From positions 1-64,000 of the forward strand of contig NZ_JACJUV010000003.1 in NCBI RefSeq assembly GCF_014218805.1: a stretch of DNA of 64,000 nucleotides, read 5' to 3'. The translations under genes and the position numbers were made by a program. The notes beneath the pieces are model-generated. The model worked only from the letters and a program-made list of their open reading frames with translations. It was not told the DNA's origin and did not search any database. Below are positions 1-64,000 of this stretch, in pieces. Each line of letters opens with the position of its first letter. Position 1 is the first letter of the stretch. Source of the DNA: Teredinibacter franksiae. Lineage in GTDB: Bacteria; Pseudomonadota; Gammaproteobacteria; Pseudomonadales; Cellvibrionaceae.

Positions 1-700
1 AGCACTTTTTGTAGGTTCCAATTTTGATTAGCTTTTAAAACCGTTGCAGCCAGCCAGAAGTCACCGTTCACCGCCAGTGACTGCCATGCGGCAGTATTCT
101 TTGAATCCACAGAAAACGTAGTCGCACGACCAAGAATGTCGTGATCGGTTGTTATATCCTTCCAATTAGAGTTAAAACCCTGACCTTGCCATTCCAGCGA
201 CACATCCGCTTTCCGAATTAAAAAGTCGGGTAGTGCACTGGCATCTGTAAATTCCACCCAGCGCCCCTCTTCCCGGCCTTTTACTTGCTCCACTTCTTTT
301 TTACTCTCCAGCATTGGTACTACCAACTCATACGCTGACAATAGGCGTTTACTCCACGCTCTGGCCTGCTCGCCAAAAACTAACGCTGTAATTTCGGAAA
401 GTGCTGCCATATCGCCGGCCAGCATTCCCTTTAGCGTGTTGTAATCTTCACTAGTAGCTGTTTGCAATGCCGCAATATTTTTTGATAAGTCTGCCTGAGC
501 GTCCTTTGCACTTTGCGAAATTATTGATCTTACTTTTTTCAGATTAAGCGATTTTTTTAACGATTTAATTCATTTTGAGCGCTAATAAGTCTTCGGGATT
601 TTTGTAACTTTTCGGTTAACTGTTTAATTTATCGCTGTAATCCTGGAGAACTTTCTCATCGGGAAGCTGTGAGAACTGTTCTTTTAGTTTTGCGTCGTGA
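1..700 (-). pseudogene. TIGR03545-family protein remnant, cut by the window edge
   Basis: The minus strand from about 550 down to the edge is open and reads as a soluble, partly coiled-coil protein (for example SAYELVVPMLE, then REEGRWVEF and LPDFLIRKADV). Further upstream, at about 560-690, the same protein continues only if the frame is changed twice: one frame gives LPDEKVLQDYSDKL, the next QLTEKLQKS, and a third LKKSLNLKKV. This order of an alpha-helical stalk followed by a REEGRW/PDFLIR region resembles the uncharacterised TIGR03545 family (usually over 500 residues), recognised from memory. At least two frameshifts make it a probable pseudogene. The rest of the gene lies outside the window, so its overall state is unknown. 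Confidence 0.5.
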
Positions 701-720
701 GGCTGAATAGCTAGCTTTTA

Positions 721-1023
721 CGTGCTTCTTCGCTTGTCGGTCTGCAGTGGTATTTTCGCTATCACCTCATCAACCGAGGCAACTTCACATCGAACCCCAA
801 CCGGTTTCAGCCTCTTCAGGGCATCACTTTCACCGCAGTATACCTCACCAGCCTTGCTACGCTGACTATCAAAGCGAACGCCCGTCACGCCAATTCATCA
901 ATTATGATTTTTTCATTAGTAACGGCAAAAATTCAATTCTGCTGTTACTGATTCCAGCTGTACTTGGTTGTGGTTGGCTGGCCGATCGGTTATTTGAATT
1001 CCCGACACCGTTACCCCAAAAGT
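721..1023 (+). pseudogene. unidentified membrane-protein remnant
   Basis: Two overlapping plus frames give protein-like sequence only when joined. The frame containing position 748 reads WYFRYHLINRGNFTSNP followed by FQPLQGITFTAVYLTSLATL. Near 895 the reading must shift by one base to continue as QFINYDFFISNGKNS, then LLLLIPAVLGCGWLADRLFE, ending at a stop at 1023. Two hydrophobic stretches suggest an inner-membrane protein. No start codon with a good ribosome site is visible and the family is not recognised. It is probably the decayed 3' end of a gene. Confidence 0.3.
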
Positions 1024-1111
1024 GAAAACTGTGGCTAACGCTACTTACATTTACCTCTGCTCCCTACGGCATCTCCAGCAACGGCTTCAATGCCCTTTGC
1101 TATCCAGCTGT

Positions 1112-1363
1112 CTACAAAAAATGTGTTACCGCTATAAGCAGCGCGATAACCCCAACAAAAATACCTAATCCACTCCAACGAATCATTTCATATTTCACTC
1201 CCCAAGCCCGGTCTTTCGCTGCACAAGGTACTGGCACGTAACATTTGTACAATTTTCCATTACTTATTGCCGACAAAAATCTTTCTCTATACTGCACAAT
1301 AAGCAGTTTACTTAACACCAGAACGACAGGAGCCACCACTAGGCTCACGACCAAACTACCCAT
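1112..1363 (-). CDS. small two-helix membrane protein, hypothetical
   Basis: This open frame encodes 83 residues with a hydrophobic helix at each end (about residues 3-22 and 63-82) and a short polar middle containing two cysteines and several charged residues. It starts at ATG without a convincing ribosome binding site. It sits among decayed sequence, so it may be a leftover or a chance frame. No family is recognised. The amphipathic two-helix layout is the only reason to keep it. Confidence 0.27.
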   Translation of the reverse strand: MGSLVVSLVVAPVVLVLSKLLIVQYRERFLSAISNGKLYKCYVPVPCAAKDRAWGVKYEMIRWSGLGIFVGVIALLIAVTHFL

Positions 1364-2193
1364 TGTTAACGTGTGTTAAACTGAGGAGCGGCCCAAGCCA
1401 GAGCTGTAGAGCGACTGCCATAAGGCCTGCGCAGATGGCCAGAAAGCAGCTTTCCCCTACACACCGATGAGCATGGGTCGAAAAGCATAGCCAGCCCCGA
1501 AAAGAGGCTACCGCGAGAACCAAAGCTGGCGATATTCACACGAAAAACAGCACAATGAATAAAATAATGAGATGTGCAGCCTGTATAGCGGGTGATGCCA
1601 CTATCATGCCAAGCATAATGGCGAACGCTATCTGCCATGGTTGGTTCTGAGCTGATTATTTTGAAAACTTGACTAATAAGTCACAACAGCCTCCGCTACG
1701 TCGAACGATATTTAAAGCACCATGGAAAAGCGCCGGACTCAGAAGGTAATTAGCTATCTAGGGGAGGTCGCGCAAAGTACGGTGGCCATTACATTGCATA
1801 ACCGCACGAAAGGCTGTTACAAAGCCATACGTAACTGGCTGTTAAGCAAGATGGAAGGACCCAAAGGCTTCGTCCCTGAAGCCAAATATACTTTCCTGTA
1901 TGTATCCGAAGGATGCCGCCATTCAAGTATAAACAGACACGTATAAATCATCCCTGACGCGTCACTTGCGATTGACTGTTGCGGATGAAATCCATAAAAC
2001 AGATCGTTCCTTAGCAGCACGTTAAGGCTAAATTAAACGCCTAGGCTGTATGGCAAAAACACAGCCATGTTAATCTTGGCGCCACAAGCGTTGTTCCTAT
2101 GCACAGATAAATATGCCTTTGTAACTCACCTAACAGAAACAGCATTTGCTACCTGCGTTTGCGGAAGGAGCAGCCGTATAAATACGCACAAAT
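1364..2193. other. gene-free, apparently decayed stretch
   Basis: No reading frame here gives recognisable protein. Short frames at 1366-1638 (minus), 1722-1946 (plus) and 1817-2020 (minus) overlap one another and have no family resemblance. The stretch lies between the decayed left-hand genes and the TPP riboswitch. It should contain the promoter for the thi operon near its right end, but no convincing -35/-10 pair was identified. Confidence 0.5.
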
Positions 2194-2279
2194 CTTGTCG
2201 GATGCTCAGTATTACTGGCTGAGATCGCATCAGCGGGATCCGTGGAACCTGATCAGGCTAATACCTCGAAGGGAGCAAG
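2194..2279 (+). promoter_or_regulatory. TPP riboswitch (THI element), probably damaged
   Basis: The thi-box core is plain: CTGAGA at 2219-2224, then GAACCTGATCAGGCTAATACC, then CGAAGGGAGCA. A closing helix can form between CTTG at 2194-2197 and CAAG at 2276-2279. This aptamer binds thiamine pyrophosphate and normally represses thiC operons, which fits its place just upstream of the thiC remnant. The conserved segment usually reads TAATACC-N-GCG-N-AGGGA, but here it is TAATACCTCGAAGGGA, one base short of the expected GCG. That base lies in the ligand-sensing junction, so control may be impaired. Confidence 0.85.
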
Positions 2280-2307
2280 AATAAACCGGTAAAAAAGCAA
2301 CGCTTGA

Positions 2308-4273
<1,966 letters not shown>

Positions 4274-4281
<8 letters not shown>

Positions 4282-5164
4282 GGTCTGGTGTATTGGTGGC
4301 TCCGACAATTCAGGCGGCGCAGGCATACAGAAAGATATTGTTACCGTAAATGCCTTAGGCTGTTCTGCGGCAACCGTAGTGAGCTGTATCACCAGCCAAA
4401 ATCAGTGTGGTATAGCAATGTTAGAACCTGTTTCCGATGCTAGTTTTATTACGCAAATTGAAACATTACTGGCCATGGGCGCGCCCATGGCCATAAAAAT
4501 TGGCATGCTGGGTAACCGCTCGCAAATTGAAATTTTGGTGAAAGTACTTACCGAACTACGTACAACCGTTCCTGCGTTCGTCGTTGTATGCGATACCGTG
4601 TGTTCTGCTAGCGCCGGTGGATTAGAGCCCCACCACCAACTTACGGATTTACGTCCACTACTCGCACTATGTGATTTAATTACACCTAACACGCTCGAAG
4701 CTGAACAGCTATTAAATACCCGTATAGATAATTTTTCTGCATTTGAACGTGCTGGTAAAGCGCTCTTCGCGATGCTTAACCCAATCGCCGTGTCTCATAA
4801 AAATACCTATACCCGCATTCTATTGAAAGGTGGACACCTGCCGGCAAGCCCAATTGTGCGAGATGTATTTATCGACGCCTCGGGCGTTACGTCGTTTGAA
4901 TCGGCTTACGTAAATACCCGCTGGAATCACGGCACAGGTTGCACCTATGCCAGTGCAATTACCGCTGCCGCCGCCCAGCATTACCCCTTGGAAGATGCCG
5001 TTGTTATTGCAAAAGCCTGCATGCAACAAGCTTTGGAAAATAGCTACACGCTCCTTAGTGAAGATACACAACACACCACCCAAACTGTTGAATTTGGCAC
5101 CACTCAGCCCCAGGCGTGGCCAGAGTCAGCCGCCTATATGCCAAGGGCTTTCAGGAAAAAATAA
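4274..5164 (+). CDS. thiD: hydroxymethylpyrimidine/phosphomethylpyrimidine kinase
   Basis: ThiD phosphorylates HMP and HMP-P to HMP-PP, the pyrimidine precursor of thiamine, in the cytoplasm. The 296-residue product has the ribokinase-fold N-terminal [15 protein letters not shown] motif, KIGMLGN, the [13 protein letters not shown] region and the C-terminal [12 protein letters not shown] motif with the catalytic anion-hole GTGC. The frame is uninterrupted. The ATG overlaps the end of the thiC remnant by 8 bases, and the stop overlaps the proposed thiE ATG by one base (TAATG), so the genes were translationally coupled. Because ThiD can also phosphorylate salvaged HMP, it may remain useful although thiC is broken. 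Confidence 0.95.
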
Positions 5165-5879
5165 TGACACCCAGGCCTTTCCCCCTATAAACCGCGAAGA
5201 TTTTCGCTTTTACGCGGTGGTTAATTCTTCGAAATGGGTCGAGCGCTTACTTTACGCTGGCGTAAAAACACTTCAGTTACGCATTAAAGATTCAGCAAAC
5301 AATGACCAGCTGGAACGCGAAATATCGCACGCTATAAAGTTGGCAAAAGCCTTTAACGCACAGCTATTTATTAACGACCATTGGCTGCTAGCTATAAAAT
5401 ATGGTGCCTACGGCGTACACCTAGGGCAGGAAGATATTCTCGATGCCAATATCACCGCTATTCATAACGCAGGCTTACGACTAGGGATTTCTACCCACGG
5501 CTATAGAGAAATACTAACGGCGGCGGCCATTAAACCCAGCTACATAGCCCTTGGACATATTTTCCCTACCGAAACGAAAGATATGCCCTCTTGCCCTCAG
5601 GGTATCCATCGGCTGCGCCAATATCATATATGGGCTTCCAGTATTGCCCCAACAGTGGCAATTGGCGGTATTAAGCTACATAACCTCGATAGCGTTCTTA
5701 ACTGTAATGTGGATTCCGTTGCCGTGGTTACGGCCGTAACAGAGTCTATAAACCCCATCGCAACGGTTCATACATTCCGAGAAAAAATCAATGCGTATTT
5801 TAATCAACCAAGACAGCGTGGAAGTCAACCACGCAAGTGGTTTGCTGTCGGTACTCAAACTAGCCGAAACCGAGCTTGA
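5164..5879 (+). CDS. thiE: thiamine-phosphate synthase, probable one-base frameshift after the start
   Basis: ThiE joins HMP-PP to the thiazole phosphate to give thiamine phosphate. The frame ending at 5879 matches the family throughout: GVKTLQLRIKD, AQLFINDHWLLAIKYGAYG, VHLGQED, LRLGISTHGY, PSYIALGHIFPTETK, TVAIGGIKL and VDSVAVVTAVT. It has no start near the expected N-terminus. The coupled ATG at 5164 is in another frame and stops after eight codons. Adding one C to the run at 5181-5185 would give MTPRPFPPINREDFRFYAVV, which aligns well with E. coli ThiE. A one-base deletion, or a read error, is therefore likely. The 3' end also overlaps thiS by 89 bases, longer than usual. Confidence 0.8.
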
Positions 5880-5991
5880 AGGCTGTGCCATAGCCATAAA
5901 CAATCAAGTTATACCCAGTATACGGTGGCAAACAGAAATACTAAAAGAGAACGACCACATTCTCGTTTTTCGTGCTATCGCGGGAGGATAA
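5791..5991 (+). CDS. thiS: ThiS sulfur carrier protein
   Basis: This 66-residue ubiquitin-like protein ends in the required Gly-Gly (FRAIAGG), whose terminal carboxylate becomes the thiocarboxylate that gives sulfur to the thiazole ring. Length and pattern match E. coli ThiS (66 residues). It lies inside the 3' end of the thiE frame and stops one base before the thiG ATG. The adenylating enzyme ThiF, normally encoded in such operons, is absent from this one. A ThiF or MoeB homologue would have to be supplied from elsewhere in the genome. Confidence 0.93.
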
Positions 5992-5992
5992 A

Positions 5993-6760
5993 ATGCATTT
6001 AAAAATTGCGGATCATACATTTAAATCTCGATTGTTTACGGGCACAGGGAAATTTTCTTCCGCCCAAACGATGCTTGAAGCACTGGCTGCCTCAGGTTCC
6101 GAGCTGGTAACACTGGCGATGAAACGCGTCGATTTACGCAGCGCAAGTGACAACATATATCGGCCACTAAAACATGCGGGCTACAAGCTGTTACCGAATA
6201 CCAGCGGCGCACGTACGGCAGAAGAAGCGATTTTCGCCGCACAATTGGCTAGGGAAGCCATGAAAACCAATTGGATAAAATTGGAAATTCACCCAGACCC
6301 ACGTTACCTAATGCCCGATCCGATAGAAACATTGGCGGCAGCTGAAACATTGGTACAGCAAGGCTTTAACGTACTACCTTACATTCATGCTGACCCGGTA
6401 CTCGCCTATCGCTTACAGGAATGCGGCTGTGTAGCCGTAATGCCACTTGGCGCCCCTATTGGTAGTAATCAGGGTTTACGCACACGCGATTTTTTACACA
6501 TGATTATTGAGCAAAGTAACGTGCCGGTTATTATCGATGCCGGTATCGGGGCACCTAGCCACGCCATGGCGGCAATGGAAATGGGAGCCAGCGCAGTACT
6601 GGTTAATACCGCGATCGCCACAGCAAAAAAACCTGCTGCTGTCGCCCGCGCCTTTAACCGCGCAGTAAACGCCGGCCGAGATGCATACCAGGCTGGCCTA
6701 CCAGAGCCATCAACTTCGGCTTTAGGCTCCAGCCCACTAACGGCATTTTTGCAACTATGA
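5993..6760 (+). CDS. thiG: thiazole synthase
   Basis: ThiG condenses deoxyxylulose phosphate, ThiS thiocarboxylate and dehydroglycine into the thiazole of thiamine. The 255-residue barrel is close to E. coli Thi[41 protein letters not shown] (its lysine forms the Schiff base with the sugar), [27 protein letters not shown] and [11 protein letters not shown]. The start at 5993 is chosen because GGAGG at 5983-5987 is well spaced and the thiS stop is just upstream. A longer frame from 5972 would overlap thiS. The gene ends 4 bases into thiH, showing tight coupling. No damage is visible. Confidence 0.96.
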
Positions 6761-7869
6761 ATCAGCCATTTTCTAATGTGTTTCACCGCTATAACTGGGG
6801 CGATATTCAACAGGCTATCCACGCCAAAACAGCCACCGATGTTGAGCGGGCATTGTGTAAAACAAAACTCAGTACCGCCGACTTTGAAGCACTGCTTTCA
6901 CCTGCTGCCGATAACTACCTGGAATTAATGGCGCAAAAATCCCAAGCACTTACCCAGCAGCGATTTGGGCACACCATGCAAGTGTATGCACCGTTATACC
7001 TCAGTAATGTGTGCAGTAATATTTGTACTTACTGTGGTTTCAGCAGAAACAATAAACTGCGTAGAAAAACCTTGAGTGAGACAGAAATTATTGCCGAAGC
7101 AAAGGCACTAAAAACAAAAAATATTGATAATATTTTACTGGTTACAGGGGAAGCGCCTAAAACAGTTGGCGCAACCTACCTTGAGCGGGCAATACGCTTG
7201 CTGAAACCGTACTTTGCCCAAATAGCTATAGAGGTACAGCCGCTACAACCCGTAGAGTATCGTCAACTTATCGATGCTGGGCTTCACGGTGTATCGCTAT
7301 ATCAAGAAACCTATCACCGTGAAAGCTACGCTCGGCATCACCTAAAAGGTAATAAAACCGACATGATTGCCCGTCTCGATGCACCAGGATGTGTTGGTGA
7401 ACAGGGTATTCACAAAATCGGCTTAGGTGTTTTATTAGGTTTGGATGATTGGCGAACCGACTCCATCTTTTGCGCCCTGCATTTACGCTATTTACAAAAA
7501 GCATACTGGCAAACACGTTTTAGCGTCAGCTTCCCGAGGCTCCGTCCTTGCACAGGTGACTACGCGGTTGAGCAACCTGTAGGCGATCGACAACTCGTGC
7601 AACTGATCACCGCTTGGCGATTATTCGACCCCGATCTCGATTTAACACTATCTACACGAGAGGATGAGGCATTTCGCAACGCCATCTGTAGGCTGGGTGT
7701 TACGTCTATGAGTGCGGAATCCAGTACGCAACCTGGCGGTTACAGCACGCAAGCCGAATCTCACTTGCAACAATTTGAAATAAGTGACGAGCGTACAGTA
7801 AAGCAGGTTACTACAATGCTGCGTGAACAAGGGTTGGAAATAATAACGAAAGATTGGAACTGGTACTAA
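6757..7869 (+). CDS. thiH: 2-iminoacetate synthase (tyrosine lyase), radical SAM
   Basis: ThiH cleaves tyrosine to dehydroglycine and p-cresol with a radical SAM [4Fe-4S] cluster, feeding ThiG. The 370-residue protein has the C-X3-C-X2-C motif in [13 protein letters not shown], the upstream YAPLYLSN, then [17 protein letters not shown]-like [31 protein letters not shown] and the end motif [10 protein letters not shown]. It lines up with E. coli ThiH over its length. Using ThiH instead of the oxygen-dependent ThiO suits microaerobic or anaerobic life. It is the last gene of the operon. About 70 bases separate it from the convergent Crp/Fnr gene, without an obvious terminator. Confidence 0.95.
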
Positions 7870-7937
7870 AAACTGGCACTAAAAAAATACGTAATGACTC
7901 AACATGAGCGTCTTAAGTTCTCTACAGGGCACCTCTA

Positions 7938-8666
7938 TTAATCCTTACATTCAATTGATGCGCGCAAACCCTCTAAATCATTTATGTTCAAACCCTTACC
8001 TTTTTCCATGCGCGATAAATACCCGACTTTCATCAATCGATTGAGTTCCCGTGTTACCGCTTCTCGGTGGGTTGAAATTCGACTGGCAAATTCTTGATGG
8101 GTGGGCATTTCCCGAATAACAACCCCCTCCTCACTGGTTTCGCCTTTGATTTCAGCCATACGAATAAGCTCCATACGTACACGACAATTTACGTCTAACG
8201 CGCTAAATTCATAGATTCGACCAGAGAGAAACCGAATAAGCCCCGCCATTTTTTGCATTACAGCCGTCGCTACCTTCGGCTGTTCTTCCATCAAATTTAG
8301 AAATTTCTGCCGTGCGATCACCAGTACACAACACTCTTCATTGGTAATTACGTGGGTTGAACGCAAAGAGCCATCAACAGCGGAAAGCTCGCCGAAAAAA
8401 TCACCCGCCGACAATTCCCGATACGAAATTTCACGGCCTGAAGGCGAATACAGGGTCGCCCGCACACTGCCTGAAATGAGCAGGTATACGTCGCCCTCAT
8501 GCTCACCTTGAACAACAATATTGTGCTCGGCCGCATAAGTCTTAGAATGGAATTTTTTCGCAATGGTTTCGAGAGCCATTGGCTCCACGCCGTCAAACAT
8601 ATTGTTTGCCGCTAGGTGCCGTGCAACCTCATCCATACTCAGTGACCTACTGTGTGCCAATGCCAT
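7938..8666 (-). CDS. Crp/Fnr-family transcriptional regulator
   Basis: The 242-residue protein has an N-terminal cyclic-nucleotide-binding jelly roll at about residues 20-135, with ISGSVRATLYSPSGREI and the phosphate-cassette-like FFGELSAVDGSLRST. A C-terminal winged helix follows at about 150-230 (HQEFASRISTHREAVTREL). It lacks the N-terminal cysteines of true Fnr, so it is more likely a cAMP-type or cyclic-di-GMP-type sensor. It stands alone, convergent to thiH. Its targets cannot be told from the window. Confidence 0.88.
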   Translation of the reverse strand: MALAHSRSLSMDEVARHLAANNMFDGVEPMALETIAKKFHSKTYAAEHNIVVQGEHEGDVYLLISGSVRATLYSPSGREISYRELSAGDFFGELSAVDGSLRSTHVITNEECCVLVIARQKFLNLMEEQPKVATAVMQKMAGLIRFLSGRIYEFSALDVNCRVRMELIRMAEIKGETSEEGVVIREMPTHQEFASRISTHREAVTRELNRLMKVGYLSRMEKGKGLNINDLEGLRASIECKD

Positions 8667-9152
8667 ACTATTACTCCGATGTTTTCCCTGCAGAAATCAG
8701 AATCTCTCCGAAATGTTAACAGTAAATTAACCCTTGTGGTATTTAACGCGGCCCACTACAAAACCCTGTCGTACACTCAGTAGTAGATCACTCACTTCAG
8801 ATTATCAACTAGGTTTCAGCCAGGTTGAAAGTACCGGTCTGGAGCAACAAGCACGCCTAGCGCAAAAAATCATTATTAACCAGCCTTACTCGAAAAGGCC
8901 TAGGTACAAGGATACCTAGCCAAAACACTGCGCCCTCTTAAACATACAAATTAGGTAGAGCCGGAACATAACACAGGAGCCTACCGGTCAACATCTTAGT
9001 CGGTGATTTATCCAAGTTTCTAGTGGTTATGCCACTAAAGCTGGGATTTTCACTCTACATAGTCAATATCATTTACGCCTCGCGCAGGTATATTCCACAC
9101 CGTACTCCACAAAATACACTAGGTATCAATGAGAAAAGTCTCGAAAAACCCT
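8667..9152. other. gene-free intergenic stretch
   Basis: These 486 bases separate the start of the Crp/Fnr gene from the end of the aldehyde dehydrogenase gene. Only short frames without family resemblance occur on either strand. The promoter of the regulator should lie just right of 8667. No clear hairpin terminator for the dehydrogenase gene was found. Confidence 0.5.
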
Positions 9153-10757
9153 TTACGCAGATACAAGGGGCTCGCACGTATACACGCCGTTTACACAGCG
9201 CCGAAGGCCCAAGGGGTTCTCATTTTTCAACGCGGTGGGTAACAAAGACTGCGGAAAATTCTGGTGCGCTACCGGGCGTAGAAATCGAAATATTGCGGCC
9301 GTTCCCACACTGGTAAAACGCGCATCGGTTGTTGCCGGGTATGGCCCACCGTGAACCGTAGATGGCCCAACTTCAACCCCGGTTGGAAACCCATTAATAA
9401 TAATGCGCCCCACCTTTTGTGACAGCAGGTCGATTAACGACACATAATCGACCATCTCCTGTTCACTCACTTGTAAGGTGCCCGTTAGCTGACCGGGAAT
9501 ATTCGATAACACCCGCTCTAACACCTGTTTCGATTCACACTCTACAATCAGTGAGCAAGGTCCAAATATTTCTTCTCGAATACTCACATCAGCCAAAAAG
9601 GTTTTAGCCGATGCCGTAAACACCTCAGCCCGAACGTAATAACCGTCTTCACGCACGACAGGTTGCCCGCCCCCCAGCGAATGCACTTCACTATGCTGAC
9701 GAAGGGCTGATGTACCAGCAAGGTACGCTTGGCAAATACGCTGATTGAGCATAACACCGGCTTCCACCTCCGCTAGGCTCTGGATAACCTGCCGGTAAAA
9801 CGTCTGCAACGCCTCACTTTTAAGCACTAATACCAAGCCTGGGTTTACACAAAACTGGCCTGTGCCCAGCGTTAGCGAATCAACATAGTCTTTCGCAACC
9901 TCTTGCGTACACTCAGTCAAGCGCTGCGGCAACATAACGACAGGGTTGATAGAGCCCATTTCGGCGAATACGGGTATTGGCTCCTCTCGACTATTGGCCA
10001 AATCAAAAAGCGCACGGCCTCCGGCCAAAGAGCCGGTAAAACCTACCGCCTTCACCTGCGGCGCCAACACCAACTGCCTCCCCCTTTCGAAGCCTTCGTC
10101 CACTATCAGAGAAAAGGTTCCAGCTGGCAGGCCGTGAGCGCATATAGCTCGACACAAAGCCTGCGCTACAAGTTCGCAAGTGCCTGGGTGTGACGGGTGA
10201 CCTTTAACAATCAACGGACAACCCGCCGCGAGCGCCGCAACCGAATCCCCGCCAGCCACGGAGTATGCAAGCGGAAAATTACTAGCCCCGAAAACAACTA
10301 CAGGGCCGATAGCTTGATTAACAAAACGAATATCGGGCCGAGGGGAAGGCTTACGATCCGGTTCAGCGGTGTCAATGCGCACATCTAAATGCTCGCTTCC
10401 CTCACGAACATACTGGGCAAACAGGCGTAACTGCTGAGTAGTACGCTGCGTTTCAGCCTTTGCCCTGCCCAAGCCATAACCCGTTTCCTGGCAATAGCAC
10501 AGAAAAAGCGGCTCCCCTAGCTGTTCAATTTCATCGGCGCAGGTTTCCAAAAAATTCGCGATATTGGCAAGGGGAAGCTTACGCAAAATAGGCGCGGCCG
10601 ATGCTGCGGCACAAAGCGCTTGCTCAACCTGAGTGACAGACGCGCAGGAATAAGCCGTGGGTAGTTTTTTAGCCGTTGTAGGCTCAATGGCATAAAAATG
10701 ACCTTCATCTCCCTTAACCCAATCACCCGCAATGCATTGCTTTCCGCTCAATACCAT
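9153..10757 (-). CDS. 2,5-dioxovalerate (alpha-ketoglutarate semialdehyde) dehydrogenase-like aldehyde dehydrogenase
   Basis: The enzyme oxidises an aldehyde with NAD(P)+ and probably makes 2-oxoglutarate from its semialdehyde in oxidative pentose or uronate catabolism. Family landmarks in the 534-residue protein are VVVFGASNFPLAYSVAGGD, CPLIVKGHPSHPGT, VGFTGSLAGG, the general-base glutamate in VFAEMGSINPVV, the nucleophile cysteine in GTGQFCVNPGLV, EEIFGPCSLIV, and the C-terminal HGGPYPATTDAR with SVGTAAIFRFLRP typical of this subgroup. No partner pathway genes are adjacent, so the substrate is inferred from subgroup motifs only. It is transcribed away from the CAP lipoprotein. Confidence 0.85.
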   Translation of the reverse strand: MVLSGKQCIAGDWVKGDEGHFYAIEPTTAKKLPTAYSCASVTQVEQALCAAASAAPILRKLPLANIANFLETCADEIEQLGEPLFLCYCQETGYGLGRAKAETQRTTQQLRLFAQYVREGSEHLDVRIDTAEPDRKPSPRPDIRFVNQAIGPVVVFGASNFPLAYSVAGGDSVAALAAGCPLIVKGHPSHPGTCELVAQALCRAICAHGLPAGTFSLIVDEGFERGRQLVLAPQVKAVGFTGSLAGGRALFDLANSREEPIPVFAEMGSINPVVMLPQRLTECTQEVAKDYVDSLTLGTGQFCVNPGLVLVLKSEALQTFYRQVIQSLAEVEAGVMLNQRICQAYLAGTSALRQHSEVHSLGGGQPVVREDGYYVRAEVFTASAKTFLADVSIREEIFGPCSLIVECESKQVLERVLSNIPGQLTGTLQVSEQEMVDYVSLIDLLSQKVGRIIINGFPTGVEVGPSTVHGGPYPATTDARFTSVGTAAIFRFLRPVAHQNFPQSLLPTALKNENPLGLRRCVNGVYTCEPLVSA

Positions 10758-11032
10758 TTTCTTTTCTCACTTACGCCATAATTACGTGTTTGTATGCTGT
10801 TAGCTAATCAAGTGCTATCTGAGCCGGCGGCTAACCGTGTGTCATAGTATTATTCTTGATAAAAATCCCACTTTCCCTATCCCCGAGTTATGGACACTTC
10901 TAATTAATGCTAGCTTTCTGCAATTGTTATTTTTTTGTAAGAATCATCGGTCTGAGATCCGATGCACAGCTCCACCAACAACAGAGCAGCTATGATAAAA
11001 AGCAGTCCAAATTCTTTTCGCTAGGGTCCAGC

Positions 11033-12058
11033 ATGTTCAAAAGCGCTCCTCCATCCAAACACCTCCTACTCAGCTTAACTCTTATGGTACTGACAATGCT
11101 TGCTGGGTGCGGCGGCGGCGGGCAAGCACCCACCTCAGCTCCCACACAGGAAGCCGCTCAAGAGCCAACCAGCGAGCCCACCACCCAACCGGGAGCCAAC
11201 CCCACTGACGAGCCGACGTCTATACCGACGTCTATACCGACGTCTATACCGACGTCTATACCGACGTCTATACCTACATCTACCCCATCAGTTACGCCTA
11301 CCCCTGAACCAACCGTAGAACCCGAAACTGAAAAAACCACACAACTGGACTGCGGAGTAGATAACGGCCGTATTACCAGCAACCATCTCGACGATACCGC
11401 CAAGGCTTATATTCTGTGTAAACACAACGAGACTCGATCGCAAATCGCATTAGGCAACTTTCCCGGTTTATACGCTAACTTTGATGTTGCCACCGACATG
11501 AAACGCCTACAGTGGGACACCAACCTCGAACAGGTTGCACAAACCTATGCCAACCAGTGTGAATGGCAGCACAACCCTAATCGTCAAGCTGAATATAACC
11601 TGTTGTCGCCTACAGATATCCATAACAACCCTATAAACGGAACTGAGAGTGTCGGCGAAAACCTCGCTTACTGGGGAAGCAGCAATATTACCTCAGCAAG
11701 CTGGGAGTTCACCCTCAATGGATACGACGCATGGGTAGAAGAAGGCAATCACTACGCCATTGGCGATTATTATGTCAATGATTTTTGCGATACCGACGCC
11801 TGCGGCCATTTTACCCAGGTAGTTTGGGCGAACACATACAAAGTAGGTTGCGCTGTGAATTATTGCGGCGCAGGCACACTGGCTTCTATTGGGGCAACCT
11901 ACCTCGTTTGTAACTACGCATCGGCGGGGAACTACGTAAGCGAACGGCCGTATGAAACAGGCGATATTATTGAGGAAGTATGCTCAACTGCCGACAGCGG
12001 GCAGACGGTTTGTCGAAATGGATTAACAGCGTCTTCGGGTTATGCCCCTGGGATCTAA
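11033..12058 (+). CDS. CAP/SCP-domain lipoprotein with PTSI-repeat linker
   Basis: The start at 11033 gives an N-terminus with a lipoprotein signal: LLLSLTLMVLTMLAGC, with the lipobox cysteine followed by a glycine run. A longer frame from 10907 would bury this signal. A Pro/Thr/Ser-rich linker follows, including five exact and one degenerate four-residue PTSI units. The rest is a CAP (SCP/PR1/allergen V5) domain with the signatures CGHFTQVVWANTYKVGC and YLVCNYASAGNY and several paired cysteines. CAP proteins are secreted and of varied function (lipid binding, protease-like or host interaction). A linker of this kind is consistent with display on the cell surface. The gene appears monocistronic. 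Confidence 0.88.
   Translation: MFKSAPPSKHLLLSLTLMVLTMLAGCGGGGQAPTSAPTQEAAQEPTSEPTTQPGANPTDEPTSIPTSIPTSIPTSIPTSIPTSTPSVTPTPEPTVEPETEKTTQLDCGVDNGRITSNHLDDTAKAYILCKHNETRSQIALGNFPGLYANFDVATDMKRLQWDTNLEQVAQTYANQCEWQHNPNRQAEYNLLSPTDIHNNPINGTESVGENLAYWGSSNITSASWEFTLNGYDAWVEEGNHYAIGDYYVNDFCDTDACGHFTQVVWANTYKVGCAVNYCGAGTLASIGATYLVCNYASAGNYVSERPYETGDIIEEVCSTADSGQTVCRNGLTASSGYAPGI
11213..11284 (+). repeat. 12-bp tandem repeat within the CAP lipoprotein gene
   Basis: The unit CCGACGTCTATA is repeated five times exactly from 11213 to 11272, with a degenerate sixth copy to about 11284. Each unit encodes Pro-Thr-Ser-Ile, so copy-number changes would lengthen or shorten the surface linker without breaking the frame. 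Confidence 0.93.
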
Positions 12059-12167
12059 CCCGCTTTTTATTTTCCAGGTATTCAACACAATTATTGATCT
12101 GGCTAATAAGATAAGCGCATTCTGCCAAAACTATCTGCTATCTTTTAACCAATAACCCGACGATATT

Positions 12168-12542
12168 TTGTACGCGGTTATTAATCTGACTGAGGAGTCT
12201 GAATTACAAGGTTTTAGCAAACCAGTGGTTGCGAAGGACAGGAAGATGAAAGGTATTTGGTTAGATACACCCACCCTTCAAGTGAGCCGAAAACAACAAG
12301 GGCTATTTGAAGTACAATTAAAATCCCGAGAAGTAACATTAGCCGCCACAGAAGTGGAAACACACCATTTCGCTAGAGTATTGGTTGCCATGAAACGCCT
12401 GGGTATTTCACGTACAGGTAAAGCACTGAAATCAGCCTCGGAAGATTTCGCCATCGCCGTGCTTGGGCATAAAAACTACTACATACGCCGTATGTATTTT
12501 TCCGTTCAGCCCGAAACTATTGCCCAATGGTATCTACGTTAG
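12168..12542 (+). CDS. hypothetical protein
   Basis: A 124-residue frame starting at TTG (12168). An ATG at 12246 would give a shorter product of about 98 residues. The protein is mixed alpha/beta, lacks a signal peptide or membrane segment, and is moderately basic (for example VLVAMKRLGISRTGKALKSA). No family is recognised. It lies between the CAP lipoprotein gene and the convergent yhcC-like gene without an obvious operon partner. Codon use looks like that of the neighbours, which is the main support that it is real. Confidence 0.5.
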   Translation: MYAVINLTEESELQGFSKPVVAKDRKMKGIWLDTPTLQVSRKQQGLFEVQLKSREVTLAATEVETHHFARVLVAMKRLGISRTGKALKSASEDFAIAVLGHKNYYIRRMYFSVQPETIAQWYLR

Positions 12543-12600
12543 GCGACCACCCACGCACGCCACTTTGAGCGCTGCGAACAGCCAAAAATTACAGATACCG

Positions 12601-13506
12601 CTATAACCGGCTGCCCTGCCCTCCTGTTTCGTGCAATTTTTTAGTTATCGCTACAATGGGCTGCCATTTATTACCGCACCATTGCGGCGCCACCAACGTT
12701 TTGGGCCTAGCCTGCGCTGTCACCCGGTGATAGATAATATTTTTTGGCGTGAGCTGAATAAGTGATGCTGCGGCCCCAACATATTCCTCTTGCGTTAGAG
12801 TACTTAAACGGTTTGCCCTCCAGGTTCTAGCCATAGGGCTATTTTCCACAACATGCAGAGGATGAAGTTTTAAACCCTGCACACCGGTTTCAAGTACTTT
12901 GTGTAAAGTGTTTTTATAGTCAGCATAATGCTCTCCAGGCAACCCTAAAATCAGATGGCAGCATAGTTGTAATTCGTATTGAGCAATGGTTTTTGCAGCC
13001 TGCTGATAACACGAGAAATCGTGGCCTCGATTTATCTTTTTGAGCGTTTCATTTTTTGCCGACTGCAAACCTATTTCCAGCCAAACTTCCTTTCCGCTAC
13101 TGCGAATATCAGCGAGCAACGCCAAAACAGCACTATTCAAACAGTCTGGTCGAGTGCCTACACATAGGCCGATGATGTCTGGTTGGTTCAACGCCTGAAA
13201 ATAGAGGTTACGCAAATAGTCGACTTCTGCGTGTGTATTGGTATAGGCCTGAAAATAAGCCAGATAACGAATGTCTTGATGTTTTAATTCTAACTTTCGC
13301 TGCTGAATCTGTTCTGAAACAGAATATTCAGCCGCTTTTTTGTCTGCGAACGAATCGATACTACAAAAAGTACAGCCGCCGCGCCCCAGCGTTCCATCCC
13401 TGTTAGGACAGGTGAAATCACCATCAATACTCAGCTTTCGAACACGCCCGCCGTACTTTTGTTTTAGGCTTTTACCCAGTGTGTTGACATAATAATCTAA
13501 CTGCAT
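12601..13506 (-). CDS. TIGR01212-family radical SAM protein, YhcC-like
   Basis: The 301-residue protein has the radical SAM cluster cysteines spaced as in YhcC: FTCPNRDGTLGRGGCTFC. Before them comes KYGGRVRKLSIDGDF and after them YFQAYTNTH, VGTRPDCL, WLEIGLQSA, CCHLILGLPGE and LKLHPLHVVE, all typical of the TIGR01212 (Elp3-like) group. The E. coli member is still poorly characterised, so the reaction is unknown. The gene is transcribed toward the hypothetical gene at 12.2 kb and divergently from the GH10 gene. Confidence 0.9.
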   Translation of the reverse strand: MQLDYYVNTLGKSLKQKYGGRVRKLSIDGDFTCPNRDGTLGRGGCTFCSIDSFADKKAAEYSVSEQIQQRKLELKHQDIRYLAYFQAYTNTHAEVDYLRNLYFQALNQPDIIGLCVGTRPDCLNSAVLALLADIRSSGKEVWLEIGLQSAKNETLKKINRGHDFSCYQQAAKTIAQYELQLCCHLILGLPGEHYADYKNTLHKVLETGVQGLKLHPLHVVENSPMARTWRANRLSTLTQEEYVGAAASLIQLTPKNIIYHRVTAQARPKTLVAPQWCGNKWQPIVAITKKLHETGGQGSRL

Positions 13507-13795
13507 TTTTTACATTTTCACATACAAAAAATGCAGTTTACGCTCTCCGCAGCGTAGCTTTTTGTTCTTAAACAGAAACACATTAAAAATTTTGAATAGG
13601 CTAATAATTTTGGGTGTATGAATTGCGAACAACTTCTGCTTATACTTTAGGTTACCTCAATATAATACACCGGCTTCAATTATCGTCAGTATCAGAAATA
13701 TAAAAATAGGCGCACATTCTAAAACTTAATAAAAATTGAATGTGCAAAACCCTAGCGGTTCCCACCAACATCATGTTTGCAACGAGGAATACCCT

Positions 13796-16021
13796 ATGTT
13801 TAAAAAACCCTTATGGCGGTTTGTACGCGGGCACTTGATTTTAGCCAGTGCAACAGTGCTTGCGCTGAGCAGTGCGCAGGCAATGGCCTTACAATGTAGC
13901 TACAACGCAATAAATGACTGGGGCAGCGGCTTTACCGCCAGTATTACCGTCAGCAACGACAGCGCATCTTCGATTTCCAACTGGTCGGTTAGCTGGCAAC
14001 AAAACGGCAATTCCACTGTAACAAGTTTGTGGAACGCTAATTTGTCTGGGTCCAACCCCTACACAGCAACCCCCCACGGTTGGAACAGTACAATTGCGCC
14101 GGGTAGCACCGTAAGCTTTGGCTTTCAAGGTAATGGCGATGATTCCACCGGCACCATCTCCGACTGTGCAGCGGAGGGCGCCAGCTCCTCATCTAGCTCG
14201 ACCAGTTCTTCTAGCTCTAGTAGTTCATCAAGTTCTAGCAGTTCGTCAAGTTCTAGCAGTTCATCCAGCTCTAGTAGCTCTTCATCCAGCTCTAGCAGTT
14301 CATCCAGCTCTAGTAGCTCTTCAAGCTCATCCGCTGGCCAATGTATAGACATGTGTAAGTGGTATCAGGATGACCCTCGCCCACTTTGCATTAACCAGGA
14401 TTCTGGATGGGGCTGGGAAAATAACCAAAGCTGTGTTGGAATTACTACCTGTAACAGCCAGTCGGGCGGCGGTGGTGTTATCAGTGTTTGCGATGGCAGC
14501 AGCTCTAGCAGCTCTTCATCCAGTTCAAGCAACTCCTCGTCCAGTACAAGTAGCGCTTCCTCAAGTAGCAGTTCCAGTAGCTCATCGTCAGTTTCTAGCT
14601 CATCGTCGAGTAGCTCGTCCTCTAGCGGCAGTGGCAACAACACCATCACCGTACGCGCCATTGGTACAACAGGCGTTGAACATTTGAATCTGCTTATAGG
14701 CGGTACTGTTGTTGGTAGTTTTACCCTCAGCACCAGCTATCAAGATTACACGTTTACCTCCAGCGCCGGTGGCGACGTAAAGGTTGAATACGATAACGAC
14801 AGTGGCAACTCCGATGTACAAGTGGACTATGTCGTTATTAACGGCGCTATTCTGCAAGCAGAAGATCAAGCCGAAAACACCGGCGTTTGGTCCAATAGCC
14901 AATGCGGTGGCGCACATTCAGAATGGTTACAATGCAACGGCTACATTAGTTTCGGTTTCATCAGTGGTAGCGCTGGCAGTTCTTCATCGGCCTCCGGTAC
15001 CGGGCTCTATACCCACGCAGAATTCCCTATTGGCGTAGCCGTCTCCGGGCCAGGTGAAAGCCGTAACTTCCTCGATATTGCAGAAAAACAGCTATCGATA
15101 AGTGAACATTTCAGTGAGCTGACCGCCGGTAACATCATGAAGATGAGTTACTTACACCCCGCGGAAAATACCTACAACTGGGACAACGCAGACCAGCTCA
15201 TCAACTGGGCACAGGCAAGTGGCAAACAGGTTCATGGCCATACGTTTATCTGGCATTCCGACTATCAGGTACCCAACTGGATGACAAGCTATACCGGCGA
15301 TTTTGCCGCTATGCTAGATACCCATGTGGCAACCATTGCCGACCATTTCGAAGGCCGTGTGGTGAGCTGGGATGTAGCCAACGAAGTTATTGACGAGAAC
15401 AATAACTGCTGGCGCAACTCGCTGTTTTATCAACAATTAGGTTCGGCCTTTGTTGAAAATGCCTTTTTTGCTGCACGTGCCGCCGACGCAAATGCCGACC
15501 TCTACTACAACGACTATGACACGGAAGGCGGCAACGCCCCCAAGTTCGACTGTCTACTGCAATTAGTTGATGATCTACAAGCCAATAATGCACCTATTGA
15601 CGGTGTTGGTTTTCAGATGCACGTGCAAATTGATTGGCCCAGTACCAGCGTCATTGCCAGCGCCTTCCAAGCTATTGTAGACCGAGGTTTAAAAGTTAAA
15701 ATAACCGAGTTGGACGTACCACTGAATAATCCATGGGCCGCTGATCCTTTTCCGCAATATACGGGATTCACAGCAGACGCCGCTGAACGACAAAAACGAC
15801 GTTATAAGGCTATTGTGCAAACTTACCTCGACACGGTTCCCGCACACCTACGTGGTGGCATAACCGTATGGGGCTTGTGGGATGGCGACAGCTGGCTGAT
15901 GGACTTAAGCTCGCGACAGGGAGCAGATGACTGGCCGCTATTGTTCTCTGGGCCGGAGAATGGTCCCTATGAAACCAAACCTGCATTAGAGGGGTTTATT
16001 GAGGCGTTGACGGGGCAGTAA
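13796..16021 (+). CDS. secreted multimodular GH10 endo-xylanase (CBM2, CBM10-like, CBM60-like, GH10)
   Basis: The start at 13796 is set by GAGGA at 13784-13788 and gives a 741-residue precursor with a signal peptide of about 31 residues. Modules in order are: CBM2 (about 32-121, opening LQCSYNAINDWGSGF), a poly-Ser linker, a CBM10-like cysteine-rich module (QCIDMCKWY, SGWGWENNQSC), a second poly-Ser linker, a CBM60-like xylan-binding module (ITVRAIGTTGVEHLNLLIGG, VQVDYVVING) and GH10 (about 405-741). The catalytic acid/base is the Glu of WDVANEVID (about 530) and the nucleophile the Glu of ITELDVPL (about 638). The enzyme would cleave xylan outside the cell while its binding modules hold it to cellulose and xylan. 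A strong terminator follows. Confidence 0.95.
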   Translation: MFKKPLWRFVRGHLILASATVLALSSAQAMALQCSYNAINDWGSGFTASITVSNDSASSISNWSVSWQQNGNSTVTSLWNANLSGSNPYTATPHGWNSTIAPGSTVSFGFQGNGDDSTGTISDCAAEGASSSSSSTSSSSSSSSSSSSSSSSSSSSSSSSSSSSSSSSSSSSSSSSSSSAGQCIDMCKWYQDDPRPLCINQDSGWGWENNQSCVGITTCNSQSGGGGVISVCDGSSSSSSSSSSSNSSSSTSSASSSSSSSSSSSVSSSSSSSSSSSGSGNNTITVRAIGTTGVEHLNLLIGGTVVGSFTLSTSYQDYTFTSSAGGDVKVEYDNDSGNSDVQVDYVVINGAILQAEDQAENTGVWSNSQCGGAHSEWLQCNGYISFGFISGSAGSSSSASGTGLYTHAEFPIGVAVSGPGESRNFLDIAEKQLSISEHFSELTAGNIMKMSYLHPAENTYNWDNADQLINWAQASGKQVHGHTFIWHSDYQVPNWMTSYTGDFAAMLDTHVATIADHFEGRVVSWDVANEVIDENNNCWRNSLFYQQLGSAFVENAFFAARAADANADLYYNDYDTEGGNAPKFDCLLQLVDDLQANNAPIDGVGFQMHVQIDWPSTSVIASAFQAIVDRGLKVKITELDVPLNNPWAADPFPQYTGFTADAAERQKRRYKAIVQTYLDTVPAHLRGGITVWGLWDGDSWLMDLSSRQGADDWPLLFSGPENGPYETKPALEGFIEALTGQ
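14170..14630 (+). repeat. poly-serine linker-coding repeats
   Basis: Two low-complexity blocks, about 14170-14333 and 14500-14630, encode almost pure serine with mixed AGC, AGT, TCA, TCT and TCC codons. Short units such as AGTTCATCCAGCTCT recur. They flank the CBM10-like module. Long poly-serine linkers of this sort are characteristic of plant-wall hydrolases in Cellvibrio and Saccharophagus relatives. Antisense frames here give artificial Leu/Glu-rich proteins and are not genes. Confidence 0.9.
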
Positions 16022-16057
16022 TTCAAACCCGTCAATATTCACTGGCGTACAAAAAAA

Positions 16058-16089
16058 GGGCTCACGCTAAAATAGCGTGAGCCCTTTTT
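16058..16089. terminator. bidirectional rho-independent terminator
   Basis: A perfect 12-bp stem (GGGCTCACGCTA with TAGCGTGAGCCC) with an AAA loop lies at 16058-16084, followed by T5 and preceded by A7. It can end both the GH10 gene on the plus strand and the convergent gene at 16102 on the minus strand. Confidence 0.95.
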
Positions 16090-16101
16090 CTCACTTCCGG
16101 C

Positions 16102-17145
16102 TTACTGTGATTGGTATTGTTCAACTATTTTTTTATAACTCTCCGAACGAGATTCCTTACTCTGCGTGAGCTTCAGTAGATCCATCGATATAAATATTCC
16201 CTTATCATCACCGCCAATACCGGTATAACCGATGGAGTAATCATTATATAAATGCAGCATTACACCATGGCGTGTGTTATCAACACCCTGCCTGTCTGCA
16301 TAGGTAGACACAACCGATAAACCAAGCGGAACCTTACTGTTCCAACGATTAAAACCTACCCATTCCATTGAAAACGCGCCTTTTTGCTGGCTGCCCTCAA
16401 TTGCCTCGGGCACATTTTCAATCACAACAGACGGATGAAACAGAAACCATTGATTCTTAGGTGGAAGTACAAAGCTATCCTTCTGTAATTCTTTTTTATA
16501 AAAATAAGTATTGAGCGCTAACTCCCAGGGAGCCAATGAACGTGCATCGTCAAAGTAACGGTCCCAGGCTTTAGAGTAAATGCCGATATTAGTTAACGCA
16601 CGTTCCATATCCAATCTGTTTTTATCGGCATTCGTTGCATGTACCGCTACCCGAAAATCTTCCAATACGGCCATACAGGTTTTGCCATAACCCACGGTTG
16701 TATCTTCGCAAAGGGTATTTGACGTCTCCTCAACCAAACCCTGCTTCGTAATAGGGCTTCCCCCGGATTTAGGAATGGTTATTCTCCAAAAATTACGCGG
16801 TACCGTGTTCACCACCATTGTTCCAGGTTCTGCGGAAGCAAAAGCATCGGCGAGTAATGAAACGCCCTCCGTCAAGTCTACTCCGGCGCTTCTCAATGGC
16901 TCCAACGTTGTAAGCGCAGTCTCTTCCCAAATATTCGCCAGCATTTTCAGCCGTGACCTATCCGACTTTTCGTTAAGTTTTATCAGGCATATTTCCGAAG
17001 ACAATTCCGCGGATGTAACCAGCAAGCTTTTAAAACTGTACGTTTTTGCATGTTTTATTAGCGATTGATCATAATTGCACTTTTCCGCCCCATAGGAAAA
17101 ACAAGAAAGCGCCAAAGCAAAGAAAAACAGTGTTAAATTTCGCAT
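16102..17145 (-). CDS. secreted hypothetical protein, partner of the adjacent hydrolase
   Basis: The 347-residue product has a clear signal peptide (LFFFALALSCFSYGA, cleavage near residue 19) and about six cysteines in the mature part, which suit a periplasmic location. No catalytic motif or family is recognised. It starts 11 bases after the stop of the alpha/beta hydrolase gene, with GGGGGGAGAG as ribosome site, so the two are co-transcribed. The pairing of an exported protein with a non-exported GxSxG hydrolase could be functional, but no role can be assigned. Confidence 0.75.
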   Translation of the reverse strand: MRNLTLFFFALALSCFSYGAEKCNYDQSLIKHAKTYSFKSLLVTSAELSSEICLIKLNEKSDRSRLKMLANIWEETALTTLEPLRSAGVDLTEGVSLLADAFASAEPGTMVVNTVPRNFWRITIPKSGGSPITKQGLVEETSNTLCEDTTVGYGKTCMAVLEDFRVAVHATNADKNRLDMERALTNIGIYSKAWDRYFDDARSLAPWELALNTYFYKKELQKDSFVLPPKNQWFLFHPSVVIENVPEAIEGSQQKGAFSMEWVGFNRWNSKVPLGLSVVSTYADRQGVDNTRHGVMLHLYNDYSIGYTGIGGDDKGIFISMDLLKLTQSKESRSESYKKIVEQYQSQ

Positions 17146-17156
17146 ATCTCTCCCCC

Positions 17157-18272
17157 CTAAAAATTCGCGCTTTCAACATAAGTGCGGTACGCCAAAAGTA
17201 ACTTCACCAGTTTCTTCAGGTCACTCACATTCGTCAGATCCTGCAGCTGTTCAATAAAGCCTCTAATTTTCTGTGTTTCGTCTTGAAGGTTTTTATACGC
17301 CGCGTCGCCAACCGTCTTTTCTGCCGCAGACGGATTAAAGTCCATTAGGCTACGCAAAAAGTCGTGGCATACTTCGGGGTCTTCTAGGTAGCCCCCCACA
17401 GCCTCAACCTCTATGTAACCGCCAACACTGTGTGTATTCTTTCGGGCAACCTTCGTTGTTTTATATCGTTTGTAAGCAATTTGATAGGTCATGGGGTCTA
17501 CCCAGCCATCGCCTTCCTGCGGGTCAAAACGATTAATGAACGCTAGTGTAAACGGGTCGAATTCATGAAAGGTATTTAAGAATGAGCCTAGGCACCCACC
17601 ATCCCCCGGCTTAACAATGGAATCGGCAGGGCCGCTTAAGCCACTCAGTTTCGTTATGATTGGGCTGACATTTGCAAAGGCCCAATACATATCAACCGGA
17701 AGCGTAAATGGGTCCAAGTAAATATCGTGACCACCACTGCTTTTAGCGCGATCTCCAGTAGCGGTTTTATACCCGGTGGAATACAACTTATTCAACGTAT
17801 CGTGCATAACCGCAGTGCCCAACGAATGAGCTACCACATTTATTCGCGTACCCGCTGGGTATTTTTTTACAGCCTCCACAAATTGTTCTGCCACCGACAA
17901 CCGCACCTTCTCCCCCACAAGCGTGAGATAAAACAATACATCCAATACGTGGGTATACAAAAATTGATCATCACCAAGTTCAGCTTGTACACCCGTCAAT
18001 TCATCAACAAACCCCGGTAGATCTCCGCCTGCCGAACCATCCGTAATAAATTGCGTTAGCGTTTTTCCACTTTCGGCATACTCGGCGCGTAGCTTATCGA
18101 AGATTGCGTCGTAGCCAATGCTTTCGATATGAACTTCGTTTTCAATTTTTTTTCCTGAATAGCTACTGTAACGATGCAATGCATTGTTACACCCATTAAC
18201 GACTTCCGATTTAAATGACGAAGCTGTGTGCTTGCCCATTCCATGAATGACTATAAGCAGGTTATCAGGCAT
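17157..18272 (-). CDS. alpha/beta-hydrolase-like protein
   Basis: The 371-residue product opens with a beta strand and oxyanion-type motif, LLIVIHGMGKH, and has a GxSxG nucleophile elbow in VVAHSLGTAVMHD (serine near residue 156). This layout fits lipase or esterase-like alpha/beta hydrolases. An acid and a histidine cannot be placed with certainty. There is no signal peptide. The start at 18272 is preferred over the TTG three bases upstream because AAGGAGG lies at proper distance. It is the first gene of a two-gene unit with the exported protein downstream. The substrate is unknown. Confidence 0.75.
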   Translation of the reverse strand: MPDNLLIVIHGMGKHTASSFKSEVVNGCNNALHRYSSYSGKKIENEVHIESIGYDAIFDKLRAEYAESGKTLTQFITDGSAGGDLPGFVDELTGVQAELGDDQFLYTHVLDVLFYLTLVGEKVRLSVAEQFVEAVKKYPAGTRINVVAHSLGTAVMHDTLNKLYSTGYKTATGDRAKSSGGHDIYLDPFTLPVDMYWAFANVSPIITKLSGLSGPADSIVKPGDGGCLGSFLNTFHEFDPFTLAFINRFDPQEGDGWVDPMTYQIAYKRYKTTKVARKNTHSVGGYIEVEAVGGYLEDPEVCHDFLRSLMDFNPSAAEKTVGDAAYKNLQDETQKIRGFIEQLQDLTNVSDLKKLVKLLLAYRTYVESANF

Positions 18273-18615
18273 CAATGCCTCCTTTTGGTGGTCGGGTTAA
18301 CTTTTTTATAAACCCTATACTATAGGGCACTCCCAGTAATAGTATGTGATAAATCACACGTCACACCGCTTTTTGCCGCGCACTCGTCAATAGACAACAC
18401 CCTGCTTCCAACCATCGATAGAATACTGCTCCATCTTCGCGAGCCTGCGCAGAGACCAAAAATAATGAATAGAAGTATCGATGTTTAGGGCCCTCTAGTA
18501 TTTGCTTTTGGCCTCTGCGCGATCAGGAAAGCCTTAGCATAAAAAGGACTACGCAGCGAAAGACGGATTCCATTATTGCTTGCATTACAGCTTTTCTATA
18601 ACAAACACACACTTG
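18273..18615. other. intergenic stretch with an inverted repeat
   Basis: No gene is seen. An imperfect inverted repeat links 18447-18463 (GCGCAGAGACCAAAA) with 18500-18520 (the complement, with one mismatch, ending GGCCTCTGCGC). The right arm and the following bases to about 18566 resemble the hairpin at 35653-35712, so this may be a copy of a short dispersed element. The promoter of the hydrolase gene should lie just right of 18273. Confidence 0.55.
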
Positions 18616-18864
18616 TTATTCGCTTTTTTCTTCGGCCTTTTTAACACGTATTTTATTACCACCGACCGTGTTGCCATTAAGACTCTTCATTGCAACCTTT
18701 GCCTCACCAACCTTTGGCATTTCAATAAACCCAAAGCCCTTGGATTCACCACTTGCTTTATCAATCACCAAATCACAAGATTGAACGATACCAAACGCTT
18801 GAAATAAACCCTTCAACTCTTCCTCTGTCGTTCCTCGGTCCAAATTGCGTACTAATAATTTCAT
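18616..18864 (-). CDS. small RRM RNA-binding protein
   Basis: An 82-residue single RNA-recognition-motif protein. RNP2 is LLVRNL at residues 3-8 and RNP1 is KGFGFIEM at about 42-49. The charged tail (KKAEEKSE) is typical of the small bacterial and cyanobacterial Rbp proteins, some of which are cold-induced. It stands alone with gene-free DNA on both sides. The RNA targets are unknown. Confidence 0.93.
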   Translation of the reverse strand: MKLLVRNLDRGTTEEELKGLFQAFGIVQSCDLVIDKASGESKGFGFIEMPKVGEAKVAMKSLNGNTVGGNKIRVKKAEEKSE

Positions 18865-19341
18865 AATATTTTCCAGAATGAGCGGTTCATTAACGATAGC
18901 ATTTAAATTGATTGAACCAAGCTAATTTATACAGCGATTCCGGTGAAATTCTGACTAAAAACAGTCGCCGACAGCGATTTAAATCAAATTTTGATATATT
19001 ACCGGGGAATACCTGCGTAATCGTCAATAGCGTGATGAAAGGCCTAATTTAACCTATAAGAAAAGTGTGCCGGTTACTCGCACGCACCAATGAGAAATAA
19101 ACACCACCGATGTCGCCACTCAATATAGCTGAAGCCGACCGCATAACCAAATTTGAACGTTTTAAATACTGCGCTGCCCGAAAGGCACCACACTAACACT
19201 TAACGCGCCACGCTCAAACAATTTGACTGACCAACGCCCAAACGCACCCATTTTTCCGCTACGGCAGACAGTATAAACACCGGTAGAAAACCCTTAACTT
19301 ACAACCTGACTTTGTGAATACTAATAACCTCAAGCCCTTGG
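18865..19341. other. gene-free intergenic stretch
   Basis: These 477 bases hold no recognisable coding sequence. The right part of the promoter region of the RRM gene is AT-rich (around 18900-19010). Nothing like a tRNA or small RNA with a terminator was seen. Confidence 0.5.
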
Positions 19342-20049
19342 CTAATCACTAACCAACGCTGCCTCCGCCGTTGAAAGTAACTTACTGTGCCCCAGCTCCA
19401 GCTCCCCCAAGGAAAACTGCCCCACAGACACTCGATGAAGTGCCAACACCTCATTTTGGAAAAAACCAAACATTCTTTTAACTTGATGATACTTACCCTC
19501 AATCAGAGTAAGCCTGGCGGTATACGGGGAAAGTATCTCTAAGCATGCGGGCCGAGTGGTATTATTTTCATAACTAAAATAGATACCCTTTCGAAACACC
19601 GCAATATACTCATTACTTAATGGCTTAGCCAAAGTAACTTCATACGTCTTTGCAAGCTTTGTTTCGGGTAAGCTTATCTTACGTGACCATGTGCCATCGT
19701 TAGTCAATAACACCAGCCCCGTTGTATTAAAATCTAGGCGCCCGACAATGTGCAATTCACCCCGCTGAGGGTGCTGAATAAGATCTAACACGGTGGAATG
19801 TTTAGGGTCTTTGGTCGCGCTAACAACCCCCTGGGGTTTATTCAGCATAATATAAACCGGGTTATTATCTTTTAAGCAGTTACCATCCAATACAACATGC
19901 GTGAATTCCGTCACTTTCTGATGAATGGAGTGCGCAACACACCCATCTAAGAGAATCCGTTTTTGAGCAATTAGAAGACGTGTATCTGAAAGCGAAAAAG
20001 CACTGTTTTGGCTAATAAAACGATCGAGGCGGTTAGTTTTAGACTTCAT
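19342..20049 (-). CDS. rsuA: RsuA/RluB-family rRNA pseudouridine synthase
   Basis: The 235-residue protein has an N-terminal S4 RNA-binding domain (RLDRFISQN, LLIAQKRILLDG) and a pseudouridine synthase domain with the catalytic Asp in GRLDFNTTGLVLLTNDG, the YIMLNKPQGVV motif and YHQVKRMFG. Its length and single S4 domain match RsuA, which makes pseudouridine 516 of 16S rRNA. RluE or RluF paralogues are alternatives, so the exact target base is less certain than the family. Confidence 0.85.
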   Translation of the reverse strand: MKSKTNRLDRFISQNSAFSLSDTRLLIAQKRILLDGCVAHSIHQKVTEFTHVVLDGNCLKDNNPVYIMLNKPQGVVSATKDPKHSTVLDLIQHPQRGELHIVGRLDFNTTGLVLLTNDGTWSRKISLPETKLAKTYEVTLAKPLSNEYIAVFRKGIYFSYENNTTRPACLEILSPYTARLTLIEGKYHQVKRMFGFFQNEVLALHRVSVGQFSLGELELGHSKLLSTAEAALVSD

Positions 20050-20787
20050 GCAACAATTATAGGCAGGCTATGACATTAGATTCAACGATAGAGTAAAACG
20101 GTGCTAAAGGTATACTTATCAAACAACCAGACTACCGAGCCTCTAAATTCTAACGGCCGACGCAAGAAAAGCAGAAAATAAGCCTTCGGCCACCCACCGC
20201 TTTATCGGAGGAAAAGGGATAATTATTGCCTTAATGCCAGCATCCTGAGGTCCGACGGGCTTCCAATTTGGCTCAGGCAACTGGCGATTTACCCAATATC
20301 AACCTGAAAGAATAACCGTTTGTAGTAGGATAACAGTCGAGCCATAAATATTGACATGAGTATGCCTACACAGACTAAACTCATCGACATAAAGGCACCG
20401 CTATTTTAATTGATGTTAGCTGCTGCGCGACCTTCGAGACTTTGTGTGTAATTCATGCACGGCACTAATTTTTTCGCCAGACAACCAGCTTACCTGTAGA
20501 TTTTTCTTGCGCATGAACCGCACACAAAGCCAGAGTCCAAAAGTATCAATAGAGGTTCCCTAAGGAAACAGCCCACACCAAAGCACCGCTAACTGCTCGA
20601 GCCGTCATAGCAGACACAACGCCAGGGAAATAGAACAAAGCAATGATGATAGACAATGCCCCTTTCCCGTTTTTCGGTTTTGTACCGGCTAACGACTCTA
20701 ACTTGCTCATATTGCCCCAACAACCACATAATTATTTAAATTATTAAAGCGGCTACCGGTAAGACCCATAGCGTAACGTAAACACAA
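20050..20787. other. long intergenic stretch, possibly decayed
   Basis: About 740 bases with no gene longer than the small candidate at 20546-20710. The segment near 20418-20450 (CCTTCGAGACTTTGTGTGT) resembles sequence near 35760-35790, another hint of short dispersed repeats. No terminator with a clear T-run was found. Confidence 0.45.
20546..20710 (-). CDS. possible 54-residue membrane peptide
   Basis: ATG at 20710 opens a 54-residue frame with a polar, lysine-containing N-terminus (MSKLESLAGTKPKNGKG) and then an almost continuous hydrophobic region (ALSIIIALFYFPGVVSAM and GALVWAVSLGNLY). A TTGGGG stretch upstream could act as a weak ribosome site. No family is recognised. It could be a small membrane protein or chance. 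Confidence 0.3.
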   Translation of the reverse strand: MSKLESLAGTKPKNGKGALSIIIALFYFPGVVSAMTARAVSGALVWAVSLGNLY

Positions 20788-21546
20788 TCAAAAAGGCGAG
20801 CAGCCTTTTCCGCAAGGAAGGGTGACTAGAATAATCCCAAGTTCCAAACCCGAGCCACCTGAACCGTCAAAACTATCGCCGTAGGTTATAGCGAAGCGGA
20901 AATTGTCGTTAGGCTCCCAGCGAAAACCGGCTTTATATTGGATATCTGTACCAACATCGCCCTCACTGCCAAACACTTCAGCGATGGGGGACCATGAACC
21001 AATGGCCTTATTCCACGAAATTCTTGCCGCATAGGTAAAATCCCATGCTGTGCCGTCAAAAGCATCGCCTGTTTTTGCTGATACACCTGGGTTTACATCC
21101 AATTGAAATTTATTGTCTGCTAGGGGGATGGTCCAATCGACAAGTGCGTAAACATCTCGGAAAGATTCAATCCTCAGGCTGCGATCATAATATTCCGGAT
21201 TTAAGCCAGAACCGAAGGTCCACGAAACACCCCCGGTTTTACTGTCATTCTCCCACAAATTGTTTTTTGCTATAAAAATGGTGGAGAAATGATCCCCCGC
21301 CTGACGATCATCATCCTCCCATATGAGAGAGGCCCCTAAAAATATTTCCCATTTTGGGAATAGCCCATAAGAAGGAAGCACCGCAGCATTATTTTCACCG
21401 GCGGTGAATACAACATTTGACGATTTGTACGGCATAACAAAATAGTCATCGGTAACAAACTGTTGTGCCTGAGATAAACCACTGAAGAGAACTATAAAAA
21501 GCGTCGCCAGTGTCGCAATGAATCGTTTCATTTGATGTATGTTCAT
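20788..21546 (-). CDS. putative outer-membrane beta-barrel protein
   Basis: The 252-residue product begins with a signal peptide (FIATLATLFIVLFSGLSQAQ). The rest alternates polar and hydrophobic residues with many aromatics, as in small outer-membrane barrels, and has repeated strand-like segments (WEIFLGASLIWEDD, YKAGFRWEPNDNFRFAITYG, GLELGIILVTL). It ends CGKGCSPF rather than in the usual C-terminal aromatic, so a barrel is not certain. ATG at 21546 has GAGG eight bases upstream. It is the last gene of the minus-strand exported-protein series. Confidence 0.65.
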   Translation of the reverse strand: MNIHQMKRFIATLATLFIVLFSGLSQAQQFVTDDYFVMPYKSSNVVFTAGENNAAVLPSYGLFPKWEIFLGASLIWEDDDRQAGDHFSTIFIAKNNLWENDSKTGGVSWTFGSGLNPEYYDRSLRIESFRDVYALVDWTIPLADNKFQLDVNPGVSAKTGDAFDGTAWDFTYAARISWNKAIGSWSPIAEVFGSEGDVGTDIQYKAGFRWEPNDNFRFAITYGDSFDGSGGSGLELGIILVTLPCGKGCSPF

Positions 21547-21647
21547 GTATGTATCCTCGTGTTCTCAATCAGCTCAAAGCATTTTTATAAATAGTGCCAT
21601 TGTTGACAATCAACTTACTATTGCTATCAGGGTCGTTACGGCACTAC

Positions 21648-23228
21648 TTACTGCTCAGACAGACGTATAGCCTTACCCGGAAAAACACCTCGTAATACTT
21701 TGGAATTACTCACTACTACTGTGCCGTTAACTACTACGTAGGGTATTCCAGTCGAAGGTAAACCACCGTCTTTCATGGTGGCGTTGTCCCTAACGGTTTT
21801 CGGATTAAAGATGGTGATGTCCGCATCGGAACCCACCTGCATACGCCCTTTATAGGCCATTTGTGTCACACCGTTTTGCTCTAAAAAATCGGCAATCAGG
21901 TACGTCATTTTGGACACACCATCAATCAGGGGAATATCCACCTTCTTTTCTCTCATCAACCGTAATAACTTGGCATGAGCCCCAGCACCACGAGGATGAC
22001 CGTTGACACTATCAAAAGGCGTGTCCCAGGCAATAGCCGGCTCACCGGTTTTACGAACGGTGTAAGGATAAGAGTCACTTCCCAAGACGGTATTGGGGTG
22101 CGCTAGCGCTTGATAAACGGTTTCTTTTGTTGCGTTGTAAAACATTACCGATGTGCCTGGTGCTGTTTTTACCAACTCATCATAGCGGGCCTTGTCGAGT
22201 GGCTTCATGGTGGAGACCTCGATAATATCTTTGTAATCGCGTCCCATGTTATTTTGGTAATTGTCCGGGTGTAAATAATCGGCGCCGGCGATGGTTCCGC
22301 CGAAATCGTAGGGGTAAATTTCAGCCAGAATGTGTATGCCCTTGGTTTGCGCATCATCAATCATTTTCAGTGCCTGGGGGGTTACCCCCAGCGTTTGCGC
22401 CGTCATATGTTGAATAACGACACCGCCACCGTGTATCGCTTGCGGCGCCATCATTTCGTCAATGCCAAGCAAGCCGCTCTGTGGCGGTTTTTGGCTTGAA
22501 TAACGTGCATGTACGGCCGTAAATACTCCGTATTTTGCTGCCAGTTCTTGCGCTATATGTGACTCTTGCTGAGTAGCACCCGACACCATGTAACCTGGGC
22601 AGTGGCCAATACCAATAGCGCCTTGTTTTAACCCCTCTTCCAGTAAACTTTTGATCGTGTCAATTTGATTTTCTGTAGCCACTTGTGTTGACCACTTCAT
22701 CGACGCGCCGGTAACCTTTGGTTTTTGCATGTCATACAAAAAATCGCCATAGGCTTGGGACTTATAATTTGGGTTAAACACCGTTTCGCGTACCGGAATG
22801 GTACCCACAGAGGCGCCATAATTTGTTTGAGACTTTCCCTCCAAATAGGCATACCAGCTATCAACCGGGTAGACACCGGCTTCAAGCTCCATAGGTGTTG
22901 TTACTCCATCGCGAAGCGCCAATTTCTGCCCAAACGGGGCAGCCGTATTGTGGTCGTGCATATCAATAAAACCAGGAGAAACCACATGATCTTTCGCATC
23001 TATAGATTTCTTGCCGCTGATTTCCTCCTTAGTGATGATGGCGATTTTTCCATCTTTGACACCGACATTACGCACCGCATCAAGTTTAGTTTCGGGGTCC
23101 ATAACCCGGCCGTTAAGAATGACCAGATCATAATGTTGAGCTGCAAAAACCGATGCCGTTGGCATGAACAGAATAGTTAAAGCAACTAAGCCAATCGCGA
23201 ATCGATTTATTGCCGTTAGTATTTTCAT
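21648..23228 (-). CDS. exported D-aminoacylase-like amidohydrolase
   Basis: The 526-residue product has a signal peptide (FAIGLVALTILFMPTASVFA) and a metal-dependent amidohydrolase barrel: YDLVILNGRVMDPETKLD, SPGFIDMHDHNTAAPF (the metal-binding His-x-His region), GIGHCPGYMVSG, VIQHMTAQ, LGSDSYPYT and, near the end, VGSDADITIFNPKTVRDNAT. The closest group is the N-acyl-D-amino-acid deacylases, which act on N-acylated D-Glu or D-Asp. Substrates of exported members are poorly known. The start at 23228 follows GGAGG; a GTG 12 bases upstream lies inside that ribosome site. Confidence 0.87.
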   Translation of the reverse strand: MKILTAINRFAIGLVALTILFMPTASVFAAQHYDLVILNGRVMDPETKLDAVRNVGVKDGKIAIITKEEISGKKSIDAKDHVVSPGFIDMHDHNTAAPFGQKLALRDGVTTPMELEAGVYPVDSWYAYLEGKSQTNYGASVGTIPVRETVFNPNYKSQAYGDFLYDMQKPKVTGASMKWSTQVATENQIDTIKSLLEEGLKQGAIGIGHCPGYMVSGATQQESHIAQELAAKYGVFTAVHARYSSQKPPQSGLLGIDEMMAPQAIHGGGVVIQHMTAQTLGVTPQALKMIDDAQTKGIHILAEIYPYDFGGTIAGADYLHPDNYQNNMGRDYKDIIEVSTMKPLDKARYDELVKTAPGTSVMFYNATKETVYQALAHPNTVLGSDSYPYTVRKTGEPAIAWDTPFDSVNGHPRGAGAHAKLLRLMREKKVDIPLIDGVSKMTYLIADFLEQNGVTQMAYKGRMQVGSDADITIFNPKTVRDNATMKDGGLPSTGIPYVVVNGTVVVSNSKVLRGVFPGKAIRLSEQ

Positions 23229-23380
23229 TTTTTCCTCCACCTAAAATTAAGGTAACGCACCGCATGTTACTACACGCTCTAAGCTCATCAACGAACACCG
23301 AATTTTGTATGTAATTATTAAAATAGCCCCTGTTAACTGTCTAGTATTAGAAGACAAAAACACGACAGCTTGCGTATCAA

Positions 23381-23956
23381 TCAAACAGCTAAATCCAGCT
23401 CTTTTACAGCAGACCTAGCCGTTAAACCAAATATCAGTACTGTCCAGCCACTGAAAAATAGTTTAATGCCAATAAGCGTGCCGACAGTCCAGATACCCGA
23501 CACAGGGAATTGCCTCCATATCATGGCGCCAAGTAATACCGAGACAGCGCCGCTGAACAGGGCCCAGCCCCAGCCTTTCATTGGCTTAACCTGAAAAGCT
23601 ATAATCGACTCGAAAACACCTGAAACCACGAGATAGATTGCGAGCACCATCGTCATGGTTGCTAGGGCAACGCCAGGATTACTCACCATGTAACCACCTG
23701 CGAGAACGGTAAGAATAGCCATAATAATGCTGAAAAGCCCTGCACGTGCTTTTAGCGCGAACACCAGCTGGCCAACACCACCAATAATTAGCAGAAAACC
23801 CACCGCAACCGCTAGGGAAACACCTACGATGAAGGGTGATCCCATGGCCAATATGCCCATCAGTAAAACGATAACACCCACGGCTATCGTAAGACCTGAA
23901 TTCTTTTTTACTTCATTCAGGAACGCGGAATTTATAGTTTTTATTTCTTGTGACAT
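23381..23956 (-). CDS. HdeD/DUF308-family membrane protein
   Basis: The 191-residue protein has six predicted transmembrane helices arranged as repeated pairs, for example LTIAVGVIVLLMGILAMGSPF, then FSIIMAILTVLAGGYMVSNPG and LFSGAVSVLLGAMIWRQFPVS. This matches HdeD (DUF308), linked in E. coli to acid resistance at high cell density, though the molecular job is unsettled. AAGGAAG precedes the ATG. It lies between the HupE gene and the D-aminoacylase-like gene, all on the minus strand. Confidence 0.85.
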   Translation of the reverse strand: MSQEIKTINSAFLNEVKKNSGLTIAVGVIVLLMGILAMGSPFIVGVSLAVAVGFLLIIGGVGQLVFALKARAGLFSIIMAILTVLAGGYMVSNPGVALATMTMVLAIYLVVSGVFESIIAFQVKPMKGWGWALFSGAVSVLLGAMIWRQFPVSGIWTVGTLIGIKLFFSGWTVLIFGLTARSAVKELDLAV

Positions 23957-24070
23957 TGTTTCTTCCTTTCAATTAGTTTTATGTTTTCTATACTTTTTAC
24001 ATTATTCCGCTTCACGCGCTATGTTTGTTACCGAACGCCGTTCTCTTTTTATCAGGGCATGAATAGCCAC

Positions 24071-24100
24071 AGTTAAAGTTAAAGTTAAAGTTAAAGTACT
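24071..24100. repeat. AGTTAA hexamer repeat, five copies
   Basis: Five exact copies of AGTTAA lie 115-144 bases upstream of the HdeD-family start and just downstream of the HupE-family stop at 24110. On the minus strand it reads TTAACT repeated. The position suits an effect on hdeD transcription through spacing changes, but no promoter element could be placed with certainty. Confidence 0.9.
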
Positions 24101-24109
24101 GTATTGTAG

Positions 24110-25120
24110 TTACAAATAAAAACCACTTACCCGCTCGACAAACCAAAACGCGGCCATGGTTCCAATGCCATAGGCCGGTACCTGCCTGCTCCAAAGCGGC
24201 CAGTTGTCGCGTAATTTTTGCAGGATAAAAACAAAAACAAGAATCACCACAACAAACAGAATTTGCCCTAACTCGACACCGATGTTAAACATTAACAGTG
24301 CCAGTGGGATTTCGTGCTGTGGTAAGCCCACATCGGCCAGTGCTCCAGCGAACCCCAACCCATGCAGCAAACCAAAGGCAAACGCCACCAGCCAGGGATA
24401 GTTTGCGGTAAGGCTTGGTTGACCGCGATTAACCTTTAACATTTCACTGGCGAGAAACAGAATGGATAGAGCAATGGTGGCTTCTACCGGTGGACCCGGC
24501 AGCCACAACCAGCCCAGTGTCGCCGCCGCCAGCGTTATACTGTGGGCGATGGTGAACGCGGTAATGGTCATTAACAAGCGACGGGTACCGCTAACGATCA
24601 ACAATAGCGCCAGCACAAATAAAAGATGATCAAAGCCTGACAAAATGTGTTCAACACCGAGCACGGTGAAATCCCAAACAACCTGCCCAGCACTTCGTGG
24701 CCCTTTAAAAATCAGCCACGGCTGAGACGGTTTGAGCAGCGCGGTCGAGCTGGCACCATTGGCAAATTCAATGCGCACCAACACATCGGTGTTAGTCATC
24801 TGCAAACCATTAATATCAATACGCTGGCCAATTATCCCTTGCGCACCCGTTTCAATCAGGCGGCGTTCAACCGTTGCACCGGGTAATTTTCGCAGTACGG
24901 GTTTAGTAAGATTCTTCACCTGCGCTGGAAACTGCAATGACAGCGCAAGCTGTTGATTTACCAGCTTCGGGTTACGCCATATAACACTGTAACGGTTGGC
25001 CGTAGTTTCCTTTAGCTCCAGGTAACCGGGTTGCGAATCATCGGCACAAACGGTATTGCAAAACACACCAACCGTAATGAACGCAAAAATAGCCAACAAT
25101 GAATGACAATATCGCTTCAT
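24110..25120 (-). CDS. HupE/UreJ-family membrane protein
   Basis: The 336-residue product has a signal peptide, a periplasmic N-terminal half (to about residue 165) and six or seven C-terminal membrane helices with the family motif HILSGFDHLLFVLALLL and then FTIAHSITLA, FGLLHGLGFAGAL and MFNIGVELGQI. The histidine-rich intramembrane motifs suggest metal (nickel or cobalt) transport as in HupE. The group with a large N-terminal domain is common beside peptidyl-prolyl isomerases and its role is less clear. Its start overlaps the isomerase stop by four bases (ATGA), so the two are coupled. Confidence 0.87.
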   Translation of the reverse strand: MKRYCHSLLAIFAFITVGVFCNTVCADDSQPGYLELKETTANRYSVIWRNPKLVNQQLALSLQFPAQVKNLTKPVLRKLPGATVERRLIETGAQGIIGQRIDINGLQMTNTDVLVRIEFANGASSTALLKPSQPWLIFKGPRSAGQVVWDFTVLGVEHILSGFDHLLFVLALLLIVSGTRRLLMTITAFTIAHSITLAAATLGWLWLPGPPVEATIALSILFLASEMLKVNRGQPSLTANYPWLVAFAFGLLHGLGFAGALADVGLPQHEIPLALLMFNIGVELGQILFVVVILVFVFILQKLRDNWPLWSRQVPAYGIGTMAAFWFVERVSGFYL

Positions 25121-26037
25121 CGAAGCTCTTTCCCAGACTGTGCATCAGTATGAGCTGTCTCGTTTGAAGCCAAATCCACAGAGGTAATATCCAATGACCC
25201 CAAATATTCTGGCATCACTACTTCATAGTTTTCCAGCAATTTTCGATAAGTACTCAGCTTCAACTCTTCGGTGCGCAGTAACAGCCACTCGTTTTTCACC
25301 TTTTGCTTAACCTCGGCCAGCTCAGGCATGCGAGCTGGTTTAATCTCGGTGATCAGCACCAAGTGGCCACCAAAACCTGAGGTCAGAGGCCCTGCCCACT
25401 CGCCGGGCGCTACTGCCAACAACTGCTGGGCAAAGCCTTTACCAAAACGCTGTTTAATCTCATTCTGGGATACCAGCGCATACCTATCTGCCAACATTAT
25501 TGGATCACCCTGTAACTCTGGGTCTTGCCCTGATTTCAAGCGCTCCAAAATCGCACTCGCATCCGCATTAACATCACGACGCTTTTCAAAACTGAGATAA
25601 ACCTGACGAAAAGAAACCTCTGGCTGAATACGAAACGACTCCGCATGTTCATTCATGTAGGCCGCCAACTCCTGATCATCCGGATCGAGTAGGGCTGCGG
25701 TGTCCTCCAAAATAATACCCAGCTTCTGACGAAGGCGCCGACGAATAACAGTGTCATCCTCGTCCAACCCCAAAGCCAAAGCCTCGCGGTAATAAACTTC
25801 ATCGCGCAGATATTTGTCGATAAGATCCTGCATTTCCTCGTTACTCGGAGAACGCTGCCATGTGCTGGCGAAATTAGCCGACAGCAACTCAAGCTGGCCC
25901 TGTGATACGACAATCTGATTGGGTTTTTCAATCGTGCCCGCAGTCGTCATACCGAACAACAGAAAAACGCCACCTCCCAGCAGCAAAAAATGCAGCAAGG
26001 GCTCCCTGATCATTTTACTAAGAACGTTCATCAACAC
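25117..26037 (-). CDS. parvulin-like peptidyl-prolyl isomerase, membrane-anchored
   Basis: The 306-residue protein has one N-terminal membrane helix (LLHFLLLGGGVFLLFGM) and then a SurA/PpiC-like body: a helical chaperone part (YLRDEVYYREALALGLDEDD, RLRQKLG) and a rotamase-like part (FRQVYLSF, IKQRFGKGFAQQL, PGEWAGPLTSGFGGHLVLI). It should act on proteins in the periplasm. The four-base overlap with the HupE-like gene suggests it helps fold or insert that protein. ATG codons at 26037 and 26031 are both possible starts. Confidence 0.85.
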   Translation of the reverse strand: MLMNVLSKMIREPLLHFLLLGGGVFLLFGMTTAGTIEKPNQIVVSQGQLELLSANFASTWQRSPSNEEMQDLIDKYLRDEVYYREALALGLDEDDTVIRRRLRQKLGIILEDTAALLDPDDQELAAYMNEHAESFRIQPEVSFRQVYLSFEKRRDVNADASAILERLKSGQDPELQGDPIMLADRYALVSQNEIKQRFGKGFAQQLLAVAPGEWAGPLTSGFGGHLVLITEIKPARMPELAEVKQKVKNEWLLLRTEELKLSTYRKLLENYEVVMPEYLGSLDITSVDLASNETAHTDAQSGKELR

Positions 26038-26108
26038 CTCACTTATTGCTTTGCCATCGGCTTAGGGCCGCGTACCAAATGAACGATGTTGACAACATCG
26101 AGTCGGTT

Positions 26109-27182
26109 TCAATTCACCAACACCAATTCAGGTTTCACCCATTCACCGTTAAAGTAAGCTTCCGTGGGTTGATAAAGTCGTAATGTAAAATTCCACCCGT
26201 CGAAGGTTTCCATATAGTTTTTCGCGTTTTTGTCGCCGCCAAAATGGATAGTTACCGAACCATCTTTTTCTGCCTCAGCAAAGGCGCTGTTGATGTTGTA
26301 GGTGTCCGTTTGCGGAAAGCCTTCTTTGTCATAAACCGTAATTGACCAAAAAGCGTTAACCGGCACATCTTTTAGGGTTAATGTTTGCGGGGCATTCGTT
26401 TTTGGGAAATATTGTGGATAAACGGCCTGGTCTGGTGTAAACCCGCCCCAACCAAAGGCGTTACCGGCATTACGATTATTGAGTGAAATCTCACCTTTTT
26501 TACCAAACATATCTGAGGTCGACATACCATTGCCGATCTCCATGTATTTGGCTCGCATCGCCAAAACCTCTTTATTGTCCCAATGATTTTCCGGAGCCCA
26601 GGAGCCTTTGTCTTTTTGCGTGAGTGTCAACTTGTCTTGCAGTGCGTGGGCTTTCACCAAATCTTTAGCATCTCTTACATTGACTTGTGTCCGCATAACG
26701 ATCACGGCATAACGTGCACCACCAATCCATTCTCTGGTGATTTTGTGTTCCCCAGGTGTGGTATATGCGCCGGGGTAATAGCCATCTTCACTGACAATCC
26801 ATGCACTTTGATAACGTCCGTTTGTTTCCGGCATGGTAAGTACTGCAGGCTCGGCTAGGTCTACAATAGCCCAGGAGTAAATCGTATCGAAGTTGATACG
26901 CATAATGGTGCGATCTTTGGGGTCAGCACCCTTTCTGTAGTGCATAAGAACACCAACACCATTGGTATTCGTTGCAGCCGCAATTTTTTTGACATACCCC
27001 TCTATTACGCCATGCGTTTCAGCTAAGGAATAGTTCTCGTCAGTAACTGTTGTCGTTTGTTGTTGCTGCTTTACGGCACTCGTCGAAGAATCGGCGGGGT
27101 CTTGCCCTTTAGCACATGCTGTAAGCATGCCCGCCAGTATCAACCCAGTCAGAGCTCGTGTTAACAGTTTTGTTGTGCGCAT
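26109..27182 (-). CDS. DUF1254/DUF1214 lipoprotein
   Basis: The 357-residue product has a lipoprotein signal (LTGLILAGMLTAC) followed by a polar linker rich in Gln and Thr. The body has the DUF1254 features (RINFDTIYSWAIVDLAEPA, YQSAWIVSEDGYYPGAYTTPG, YAVIVMRTQV) and the C-terminal DUF1214 beta domain (LTLKDVPVNAFWSITVYDKEG, DGSVTIHFGGD, GWNFTLRLYQP). The biochemical role of this family is unknown. It is paralogous to the protein at 28892-29956, which is not a lipoprotein. A gap of 326 bases with hairpins precedes it, so it probably has its own promoter. Confidence 0.88.
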   Translation of the reverse strand: MRTTKLLTRALTGLILAGMLTACAKGQDPADSSTSAVKQQQQTTTVTDENYSLAETHGVIEGYVKKIAAATNTNGVGVLMHYRKGADPKDRTIMRINFDTIYSWAIVDLAEPAVLTMPETNGRYQSAWIVSEDGYYPGAYTTPGEHKITREWIGGARYAVIVMRTQVNVRDAKDLVKAHALQDKLTLTQKDKGSWAPENHWDNKEVLAMRAKYMEIGNGMSTSDMFGKKGEISLNNRNAGNAFGWGGFTPDQAVYPQYFPKTNAPQTLTLKDVPVNAFWSITVYDKEGFPQTDTYNINSAFAEAEKDGSVTIHFGGDKNAKNYMETFDGWNFTLRLYQPTEAYFNGEWVKPELVLVN

Positions 27183-27508
27183 TTTATTCTCCTAAATGTA
27201 TTTATTAACCCGGCAACACAATAGGTTGTCGGGTTGATGCGGCACAAGGATGTACCGCCGCCGGTGACAGACCGGCGCGATCCCTTTAAATGCCAGTAAC
27301 TCCCCCGCAGTTGCGCCAATATTTCAAGGGCGAATCAAATAGGTGATGAATCACTTATTTGATAGCCGGGTTTATAGCTGCTTGCGATGCAGGGAAAAGC
27401 TAGCTGCCACTAAGCAAGTTTTTACGCGGCTGATCGAGCAAGTGCCATCCACCGGCACATGTTTAAGATTGAGATTGTCAGCGGTTACAGACAGCTCTAA
27501 GATCAAAA
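27183..27508. promoter_or_regulatory. hairpin-rich leader upstream of the DUF1254 lipoprotein gene
   Basis: Three inverted repeats occur in 160 bases: 27207-27235 (11-bp stem, one wobble pair), 27259-27277 (CGCCGGT with ACCGGCG, perfect 7-bp stem), and an AT-rich 30-bp palindrome at 27334-27363 (13 of 15 positions paired). The last could be an operator or a weak terminator of the amidohydrolase operon that ends at 27509. The first two would be in the leader RNA. No known riboswitch consensus is recognised. Confidence 0.45.
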
Positions 27509-28876
27509 TTATTGTCGCAGTGTGTTCTTGTAGACCTTGCCATCTTTCATAATCAGCTTGAGGTTATTATCCGGATCACCCAACAGCTTGATATCCTGTA
27601 AGGGGTCGCCATCCACAATCAAAAGATCAGCATAGGCCCCCGGCTTAATTACACCCAAAGCGCCCGCGGTATAAGGATTTAACTTTCCGCTAAGGGCAAC
27701 GATTTCGGCATTAACTGATGTTGCCTGTTTGAGAATTTCCACTGGTGTGAACCATTTAAGCCGGAACTCAAACTCTTCGCTTTGCTTGGCGTAATCTTTG
27801 GATGAACCGAACAGGTCGGTGCCAAAACCCACCTTAACCTTATATTTCTTGGCCAATTTCATCTGATTGTCCAACGCATCGTTCAGCACCATCACCTTAC
27901 CCAGCGTGGCAGGTCCAAAAGACTCAAAGAAAGCCTTATCTTTCTCCGTCACGGTAAACAGGCGAGCTTGGGGTACCAGATAGCCACCCTTCTTCGCCAA
28001 CATCTTCATGGTTTTTTCTGTCATTAACGTACCATGGTCAATACCCAGCACACCGGCCTCCAATGCGCGTCGAACTGATTCATCATGATAGCCGTGAACC
28101 ATTACGTAGCTGCCCCAATCACTTGCAGCCTGAACCGCCGCACGAATTTCCTCTACCGTATATTGCGTGGTATGCAATGGATCTGCTTGCGAGCTGGCTC
28201 CGCCACCAATCGTTACCTTGATGTGTGTCGCGCCTCGGCGTAAGGACTCGCGGGTCGCGCGCAATACTTCTGCCGGGCCATCGGCAATAAAGGCAAAGTG
28301 ATTCTGAAAAAAGGTCGACTGCCCACCCGACATATTAGGGTGAGTTTGTGAGTAGTTACGCGTATCGCCATGGCCGGAGGTTTGTGAAATGGCCGGCCCT
28401 GCAGGGTAAATACGAGGCCCTTCAGCTCTACCCTGATCAATAGCTCTGGCTAGACCGATAGCGGGGCCACCGGCATCGCGTACCGTGGTAAAACCTCGCA
28501 ACAGCATCAATTTCGCCTCTGATGCAGAGGCTGCGCCAATCCACATCCAGTCGACATTATTCATCATCACCGGATAGGGCGCCGGAAATCCCATATGCTG
28601 GTGAGAATCGATAAGCCCTGGCATCAGTACGCGACCACCGCCATCAATCACTGTGGCATCAACACTTGCTTTAGCTTCAGTGGATATCGTTTTGATAAGA
28701 TTATCTTCGATCAAAACATTAGTGATAGCGGTAGATTTGTCGCTGGTACCGTCAAACACTTTTACATTTTTGATCAACACTTGTTGTGGTGCTTTGTCAT
28801 CGGCAAAAACCAGCGTCATCAATGACGACAACACGACAAAAGCAAACAACGACTTAATTAATTCCGGTGTTTTCAT
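27509..28876 (-). CDS. exported amidohydrolase (imidazolonepropionase/prolidase-like)
   Basis: The 455-residue product has a signal peptide (SLFAFVVLSSLMTLVFA) and an amidohydrolase barrel: VLIKNVKVFDGTSDKS, VLMPGLIDSHQHMGF (metal-binding His-x-His), LLRGFTTVRDAGGP, HIKVTIGGG, VMVHGYHDESVRRAL, GIDHGTLM, VGFGTDLFG and the closing GVIKPGAYADLLIVDGDPL. The group includes Xaa-Pro dipeptidase-like and aryl-dialkylphosphatase-like hydrolases, and the substrate cannot be told. It starts 15 bases after the DUF1254 gene, with GGAG before ATG 28876, and ends the three-gene operon. Confidence 0.87.
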   Translation of the reverse strand: MKTPELIKSLFAFVVLSSLMTLVFADDKAPQQVLIKNVKVFDGTSDKSTAITNVLIEDNLIKTISTEAKASVDATVIDGGGRVLMPGLIDSHQHMGFPAPYPVMMNNVDWMWIGAASASEAKLMLLRGFTTVRDAGGPAIGLARAIDQGRAEGPRIYPAGPAISQTSGHGDTRNYSQTHPNMSGGQSTFFQNHFAFIADGPAEVLRATRESLRRGATHIKVTIGGGASSQADPLHTTQYTVEEIRAAVQAASDWGSYVMVHGYHDESVRRALEAGVLGIDHGTLMTEKTMKMLAKKGGYLVPQARLFTVTEKDKAFFESFGPATLGKVMVLNDALDNQMKLAKKYKVKVGFGTDLFGSSKDYAKQSEEFEFRLKWFTPVEILKQATSVNAEIVALSGKLNPYTAGALGVIKPGAYADLLIVDGDPLQDIKLLGDPDNNLKLIMKDGKVYKNTLRQ

Positions 28877-28891
28877 TCTATTCTCCACTAT

Positions 28892-29956
28892 TTATTTAAC
28901 GGCTTGCGGTGCTGGAAAGGTCCAGCTGCCTTCAAGAATTTCCTTACTTGGTTGATACAAACGCACCAAGTAATTCCAGCCTTCCATAATCGGCAAATAA
29001 TTAGCTTGTTTCGGGTCGCCACCAAAATGAATGGTCATACTTCCGTCATCGTTCTGGGTGCCGGTAATATTGTTCACCGAGTAAGCGTTATACTTGTTCT
29101 GCTGAAAATAGCCTTCCTTGTTATACAGGCTGATCGACCAAAAACCATCCACCGGCACGTCTTTCACAGTAAGAACGTAGGCGGTTTTGCCATCGTTCAC
29201 TTCAGGTGTAACGCCCGTGTACATGGCGTGATTTCTCGGGTTGCCGCCCCACCCTGTCGCACTGGCAAAAAGAAACTTAAGCGGATTGACTTCGTCCTTG
29301 CTGCCGAACGAACCATCGTAGTTTTCCATGGTCGCGGAGAGTACTTTCAACGCGGCGCGCACCTTTTCTTGTGACACTGCATCCCACTTGGGGATTTCAA
29401 ATGTGCCCGCAGACTTCTGCTCGACCTTGAGTTGCCGCTGTATAGCATTGACCTTTTCCACGTCCTCCGGATCTTCGGAGTCGACCAGCGTTCGAACAAC
29501 CACAAACACATAGCGGGTGCCGATTTTTTCTTGGGTAAGGGTGTAGCTCCCCGGCTCATAGACGACCATCGTGGTGTATTGGTCTTCATTAATCACCTGC
29601 ATCGATTGAAAGCGTTTGCCGGTATCCATTTTGGTAATGGTGACAGGCGCGGCCAAATCAAAAATGGCGAAGGAATAAATGGTGTCACGGTTCATTCGCA
29701 CCACCTTTTGCTCATCGATGGGCGTTGGTTTGGGGACGTGATAAAACTTGCCGAAAGCCCCCATCTTGACGTAGCTGCTAAACATCGCATCGCTCTCGGC
29801 GCGGACGAAATTCTTCCAAGTAACCGGAATCACTTCGGTCGTACTCGCCGATGGCATGCTGTTTTCAACAGGTACTTGTTGTGCACCGGCTGCTACAGAC
29901 AAGCTAACAGCCATCATTCCGGCCAGTACGAATGTAAATAGGTATTTTGTTTTCAT
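28892..29956 (-). CDS. exported DUF1254/DUF1214 protein
   Basis: The 354-residue product has a signal peptide (FVLAGMMAVSLSVAAGAQ) and no lipobox. It shows the DUF1254 part (VVRMNRDTIYSFAIFDLAAP, YTTMVVYEPGSYTL, YVFVVVRTLVD) and the DUF1214 part (LTVKDVPVDGFWSISLYNKEG, DDGSMTIHFGGDP, WNYLVRLYQPSKE). ATG at 29956 with GAGGG upstream is chosen; a longer frame from 30013 would overlap the DUF3604 gene. It starts 16 bases after that gene. Its paralogue at 26109-27182 shares the same motifs. Confidence 0.9.
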   Translation of the reverse strand: MKTKYLFTFVLAGMMAVSLSVAAGAQQVPVENSMPSASTTEVIPVTWKNFVRAESDAMFSSYVKMGAFGKFYHVPKPTPIDEQKVVRMNRDTIYSFAIFDLAAPVTITKMDTGKRFQSMQVINEDQYTTMVVYEPGSYTLTQEKIGTRYVFVVVRTLVDSEDPEDVEKVNAIQRQLKVEQKSAGTFEIPKWDAVSQEKVRAALKVLSATMENYDGSFGSKDEVNPLKFLFASATGWGGNPRNHAMYTGVTPEVNDGKTAYVLTVKDVPVDGFWSISLYNKEGYFQQNKYNAYSVNNITGTQNDDGSMTIHFGGDPKQANYLPIMEGWNYLVRLYQPSKEILEGSWTFPAPQAVK

Positions 29957-29972
29957 CTTCGACCCTCTGTTT

Positions 29973-32063
29973 TTATGTTCCCGGCGTGTACCAAATTGGC
30001 GACGTGTAAGCACGTTCCTGAGTCGTCATAGGAACCTCTTTATCCATTTCAACGTTAAACCTTTTGGCGTCGTAAGCTGTCCAGCGCGGGGTGGGGATTT
30101 CGATAATTCTGGCGTAATAGAATGCGCGAGTTTTTGGTTCGAAGTCTGGATCTTTCCAAACCGTAATTAACTCGGGAGCACCGATGGTACTGGTCCAGGT
30201 GGCTTCTTTAATATTGACTGTATTACCAACGACAGGAAGTTTTCCATCGCTACCCGGTTTACGTTTATCAGCATCGCTCCATACCACGTCGTACACTTTT
30301 TCGTGCAGATTGCCTTTGCCATCCAGCCAGCCTTTGACGACCTGAACGCGATCAAGGTTTCCGCTGTAAGGGTCTTTTAGCGCGGCAACAAGAAACGTTG
30401 GCGCTTTACCGGCAGGTGCATGACTTAAATCACCGCCCATGGGCACACCCTTGCTGTAACCGGCCTCTGCGGGCATGCGGGTTTGTGCATCGGCGGGAGT
30501 AAAATCAAAGCCACCAAAAAATCGGACGGTAATGCGCGGCCCGGTGGATGAGTAAGTTTCTTTACGCTTCATTGCGTCCCAAAGTGCTTCACGGGTATTT
30601 TCCGTTGCCCAAACTCCAGCCCAACCGGCGGCGGCGAGTTTCCAGCCCGGCGTTTTAACTTGTGGGGTATCAAGAAAAGGGTGTACCCAACGATCTGGCT
30701 TGGGCTCCTGCGCAGCCGTTTTACTGAAGTAGTTATCTTCTTCGGGAGTGCTCAACGCCGTGTGTGTATCGGTGCCGCCTACAAAACCATATTTGAAGGG
30801 GTTAGTGCCAAACTTTTCTTCCAACTTAAGGCCTTGTTTGAGTGCTTCACGGGCGTACTCGTTACGAATCATGTCTGGCGTTTTTGGAACGCCCGCAAGG
30901 TTAGACTGATCCCAGGTATCGAAGTCAGCAAACTCATCATTGGGCGACAACATGGGGTGCGCTTCGCCGTCTCCCTTCATTTGGGTTACTTCGTACAGGG
31001 GCTCCCAGCGAGCGCGATCTTCTGCCCACTGTTTGGTGAGGCGCTTACCTTTGAAGGTGTTTAACGCGAACATCTTGCCATTGGAAAGATTACCGTTGTG
31101 CGGAATAGCGAGAACAGAACCAAACGTTTTTTCTTCGTACCTTTGCATCCACTTCCATAAATCTTCTGGGTTTTCACTGTCGAAAGTGGTCATCGGTACC
31201 ATCTGGTCGGCCAGTGCCTTACCATCTCGATAGATAACATTACGGTGCAGATTGTCACCACCACCCGCATTGGAGGTCCACTCATAACCAATAAACGCGG
31301 TAAAACGCCCCGGCTCATTGTATTGCTCCATAATCGCGGTGTTCTTGCGCCAGATATTCATCGCGAATTTGGCATCTTTCATTACCGCGGGGATTCTATT
31401 ATTCGATTGGGCTTGAATCATCTCGCTGGTGGCTTGTAAACCGTTACCGGCTTTCATCATGTTGTGCCATTTCTTAATCAGGGGTACGGCCATAAACGCG
31501 GCGTCACCATCACGGATGGAAAATATGGTGCCGGCCATGTCTGAGTGATCGGCCACTACCAACCAATCAAGTGGACGCGCAAGTTTCGCAGGCACACCAG
31601 TGGATGACATTACCTCTTCGCCACGCGCAAATCGAACCGCGTCTTCTGGCGTTAGGGTTGCTCCCGCAGCGCCCGCATCCACAGACCAACCGGTATGCAC
31701 GTGTTGATCACCCCAATACACTTGAGTGGGGTACTTGCGCCCTGCGTAGGGCGAAAACCCTTGTGTGGATAAGGCTTCGGACGTGGTTTTTTCATCGCGC
31801 GGGTAGTCTGCACCTACAACCTCAGCGCTGACGGCAGGAAGGGCCATCAATACCAGCACTGCGGTTAAAGCCGCAAACAAAGCCTCTCTATATTTTGCAG
31901 TGCAACCGCTTAAACGACATTTGCAGACTGACACTGAATACGCCGTAATCAGTCGAAAAGCTTTAATCGCTTTGACAGCGAAGTGCCCGCCTCGGCTATG
32001 TGCACGAACGCCCTTACTTTCAATACGATTAAATCCTACTTTTGTACAGTATGAATGGCCCAC
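29973..32063 (-). CDS. DUF3604 (PHP-like metallohydrolase) exported protein
   Basis: The protein carries YWGDQHVHTGWSVDAG, the metal-binding motif of DUF3604, a PHP-related fold, then LDWLVVADHSDM, AFIGYEWTSNAGGGDNLHRN, IPHNGNLSNG, FVGGTDTHT and a C-terminal beta-rich region. The substrate is unknown. A hydrophobic signal-like segment (ALFAALTAVLVLMALPAVSA) lies well inside the frame. GTG at 32063 is used because GAGGAG lies nine bases upstream, giving 696 residues with an unusually long N-terminal extension. ATG 32117, or GTG 31934 with an ordinary signal peptide, are alternatives. It heads the operon with DUF1254 and an amidohydrolase. Confidence 0.88.
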   Translation of the reverse strand: MGHSYCTKVGFNRIESKGVRAHSRGGHFAVKAIKAFRLITAYSVSVCKCRLSGCTAKYREALFAALTAVLVLMALPAVSAEVVGADYPRDEKTTSEALSTQGFSPYAGRKYPTQVYWGDQHVHTGWSVDAGAAGATLTPEDAVRFARGEEVMSSTGVPAKLARPLDWLVVADHSDMAGTIFSIRDGDAAFMAVPLIKKWHNMMKAGNGLQATSEMIQAQSNNRIPAVMKDAKFAMNIWRKNTAIMEQYNEPGRFTAFIGYEWTSNAGGGDNLHRNVIYRDGKALADQMVPMTTFDSENPEDLWKWMQRYEEKTFGSVLAIPHNGNLSNGKMFALNTFKGKRLTKQWAEDRARWEPLYEVTQMKGDGEAHPMLSPNDEFADFDTWDQSNLAGVPKTPDMIRNEYAREALKQGLKLEEKFGTNPFKYGFVGGTDTHTALSTPEEDNYFSKTAAQEPKPDRWVHPFLDTPQVKTPGWKLAAAGWAGVWATENTREALWDAMKRKETYSSTGPRITVRFFGGFDFTPADAQTRMPAEAGYSKGVPMGGDLSHAPAGKAPTFLVAALKDPYSGNLDRVQVVKGWLDGKGNLHEKVYDVVWSDADKRKPGSDGKLPVVGNTVNIKEATWTSTIGAPELITVWKDPDFEPKTRAFYYARIIEIPTPRWTAYDAKRFNVEMDKEVPMTTQERAYTSPIWYTPGT

Positions 32064-32200
32064 GATTAGTTGCTCCTCACGGTTAAATTTGTCCAGCTTA
32101 AACTTCAACACTTGCATTCACTTAACTCTTTGGCGATTACTCTGTTATTCGCTGACGACAATACCAGCGTGGTAATGCAGTGCGTTTCCTGCTTACCTTC

Positions 32201-32216
32201 TGGTCATTTCACGCCA
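32201..32216 (+). promoter_or_regulatory. operator-like motif, copy 1 (upstream of the DUF3604 operon)
   Basis: TGGTCATTTCACGCCA differs by one base from the two copies at 32782 and 34194. It sits about 85-140 bases upstream of the DUF3604 start, a natural place for an activator site. Confidence 0.55.
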
Positions 32217-32295
32217 CGATTAAACATTTAACTGTTTGGCGATTGAAGAACGACATAAAACACCCTTCGACCCCACACTATGAACAATCCGCCTT

Positions 32296-32652
32296 TCAGC
32301 GAGCACCGTTATCGCTTGCTCCACCGTATTGCCGAAACGCACTCGGGGACACGCCAGTCCAACAATAAAAAGCGCGACTGAAATTACTCGCATCTGAAAA
32401 CCCTAAATCCTTGGTGATATCAGCGATTGGCATCATTGTGTTGATGAGCAATGTAGACGCCCTCTGCAAGCGAACCGCCTGCAATAAGCAGGTGTAACTG
32501 GTGCCAGCTGCGTGTAGGTGTCGCTGTAAGCTTCTTACCGGCAAATCACAACGCCGAGCCAGCAACAAAAGGCTAAGGTCGCCCTCCACCAAACTCTCGA
32601 GCATTATTTTTTTAATCTGCGTTACTAGCGGGCTTTCTCCCATAACAAACAA
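32296..32652 (-). pseudogene. AraC-family C-terminal fragment
   Basis: The 118-residue frame is an AraC/XylS DNA-binding domain with both helix-turn-helix units (LSLLLLARRCDLPVRSLQRH and IADITKDLGFSDASNFSRAF, then WTGVSPSAFRQY). The ligand-binding half found in the neighbour at 32948-33967 is missing, and upstream bases to 32947 show no remnant of it in any frame. It may be a truncated pseudogene or a stand-alone DNA-binding protein. It lies between the DUF3604 operon and the full AraC gene. Confidence 0.65.
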
Positions 32653-32947
32653 AAGCTCCGCACAATAACGAATGAACGAGGTTCCATAGCAAAAGGGTTA
32701 GCGCTAAGGCAGCATCACACGCAACCCGCCATCACGAGTCTCTGTTTAATGACAATGTTAGGCGTTAAGCGAATGGAGGTCTGGTCATTTCATGCCAAGA
32801 GCATGCCATGAGGACAATCAAATGAAACGTTTATTGCAATACTTAAACAAACCGGAAAAACATTAGCCATCACGTATGTATAAACGGAAGATACTTATCA
32901 GGAAAGATTCAAGAAGAGAAGGGGAAACAGACGTGACACTGCCAACC
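32653..32947. other. intergenic stretch between AraC fragment and AraC gene
   Basis: No coding sequence is recognised. It holds the second copy of the operator-like motif at 32782-32797 (TGGTCATTTCATGCCA), 130-145 bases upstream of the fragment start. Confidence 0.5.
32782..32797 (+). promoter_or_regulatory. operator-like motif, copy 2
   Basis: TGGTCATTTCATGCCA is identical to the inverted copy at 34194-34209. It lies upstream of the AraC fragment and downstream of the full AraC gene. Confidence 0.55.
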
Positions 32948-33967
32948 TTAACCGACTAAGGCAAGCTCTCTATATTGCTTAGGTGTCATACCACTATAAC
33001 GCCGAAATGCGCGGGTAAAATTGGAGGGGTCTTCATAGCCCGTGGCAAAACCAATATCTAACACGCGCGCTGAAGGGTCTTTTAATAAATGAGAGGCTAA
33101 TTCATATTGCGCACACTGAACAAGTTTGGAATAGCTCGTGCTGTTGTCACTGAGACAACGCTGTAAGGTACGCACACTAACGCCCGCTATCTCAGCGGCC
33201 AAGGTTATGGGGGGTATACCGTCGCCTAAATAGGGTTTCAAAATATTTTTAAACGATTCGCTAAAGCCAGACAATGTGCTCGTACCTAAATCAGTCTGCC
33301 CACATTGCTCGCAGCGCCGAATCATCTCAAATGTAACGTGATGTAACGTACTGGCCAAAAGCTTTTCAGGAATACTCACCCAAGCCGATGGTTGGCCAAT
33401 ATAGAGCGCCGTATTAGGGAAAGACTGTTGAACATAAGCACCTAATGGCACTGAAGAATGGAGCCCCATCTCAGCGGGCAACCAATGGGCACCCACAAAA
33501 GCCTGTACGATCGCAACCAGCATCGCATTGGTATTCATTTCGCAGTGCCTAGCACCAAACACATCCAAAACCACTTCTTCGCGGCTACACACGTGAATAT
33601 GTTCACCGTGTTTCTCAGCCCATATACGCAGCTGAGTATCTTCTAGCCGTGCTAAGGTGAAAAAACTTTCTAGGGCTACGTTCAAACTTGGGGCCAGCAA
33701 TATTCTCTGCACAAATTCTGGTGATAACTCCGTGATCGCAAAGTGTTCGCGGGCTCGCAAGGCAATGTCATCGACGCCTTGCTCCCTTGCCATCAGTGTC
33801 AAAAAATTCAGCGTATGCAACAGTGACAACTGAGCTTCGGGATCATCTCGCAAACCACCCGGCAGCTTCGCTTCAACAAGCTTTTTATCGACCGGCGCAC
33901 CTACTTTATCAAGCATGCGTAAATAAGGATGTAAATGTGCTGCCCTGAAGTGGGGAACCCTATTCAT
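32948..33967 (-). CDS. AraC-family transcriptional regulator (Arabinose_bd type)
   Basis: The 339-residue protein has an N-terminal domain of the OruR/ArgR-like Arabinose_bd type (about 20-210; LPAEMGLHSSVPLGAY, FPNTALYIGQPSAWVSIP) and a C-terminal double helix-turn-helix (ITLAAEIAGVSVRTLQRCL, VLDIGFATGYEDPSNFTRAF, YSGMTPKQYRE). Regulators of this group usually activate a neighbouring catabolic operon on sensing its substrate. The nearest candidates are the DUF3604 operon on the same strand and the yiaW/yiaV-like pair on the other. The shared 16-bp motif near all of them supports this link. Confidence 0.92.
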   Translation of the reverse strand: MNRVPHFRAAHLHPYLRMLDKVGAPVDKKLVEAKLPGGLRDDPEAQLSLLHTLNFLTLMAREQGVDDIALRAREHFAITELSPEFVQRILLAPSLNVALESFFTLARLEDTQLRIWAEKHGEHIHVCSREEVVLDVFGARHCEMNTNAMLVAIVQAFVGAHWLPAEMGLHSSVPLGAYVQQSFPNTALYIGQPSAWVSIPEKLLASTLHHVTFEMIRRCEQCGQTDLGTSTLSGFSESFKNILKPYLGDGIPPITLAAEIAGVSVRTLQRCLSDNSTSYSKLVQCAQYELASHLLKDPSARVLDIGFATGYEDPSNFTRAFRRYSGMTPKQYRELALVG

Positions 33968-34329
33968 AATTCAATCCATCAAGCAATGTAGACACAAGCA
34001 TGTAAGAAACAACGATGTGCCCGACCAAGACTCGACTCTACCAAACCAGTAGAACGAGTCAAGATAACTCTATAGCAATTTAGACTGGTAATTTAAAGGC
34101 CCGCCGAACGGTGTAGGCTAACTTAGGGCTACATTATACGCTAAGAGTGACCCCACAGGATTGCCAACGATTAACATATTATACCTACGCGTGTGGCATG
34201 AAATGACCAGAAAACACCTATACACATCTGATATAAAAGAGCCCACATAGAAAAGAGCGTGATACGCCTATTCTCTTTTAGCATAAGCTTCCGGCATAAT
34301 ACGGCGGCTACCTTTAAAGGACACACATT
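33968..34329. promoter_or_regulatory. divergent promoter region of araC-like and yiaW-like genes
   Basis: About 360 bases without a gene. They must contain promoters for the regulator (leftward) and the DUF3302 gene (rightward). The third copy of the operator-like motif lies at 34194-34209. AAAGGA just before 34330 is a fair ribosome site for the DUF3302 gene. Confidence 0.6.
34194..34209 (-). promoter_or_regulatory. operator-like motif, copy 3 (inverted)
   Basis: TGGCATGAAATGACCA is the exact reverse complement of copy 2. It lies 227 bases upstream of the AraC start and 121 bases upstream of the DUF3302 start. Confidence 0.55.
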
Positions 34330-34647
34330 ATGGCGTTTATCGATATTTTCACTTGGATCGTTTTTTTGATTATGATTTCCGTAGTTGTTGGAATCATTGT
34401 CTTTATGGGCCTATGGCCAGGGCGAATTGCAAAAACGCGCCAACACCCTCAAGCGGAAGCGATAACTATTGGCAGCTGGGTGTGCCTTTTATTCGGAGGT
34501 GTCATGTGGCCACTTATGCTTATCTGGGCCTATACAAAACCTAGCACCGCATCACAGCAAGCAGACACCATAATGCTTGCACAAAAAGTGGCGCTATTGC
34601 AAACGCGCCTAGAAGCGTTAGAGCGGCAGAAAGGAGAAAACCAATGA
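34330..34647 (+). CDS. yiaW: DUF3302 inner-membrane protein, YiaW-like
   Basis: The 105-residue protein has two membrane helices (about 6-29, IFTWIVFLIMISVVVGIIVF, and 47-67, GSWVCLLFGGVMWPLMLIWAY) with FMGLWPGRIAKTR between them and a C-terminal coiled coil (AQKVALLQTRLEALERQK). This matches the DUF3302 family, the companion of YiaV-like membrane-fusion proteins. Its stop overlaps the next start in ATGA, so the two are coupled. It probably scaffolds or partners the adaptor protein; the exact job is unknown. Confidence 0.85.
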   Translation: MAFIDIFTWIVFLIMISVVVGIIVFMGLWPGRIAKTRQHPQAEAITIGSWVCLLFGGVMWPLMLIWAYTKPSTASQQADTIMLAQKVALLQTRLEALERQKGENQ

Positions 34648-35588
34648 TTCTGGTACTGTTAATTGTTTACCTTGCCTTTCTTGCTATAGCCATAAAATTC
34701 AAACTGATTAAGCCCACCTTATTCTGGAAAATATCACCATTACTTTGGGTCGTCTTTTTATTGGTTGCTCTGTTTATTCCACTACAATTCTGGGCTCCCG
34801 GTGGCTATATCCGTGTTATTGCACCAACTGTGCAAATTGTACCCAATGTCTCCGGTCAAGTTATTAATGTAAGCGTAAAGCCGAATCAACACGTTAGCAA
34901 AGGCGATATCCTTTATCAGCTCGACGCTCGCCCTTTCCAATCTGTGGTAGACCGTCTTCAAGCCGATCTAACGCTTGCGAATATCCGCTTTGAACAACAA
35001 GAAGAATTACAACAAAAAAACCTTGGCCGAAAACTCGATATTGACCGTACGCGGGCCAATGTCGCTTCCACCCAAGCCCAGCTAGACAAGGCTCAATACG
35101 ACCTTGAACAAGCCACTGTGCGCGCGCCCGATAGCGGTATTGTGACTAATGTTGAAGCTTTGCAGGAAGGCGCTAGAGTGGTGTCTGCACCCTTTGCGCA
35201 AACCCTGGCATTTGTAGAAGACAACAACCGGCCCATTTTCGCGCAAATACAGCAAAGCTATTTACGCTATGTAGAAATAGGACAGTCGGCAGAAATTGCT
35301 TTTAAAATGTATCCCGGTCAAGTATTTCCAGCCACAGTAAAAGCCATTTTACCCGGATCCTCCCTTGGGCAATTCGGACCATCAGGCATTTTACCCACTA
35401 CGCTCAGTGAAGTTCACGGCCCCATGTTTGTTAGACTTTATCTAACGGACACCGCCATGGCTGCATCACTACCTGCCGGCGCTACTGGAGACGTTGCAAT
35501 TTATACCGAGAAAGGCTCTGCATCACATGTTATTAGAAAGGTGATGATACGAACAACAGCCATAACAAACTACGTTAACCCATTTTGA
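34644..35588 (+). CDS. yiaV: HlyD-family membrane-fusion protein, YiaV-like
   Basis: The 314-residue protein has two N-terminal membrane helices (about 1-17 and 29-47), then a biotinyl-lipoyl-like strand (VIAPTVQIVPNVSGQVINVS, VSKGDILYQLDARPFQ), a coiled-coil hairpin (about 100-150), the second half-lipoyl motif (TVRAPDSGIVTNVEALQEGA) and a beta-barrel part. These are the features of periplasmic adaptors of the HlyD/EmrA type. No pump gene is adjacent, as is also the case for E. coli yiaV. The substrate is unknown. Confidence 0.9.
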   Translation: MILVLLIVYLAFLAIAIKFKLIKPTLFWKISPLLWVVFLLVALFIPLQFWAPGGYIRVIAPTVQIVPNVSGQVINVSVKPNQHVSKGDILYQLDARPFQSVVDRLQADLTLANIRFEQQEELQQKNLGRKLDIDRTRANVASTQAQLDKAQYDLEQATVRAPDSGIVTNVEALQEGARVVSAPFAQTLAFVEDNNRPIFAQIQQSYLRYVEIGQSAEIAFKMYPGQVFPATVKAILPGSSLGQFGPSGILPTTLSEVHGPMFVRLYLTDTAMAASLPAGATGDVAIYTEKGSASHVIRKVMIRTTAITNYVNPF

Positions 35589-35652
35589 GAGATGGAACTG
35601 ACATAACGCCTACAATCCACACTCAACCTAAGGGCATCGCTAATAATTGATT

Positions 35653-35712
35653 TTAGCCTCTGCGCGGTCTGGTAAGCCTTAGGCTAAGGCAGACTGCGCA
35701 GCGCAAGGCTAA
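35653..35712. repeat. 60-bp imperfect hairpin element
   Basis: Three stem segments pair in order: TTAGCCT with AGGCTAA, CTGCGC with GCGCAG, and GGTCTG with CAGACT (one mismatch). A similar sequence starting GCCTCTGCGCG occurs at 18511-18566. It lies between two convergent genes and could end transcription, although no strong T-run follows. Confidence 0.65.
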
Positions 35713-35797
35713 TTACCTACCCCAGCAGGCCAACGCCCGCAATAAGGTTTGCCCTCTCGTGGCCTTCGGGGCTTTGTGCGCTTAGAGCTTTGTGCAC

Positions 35798-36778
35798 TTA
35801 AGTCTTTCTCTCTTTCTGAACGTTTGATTTATGCAATGGGGAAGCGGTGGCATAAGGTACTTTACCCGACGGAACAAACTTAGATGCTGGCTCAATATGT
35901 AAGTCTTGGTCATCAAAAAATATATGCGGTTTAAACGCTTTTAAAATTTTTGATTTATCCATTCCGCCTAAAAAGAATACCTCATCAACATATACCCCCC
36001 AATGCCGTAATGTTTTTATTACACGCATTTCGGCTGGAGCATTTCTAGCCGTAACAATGGCAATTCTAATCGGCGAAAACTCGACGCTAAAAGGAAGCCT
36101 CTCTTGGAGTCTTGACAGTTTCTTTAATAAACTAGCATAGGGGCCTTCCTGCATAGGAACATCTTGGTTCTCATCTTCATTGGCATGAAAGCCTTCGATA
36201 CCTTCAGCTTTATACACAATTTCACTCTGATCATCGAATATAACGGCATCTCCATCGAAGGCAATGCGCACTTGCCCCTCTGGGATTTTGTGCACATCTT
36301 TTGGTGGCTCCTTCAAGTAAGCCGCTGCGCACGTAACCCCATCAATAACTCTCTGTGCATCTTTAAGGTTTGTAGTTAAGAAAAGGTCCACATCAAAAGC
36401 GTCCAAATAATCAACCACTGACTCCCCGCCGGTAAATGCATGCCTGGAAATAGGTAACGCCCTTTCTCGAATATTATTAAATACTCGAATGCCTGTTTCA
36501 GGGCTATTACGCGACATGACTACAACTTCAACTAAGGGGTTGTTATCGCCTGTTTTTTGGTGTTTGTTGAGTTCGAGTAAGGCTTTCACTAGCGGCATTC
36601 CTGTACCATCGTTTAGATGCTCGCCCTCCTTATCAAGCATGTACGTTCGGTATTCCTCTACAGCGGTTTCTTTGTCTTCCTTATATTTAGACCTAAACAC
36701 TGAATCCGCTTCACTCAAGTCAAATAAAGCGGTTGCAGAGATTCCCACAACCAATGTGTCTGATAAATCTAGCGCCAT
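35798..36778 (-). CDS. cytosolic 5'-nucleotidase (PF06189 type)
   Basis: The 326-residue protein fits the bacterial 5'-nucleotidase family with a HAD-like core: LVVGISATALFDLSEAD near the N-terminus, VEVVVMSRNSPETGIRVFN, ITRHAF-like ISRHAFTGGES, VRIAFDGDAVIFDDQSE (nucleophile-type Asp pair), IAIVTARNAPAE and IFFDDQDLH. The enzymes remove phosphate from nucleoside monophosphates in the cytoplasm. It appears to be a single-gene unit, convergent with the yiaV-like gene. Confidence 0.87.
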   Translation of the reverse strand: MALDLSDTLVVGISATALFDLSEADSVFRSKYKEDKETAVEEYRTYMLDKEGEHLNDGTGMPLVKALLELNKHQKTGDNNPLVEVVVMSRNSPETGIRVFNNIRERALPISRHAFTGGESVVDYLDAFDVDLFLTTNLKDAQRVIDGVTCAAAYLKEPPKDVHKIPEGQVRIAFDGDAVIFDDQSEIVYKAEGIEGFHANEDENQDVPMQEGPYASLLKKLSRLQERLPFSVEFSPIRIAIVTARNAPAEMRVIKTLRHWGVYVDEVFFLGGMDKSKILKAFKPHIFFDDQDLHIEPASKFVPSGKVPYATASPLHKSNVQKERKT

Positions 36779-37270
36779 TCCCCACTCCTAGTTTGACTTA
36801 ACGAGGTTGTACTTATTGCTTTTCGAACACCCACACTACCACTTGAATAGCGCGAAATACCACTATATTAAGGGCAGCTCTCGCTGCGTACGCCGTACTT
36901 ATCTATGTATTTCTGAGTCGTTAACCGGTAAAGGTACGGGTATCGTCGCCAACAGGTTAAAAACCGCATTTTATTCTTAGCAGAAGTGCTCTGCATTGAT
37001 ACCTGTGCGTATAACGCAAGACTTATAGAGGACGTACCTATGGATGACAGCCAGTGGCATGCTATTAGCGAATAGTGAATCACTCGCGCCTTGCATTAGC
37101 CAGCATCAGCCGCTCGATGTGGGCCTTAAACGAGCCTATTGCTCGTATGGCGAAAAAAGTAAATTGGTCTCTAACACTAATGCTTAACTCACTTCGCGCG
37201 CCCGCTTTTTATAGTTCAAATTTAGCCACACTATATACCTGAATAACAGGTTTTACCGGGCACAAAAAAA
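36779..37270. other. gene-free intergenic stretch
   Basis: About 490 bases with only a 71-codon minus frame (36868-37083) of no recognisable family. The promoter of the nucleotidase gene should lie just right of 36779. The right end is the sulfatase terminator. Confidence 0.5.
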
Positions 37271-37305
37271 GGGGGCAACCAATAAATGTATTGATTGCCC
37301 CCTTT
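37271..37305 (-). terminator. rho-independent terminator of the sulfatase gene
   Basis: GGGGGCAA pairs with TTGCCCCC, and an inner CAAT/ATTG pairing extends the stem; the whole lies at 37271-37302. On the minus strand it is followed by a T-run (A7 at 37264-37270 on the plus strand). Confidence 0.92.
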
Positions 37306-37329
37306 AGATACTTACCTATTTAGTACTGC

Positions 37330-38874
37330 TTAATTCGTCGCGCCAGCGCCTTCTTCAAGCGACTGTAAAACTTGATCTAAGTTAAAGCTGCCTGGTTTTT
37401 GACGAGGTGGGTATTTCTTGAAAGTAGAAATAAATTCACCCACATATGCCTGCGCTGGAACAAGTAAGAATACTCGCTCAAACCGCCATTTATCATACCC
37501 AAAGGCTTCAATATCAGCACGCTCAAATGGATCTTGTCGTAGGTTAAATAGCTTAGGAACCCGCAAGGTAACAAGTGGCTCTTGCCATACGTTAAAACCA
37601 TGCGCACGCTGCTCACTAAACATTAACTTCCAATCACCGTAACGCAAAGCCGATAAAGAACCATCATCGGTAAAGTAGAACATTTCTTTACGTGGGCCTT
37701 CTTCAACTTCACCCGTAAAATAAGGCAACATGTTGTAACCATCTAAATGGTTTTTAAAGGTTTTTCCACCCGCCTTGTAACCCTTTAGCAGCTTTTCTTT
37801 TATTTGCGTATCGCCTGCTGCGGCCACAAAGGTGGGCAGCCAATCTTCTTGGGAAATGATTTCGTTTGACACTTGCCCAGGCTTGATTTTACCCGGCCAT
37901 TTCACCAGCATTGGCACCCTAAAACCGCCTTCCCAAGTGGTATTTTTCTCACCACGGAAAGGGATCATACCACCGTCGGGCCAGCTCATTAATTCGGCTC
38001 CGTTATCAGTGGAATACATAACAATAGTGTTATCGGCGACTTTTAAACGATCGAGGGTATCAAGCATTTCACCGACCATTCCGTCGTGCTCGGCCATACC
38101 GTCAGCGTAGATGCCTTGCCCCGTTACACCTACGGACTTAGGCTTTAAATGCGTCCATACGTGCATACGTGTAGTGTTATACCAAACAAAGAAAGGTTTA
38201 TCGGCTTTCACTTGCTTTTCAATAAATTTAACGGCTAACGCGGTCACTTCTTCATCGATAGTTTCCATACGTTTTTTGGTCAGCGGGCCAGTATCTTCAA
38301 TTTTGCCATCTGCATAACTATGAATAACGCCACGTGGGCCAAACTTCTTCTTAAATTCTGGGTCTTTTGGGTAGTCTTCGTTTTCGGGTTCTTCTTCGGC
38401 ATTAAGGTGGTATAAGTTACCAAAAAATTCGTCAAAACCGTGATTTGTGGGTAAATGCTCATCAAGGTCACCCAGATGGTTTTTACCGAATTGCCCGGTA
38501 GCATAACCCATGTTTTTTAACACCTCGGCAACAGTAATGTCTTTACTACTTAAGCCTTCTTTAGCGCCTGGTAAGCCAACTTTAAGCAAGCCTGTGCGAA
38601 ATGGGCTTTGGCCTGTAACAAACGAAGCGCGGCCAGCGGTACAGCTATTCTGGCCGTAGGCATCGGTAAATAAAATACCGTCATTGGCTATACGATCGAT
38701 ATTAGGCGTTTTGTAGCCCATCATGCCTCGGTTATAAGCGCTGACATTAAACCAACCAATGTCATCGCCCCATATCACAAGGATATTGGGCTTCTTTTCT
38801 GCCGCGAACGCGGTAGATGATATTGCCGCAGCACAAACAATGCTTGGCAGCAATTTTAAAAATCTCATAAACAT
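37330..38874 (-). CDS. exported arylsulfatase-like sulfatase with CTAGR motif
   Basis: The 514-residue product has a signal peptide (LLPSIVCAAAISSTAFA) and a sulfatase fold: ILVIWGDDIGWFNVSAYN (metal ligands Asp-Asp), SCTAGRASFVTGQSPFRTG (active-site cysteine for formylglycine), GQFGKNHLGD, MYSTDNGAE and PMLVKWPGKI. The cysteine motif is C-T-A-G-R instead of the classic C-x-P-x-R; C-x-A-x-R variants are known among bacterial sulfatases. No maturase (FGE or anSME) is in the window. It would remove sulfate esters from polysaccharides or small molecules in the periplasm. Confidence 0.9.
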   Translation of the reverse strand: MFMRFLKLLPSIVCAAAISSTAFAAEKKPNILVIWGDDIGWFNVSAYNRGMMGYKTPNIDRIANDGILFTDAYGQNSCTAGRASFVTGQSPFRTGLLKVGLPGAKEGLSSKDITVAEVLKNMGYATGQFGKNHLGDLDEHLPTNHGFDEFFGNLYHLNAEEEPENEDYPKDPEFKKKFGPRGVIHSYADGKIEDTGPLTKKRMETIDEEVTALAVKFIEKQVKADKPFFVWYNTTRMHVWTHLKPKSVGVTGQGIYADGMAEHDGMVGEMLDTLDRLKVADNTIVMYSTDNGAELMSWPDGGMIPFRGEKNTTWEGGFRVPMLVKWPGKIKPGQVSNEIISQEDWLPTFVAAAGDTQIKEKLLKGYKAGGKTFKNHLDGYNMLPYFTGEVEEGPRKEMFYFTDDGSLSALRYGDWKLMFSEQRAHGFNVWQEPLVTLRVPKLFNLRQDPFERADIEAFGYDKWRFERVFLLVPAQAYVGEFISTFKKYPPRQKPGSFNLDQVLQSLEEGAGATN

Positions 38875-40060
38875 AATTTAAATCCCTAAATAATGAAAAC
38901 TGAAAACATACACATTCTACTAATAGCACCAATACGAAAAGCTTCATCACTCTCAAAAAAGCAACTAGTACAAAGCAGCAACTAGTAGATCAAAGCGTCA
39001 AAGCGAAGAATGATGAACACGCCAAAAGCCAAAAAACCGCTCCAACGAGTGCGAAGCATATTCACTCATGATTTCATGTGTATTAGAGCAAAAACGGAGG
39101 TTATACGCATCAATTGAGCAAAGCGATCACACAAATTTGAAAAACCCAATACTAAATTTGTACCGTGGGCTGTCCCCAAATCTAAAACGCCAGCTAGCGA
39201 ATTTTGGCATCCGAACTAAATAATTGAAAGGTATACTTTAGTGGAATAACGGCAAAAAATGAATGCCACGCCATGGATTTCAGATTATGGCAGTACACGC
39301 AAATAAAAAATGGATATTCAACACTATCGGCGTCACCCACCTTAAAACCTGTCATCGCAACTACTTTTGCTTTATAGCCATGCTGCTGCCTTGTCTCACT
39401 CGTACCCCGTACGCGGGTATATGGCTGATAAAATAAGATTCGACAGCCGACACCAATTCTCAATACTTATAGCGGTGCAATATGGTTATCGTTAAGCGCA
39501 TAACCACCTACTGGTTAGATCGCTCTTCTACTCAGCCTGCCCAAACATGCTGCACATAGGGAATGGAACCTAACCCGGCATAAATAACCCAGCCCAAAAC
39601 CAGTAATTACACCTTAATACCTGTCACATGGGGGAACAACCTGTTGCGAGTCCACGATTCACGGTATCTTTTTGTGCTGGCCCTTGTTAGCCGTCAACTT
39701 AAGACCTCAATGCTTCCATGAATAGACTTTCACGGTGCTCTGCCTCACTATCCGTTTTCCCCACACGATGGCACTTCTCTTTTGGCAGTTTGGAAAGTAG
39801 TACATTTACAGACTTCGTTGGCCCATATCCTTCACTTAAAAAAACCGGCTTCCAACCTGGGGCTTTTTCTTGAACTGATGAGATGTAAGCACTTCTAAAC
39901 TCCTGCCAAGCGCACAATTTCGTTGATATTAACCATCACCCACAAACCAACCATCACCCCCATCTGATTAAAGCTCCAGATTTTAGCACCGGCGAAAATC
40001 GAATTTGCACGCACTTTAATACATCATCCACTATTTAAAGATAATTTTCTGACACAAAAA
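38875..40060. other. 1.2-kb gene-free stretch downstream of eno
   Basis: Only short minus-strand frames occur (38762-38956, 39194-39463 and 39699-39917), with no family resemblance and no good ribosome sites. In related bacteria ftsB and ispD usually follow eno, but neither was found here. The base composition is AT-richer than the flanking genes. It looks like a rearrangement junction or decayed sequence. Confidence 0.5.
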
Positions 40061-40083
40061 AAGCCGGCAATTGCCGGCTTTTT
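40061..40083 (-). terminator. rho-independent terminator after eno
   Basis: AAGCCGGCAATTGCCGGCTT at 40061-40080 is a perfect palindrome preceded by A-run 40056-40062 and followed by T5, so it can work in both directions. It lies 28 bases beyond the eno stop. Confidence 0.92.
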
Positions 40084-40110
40084 GAAAACAACGGCTAATA
40101 CGTTAGCCGC

Positions 40111-41412
<1,302 letters not shown>

Positions 41413-41470
41413 TTAGTTAACACTTAGCTAATGTGGGAACCGCTGTTAAAGGCGCCCTACTTTAAATTAA

Positions 41471-43993
<2,523 letters not shown>

Positions 43994-44198
43994 TTAAATG
44001 CTTATGCAGGTTGTAAGCGATAGCGAATACGCTTTTACCTGAATAGTTGAAAACTGGAGTTACTGAGGGGGCGAAAGTGAAGGCTTTATACCGAAATTGG
44101 CTCTAAATCTGTTCGCATTTCCGTAAGCATAGACTGCCCCTGAGATGGGACGCCAGAGTACCAGAAAGCCGACGCTGACTCAATCCGAAAATGGCGCT

Positions 44199-45509
44199 TT
44201 AGCACCCCTGCCATAACCAGTTTAGCCGAATGCCGCCTTCTTGAACCTGGCTAGCACAGATCCATAAATCACCCACGGCAACCAGCTCCTCGCCACAGTA
44301 TATAAGGGGTATACGGTCGCGCAGCCACGGCTCTAGCTTATATTCCAGCAGTAGCTTTTTTAACATTTGTGATTTTGCACGATTTTCGGGGCGGCAACGC
44401 TCGCCACCACGGCGGTAACGCACAGTATAGTCACCAGCCGCCAAGCCCGTTTCGGCTGACTGTGCGGTTAGTGTGAACCCCTGCCCCAGCGTCAAAGGCG
44501 CTTGCGAGCACCAGGGCAATGGCTGTGCATTATGGGTAACCAACCGCGGTAACAAGTACAGCCGCTGCTTAAAGCGGCGTACACTGCACTCTCCCCAGCA
44601 CACTTCAGGCGCTGCATCGTCTGCGGCTGCCAATAACTTTTCTATCTCTAGCAGGTGCTGCTGGCTAGGCAGTAAGTGGTAGCGAAGCCCCACCCAATAA
44701 CGCAGCAAATGCTTTTGCCGGCTTGCTGAATATGATTCCAACTGATGTAAACACAGACTTTCTCCCACACGTTCGCGGCGCGGGCTAGCATTGGCGTAGT
44801 CCTCTGCGGCATATTCATCCAACAACGACTGATTCTCAGCTAACAACCCGGCAGCCTTTGCCAGTTGGCGCTGCGCCTGCGGCCAACGGCTCTGCAACAA
44901 CGGCATAACATCGTTACGTAAGTAGTTTCGATCATAATCCGTTTGTTGGTTGCTCTCGTCTTCAACCCAGCTAAGCCTGCAACTTTGGGCATAATTACGC
45001 AGCTCTTCACGGGTATAACCCAACAATGGCCGTAACAATTGCGCCGTGGCTCCACCCCCAACGCAAAGATTGCGTTGCTTGGGTACACCAGCCAAACCTT
45101 TTAAGCCTGCGCCACGCACAAGCCTAAACAATAGCGTTTCAGCCTGGTCCCCAGCATGATGGGCCGTTAGCAGAACGTCACCTTTGTGCATTATGCTTGC
45201 AAACGCGCAATAACGAGCATCTCGGGCAGCAGCCTCTAAGCCGCGTCCTTCCCGACTTAGCTCCACGGCAATTTGTTTATAGGCAACACCAAGGGCAGCA
45301 CTAACCTGGCGGCAGTGTTCGCCCCAGGTTTTTGCCTCAGCAGAAAGCTGGTGATCTATATGAACAGCCGTAAGCTTAGGTAACTGAAGTTGCGCCAATT
45401 GGTGCAGTAGCACGGTAGAATCCAAGCCGCCACTAAAGCCAACCAACACCTGATTCGCCTCACGTAGTTGCGGTGCGCAGCTTCGCAGCGCTTGAAAAAT
45501 TTCGGCCAT
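44199..45509 (-). CDS. tilS: tRNA(Ile)-lysidine synthase
   Basis: TilS puts lysine on C34 of the minor tRNA-Ile so that it reads AUA. The 436-residue protein has the ATP PP-loop LVGFSGGLDSTVLLHQL, then VHIDHQLS, LLTAHHAGDQAETLLFRLVRGAGLKGL, RPLLGYTREEL, VEDESN and DYDRNYLRNDVMPLL, followed by the TilS substrate and C-terminal domains (RRGGERCRP). It is divergent from the S9 peptidase gene with 52 bases between them. TilS next to pyrG is the usual gammaproteobacterial order, with accA replaced here. Confidence 0.95.
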   Translation of the reverse strand: MAEIFQALRSCAPQLREANQVLVGFSGGLDSTVLLHQLAQLQLPKLTAVHIDHQLSAEAKTWGEHCRQVSAALGVAYKQIAVELSREGRGLEAAARDARYCAFASIMHKGDVLLTAHHAGDQAETLLFRLVRGAGLKGLAGVPKQRNLCVGGGATAQLLRPLLGYTREELRNYAQSCRLSWVEDESNQQTDYDRNYLRNDVMPLLQSRWPQAQRQLAKAAGLLAENQSLLDEYAAEDYANASPRRERVGESLCLHQLESYSASRQKHLLRYWVGLRYHLLPSQQHLLEIEKLLAAADDAAPEVCWGECSVRRFKQRLYLLPRLVTHNAQPLPWCSQAPLTLGQGFTLTAQSAETGLAAGDYTVRYRRGGERCRPENRAKSQMLKKLLLEYKLEPWLRDRIPLIYCGEELVAVGDLWICASQVQEGGIRLNWLWQGC

Positions 45510-45561
45510 AATGAAAAAGTTCGCTCTTTTGTGTGGTCACAACCCTTAATTCAAACAAATT

Positions 45562-47547
45562 ATGAACGATAAAAGCAAAATTTCTCTGCCTTTTGGCAGC
45601 TGGCCTTCAAATATAACCGCCGAACGGGTTGCCGGAAAAACGCCAAAACTAGCTGAACCCTGCATTGATAACAACCGGTTATTTTGGCTACAAACCCTGC
45701 CGGAAGAAAAAGGCAGGGTTGCGGTAATGATGAAACCGCTGGTAAATAATCACAGCGGCGAAGCTCGTTGCATACTTCCTCGACCACTTAGCGCTAAATC
45801 CAAAGTACACGAATACGGCGGCGGTAGTTACTGTGTAGACGGCAACATGCTCTATTTTGTACTCGCCGACGACCAGCAGGTTTACTGCGCAGATGTCACG
45901 CGTTCGGATTTTCAGCCAGAAGTGCTGTCATCAAACAATACAGCTTTTTCAAACGATAGCGATAGCCAGTTGCGGTTCGCCGACCTAAGCCTAGACGAAA
46001 GTGGTGCCAAGCTACTGGCGGTATGCGAGCAGCATTTCCATGACCGTAAGCAAGAGCCCGAGACTCGCCTAGTCGCTATCCATACCAACGGTAGCGGTAC
46101 CATTGACGTTATTGCCGAGGGCAACAATTTCTACTCCAACCCCACACTTTCTCCCTGTGGCAACACGTTATGTTGGTTAAGCTGGAATCACCCCAATATG
46201 CCCTGGGACTCAACCCAGCTTTGGCTGTGCCACCGAAACGACGAGGGGCACTTTGTTCAAGCCAGTGCAGTATGTGTTGCCGGTGATACCGGCAACGAGA
46301 GTATTTTTCAACCGCGCTTTTCACCTACCGGTGATTTGATTTTTGTATCAGACCGTAACAATTGGTGGAACCTCTATCGCATTACGAAAGAAAATTTTTG
46401 CGAGGGAGTATTTACTGCTGAACGCATAACCCACCTTAACGCAGAGTTCGCGACGCCCCAGTGGACATTCAATATGTCTACCTACGCATTTCTAAACGAG
46501 CACTCTATTCTCGCAACCTACACACAAAACGGCGCTTGGCAACTAGCCACTATCGATACCCGCTCTTCACCGTACTCACTTAAAAAGATTAACGCAGCCC
46601 ATTTAAACCTCACCGTTATTCACGGTATAGAGTGCAGCGAAAACAATGCTGTATTTATTGCAGCGGGGCCAACATTTGCGGCCAATGTATACCATTATTG
46701 CGATGGCACAACCAATGCGATTATCCAAAATGAAGAGTTGGTGGCTCCCGCCGAATGCTCAATACCGAAGGCCGTACAATTCTCTACGGGGAAAAGTGCA
46801 ACCCAGACCGCCTATGGTTTTTACTACCCCCCAGCTAACGCCCACTATTTTTGCACAGAGGGAAAACCACCCCTTATCGTTATTTGCCACGGTGGCCCAA
46901 CCGGCGCCACCGAAAACGCACTGAATTTAAAAATCCAATATTGGACGAATCGAGGCTTTGCGGTAATGGATGTAAATTATCGCGGTAGCACAGGGTTTGG
47001 CAGAACATTCCGCCACGACCTACATAACAACTGGGGCATTTACGATGTAGAGGATGTATGTGCGGCAGCAAATTACGCTGTAGAGCAAGGTTGGGCAGCG
47101 GCTGACAAACTGATCATTAAGGGCAGCAGCGCCGGTGGCTACACGGTGCTTGCGGCCTTAACCTTCAGTAGCACTTTTAGTGCTGGAGTGAGCCTTTACG
47201 GTATTGGCAACCTAGAAACCCTTGTGTGCGACACCCACAAATTTGAGGCGCGGTACCTAGACAAGCTTGTCGGCGACTACAACCACCAACGTGAACGTTA
47301 CCGGCAACGCTCTCCTATTCATTTTGTAAACAACATTAATTGCCCACTACTGGTATTTCAGGGGCTGGAAGACAAGGTTGTTCCGCCCAACCAAGCTGAA
47401 GCCATGGTAAAGGCCGTAAAGGCGAAAGGCTTAAAGGTAAATTACGTTACCTTTGAGGATGAAGGCCATGGGTTTAGAAATGCTCACAATATAAATACCA
47501 TGCTCAACGAAGAGCTGCGCTTTTATCAACAGGTATTTAACCTGTAG
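45562..47547 (+). CDS. S9-family prolyl oligopeptidase / acylaminoacyl-peptidase
   Basis: The 661-residue protein has an N-terminal beta-propeller-like half (repeats such as YSNPTLSPCGNTLCWLSW and FQPRFSPTGDLIFVSDRNNW) and a C-terminal alpha/beta-hydrolase catalytic domain: PLIVICHGGPTG, VNYRGSTGFGR, nucleophile serine in IKGSSAGGYT, acid in FQGLEDKVVPP and histidine in FEDEGHGFRN. No signal peptide is present, so it probably degrades peptides in the cytoplasm. It ends 11 bases into the convergent greB. Confidence 0.93.
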   Translation: MNDKSKISLPFGSWPSNITAERVAGKTPKLAEPCIDNNRLFWLQTLPEEKGRVAVMMKPLVNNHSGEARCILPRPLSAKSKVHEYGGGSYCVDGNMLYFVLADDQQVYCADVTRSDFQPEVLSSNNTAFSNDSDSQLRFADLSLDESGAKLLAVCEQHFHDRKQEPETRLVAIHTNGSGTIDVIAEGNNFYSNPTLSPCGNTLCWLSWNHPNMPWDSTQLWLCHRNDEGHFVQASAVCVAGDTGNESIFQPRFSPTGDLIFVSDRNNWWNLYRITKENFCEGVFTAERITHLNAEFATPQWTFNMSTYAFLNEHSILATYTQNGAWQLATIDTRSSPYSLKKINAAHLNLTVIHGIECSENNAVFIAAGPTFAANVYHYCDGTTNAIIQNEELVAPAECSIPKAVQFSTGKSATQTAYGFYYPPANAHYFCTEGKPPLIVICHGGPTGATENALNLKIQYWTNRGFAVMDVNYRGSTGFGRTFRHDLHNNWGIYDVEDVCAAANYAVEQGWAAADKLIIKGSSAGGYTVLAALTFSSTFSAGVSLYGIGNLETLVCDTHKFEARYLDKLVGDYNHQRERYRQRSPIHFVNNINCPLLVFQGLEDKVVPPNQAEAMVKAVKAKGLKVNYVTFEDEGHGFRNAHNINTMLNEELRFYQQVFNL

Positions 47548-48028
47548 CATATTGAATACTCAGCACATACCAATTAACGAGGCCAGTGGGCGTTTTAACC
47601 ACAGCCTCGTCATCCACCGCTTTTTTTAGCAGCGCTCTCGCCATAGGTGAATCTATAGAAATGTAATCGTTACGGCCATAAATTTCATCTGGCCCCACAA
47701 TACGAAAGCTCAGTTTTTCGCCTTCGTCGTTTTCCACGTTTACCCAGGCACCAAAAAAAACTTTTCCGCTCTGCTGCGGCGAATAGTCGACGATGGTTAA
47801 GTCTTTTAACCGCTTACGCAAAAAACGAACACGTCGGTCTATTTCTCTTAGCCGTTTTTTATTGTACTGATAATCGGCGTTTTCACTGCGATCACCCAAG
47901 GATGCCGCCCAAGCGACTTTTTGGGTAACTTCTGGCCGCTCCGTACGCCAAAGGGTATCCAGCTCTTCTTCGAGCTGGCGAAAACCTTCACGGGTAATAA
48001 GATTTGTTTTCAAAGCGGGTTTACTCAC
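47537..48028 (-). CDS. greB: transcription elongation factor GreB
   Basis: GreB stimulates cleavage of backtracked transcripts by RNA polymerase. The 163-residue protein has the N-terminal coiled coil with the acidic tip (LGDRSENADYQYNKKRLREIDRR) and the C-terminal FKBP-like domain (VFFGAWVNVENDEGE, RIVGPDEIYG, YISIDSPMARALLKKAVDD). GreB rather than GreA is indicated by the ENADYQYNKKRL segment and length. The start is GTG at 48028. It overlaps the convergent peptidase gene by 11 bases. Confidence 0.95.
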   Translation of the reverse strand: MSKPALKTNLITREGFRQLEEELDTLWRTERPEVTQKVAWAASLGDRSENADYQYNKKRLREIDRRVRFLRKRLKDLTIVDYSPQQSGKVFFGAWVNVENDEGEKLSFRIVGPDEIYGRNDYISIDSPMARALLKKAVDDEAVVKTPTGLVNWYVLSIQYATG

Positions 48029-48169
48029 TGCAAAATTGAATCACCATTTTGCCGATTAATGGCGAAAATGCAATGAATGTAGATCAGAGGTTTATCGATT
48101 AGAGGACAAATAGAATGTCGCGATCCATTAACGGCCAACGTGCGTACAAGTGCCTAAAGGCAAAAATAG

Positions 48170-49399
48170 CTAATGACGAATAACCAAACCTTTCTTCTGA
48201 TATTCACGTAGGCGAAGGCCAAAACTACCATCACGCCATACTTGTTTAATCAAGTATTTTCTTGGCAATTCGCCGGTTTCTATATGCGCCAAGTCTTTTA
48301 CCTGTTCTTTTTCACACTGCCGTTTATTTTCATTCAACAACAAAATAACCCGAGGCAAATGTCGTAGCCGAGGGTTTGATTCCATAACGATACCCACTTC
48401 ACCACTGTATAATTCCACAATGGCACCCGCAGGATACAAGCCAATAGTTTCGATAAATTTAATCGCTAGCTGCTCGTCAAAGTGTTTACCTTTTTCGGTA
48501 TAAATAATCTTTAACGCTTCGGTGGAGGTTTTTGCCCGTGAATAGCAACGGTCGGCTGTCATCGCATCGTAGGCATCCACTATGGCAATAATACGGGAAT
48601 AACGCGAAATACCGTGGCCCGGCAATTTACGCGGGTAGCCAGTACCATCGATTTTCTCATGGTGGCTATACGCCACATCAATAGCACCCGTATAAATATT
48701 ACTGCTTGCCAATAAAAGATTTCGTCCGTGAACGGTATGCGCTTTCATTAAACGCATTTCTTTTGGTGTGAGGCTAGCGGGTTTATCTACAATTTCTTGT
48801 GGCACACGCATTTTACCCACATCGTGCAGCAGGCCGCACATGCCCAAATTATGCAGTTCGTCTTCATCTATTCCCAATTGACGACCAAAAGCAATCGCAA
48901 GAATACACACATTCAGGCAGTGCTCTGCGGTGTATTCTCGTTCATCGCGAATTTTTGCCATCCACAACAGTGCATCCGGATGACGGATAACCGACTGCAC
49001 GCAGTCATTAACCATACTGCGTGCCGCTGTACCATCCAGTGCGCCACCCAGGCGAATATCGTCGAGTAGGGTTTTGGTCAGCGAGCGTGCTGCACGAAAT
49101 GTTTTATAGGTTTTTCGATGCTCTTCCTGCACAGACACTTCTGGCGCAAATACATCACTGCGGGGCCGGGCCTGAGTTGCCGTACCTTCATTAGAGCTGA
49201 GGGAACTGAGAGCACTCTCGGTATAATCGGTCATAACATACACGTACTCGCAATATTCCGAGACAATGTCTATGTCGTCCTGCTCTTCGAGTAAAAAACC
49301 TTGCATAATGAAGGGTGTATCGAGCCAGTCTTTATCGAGCTCAGAGACGTACATACCCACCCGTAACTCACCCACATGCATCTTTACAACTTTGGACAT
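48170..49399 (-). CDS. HD-GYP cyclic-di-GMP phosphodiesterase with DUF3391 domain
   Basis: The 409-residue protein opens with DUF3391 (MHVGELRVGMYVSELDKDWL, FIMQGFLLEEQDDI) and carries an HD-GYP domain at about 150-330: EHCLNVCILAIAFGRQLG, LLHDVGKMRVP, LMKAHTVHGRNLLL, YSHHEKIDGTGYPRKLPG, RIIAIVDAYDAMTADRCY. All usual metal and GYP residues are present, so it should hydrolyse cyclic di-GMP. GGGG just upstream supports ATG 49399 over the frame start 12 bases before. It is a single gene. Confidence 0.94.
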   Translation of the reverse strand: MSKVVKMHVGELRVGMYVSELDKDWLDTPFIMQGFLLEEQDDIDIVSEYCEYVYVMTDYTESALSSLSSNEGTATQARPRSDVFAPEVSVQEEHRKTYKTFRAARSLTKTLLDDIRLGGALDGTAARSMVNDCVQSVIRHPDALLWMAKIRDEREYTAEHCLNVCILAIAFGRQLGIDEDELHNLGMCGLLHDVGKMRVPQEIVDKPASLTPKEMRLMKAHTVHGRNLLLASSNIYTGAIDVAYSHHEKIDGTGYPRKLPGHGISRYSRIIAIVDAYDAMTADRCYSRAKTSTEALKIIYTEKGKHFDEQLAIKFIETIGLYPAGAIVELYSGEVGIVMESNPRLRHLPRVILLLNENKRQCEKEQVKDLAHIETGELPRKYLIKQVWRDGSFGLRLREYQKKGLVIRH

Positions 49400-49506
49400 G
49401 TTACCCCGCATTAAAAAATCAATTTTGCCAAGAACCCTGGGACAGAAGCCGCCAGCAAAAAATCGTTAGGGCGACTCTCCCATTATAGATACTGATCAGC
49501 CCTGCA

Positions 49507-50682
49507 TCAGATTTTGAGTAAAGCTTGGGCAAAAACAGGTAAATTTGTGTCGTTTAACCCCGCAAGGCTTATGCGGCTGCTGCCTATCATAAATACAGCG
49601 TGATTTTCCGCCAACGCATTGACTTGCTCGGGCGATATACCGAGGAAAGAAAACATTCCCTGTTGGCGCGCAATATGATTAAAACGACCTTCGGCGCCAG
49701 CCGTATTAACGGTATCCACCAGTTTTTTGCGCATAACCTGAATACGTGTACGCATCACACTTACGTCGGCTTCCCAACATTTGCGCAAAACGCTATCCGC
49801 AAGAATTTCGGCCACCACCGATGCCCCGTGTGATGGAGGCATGGAATAGATGCCCCGCACAATTGTGGCAATATGCGAGCTGACTGACGCTTTGGCATCA
49901 CTTTTAACAGCTACCGCCCCCACCCGCTCACGATACAAGCCAAAATTTTTGGAGCAGGATAAGACAAACAAAACCTCAGGTAATTGATCGCACATTAAGC
50001 GAATGCCAAAGGCATCCTCCTCCAAACTGAAACCAAAGCCTTGGTAGGCCATATCAATAAAAGGAATTAACCCTTTCTTGCCGCATAGATCGGTTACCGC
50101 TTGCCACTGGCCCTGAGTAAGGTCAGCCCCAGTGGGGTTATGACAGCACCCATGTAGAAGCACAAAGTCTCCCTCCCGTGCATTGGCGTTAAGAGCACTG
50201 ATCATCTCGTCAAAACGGACACTGTGAGTAGCAAAATCGTAATAGGGGTAAGTTTCCAACGTAACGCCCGCATCACCGAGCAACGGAACATGATTGCCCC
50301 AGGTTGGGTCGCTTACCCAGATGCGGCTTTTTGGGCTTGTACGCACTATAAGCTCGGCCGCTACGCGCAATGCCCCGCAACCACCCGGTGTTTGCACCAG
50401 CGCCACATTCTCCAGCTGTGGATGTGTTTCCCCAAGCGTAAGCTTTGCCAACAGGTCATTAAACTGCAGACTACCCAAAGGGCCCACATAGGCCTTCGAG
50501 GTTTCGTTGTTAAGTAAACGTTGCTCGGCCTGCTTCACCGCGTCAAGAACAGGCGTTTGCCCCTGCTCATCTCGATAAACCCCTACTCCAAGGTCTATTT
50601 TGTGGGACCTAGGGTCGCTTTTAAACTGAGCTATCAAACCTAATATAGGATCGGGAGGCAACTGAGGTAGAGTGTTGAACAT
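49507..50682 (-). CDS. aromatic/aspartate aminotransferase (class I, TyrB/AspC-like)
   Basis: The 391-residue PLP enzyme has FNTLPQLPPDPILGLIAQF, KIDLGVGVYRDEQGQTPVL, YVGPLGSLQFNDLL, QTPGGCGALRVAAELI, VSDPTWGNHVPLL, LHGCCHNPTGADLT, FIDMAYQGFG, the PLP lysine in VLSCSKNFGLYRERVG and GSSRISLAGLN. These are the blocks of the aspartate/tyrosine subgroup. It exchanges amino groups between aromatic or acidic amino acids and 2-oxoglutarate. Start 50682 is set by alignment with the family. It is divergent from an Lrp-type regulator, its likely controller. Confidence 0.93.
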   Translation of the reverse strand: MFNTLPQLPPDPILGLIAQFKSDPRSHKIDLGVGVYRDEQGQTPVLDAVKQAEQRLLNNETSKAYVGPLGSLQFNDLLAKLTLGETHPQLENVALVQTPGGCGALRVAAELIVRTSPKSRIWVSDPTWGNHVPLLGDAGVTLETYPYYDFATHSVRFDEMISALNANAREGDFVLLHGCCHNPTGADLTQGQWQAVTDLCGKKGLIPFIDMAYQGFGFSLEEDAFGIRLMCDQLPEVLFVLSCSKNFGLYRERVGAVAVKSDAKASVSSHIATIVRGIYSMPPSHGASVVAEILADSVLRKCWEADVSVMRTRIQVMRKKLVDTVNTAGAEGRFNHIARQQGMFSFLGISPEQVNALAENHAVFMIGSSRISLAGLNDTNLPVFAQALLKI

Positions 50683-50788
50683 GCAGTATTTCCAAATTCG
50701 ATGCATTGAGGACGACACGCGCAAAGTGTAAAGTCGTGCGGCTGTAAATTTTAACCCATTCAAAACTGATTTGAGCAAGGTATTCTTC

Positions 50789-51256
50789 ATGAGCGTAACG
50801 GCGCTAGACAACTACGATACTAAAATTTTACGCTGCCTGCAGAACAACGCCGAATTATCCATGGCCGATTTGGGTGAGGCCGTTGGTCTATCGCATACGC
50901 CCTGCTGGCGCAGGGTAAAACGCCTAGAAGAAGAAGGCTATATCAAGCAACGCGTAACATTGTTAAACGCCGAACAGCTCAATTTAAGCGTGGCAGTACA
51001 TGCTTATATCACCATTAAAAGTCATGACGAAGAATCTTTACTGGCGTTCGAAAGCTCTGTTCAAACCGTTAATGAAGTTGTGGAATGTTACTCCATAACC
51101 GGAGAGAAGGATTATCTACTTAAAGTCGTAGTGGCAAGCGTGGATCACTACGAACAATTACTAAAAGCTAAACTTGTTCATCTTCCTAATGTGGCTTCGG
51201 TTAATTCTGTTTTTGCTTTGAAGCAAATTAAATACACAACAGCGCTTCCGCTATAG
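50789..51256 (+). CDS. Lrp/AsnC-family transcriptional regulator
   Basis: The 155-residue protein has the N-terminal helix-turn-helix (ILRCLQNNAELSMADLGEAV, LSHTPCWRRVKRLEEEGYI) and a C-terminal RAM ligand-binding domain (VHAYITIKSHDEE, VVECYSITGEKDYLLKVVV, HLPNVASVNSVFALKQIK). ATG 50789 is chosen; a TTG 18 bases upstream would only add a short tail. It lies 106 bases from the divergent aminotransferase, and such pairs are often amino-acid responsive. The stop lies within a perfect 36-base palindrome. Confidence 0.95.
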   Translation: MSVTALDNYDTKILRCLQNNAELSMADLGEAVGLSHTPCWRRVKRLEEEGYIKQRVTLLNAEQLNLSVAVHAYITIKSHDEESLLAFESSVQTVNEVVECYSITGEKDYLLKVVVASVDHYEQLLKAKLVHLPNVASVNSVFALKQIKYTTALPL

Positions 51257-51271
51257 CGGAAGCGCTGTTGT
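51236..51271. terminator. perfect 36-base palindrome overlapping the regulator stop codon
   Basis: All 18 pairs match between 51236-51253 and 51254-51271, with GCGCTTCCGC in each arm. The TAG stop of the regulator is at 51254-51256. The RNA would form a very stable hairpin, but no T-run follows (GGCGCG), so it is not a standard intrinsic terminator. It could protect the 3' end or act as a protein site. Confidence 0.75.
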
Positions 51272-51436
51272 GGCGCGACTAAGAGGCCTCTACGCAAAGT
51301 ATAAAGACAAGCGCTAGGCGCCCCACTTGTACTTTAGAAACCCGCGGCGAGTGCGCCAGCAAGCCTTCACTATAAGCCGTAGACACTCCCCCGCTCATAG
51401 GTGCTGCTGCATTCGCACTTTCTATAAGCTATAGGC

Positions 51437-51462
51437 AAAAAAAAGCCCGCCATAGGCGGGCT
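51437..51462 (-). terminator. orphan minus-strand rho-independent terminator
   Basis: AGCCCGCC pairs with GGCGGGCT around an ATA loop at 51444-51462. On the plus strand eight A residues precede it, so only on the minus strand is it followed by T8. No minus-strand gene lies to its right until 54138, so it seems to end an unannotated leftward transcript. Confidence 0.85.
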
Positions 51463-52621
51463 GGGACTAGTTACACATAAAACACATCAAAACTAAGCGA
51501 ATAACAACTTCAGTTCACATAACAACAAAAAAACACACTTAACAACACACTTAACAACACACTTAACAACACACTTAACAACACAGTTAACAACAGCTAG
51601 TGGTACAACCTTGTGTACGTTGAGAATTACTCAAGCTACTGTTAACTAATTTAACACATACGCATTAAAAATAAAGGATCAAAACGCGATATCAATGGTG
51701 AATACCATCACATTTGCTCATTATAAAGCATTAATTCGTATAACTTTCATACTTTTTACACATTTCAATGTTGTTTGTGACGCCTCCAGCAACATTAGAT
51801 TTTACGAAAGTAATGATAAAACATGAATTCCTATAAATCGCTTCTATCCAGACAGTACCAAAACCCTTTTATCTACACCTGACACTTCATGATGACACCT
51901 ATCGTGACATTTCCTCTTAATATCCGGGGCTACTCATGTAACTCACCCTCCATTACAGACAGATACCCACACTAAAGTAGCAGTTAAATATAGAAGCTAA
52001 TATCTCAGAAACTAGAGCTGAATTACTCCTCTACGGATGCGGACTGCCCGTCGAAATGTTTATACGCGCGGGCATAGCCAAGATAGTTGACGTCGAACAT
52101 GAGCCTTTATTGAACCCACTCAGTATAAATAGCGGTGCCCATAGGATTAATGCGGGAGATTAAAATTATTCTGAATTATTCTGGACACTCGTGCGCCGCA
52201 CGTGAACCCGGAGAACTATAATTGGTCAGCCAAGCCGCAATTTCTATGCACAATTTTTACTCCGCATGAGCATTAGGATAGATAAGCGGGCATTCCCCTC
52301 CATTCCAATGTAAAAACCCAACCTGGGTAATACCCCACACCCTTCTCGACTAGCTTTTTTCGCTTACAAATTAGTAAGTTATAACTAACACAATTTTAAC
52401 CTACGGAAACCACCCTCTATAACCCTAAATCTATATTTGCTCCTTCTGATATGGATCAAATAATCACGTTAAATTGGTAAGGCCAGTTGGTTAGTCCGCC
52501 TGAATTGTATCTGGCGCAAATCCCCCTTCTTATTTTTATTTATCCTTCCACCCCATAACAACGGGTGAAATACCTTTCGAGGATTTCGCAACATTCTGGA
52601 GTATCACAAGAGGTTATCTTT
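51463..52621. other. 1.16-kb gene-free stretch with repeat and possible non-coding RNA
   Basis: No coding frame of note occurs on either strand. The left end has the orphan minus-strand terminator and a 12-bp tandem repeat. The remainder is AT-rich without clear hairpins. It may hold a leftward small RNA and the promoter region of the DUF3360 transporter. Confidence 0.5.
51532..51591. repeat. 12-bp tandem repeat, five copies
   Basis: AACACACTTAAC is repeated four times exactly and once with one change (AACACAGTTAAC), from 51532 to 51591. It contains no spacers and no palindromic unit, so it is not a CRISPR array. It lies 70-130 bases upstream of the orphan minus-strand terminator. Confidence 0.93.
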
Positions 52622-54076
52622 ATGCTTGATCCAGACGCAATGAGTTACAGCGAAAAACGAAAGCCTGCCAAACATTTTTCGAGCCGTGCCGAATATCTGG
52701 AGCATGAGTTAACGATTAAGAAATTTCGCCGCTGGCGGATTCACCTTCCGTATCGTGATTACGGCATAGAAATTGAGGATTGGGTTCCCGCGCTTGCGGC
52801 CACCATTGGCAAGGTGGTTATGGTTACCGCCATGGTTGCGGCCTTTGCTGCACAATATGGGTTGTCGCCTGAGTTTATTGCTGAAAATGTACGCTTCGAG
52901 TTACTTATAGCCGGCGTGCTGTTTGTGGTTTTATTCTCTGCAATACTAAACCCGACGGCAAACTTAGCGGGCACTCACGGGCCCATGATCCCGCTCATCC
53001 CCCTTATTGCCGCAGCGGGCGGTCACCCTCTAGCACTGGGGATTATGGTCGGCGTTTTCGGTTTGCTACTCAGTATATCCAAGGGCGGCTCCAAGCTGGT
53101 AAATTTAACCGGCGAAGGCGTTCGTGGTGGGCTTTTAATTTACTTGGGTGCCGTTGGGCTAATCGGTCAGATTGCCAAGCTTAAAGGCTGGTCTACTGGC
53201 ACCGGTATCGCGGGCATGGCGTTTGTGGTTATTTTCGTCACCATTGTGATTTATGCCTATCTTGCGCGCATTCAAAAGCGCTGGCTCGCCATTCCTTTAT
53301 GCTCTGCCGTAGCAGGTGTTGTCGCCTACGCCATGGGAGCTTCATTCGAATTTGTGACTGCGCCCGGCCTACCAAACATGAGCCCTTTCTACTGGTGGGG
53401 AGAAAACACCGGTTGGCAAATGGGCTGGCCAAACCTGAATCACTTTATTGCGGTAACACCTTTCGCCATCCTTGCGGTTGCCATGTGGTCTCCCGATTTC
53501 CTCGGACACCGAGTATTCCAAGAACTCAACTACCCCAGTAAGGCCAAAGGCGTTCTGATGAATGTTGACGACACTATGGCTATATGTTCTGTGCGCCAGA
53601 TTGTGGGTGCCGGTCTAGGTGGTGGTAATTTGGCCTCCTCTTGGGGTACGTACATGATCCCCGCGGCCATCGCTAAGCGTCCTATTCCGGGCGGTGCGCT
53701 GTTAACCGGTATTCTTTGTGTAGTAGCCGGTATTCTAGGTTTCCCAATGGACTTAGCTATGTGGGAACCGGTGCTTCGTATTGCTCTGATTGTGGGTGTG
53801 TTCTTACCTCTGCTTGAAGCAGGAATGCAAATGGTAAAAGACTCCAAAAACTCTCAGAGCGCGGGCATTTGCATATTCTCCTGCGCACTGGTTAACCCCG
53901 TGTTTGGCTGGGCCTTAACGATGCTGCTAGATAATCTCGGCTTTATTGGTGACAAAGAGCGCGGCGAAAAACTCTCAATGCAAGACAAGCTGATAATACC
54001 GCTTATCGCTGTAATTGTGTGCATAGGCTCATTGGCCGCGGTAGGACAACTACCTGGAATTCCTGCACTTATCTAG
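52622..54076 (+). CDS. DUF3360-family membrane transporter
   Basis: The 484-residue protein has an N-terminal cytoplasmic segment with WRIHLPYRDYGIEIEDWVPALAA and about ten to twelve membrane helices. Motifs include NPTANLAGTHGPMIPLIPLI, LLLSISKGGSKLVNLTG, AMWSPDFLGHRVFQELNYP, NVDDTMAICSVRQ, GGNLASSWGTYMIPAAIAKR and LVNPVFGWALTMLLDNLGF. This matches the uncharacterised DUF3360 family, known in Vibrio and related marine bacteria and related to solute-carrier permeases. ATG 52622 has GAGG eight bases upstream and fits the family start better than 52565. A terminator follows at 54113-54139. Confidence 0.87.
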   Translation: MLDPDAMSYSEKRKPAKHFSSRAEYLEHELTIKKFRRWRIHLPYRDYGIEIEDWVPALAATIGKVVMVTAMVAAFAAQYGLSPEFIAENVRFELLIAGVLFVVLFSAILNPTANLAGTHGPMIPLIPLIAAAGGHPLALGIMVGVFGLLLSISKGGSKLVNLTGEGVRGGLLIYLGAVGLIGQIAKLKGWSTGTGIAGMAFVVIFVTIVIYAYLARIQKRWLAIPLCSAVAGVVAYAMGASFEFVTAPGLPNMSPFYWWGENTGWQMGWPNLNHFIAVTPFAILAVAMWSPDFLGHRVFQELNYPSKAKGVLMNVDDTMAICSVRQIVGAGLGGGNLASSWGTYMIPAAIAKRPIPGGALLTGILCVVAGILGFPMDLAMWEPVLRIALIVGVFLPLLEAGMQMVKDSKNSQSAGICIFSCALVNPVFGWALTMLLDNLGFIGDKERGEKLSMQDKLIIPLIAVIVCIGSLAAVGQLPGIPALI

Positions 54077-54112
54077 TTCTTTGTTGTTCGGTGTTTATCC
54101 GATCACTCTTTA

Positions 54113-54139
54113 TACCCGGCGCAAGCCGGGTATTTTTTT
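54113..54139 (+). terminator. rho-independent terminator of the DUF3360 gene
   Basis: TACCCGGC pairs with GCCGGGTA around GCAA, and seven T residues follow. It overlaps the last codon of the convergent dgkA. Confidence 0.94.
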
Positions 54140-54497
54140 AGAAAAACACAACGCTAATCCAAACAAACACTAATAAACAAACACTCAACAATACCGCAGC
54201 GGAAGCTATATCTTTCGCTCTACCCGCCAACTCATGGTGCTCATAACCAACCCTGTCTACAACCGACTCAATTGCGCTATTAAGCAACTCTACAATCAAT
54301 ACCATCACCACGGCTGTAACCATGACAACGCGTTCCAGTGACGTTACATCCAACCAAAAGGCCAATGGAATCAGTACCACCGCCAGTAAAAGCTCCTGCC
54401 GAAACGCTGCTTCATTTCTAAAAGCGGCGATAAAACCCCTATAGGAATATATCGACGCCTTCACCAAGCGGCTAAACCCTTTGTTTTTACTTATCAT
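54138..54497 (-). CDS. dgkA: diacylglycerol kinase
   Basis: DgkA phosphorylates diacylglycerol formed during membrane-derived-oligosaccharide synthesis. The 119-residue protein has an amphipathic N-terminus (RLVKASIYSYRGFIAAFRNEAAFRQE, split here as KASIYSYRGF and AFRNEAAFRQE), three membrane helices, and the catalytic VELLNSAIESVVDRVG block followed by HELAGRAKDIASAAV. It is a single gene, convergent with the DUF3360 transporter. Confidence 0.96.
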   Translation of the reverse strand: MISKNKGFSRLVKASIYSYRGFIAAFRNEAAFRQELLLAVVLIPLAFWLDVTSLERVVMVTAVVMVLIVELLNSAIESVVDRVGYEHHELAGRAKDIASAAVLLSVCLLVFVWISVVFF

Positions 54498-54616
54498 ACG
54501 GATGGGCCCTCACAAGCCATGAAATTCGAACCCGAAAACCTATGAACGATACTGTGGTGCCTTTGGGCTGGCGATAGCTCATGCCAGCTTTGTTACCGCT
54601 GCCATCTTATTGATAA

Positions 54617-55252
54617 CTATGGCGCTAAGCGCTCAATGACCCACTGCTGATCTCGCCGGGCATACTGAAAGCGATCATGCAGTCGGCTACCGCCGCCCTG
54701 CCAAAATTCGAACACGGCGGGCTTAACTCTATAACCACCCCAGAAATCAGGCAAAGGAATTGCGCCTTGGCCAAATTTAGATTTCATCGATTCAAATTGC
54801 ATTAACAGCGCTTTGCGAGAACTTATTTGATGACTTTGATGTGAAGCCCAAGCCCCAATCTGACTCTCGCGTGGACGTGTTAAAAAATATTTAATCGACT
54901 CAGCGGTGGAAATACGCTCCGCAGCCCCTTCAATCTCTACTTGGCGCTCCATACCGTGCCAAGGAAAATGTAGACAAACGTTGCCATTAGCCTCCATTTC
55001 CCTGGCTTTCTTACTGCCATAGTTGGTGAAAAATACAAAGCCTTTCTCGTCGAGGTGCTTAAGCAGCACAATTCTCTGGCTTGGTTTACCCTCGGCCGAT
55101 ACCGTTGCCAAGGTAAATGCCGTTGGGTCGGGAATACCCGCCTCAATCGCCTGCTTCAGCCATAACTCAAATTGGGCAATAGGTTCGCCCAATAAATTGT
55201 CGCGCCGTAAACCACCAGCGAGGTACTCTCGGCGTATATCTTCAAGTTTCAT
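54617..55252 (-). CDS. pdxH: pyridoxamine 5'-phosphate oxidase
   Basis: PdxH oxidises pyridoxine or pyridoxamine phosphate to PLP with FMN. The 211-residue protein has the family blocks [93 protein letters not shown] and [16 protein letters not shown]. It is divergent from the mobA-like gene with about 60 bases between starts. Confidence 0.96.
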
Positions 55253-55312
55253 ATATCAGGTATGATTGTTAACGCTTATTTTAGCCGCCGATATTACCGG
55301 GCCATCGTTGCT

Positions 55313-55957
55313 ATGTCATTGAAAGATTTTACCGCTCCCTCCGTTTCCGCTTTTATTCTTGCTGGCGGCGCCAACCGCCGAATGGAAGGCCGGCAAAAGA
55401 TCTTTATGCCACTTGGGAGTCAAACAATTCTTCAACATATATGCAACACTCTAAAACCCCAAGTAAAGCAAATAGCGCTCAGCTTTAACTCAAAGCCAGA
55501 AGGCTTAACGGAGCTGCAACTTGTCAAAGATAATTTTAACGAACTGAACGGGCCGATGGCGGGCGTTGTGGCTGGGCTAAACTGGCTAAAAAAACAAATA
55601 GACGGCGGAGAGTGGCTACTCACTACACCCGGTGACTCACCTTTCCTACCCGACAATTTGGTGGAGCAACTACTGCAACGTGCATCACCATCGCGTGTAC
55701 CGCATTTTATCTGCTGGAACGAGCGCGACTACTATTTAACATGCCTGTGGCACATTTCAGCTTTACCCAGTATCGAACGGTACCTGGCCGAAGGGCAGCG
55801 TTCAGCCAAAGGGGCACTCAAAATACTGGGTGCCGAAAAAGTAACGCTGAGCAAGCACGATGCTCTAACTCATCACAGCAAGCAAGAACTGCTGTTCTTC
55901 AACATCAATACGCCGGAAGATTATGACAAGGCCAACGCACATTTTTCCAAACAATAA
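55313..55957 (+). CDS. mobA: molybdenum cofactor guanylyltransferase (MobA-like)
   Basis: MobA attaches GMP to molybdopterin. The roughly 214-residue product has the nucleotidyltransferase motif SAFILAGGANRRMEGRQKIF (the usual LAGG-x-G/R-R-MGG-x-DK, with small changes), NGPMAGVVAGLNWL, WLLTTPGDSPFLPD and the C-terminal FFNINTPEDYDKA. The ATG at 55313 matches the family start; an ATG at 55262 would add 17 residues overlapping the pdxH promoter. The changed GG-x-DK residues mean a related sugar-type or CTP-type transferase is possible. Confidence 0.85.
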   Translation: MSLKDFTAPSVSAFILAGGANRRMEGRQKIFMPLGSQTILQHICNTLKPQVKQIALSFNSKPEGLTELQLVKDNFNELNGPMAGVVAGLNWLKKQIDGGEWLLTTPGDSPFLPDNLVEQLLQRASPSRVPHFICWNERDYYLTCLWHISALPSIERYLAEGQRSAKGALKILGAEKVTLSKHDALTHHSKQELLFFNINTPEDYDKANAHFSKQ

Positions 55958-56831
55958 ATTTAGGCGAACTTTTTCAAAGCCCTATTTCACAGGCGTTTCG
56001 CTGTTACTCGCCACCCTGCTATTGTCGCCCAGCGTCTCTGCAGCCTGCCGTGAAATGGCCAAAACCGAACTAGAGCAAACTTACTGCGCAATAAAAGCCA
56101 AAGGAAAAGGCTCCAGCCTTCCAATGTTTAGCGATTTCCGAAAAAATCCAGAAAAAATACAACGGCTTTTACTCAAGAAACACGCAAAACAAGCGGGTAT
56201 CCCACTGCCCGAAACTACGCCATCACCGATGGACACCGCCACCACTGCACCCCGTCAAAACAGGTCGACCCAACCCACACCAGTGCCTCTGACTAGCAAA
56301 ACAGAGCGAGCACCAACGCCACCACAAAAGCCCAAAACAGACACCCGCGCAACCGAGCTGAACAGCTGCCAGCTTAACCAGTTAACGATTACGTGCTCAT
56401 TTGGCCGTTATCGACTGCAAACCAACCACCCCAACCGTGAACTCACCGGCGACGCACTGTCTCCGGTGAATCGCCTATTACTTGCCGATCGACAATCGCC
56501 CCACTATCGCAACGCAAGCAATTTAGTTTACCTGAGCGAAACTTACCCGTTGTACATCGAAAAAATGTTGAGTATTGGCCTAGGAGATTCCACCATGAGT
56601 TTCACCCGCTACGCAGCAACGTACGAAGAAATTCAGGTGCAAAAACAAAATTTTTCTACGCGGTTTAATGCCATGTTTGAGCTTTTAAAGAAAGAAAAAG
56701 CTAACAACAGCATTCAGCGACGGTACGATAATAGCTATCCGCAAAACCTCAGCCAATGTATGTCAGCCAATGCCAAACTGCTGATATGCGATAACGTAAA
56801 CAGGAATTGGGTGTACTTGAGGGAGATATAA
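55923..56831 (+). CDS. exported hypothetical protein
   Basis: The 302-residue product begins with a signal peptide (YFTGVSLLLATLLLSPSVSAA). It has a Pro/Thr-rich middle (about 90-145) and a C-terminal region with several cysteines, including LNSCQLNQLTITCSFGRYRL. No family is recognised. It begins 35 bases before the mobA-like stop, so the two genes share a transcript, though no functional tie is apparent. A terminator follows. Confidence 0.75.
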   Translation: MTRPTHIFPNNKFRRTFSKPYFTGVSLLLATLLLSPSVSAACREMAKTELEQTYCAIKAKGKGSSLPMFSDFRKNPEKIQRLLLKKHAKQAGIPLPETTPSPMDTATTAPRQNRSTQPTPVPLTSKTERAPTPPQKPKTDTRATELNSCQLNQLTITCSFGRYRLQTNHPNRELTGDALSPVNRLLLADRQSPHYRNASNLVYLSETYPLYIEKMLSIGLGDSTMSFTRYAATYEEIQVQKQNFSTRFNAMFELLKKEKANNSIQRRYDNSYPQNLSQCMSANAKLLICDNVNRNWVYLREI

Positions 56832-56833
56832 AA

Positions 56834-56863
56834 AAGGGCGGTAAATTCCGCCCTTCTTATTTA
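56834..56863. terminator. bidirectional terminator
   Basis: AAGGGCGG pairs with CCGCCCTT around TAAATT at 56834-56855. It is preceded by an A-run and followed by CTTATTTATT. It sits between the convergent genes ending at 56831 and 56861. Confidence 0.88.
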
Positions 56864-59503
56864 TTGTTCGATCAATTTGAATTGCTGTAGACCACTGCCA
56901 AAGCTTAGCGCGATCATCGCCGTTGCATCTATTTCGTCGTTACCGGTCAAAACATAGCGGAAAGCCGAGTCTCCGCGGTTGGCAAATACCACTTCATCGC
57001 CGTTATGAACCGGCAACCAACGTAGCATATAACCGTCCATAAAGTTTAAGATACGCGGAAAATCTTCCGCTGGATTTAGCGTAACGAGAGGCTCCGCGGG
57101 GTTGAGGACAAACCTCGGTGTTGCCGGTACGAGCACACGAGCCAAATCATCGGCTGGCGCCAACATTATGTAGCCATCGCCACCATTAACCAACTTCCAG
57201 TACTGATCGCTACTCTGTGCGCAATCCGCCATAAAAACCAAGGGAAGAAATGGGCGGTTTTCACCAAGCGCATCAATTTCTTCTCGGGTTAGGTACGGCC
57301 GCTCTTCACGCAAGCACAAGGGTGCATCTGTTGAGGTCTGCAATTGATAAACCGGCACCTGATAATCGGTATTTATGCCTGCACCATCGTAACGCACCTC
57401 TACATCGTCTTCACGGCTGTTTTCTGCCACGTTAAGCACAGACACATCATTACTGTTCGCTAATGCAATATCGGCTTCGGCCAAATCTGAAATGTTCTGG
57501 AAAAAGTTATTATTCTCCCCCCAATTGTCGGTTACCCAATCACGAGAAACGTTTTTTGCGCTGAGAAGCGAACTAAAAGCAGAACCTTCACTATTGATAA
57601 AGCTGTTATAACTGACAGAAGCGTCGTTCCCTTTTACAACCAGCAAGCTACCATCTTCGGCATTTGAGCCAGTGGATTGTGTATCGAAAATATTATACTG
57701 AACAAGCGTACGTAAAGTACCTTCGCGTATTTCTATGGCTTCGGCTGCAATATTAGGGCCGAAGGTATTACTGCGAATAGTATTATCATAGGCTTTTTCG
57801 TCCATTGTTCCGTCTGGAGCTGTAGCCCAATCATCGGCTGAAGAACCAATAACAATTGCTTCTCCACGCGTTTCAAGACCCTCTCGCGGGGCCAACCCGG
57901 TATTGGCAAACGAAGAGCCTCGAACCTGATTATGCGAACTGCCATTGGCCACGATTAAGGCTCGCTCACCGACACCATCAATTAAAAGGTTTTCAATGGT
58001 ATTGTTACTGGCCGCGTCTAAAACCAACCCGTTTTGCGCACCTCCAATTTGCAAATATTTAATCTGCCAATGATTGCCGTTTAATTTAAGCGCATCGTTA
58101 GCGGTATGGTCAGCGCCAGTTACCTGCGCAAAAACAGAACTAGAACGACTACGGAGAATAATGGGGTCCTCCGCCGTGCCACTTCGGTCTGAGAAAAAGT
58201 GGGCCTGTGCATCACCACTCGCTTCCACTGACACTTCGCCGGTATATTCTCCACTAGCGAGCACAATCTCATCACCAGGCTCAGCGTTTTTAAGGGCCGA
58301 TTGCAATTCAGCGGCTGTTGCTACAGCAACCCAATTAGTACTCCTACGGGTAATATTAAACACATAATATTTTATGGCCGTGCCGTTGGTAGCCGTGACC
58401 TCCACTGCGCGCTCAATGAAATTTTCCTCTATGCTAATATCAAGTGGTGTACCACTCTCTACCGTTATTGCGCCATCTTTTAAGCCGGTTATCTCACCGT
58501 CTCCATCAACGACTGGTTCACCATAGCGAATAGATGCACCGGCAATAGTCGTTACAGCCGTTAGCTGCATACTCGTAACATCTCGATTAATAGCGCCTTC
58601 ATAGGAGCTGATATAACAACCGAAGTCACGGGCAAATTCGACACCTGTCAATATCATCGAGTTTAGCGTTGCGTCTGCGGTATACTCCGCCTCAGTACCC
58701 GTAGCTCGCTTTACCACCAGGCTATAGCTTTCGGTTGCCCCCCCATACGCAGCCTCTGCCACCAAAGCGAAGGAATTATCTCCCTCCTCAACATCGTACG
58801 GGATAAATTCTAGGTGGTCTGCTTCCAGCCCATTGACCGTTAAACCTGCATAGCGGTCGTTAGTGCGGCCCCTCAGGAGTATCATGCAGGTCTCATATGC
58901 GACCTCAGCAACATAGGGAATATTTGGAACAGCCGGGTCAAATTTAGGGTCTAGATCTACGGCTACTGGATCAAAAACCTCCAACCCCAACAACATCGCC
59001 TTACTATTCACACGATGAACATTTATCGTGTAGGTAAGCAAGTGATTCAAAGGTTGAGTTCTCACCCGCAGGGCAATCACGTTATCGCCCTCACGAATGG
59101 TTTTGGTATCGACTTCCCCCAGCTCAATCTGGTTTAACTCGCCATTATACGCAACGATATAATTGCCATCCTCGTCCTTCACAGGCAGGCCGTTCTCGTC
59201 AACCTCAAACTCTTGTTTGTAGATTTCCAGCACCGCATCTTCTGCATTAGTAGCAGCCGTGATGTTGATGCTCTCTACGTCGGTTGCTAAGTTAAGCGTG
59301 TATGGCCCGACATAATCGGGGTCGAAGGCTGGCTCCAACTCACCCACATCCACTTCCAGCGTGGTTAAGCGTAAATCGACGTAATTACTGTAGTCCGTTA
59401 CGGCGCCTTTTTTGCGGTCGGTATCGTCACCACAGCCTTGAACAAAGATAAAGGAAATAACGGTGCAGGTAAGTGCAAGGAGAGAAAGTTTACTGCGTAA
59501 CAT
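56861..59503 (-). CDS. lipoprotein with cadherin-like repeats and right-handed beta-helix (PL6/chondroitinase-B-like)
   Basis: The 880-residue product has a lipobox (ISFIFVQGC). Three cadherin-like beta-sandwich repeats follow at roughly 40-390 (LTTLEVDVGELEPAFDPDY, AMLLGLEVFDPVAVDLDP, ATLNSMILTGVEFARDF). Then comes a right-handed beta-helix at about 400-720 opening WVAVATAAELQSALKNAEPGDEIVLASGEYTG, here quoted in parts as ELQSALKNAEPGDEIVLASG, with NTIENLLIDGVG, NQVRGSSFANTGL and VQYNIFDTQSTG. The opening resembles the chondroitinase-B/alginate lyase (PL6) group, but catalytic residues could not be confirmed. It would sit on the cell surface and bind or cut an acidic polysaccharide. Function is inferred. 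Confidence 0.75.
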   Translation of the reverse strand: MLRSKLSLLALTCTVISFIFVQGCGDDTDRKKGAVTDYSNYVDLRLTTLEVDVGELEPAFDPDYVGPYTLNLATDVESINITAATNAEDAVLEIYKQEFEVDENGLPVKDEDGNYIVAYNGELNQIELGEVDTKTIREGDNVIALRVRTQPLNHLLTYTINVHRVNSKAMLLGLEVFDPVAVDLDPKFDPAVPNIPYVAEVAYETCMILLRGRTNDRYAGLTVNGLEADHLEFIPYDVEEGDNSFALVAEAAYGGATESYSLVVKRATGTEAEYTADATLNSMILTGVEFARDFGCYISSYEGAINRDVTSMQLTAVTTIAGASIRYGEPVVDGDGEITGLKDGAITVESGTPLDISIEENFIERAVEVTATNGTAIKYYVFNITRRSTNWVAVATAAELQSALKNAEPGDEIVLASGEYTGEVSVEASGDAQAHFFSDRSGTAEDPIILRSRSSSVFAQVTGADHTANDALKLNGNHWQIKYLQIGGAQNGLVLDAASNNTIENLLIDGVGERALIVANGSSHNQVRGSSFANTGLAPREGLETRGEAIVIGSSADDWATAPDGTMDEKAYDNTIRSNTFGPNIAAEAIEIREGTLRTLVQYNIFDTQSTGSNAEDGSLLVVKGNDASVSYNSFINSEGSAFSSLLSAKNVSRDWVTDNWGENNNFFQNISDLAEADIALANSNDVSVLNVAENSREDDVEVRYDGAGINTDYQVPVYQLQTSTDAPLCLREERPYLTREEIDALGENRPFLPLVFMADCAQSSDQYWKLVNGGDGYIMLAPADDLARVLVPATPRFVLNPAEPLVTLNPAEDFPRILNFMDGYMLRWLPVHNGDEVVFANRGDSAFRYVLTGNDEIDATAMIALSFGSGLQQFKLIEQ

Positions 59504-59903
59504 TCGATGAATTAGTCCAAATAGGTAAACGATTTGAGAGCGGGAAATTTTACGGGCGACAATGTCGTAATTTGCGGCCCCACAGCACGCTCCAGTGCTA
59601 GGAAATCAGGGCGAACAAGGTACTCGTTATCGCACTCTGAGTAAAGAGTGCAAATGTAACCTAAGCACCGGCCCAATGCGAATTCCCAGTTCCTTTGACC
59701 CAGCGGAGCAAAACAAAGTTCACCACTTTTTAATCCTTTAAAATCAATTACTTACCCGTGCCATATTTCGCCACATTTGGGCAGAATTGATCACCGTGAA
59801 AGCGTGAACTGTGCACACTTACGCGCCATAGCCCTTGTTAGAGTAATTCCAACAGGCCAAAAAAGGCCCCGAGTTAATCCATAAACCCACAAGGTGATTC
59901 ATT
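59504..59903. other. gene-free stretch between divergent genes
   Basis: About 400 bases separate the beta-helix lipoprotein gene (leftward) and the coiled-coil membrane gene (rightward). It should carry both promoters. No operator-like repeat was noticed. The frame at 59819-60076 on the minus strand is antisense to the next gene and not credible. Confidence 0.5.
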
Positions 59904-61373
59904 ATGGCTATAGATACTTCACTTGCCCTCAATAGCTGGGGCACCTTTTTGGTACTGCTTTTAGGCGGCACCTTAATCTTGTATCTCGCCCGCGAGCCGG
60001 CCCACAAGGCCATACGAGCGCTGTTTGAAGGCTTGCATGCAGGTTTACGTTTAGCCGCTAAAGCTCTGCAGCGCACACGCCTACTAATAGCAGAGCGTAA
60101 TCGCGAAGTACTGCTGGCGCAGGGGCGTGAACAGGCTGAACGAGAACTAGAAAAAGAGTTTTTTGAAATCAGTAAATTTGTTCAGCGAGACCTGGGCGGC
60201 TACCCCCAGCTACAAAGACAAATGCAGGAGCAGGTAACGCGCATTCAGGATGACTATGAGCGTAGCCGCGAAGTGCCCATACCTGAACCCGACTGGCTTG
60301 ACGCCGTAGAGTCTATCGCCAAAATGAAGAACGGCGAAAACCCAACCACCGCCAGCGACAAGATACTGGCACAGGTGCATTCCTCGGCTACACAGCAGCA
60401 CAAAGAAAACCTTGCGGCATATCGCAAGGAGTCTGCCGTACGTCATCGCATCTTACAAACCATCACGCCCTTCTGGCGCAAGCTGGCCTACAGCGTAGAT
60501 GAAGTAGGAGACAGGCTAAAAGAAATCATAACCCGCAGCCAGAATATTGACAGCCAAATGTTACGCTTTAACGACATTATTGCTGGCACCGATAAAGCCG
60601 AACGAGCGCTTAAGGCCTCAGCCATTACGCAGTTTTTAATCGCTGCGCTGGTAACAGCCATTGCTATAGGCGGAGCCTTCTTTAATTTCCACCTCATTGC
60701 ACTTCCTATGTCGGAAATGGTTGGCTCGGTTCAACGCGTTGGCGGCGTAAAGGTAGCCGACCTGGCCGCACTGGTGATTATCAGCCTAGAGGTTAGTGCC
60801 GGTATTTTTCTACTGGAAAGCCTGCGTATAACCAAGCTGTTTCCGCTCATTGGCTCAATGGATGACCGTATTCGCCGCACGATTATGGTATCGGCCGCAA
60901 CCGTGCTAATAGTGCTCGCTTCAACAGAATCTGCGCTAGCCTTCATGCGCGACCAGATCGCCGGAGATCTAGCCAACCTAAGGGCCTCGCTGGCTGGCGC
61001 TGAAGCCGAAGCGACCGTGGTAGCCGGTGGTATAAGCGAATGGATACCACTAGCAGCCAACATGATTCTCGGCTTTATTTTGCCACTGGCTCTCACCATG
61101 GTGGCCATACCGCTGGAGTATTTACTGCAAACGGGACGCAGTGTGTTTGGCAGCCTCATTGAAATACTACTGAGTGCAGTGGCAATAGTTTTGCGCATGC
61201 TCGCCGGTGTTATTCGCCAGCTCAGCAAAGTGGTGATCAACTTTTACGACCTACTCATCGCCGCACCACTGTGGGTAGAGATGGTAATAAGAAAAAGCCG
61301 GAAAAATACAGATGAAGACAACAAATACGCAGGCTCCACTGATTTATCACGCACTCAGACCATTAAGGAGTAA
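59904..61373 (+). CDS. polytopic membrane protein with large coiled-coil segment
   Basis: The 489-residue protein has one N-terminal helix (GTFLVLLLGGTLILYLA), a long charged helical segment at about 30-235 with coiled-coil character (LLIAERNREVLLAQGREQAE), and about five further helices at 240-450 (FLIAALVTAIAIGGAFFNF, VADLAALVIISLEVSAGIFL, MVSAATVLIVLASTESALAF, AANMILGFILPLALTMVAIP, LIEILLSAVAIVLRMLAGVI). No family is recognised. The downstream VWA lipoprotein starts four bases after its stop, so they are one operon and probably one complex. Confidence 0.72.
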   Translation: MAIDTSLALNSWGTFLVLLLGGTLILYLAREPAHKAIRALFEGLHAGLRLAAKALQRTRLLIAERNREVLLAQGREQAERELEKEFFEISKFVQRDLGGYPQLQRQMQEQVTRIQDDYERSREVPIPEPDWLDAVESIAKMKNGENPTTASDKILAQVHSSATQQHKENLAAYRKESAVRHRILQTITPFWRKLAYSVDEVGDRLKEIITRSQNIDSQMLRFNDIIAGTDKAERALKASAITQFLIAALVTAIAIGGAFFNFHLIALPMSEMVGSVQRVGGVKVADLAALVIISLEVSAGIFLLESLRITKLFPLIGSMDDRIRRTIMVSAATVLIVLASTESALAFMRDQIAGDLANLRASLAGAEAEATVVAGGISEWIPLAANMILGFILPLALTMVAIPLEYLLQTGRSVFGSLIEILLSAVAIVLRMLAGVIRQLSKVVINFYDLLIAAPLWVEMVIRKSRKNTDEDNKYAGSTDLSRTQTIKE

Positions 61374-61377
61374 GACC

Positions 61378-62043
61378 ATGAAAAACTATAGAAACACCCT
61401 GTTAACTGCCTGCGTGATGACGATTATCAGCCTAATGGGCGGATGCAGCGATGCTCCGCCCGAGGGCTATGCTAAGGGCGTATATTTATTGCTCGACACC
61501 TCTGGCACCTATACAAAAGAGCTGACCAAAGCACAGCAGTTGATTAACTACATGCTAGCAATGATGGAACCCGGAGACACCTTCGCGGTAGCGCGTATCG
61601 ACAGCGGCAGTTTTAGCGAAAAAGACATTGTTGCCAAAGTGGTGCTGGATTCCAGGCCTTCCATTGCCAACAAACAAAAGCGCGAATTTGCGGCACAGGT
61701 AGAGGCCTTTGTTACCACGGTGAAAAGTAGCTCCTACACCGATATTTCCGGTGGCCTGCTGCAAGGTATCGAGTACCTGAACGAAGCCAAGGTGGGCAAT
61801 AAAACCATCATGATTTACTCTGATCTAAAGGAGGAACTGCCAAAAGGCTTCGTGCGGGATTTCGATTTGGTGCTCGACGGTTTTACCGTTCAAGCCTTAA
61901 ACGTTACCAAATTGCGTGCAGACAATGAAAACCCCCAGGAATACCTAGACCGCCTGTCCCACTGGAGCGAAAAAGTGGTATTAGGTGGTGGCAATTGGCT
62001 GGTGATCAACGACCTAGACAAACCCGAAGCCCTCGCCCTTTAG
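61378..62043 (+). CDS. VWA-domain lipoprotein
   Basis: ATG 61378 follows AAGGAG and gives a lipoprotein signal (TACVMTIISLMGGC). The 221-residue product is one von Willebrand A fold: GVYLLLDTSGTYT with the MIDAS DxSxT-type motif, FAVARIDSGSFSE, TVKSSSYTDISGGLLQGIEYL (quoted in part) with the distal threonine and aspartate, TIMIYSDLKEELP and WLVINDLDKPEAL. MIDAS residues look intact, so it may bind metal and a protein partner. It is likely the periplasmic or membrane-face partner of the coiled-coil membrane protein. Confidence 0.83.
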   Translation: MKNYRNTLLTACVMTIISLMGGCSDAPPEGYAKGVYLLLDTSGTYTKELTKAQQLINYMLAMMEPGDTFAVARIDSGSFSEKDIVAKVVLDSRPSIANKQKREFAAQVEAFVTTVKSSSYTDISGGLLQGIEYLNEAKVGNKTIMIYSDLKEELPKGFVRDFDLVLDGFTVQALNVTKLRADNENPQEYLDRLSHWSEKVVLGGGNWLVINDLDKPEALAL

Positions 62044-62066
62044 CTCCCGCCTATTTTGTTGATGTG

Positions 62067-62094
62067 CCCCCAGTATCAAGCCATTTACTGGGGG
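62067..62094 (+). terminator. stem-loop after the VWA gene
   Basis: CCCCCAGTA pairs perfectly with TACTGGGGG around a ten-base loop, 24 bases after the VWA stop. No T-run follows, so it may be a processing or rho-related structure rather than a strict intrinsic terminator. Confidence 0.65.
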
Positions 62095-62225
62095 AATTCA
62101 CCGCCTCCTCCTTCGTTAGCACAATATTCATCTTTTTTTCACCATTCAGATCACACCCTGGGGTATACTTTCACCTGTGAAAACATCTCCTCTGAATTGG
62201 GGTGTCTTCGCAAACATGATTTTTT

Positions 62226-62251
62226 GGGGGCCTATACGGCCCCCATTTTTT
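62226..62251. terminator. rho-independent terminator
   Basis: GGGGGCC pairs with GGCCCCC around TATAC at 62226-62244, followed by A and a T5-6 run; on the left side a T7 run precedes it. It is the likely end of the VWA operon transcript. Confidence 0.85.
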
Positions 62252-62732
62252 ATATCCAAAAAAAACCCTACAAACGCCTTAATTTCTGTCAGAATTGAGC
62301 AGCCACTTCTGTAAAAACCCCATAAAAGCCTCTAGTACTTTGTTTTTACAGTCTTTTCTTAAGCTAGAAACCTCCAGCCTTGGCAAAGCACTTTTTTTAC
62401 CAGCGAAACCATTCATTACGCCAACCCAGCTATTCATCATACCAACCAAAGTATTACATCACTTTCACCGCCACTTCATTCACAAGTTATGAAAAAACAG
62501 AAATTCGAAGTGGACACCGCCATTTCTTGATACAGGTCCGGTCTCGGTTTCTGCGCACGTTTTAAATGGTTACCGCATAAAAATAAGAAGAAATAGTAGC
62601 TTTGTGGGCAGGACTGTGTGAAGTCGGCAAAACCAATTCATTGTCAATTTCCTGTGATCCGAGACCACAGAAGCCGTGCTTTGTCTATGTAACCTCTCAA
62701 AAATTAAATCCAATAATAAATGGAAAGCTATC

Positions 62733-64000
62733 ATGCTAAAAAAAATTGTACTAACGGCTAGTGTTGCCGCCATGGCAATAGTTGGCGTACAAGCCCATGG
62801 CCAGAACATTGCCTACGGCGAAGCGCTGCAAAAATCACTCTACTTTTATGAGGCGCAACAAGCAGGGCCTCTGCCGGAATGGAACCGGGTAGCTTGGCGC
62901 AGCGACTCTATGCCTGATGATGGAGCAGATGCAGGGCTGAATTTACGTGGTGGCTGGTTTGATGCTGGCGATCACGTTAAATTTGGTTTCCCCATGGCCG
63001 CCACCGTTACCATGGTCGCTTGGGGCGGCGTTGACTTTGCGCAGGCTTATGAAGACGCAGGGCAAATGGATCACTTGCGCAACAATCTTCGCTTTGTGAA
63101 CGACTACTTTATTAATGCTCACCCCTCCGCAAACGAGCTCTACGGCCAAGTAGGCCTAGGCGGTCCAGATCACACCTTTTGGGGGCCGGCAGAAGTCGTT
63201 CATCACAAAATACCGGATTCCCGCGCGTCGTTAAAAATTGACCTGAACTGCCCCGGGCCAGACCTTGCGGCCGAAACTGCCGCAGCGATGGCATCCTCAT
63301 CAATGGTTTTTCAGGGCGCCGATTCAGCCTACGCGGCAACACTCATTTCTCACGCAAAGGAACTCTACTCGTTCGCAGAAGCTACAACGGGAAGCGACGG
63401 CAAAGACAACGCTTACTCCAATTGTATTACCGATGCTGGCAGCTTTTACAATTCCAGCAGTGGCCTGTATTGGGATGAAATGGCTTGGGGCGCACTTTGG
63501 CTGTGGCGTGCAACCGGTGACGAAAGCTACCTCGACAAGGCCAAGGGCTTCTACGCCCAAATGGGCGTTGAAAACCAGTCCAGCACACCTGTTTATACCT
63601 GGTCGCAAGGCTGGAACGATAAAGCCTACGGGGTGTATGTGCTGATGGCGGCTCTGGCAGGCGATGATGTGTACCACGCAGATGCTCAACGCTACTTAAA
63701 CCACTGGAGTGTTGGTTCCGGCAACAGAACCCCAGCAGGATTAATGGTAGTCGATACTTGGGGCGTAAACCGTTACGCCGCGAATGCCGCATTCCTTGCT
63801 TTGTACTATGCCGACCAATTGGGTCAAAACCACAGTTTGTACGGTCGTTATCACGACTTTGGCAAATACCAAATCGACCACATTTTGGGTGATAACCCCA
63901 GCAACCAAAGCTATATGGTGGGTTTCGGCACAAACTCCCCTGTTAACGTTCACCACCGCGGATCGCACGGCTCATGGGGTGACAGCATGTCTGTACCGGA
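62733..64000 (+). CDS. GH9 cellulase, 5' part, cut by the window edge
   Basis: The frame stays open from ATG 62733 to the edge (about 422 residues). It begins with a signal peptide (MLKKIVLTASVAAMAIVGVQ, then AHG). GH9 features follow: YGEALQKSLYFYEAQQAGPL, LRGGWFDAGDHVKFGFPMA (the two aspartates include the catalytic base), YGQVGLGGPDHTFWGPAE, the C-rich CITDAGSFYN, MAWGALWLWRATGDESYL, HILGDNPSNQSYMVGFG and the HHRGSHGSW motif. The catalytic acid Glu comes a little after the edge. It should act as an endo- or processive cellulase outside the cell. Binding modules may follow. Confidence 0.95.
   Translation, partial: MLKKIVLTASVAAMAIVGVQAHGQNIAYGEALQKSLYFYEAQQAGPLPEWNRVAWRSDSMPDDGADAGLNLRGGWFDAGDHVKFGFPMAATVTMVAWGGVDFAQAYEDAGQMDHLRNNLRFVNDYFINAHPSANELYGQVGLGGPDHTFWGPAEVVHHKIPDSRASLKIDLNCPGPDLAAETAAAMASSSMVFQGADSAYAATLISHAKELYSFAEATTGSDGKDNAYSNCITDAGSFYNSSSGLYWDEMAWGALWLWRATGDESYLDKAKGFYAQMGVENQSSTPVYTWSQGWNDKAYGVYVLMAALAGDDVYHADAQRYLNHWSVGSGNRTPAGLMVVDTWGVNRYAANAAFLALYYADQLGQNHSLYGRYHDFGKYQIDHILGDNPSNQSYMVGFGTNSPVNVHHRGSHGSWGDSMSVP

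Follow-up and report, generated by a model that had tools for sequence, protein, structure and literature searches.

The window, a stretch of 64,000 nucleotides from Teredinibacter franksiae, contains nine reading frames on the minus strand between positions 20788 and 32117, all of which were found as named in the reading-frame listing and by Pfam/NCBIfam searches (Table 1). The initial annotation had placed every gene of the row on the minus strand, which these frames bear out, and all the gene families it named were recovered, HdeD only as DUF308. The short gaps it gave for DUF3604-DUF1254-amidohydrolase, 16 and 15 bases, are right with the two ATG start codons listed in Table 1. The PPI and HupE_UreJ_2 genes overlap by 4 bases (25117-25120), and the gaps further down the row are of approximately 77 to 326 bases. 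Between the genes for PPI and the second DUF1254 protein there is a hairpin (26100-26084), at which a shared transcript could end or be weakened. A promoter scan gave 17 sites, compared with a shuffle mean of 20.5, and 26 terminator-like sites were counted on both strands together, compared with a shuffle mean of 17.6 (s.d. 4.4). Signal peptides were judged by eye. Elsewhere in the window a GH10 xylanase with CBM2, CBM10 and CBM60 domains is encoded on the plus strand (13736-16021), which suggests a plant-polysaccharide degrader.

Table 1 Features of the locus; core marks genes of the recurring three-gene unit
Feature	Position	Strand	Basis and remarks
Longer AraC-like protein, candidate regulator	32948-33967	-	Reading frame; 96-aa match to the 118-aa HTH part at 35 % identity
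118-aa AraC HTH part	32296-32652	-	HTH_18, 75 bits
DUF3604 (PF12228)	29973-32117	-	Pfam, 797 bits; core; putative exported PHP-fold metallohydrolase
DUF1254+DUF1214, first copy, with signal peptide	28892-29956	-	Pfam; start ATG 29956
Exported amidohydrolase (Amidohydro_1)	27509-28876	-	Pfam, 107 bits; start ATG 28876; outside conserved core
Third DUF1254 gene, decayed 3' end	27360-27487 (bounds approximate)	-	Two collinear matches and blastn E 0.002
DUF1254+DUF1214, lipoprotein-like, second copy	26109-27182	-	Pfam
PPI, membrane-anchored parvulin/SurA-like (Rotamase_2)	25117-26031	-	Pfam, 47 bits, cut-off 27; core
HupE_UreJ_2 protein	24110-25120	-	Pfam, 163 bits; core
DUF308/HdeD-like membrane protein	23381-23956	-	Pfam, 68 bits; NF007577 65 bits, below cut-off of 189
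Exported amidohydrolase of NF006560	21648-23228	-	413 bits, cut-off 340; downstream
252-aa secreted protein without family	20788-21546	-	No Pfam family at E 0.1

The predicted structure of the DUF3604 protein has, by fold comparison, a PHP alpha/beta barrel. Nine ligand positions were scored with the PHP metal-ligand pattern HxH, D, DH, E, H, DxH, and they are invariant wherever the aligned row has a letter (59 to 63 of 63 triads). The protein is thus best read as a putative exported PHP metallohydrolase. Its true start is probably inside the listed frame and 32117 too far upstream, since residues 1-75 have a pLDDT below 50 and few aligned rows extend there (just two others in a 20-row alignment inspected by eye); a hydrophobic helix occupies residues 75-97. 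Comparison with the PDB by sequence gave no convincing match, and no tested function was named for DUF3604 or DUF1254/DUF1214 in the accessible portions of the open-licence full texts found. A third DUF3604 copy of the source genome (G000:C8:451936-453579) has an in-frame stop, and the family is multiplied in some relatives, with 20 matches in one genome (G039) and 11 in the 2.3 Mb of another (G015), fragments included.

Two groups of exported PHP enzymes invite comparison. Sb-PDE of Sphingobium sp. TCM1 is an exported PHP phosphodiesterase that cleaves phosphodiesters and, like the DUF3604 protein, has a signal peptide and a PHP domain; it is a metal enzyme, containing 2.1 zinc per molecule, but differs in its 441 amino acids and its family, PF02811, and HupE goes without mention in the accessible part of the main text (PMC5460133). 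Enzymes of the CehA/McbA family (NF038032) are described, in the accessible part of the source, as exported or periplasmic esterases which cleave carbamates, McbA having a polymerase/histidinol-phosphatase-like domain with essential histidines (PMC8292978). The DUF3604 protein of the window, however, reaches only 16 bits with NF038032, under the cut-off of 80, and hhalign gave a probability of 1-2 % for the two families.

The PPI protein has profile matches to Cell-binding factor 2, SurA, PrsA and HP_0175, and its N-terminus is a hydrophobic segment as judged by eye. Conservation of the parvulin catalytic residues was examined in a loose alignment of 19 sequences (mean column identity 30 %), in which D95, R101, G199 and W214 are invariant and P13, F17, S220, G223 and H225 nearly so; with so few conserved residues, PPI could be a chaperone that lacks isomerase activity. 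Linkage of PPI to HupE_UreJ_2 is close: 96 of 111 HupE copies have a same-strand PPI within 500 bases, and a HupE start giving the exact 4-base overlap seen in the window is available in 73 of 100 same-strand pairs.

The HupE_UreJ_2 protein combines a periplasmic beta-sandwich domain with a membrane part of seven helices in the AF2 model (pLDDT 88). The residues H158, D164 and H165 of the membrane part, present in all 96 PPI-linked copies, fit the His and Asp-His motif of HupE nickel permeases. By fold comparison the periplasmic domain matches domains that bind zinc or copper, namely those of ZrgA, PA4063 and the 'anglerase' Ang-1 (9GCE), the last at 8.2 with unrelated channels following at 7.6, and no convincing PDB match was obtained by sequence, 9GCE being reached by fold only. 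With the cleavage site placed from an alignment column, 73 of the 96 PPI-linked copies are predicted to have His as the first mature residue and the other 23 Asp; in the window it is Asp27, not His. From this residue to His158 the domain spans 131 residues, compared with medians of 127 and 130 in PPI-linked copies and of 165 in 13 solo copies, some of which are truncated. A putative transition-metal catcher is the best reading of the beta-sandwich, as judged from the model. A second HupE/UreJ-like gene was seen by BLAST clustering near the PPI-HupE_UreJ_2 pair in eight loci (L074, L075, L084, L088, L115, L124, L160 and L166), PF04955 being confirmed for L084.

Ang-1 and Ang-2 are anglerases fused to HupE/UreJ-2 (PF13795), with a first mature His that is 100 % conserved in both, according to the accessible text (Nat Commun 2025, PMC12537917). 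The modelled HupE of the window is likewise a PF13795 permease with an exported N-terminal beta-sandwich, but the domain of the core HupE copies is shorter and begins with His or Asp. The neighbours also differ, namely DUF4198, indigoidine-A-like and PfkB proteins for anglerases in that text (PMC12537917), and PPI and DUF3604 for the core HupE. ZrgA of Vibrio cholerae and PA4063 of Pseudomonas aeruginosa are zinc-bound periplasmic proteins in the PDB with a similar fold; unlike the HupE domain, to which they have approximately 11 % identity, they are separate proteins and not permease fusions.

Conservation of the neighbourhood was examined in relatives, in a class sample, in named loci and in plasmids. 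Among 58 relatives, 18 genomes have DUF3604 and 39 HupE_UreJ_2, and 16 of these 18 have DUF3604 near a HupE_UreJ_2 gene. After split rows were merged and weak fragment rows dropped, the relatives have 62 DUF3604 and 65 HupE places; 20 of the 62 DUF3604 places are within 6 kb of HupE_UreJ_2 and 42 have none that near. The class sample of 229 genomes includes 23 with DUF3604, of which 12 have it near HupE_UreJ_2 (two of these, G069 and G169, depending on DUF3604 matches below 65 bits) and 11 lack such a pair, as judged by eye. When the frames of 42 DUF3604 neighbourhoods of relatives were clustered, DUF3604 was found in 40 (one cluster), HupE in 15, PPI in 14 and the next family in 7. The best 80 of 588 named loci comprise 50 with HupE, PPI and DUF3604, 27 with HupE and PPI and 3 with HupE alone; the presence of PPI in 77 of these 80 covers close relatives of the window HupE rather than all of PF13795, since they were ranked with a profile of HupE proteins of the module. 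The named loci, many of them from MAGs, include Alpha-, Beta-, Gamma- and Deltaproteobacteria, Neptunitalea, Prosthecobacter, Pirellula, Sulfurovum and Vicinamibacteria. PPI-HupE pairs without DUF3604 within 4 kb make up 35 of 100.

Of 72,556 plasmid records, 85 contain a relative of HupE and 79 a relative of DUF3604, mostly in Rhizobium and Sinorhizobium, and plasmids of S. medicae WSM1115 and S. meliloti USDA1021 carry two DUF3604 genes, PPI and HupE in a row adjoining conjugation genes. The source genome itself has a second DUF3604-PPI-HupE triad (G000:C1:3216009, L051). In 63 triads the pairwise distances of DUF3604, PPI and HupE show a correlation well beyond that of permutations; being uncorrected for species history, it could reflect either co-function or shared descent. 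The gene row is more than chance, since many genomes have its PPI-HupE-DUF3604 part, and the recurring unit is DUF3604, PPI and HupE_UreJ_2, not the whole row. The expectation of a conserved neighbourhood thus holds for these three genes and fails for the amidohydrolases, HdeD and the 252-aa protein, which rarely or never accompany them elsewhere.

The first amidohydrolase, which matches the PDB entries 3mkv (E 1.7e-72) and 3feq (E 2e-63), was matched in none of 166 loci, one partial BLAST match of 48 bits being found in a DUF1254 locus (L205). The second, akin to N-acyl-D-amino-acid deacylases (PDB 3gip, 1rjp), was matched in 4 of the 166, and NF006560 exceeded its cut-off in 2 of 58 genomes. 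The 252-aa protein was found in 1 of 58 genomes, that of the source only, and HdeD was matched in none of the DUF3604- or PPI-bearing loci among 159 scanned. The regulon of eight genes that had been suggested is not upheld by these counts. Nor is amide hydrolysis, which was based on amidohydrolases outside the core, the core enzyme DUF3604 having a PHP fold. As a raw count, an arylsulfatase-like gene is encoded near DUF3604 in the window (37330-38874, minus strand) and in six other loci (L042, L058, L098, L124, L135 and L223).

The two DUF1254 proteins are 35 % identical, and the second has a lipobox-like LTAC by eye, in agreement with the duplication, one copy a lipoprotein, given by the initial annotation. 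The first copy matches VPA0106 (3u07, E 2.9e-5) and VPA0735 (E 0.0027) in the PDB. The gap 27183-27508 contains what is left of a third DUF1254 gene, its decayed 3' end: with ordinary gap costs, two stretches of DNA align collinearly with the 3' end of the first copy with scores of 48 and 24, and none of 500 shuffles was as good (best 26 singly, 40 as a sum). A further DUF1254 gene of the source genome (G000:C1:2429026, L072) is approximately 50 % identical to the first copy. In the window, frames for a DUF3302 protein (76 bits) and then an HlyD-type adaptor (34330-35588, plus strand) are divergent from the AraC-like gene, and such a pair directly precedes a DUF1254 gene in Microvirga ossetica (L226). 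In Malassezia, a jelly-roll glycosyl hydrolase was predicted from a model for PF06742 (DUF1214), according to the accessible text (PMC4634964).

No DUF1254 match was found in the 42 DUF3604 loci of relatives. The possibility that DUF1254 is private to the source genome was nevertheless rejected, as it is present in 5 of the best 80 of 588 named loci and in two plasmid loci. For the enrichment, seven short loci and L142 were removed from the 50 named DUF3604 loci, and in the remaining 42 DUF1254 is near the core in five, compared with 0.24 expected when the PF06863 matches of every genome are taken into account (42 genomes with 65 matches in all; P 5e-6). If one leaves out L128 and L130, whose split DUF1254 genes are approximately 6 kb away, three loci remain (P 0.002). 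A Colwellia MAG (L119) has a same-strand row of DUF3604, PPI, DUF1254 and DUF1214 frames and DUF3604, and same-strand rows with DUF1254 are found on plasmids of Microvirga ossetica (L218) and Rhizobium leguminosarum 248 (L219). The inclusion of DUF1254 in the neighbourhood is therefore retained, as a partly recurrent addition to the core in a minority of loci.

Seven loci without DUF3604 encode another exported protein of approximately 700 amino acids that shows a PHP-like set of motifs; in three of the seven its gene and HupE are on opposite strands. Three members scanned have no Pfam family, and the two compared with CehA/McbA match it at scores under the cut-off (5.5e-12 and 7.7e-10). An alignment of 6 of the 7 members gave an hhalign probability of 1.7 % with DUF3604, leaving homology unsupported, compared with 74 % (E 2.8e-5) for CehA/McbA. 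In the PDB the best E was 0.078, a PHP protein appearing at 0.41.

We give a probability of about one half to the core being a three-gene envelope module, in which an exported metalloenzyme has its own folding helper and a metal-capture permease. The gene linkage, the predicted folds, the ligand conservation and the overlap of PPI and HupE are the observations from which we infer the export route, the pairing of chaperone and client, the transfer of metal and a single transcript. DUF3604 would be secreted as a PHP-fold metallohydrolase, its folding assisted by PPI, a SurA/PrsA-like protein anchored in the inner membrane. The HupE beta-sandwich would capture a transition metal with its first mature residue, His or Asp, and HupE would secure the metal for DUF3604 either by periplasmic hand-over or by holding and recovery. 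The DUF1254-amidohydrolase-DUF1254 set inside the unit here would add further exported proteins, probably on the same transcript. Since the three-gene unit pairs the enzyme with a folding helper and a metal-catching transporter, it may provide the enzyme with a metal supply of its own. In so far as it described an envelope-located hydrolytic system with folding-helper-like and HupE-type proteins, the initial annotation agrees with the core kept in other genomes. The Asp at position 1 of the window copy and the narrow fold margin count against this reading of HupE, and the PPI-HupE pairs lacking DUF3604 nearby, together with a family of approximately 700 amino acids without profile support for a relation to DUF3604, count against the explanation of the core. 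Many DUF3604 proteins also work without a linked permease, given the relatives' places and class-sample genomes that lack the pair, and as HupE-type permeases are described as importers, one would not readily expect them to pass metal to an enzyme in the periplasm. That PPI and HupE_UreJ_2 form a portable metallation cassette is a more speculative proposition and doubtful: the HupE domain would load the exported PHP enzyme while PPI holds it open, the N-terminal His/Asp would set the metal, and DUF3604 would be the main client and the family of approximately 700 amino acids a second.

It is also conceivable, if rather unlikely, that the exported PHP enzyme hydrolyses a metal-holding organic ligand and that HupE captures and imports the freed metal, the whole unit then serving metal acquisition with the enzyme at its front. 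This would agree with the import role of HupE, with the anglerase capture model as given in the accessible text (PMC12537917) and with the eight loci having a second HupE/UreJ-like gene. However, no third family occurs in more than 7 of the 42 DUF3604 loci, so that there is no metal regulator or receptor as a regular partner, and the multiplication of DUF3604 in G039 looks more like catabolism. A catabolic island, with DUF3604, DUF1254 and the amidohydrolases as separate exported enzymes of one pathway and PPI-HupE as a general helper, would accommodate the enrichment and same-strand rows of DUF1254, the arylsulfatase-like genes near DUF3604 in several loci (as a raw count) and the pollutants that exported PHP enzymes degrade according to accessible parts of the literature (PMC5460133, PMC8292978). 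This explanation is nonetheless improbable, as the amidohydrolases are rarely or never found with the core and HupE and PPI, not other families, are the frequent neighbours of DUF3604. The version first proposed, in which AraC switches all eight genes as a single regulon that hydrolyses amides or esters, is in keeping with the one strand throughout, the short gaps in the 5' part and the presence of AraC-like genes in 5 of the relatives' 40 DUF3604 loci. Wider gaps further down and the failure of HdeD, the amidohydrolases and the 252-aa protein to recur with the core make it very unlikely. Both AraC frames are outside 20788-32117, the nearest being the HTH part only, and AraC neighbours from four relatives match that part by their C-terminal part only.

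The neighbourhood is thus real, although smaller in extent than the initial annotation held, and it is undescribed in the literature searched, no paper joining DUF3604, PPI and HupE_UreJ_2 having been found among open-licence full texts. By linking DUF3604 with a permease for metal capture and a protein resembling chaperones, the core predicts co-expression partners and metals for testing, and the alternative of His or Asp at the metal-binding N-terminus of HupE, as predicted from the sequences, could be tested as well. If the proposed working is true, some HupE/UreJ-2 permeases would serve secreted enzymes, and not uptake alone.
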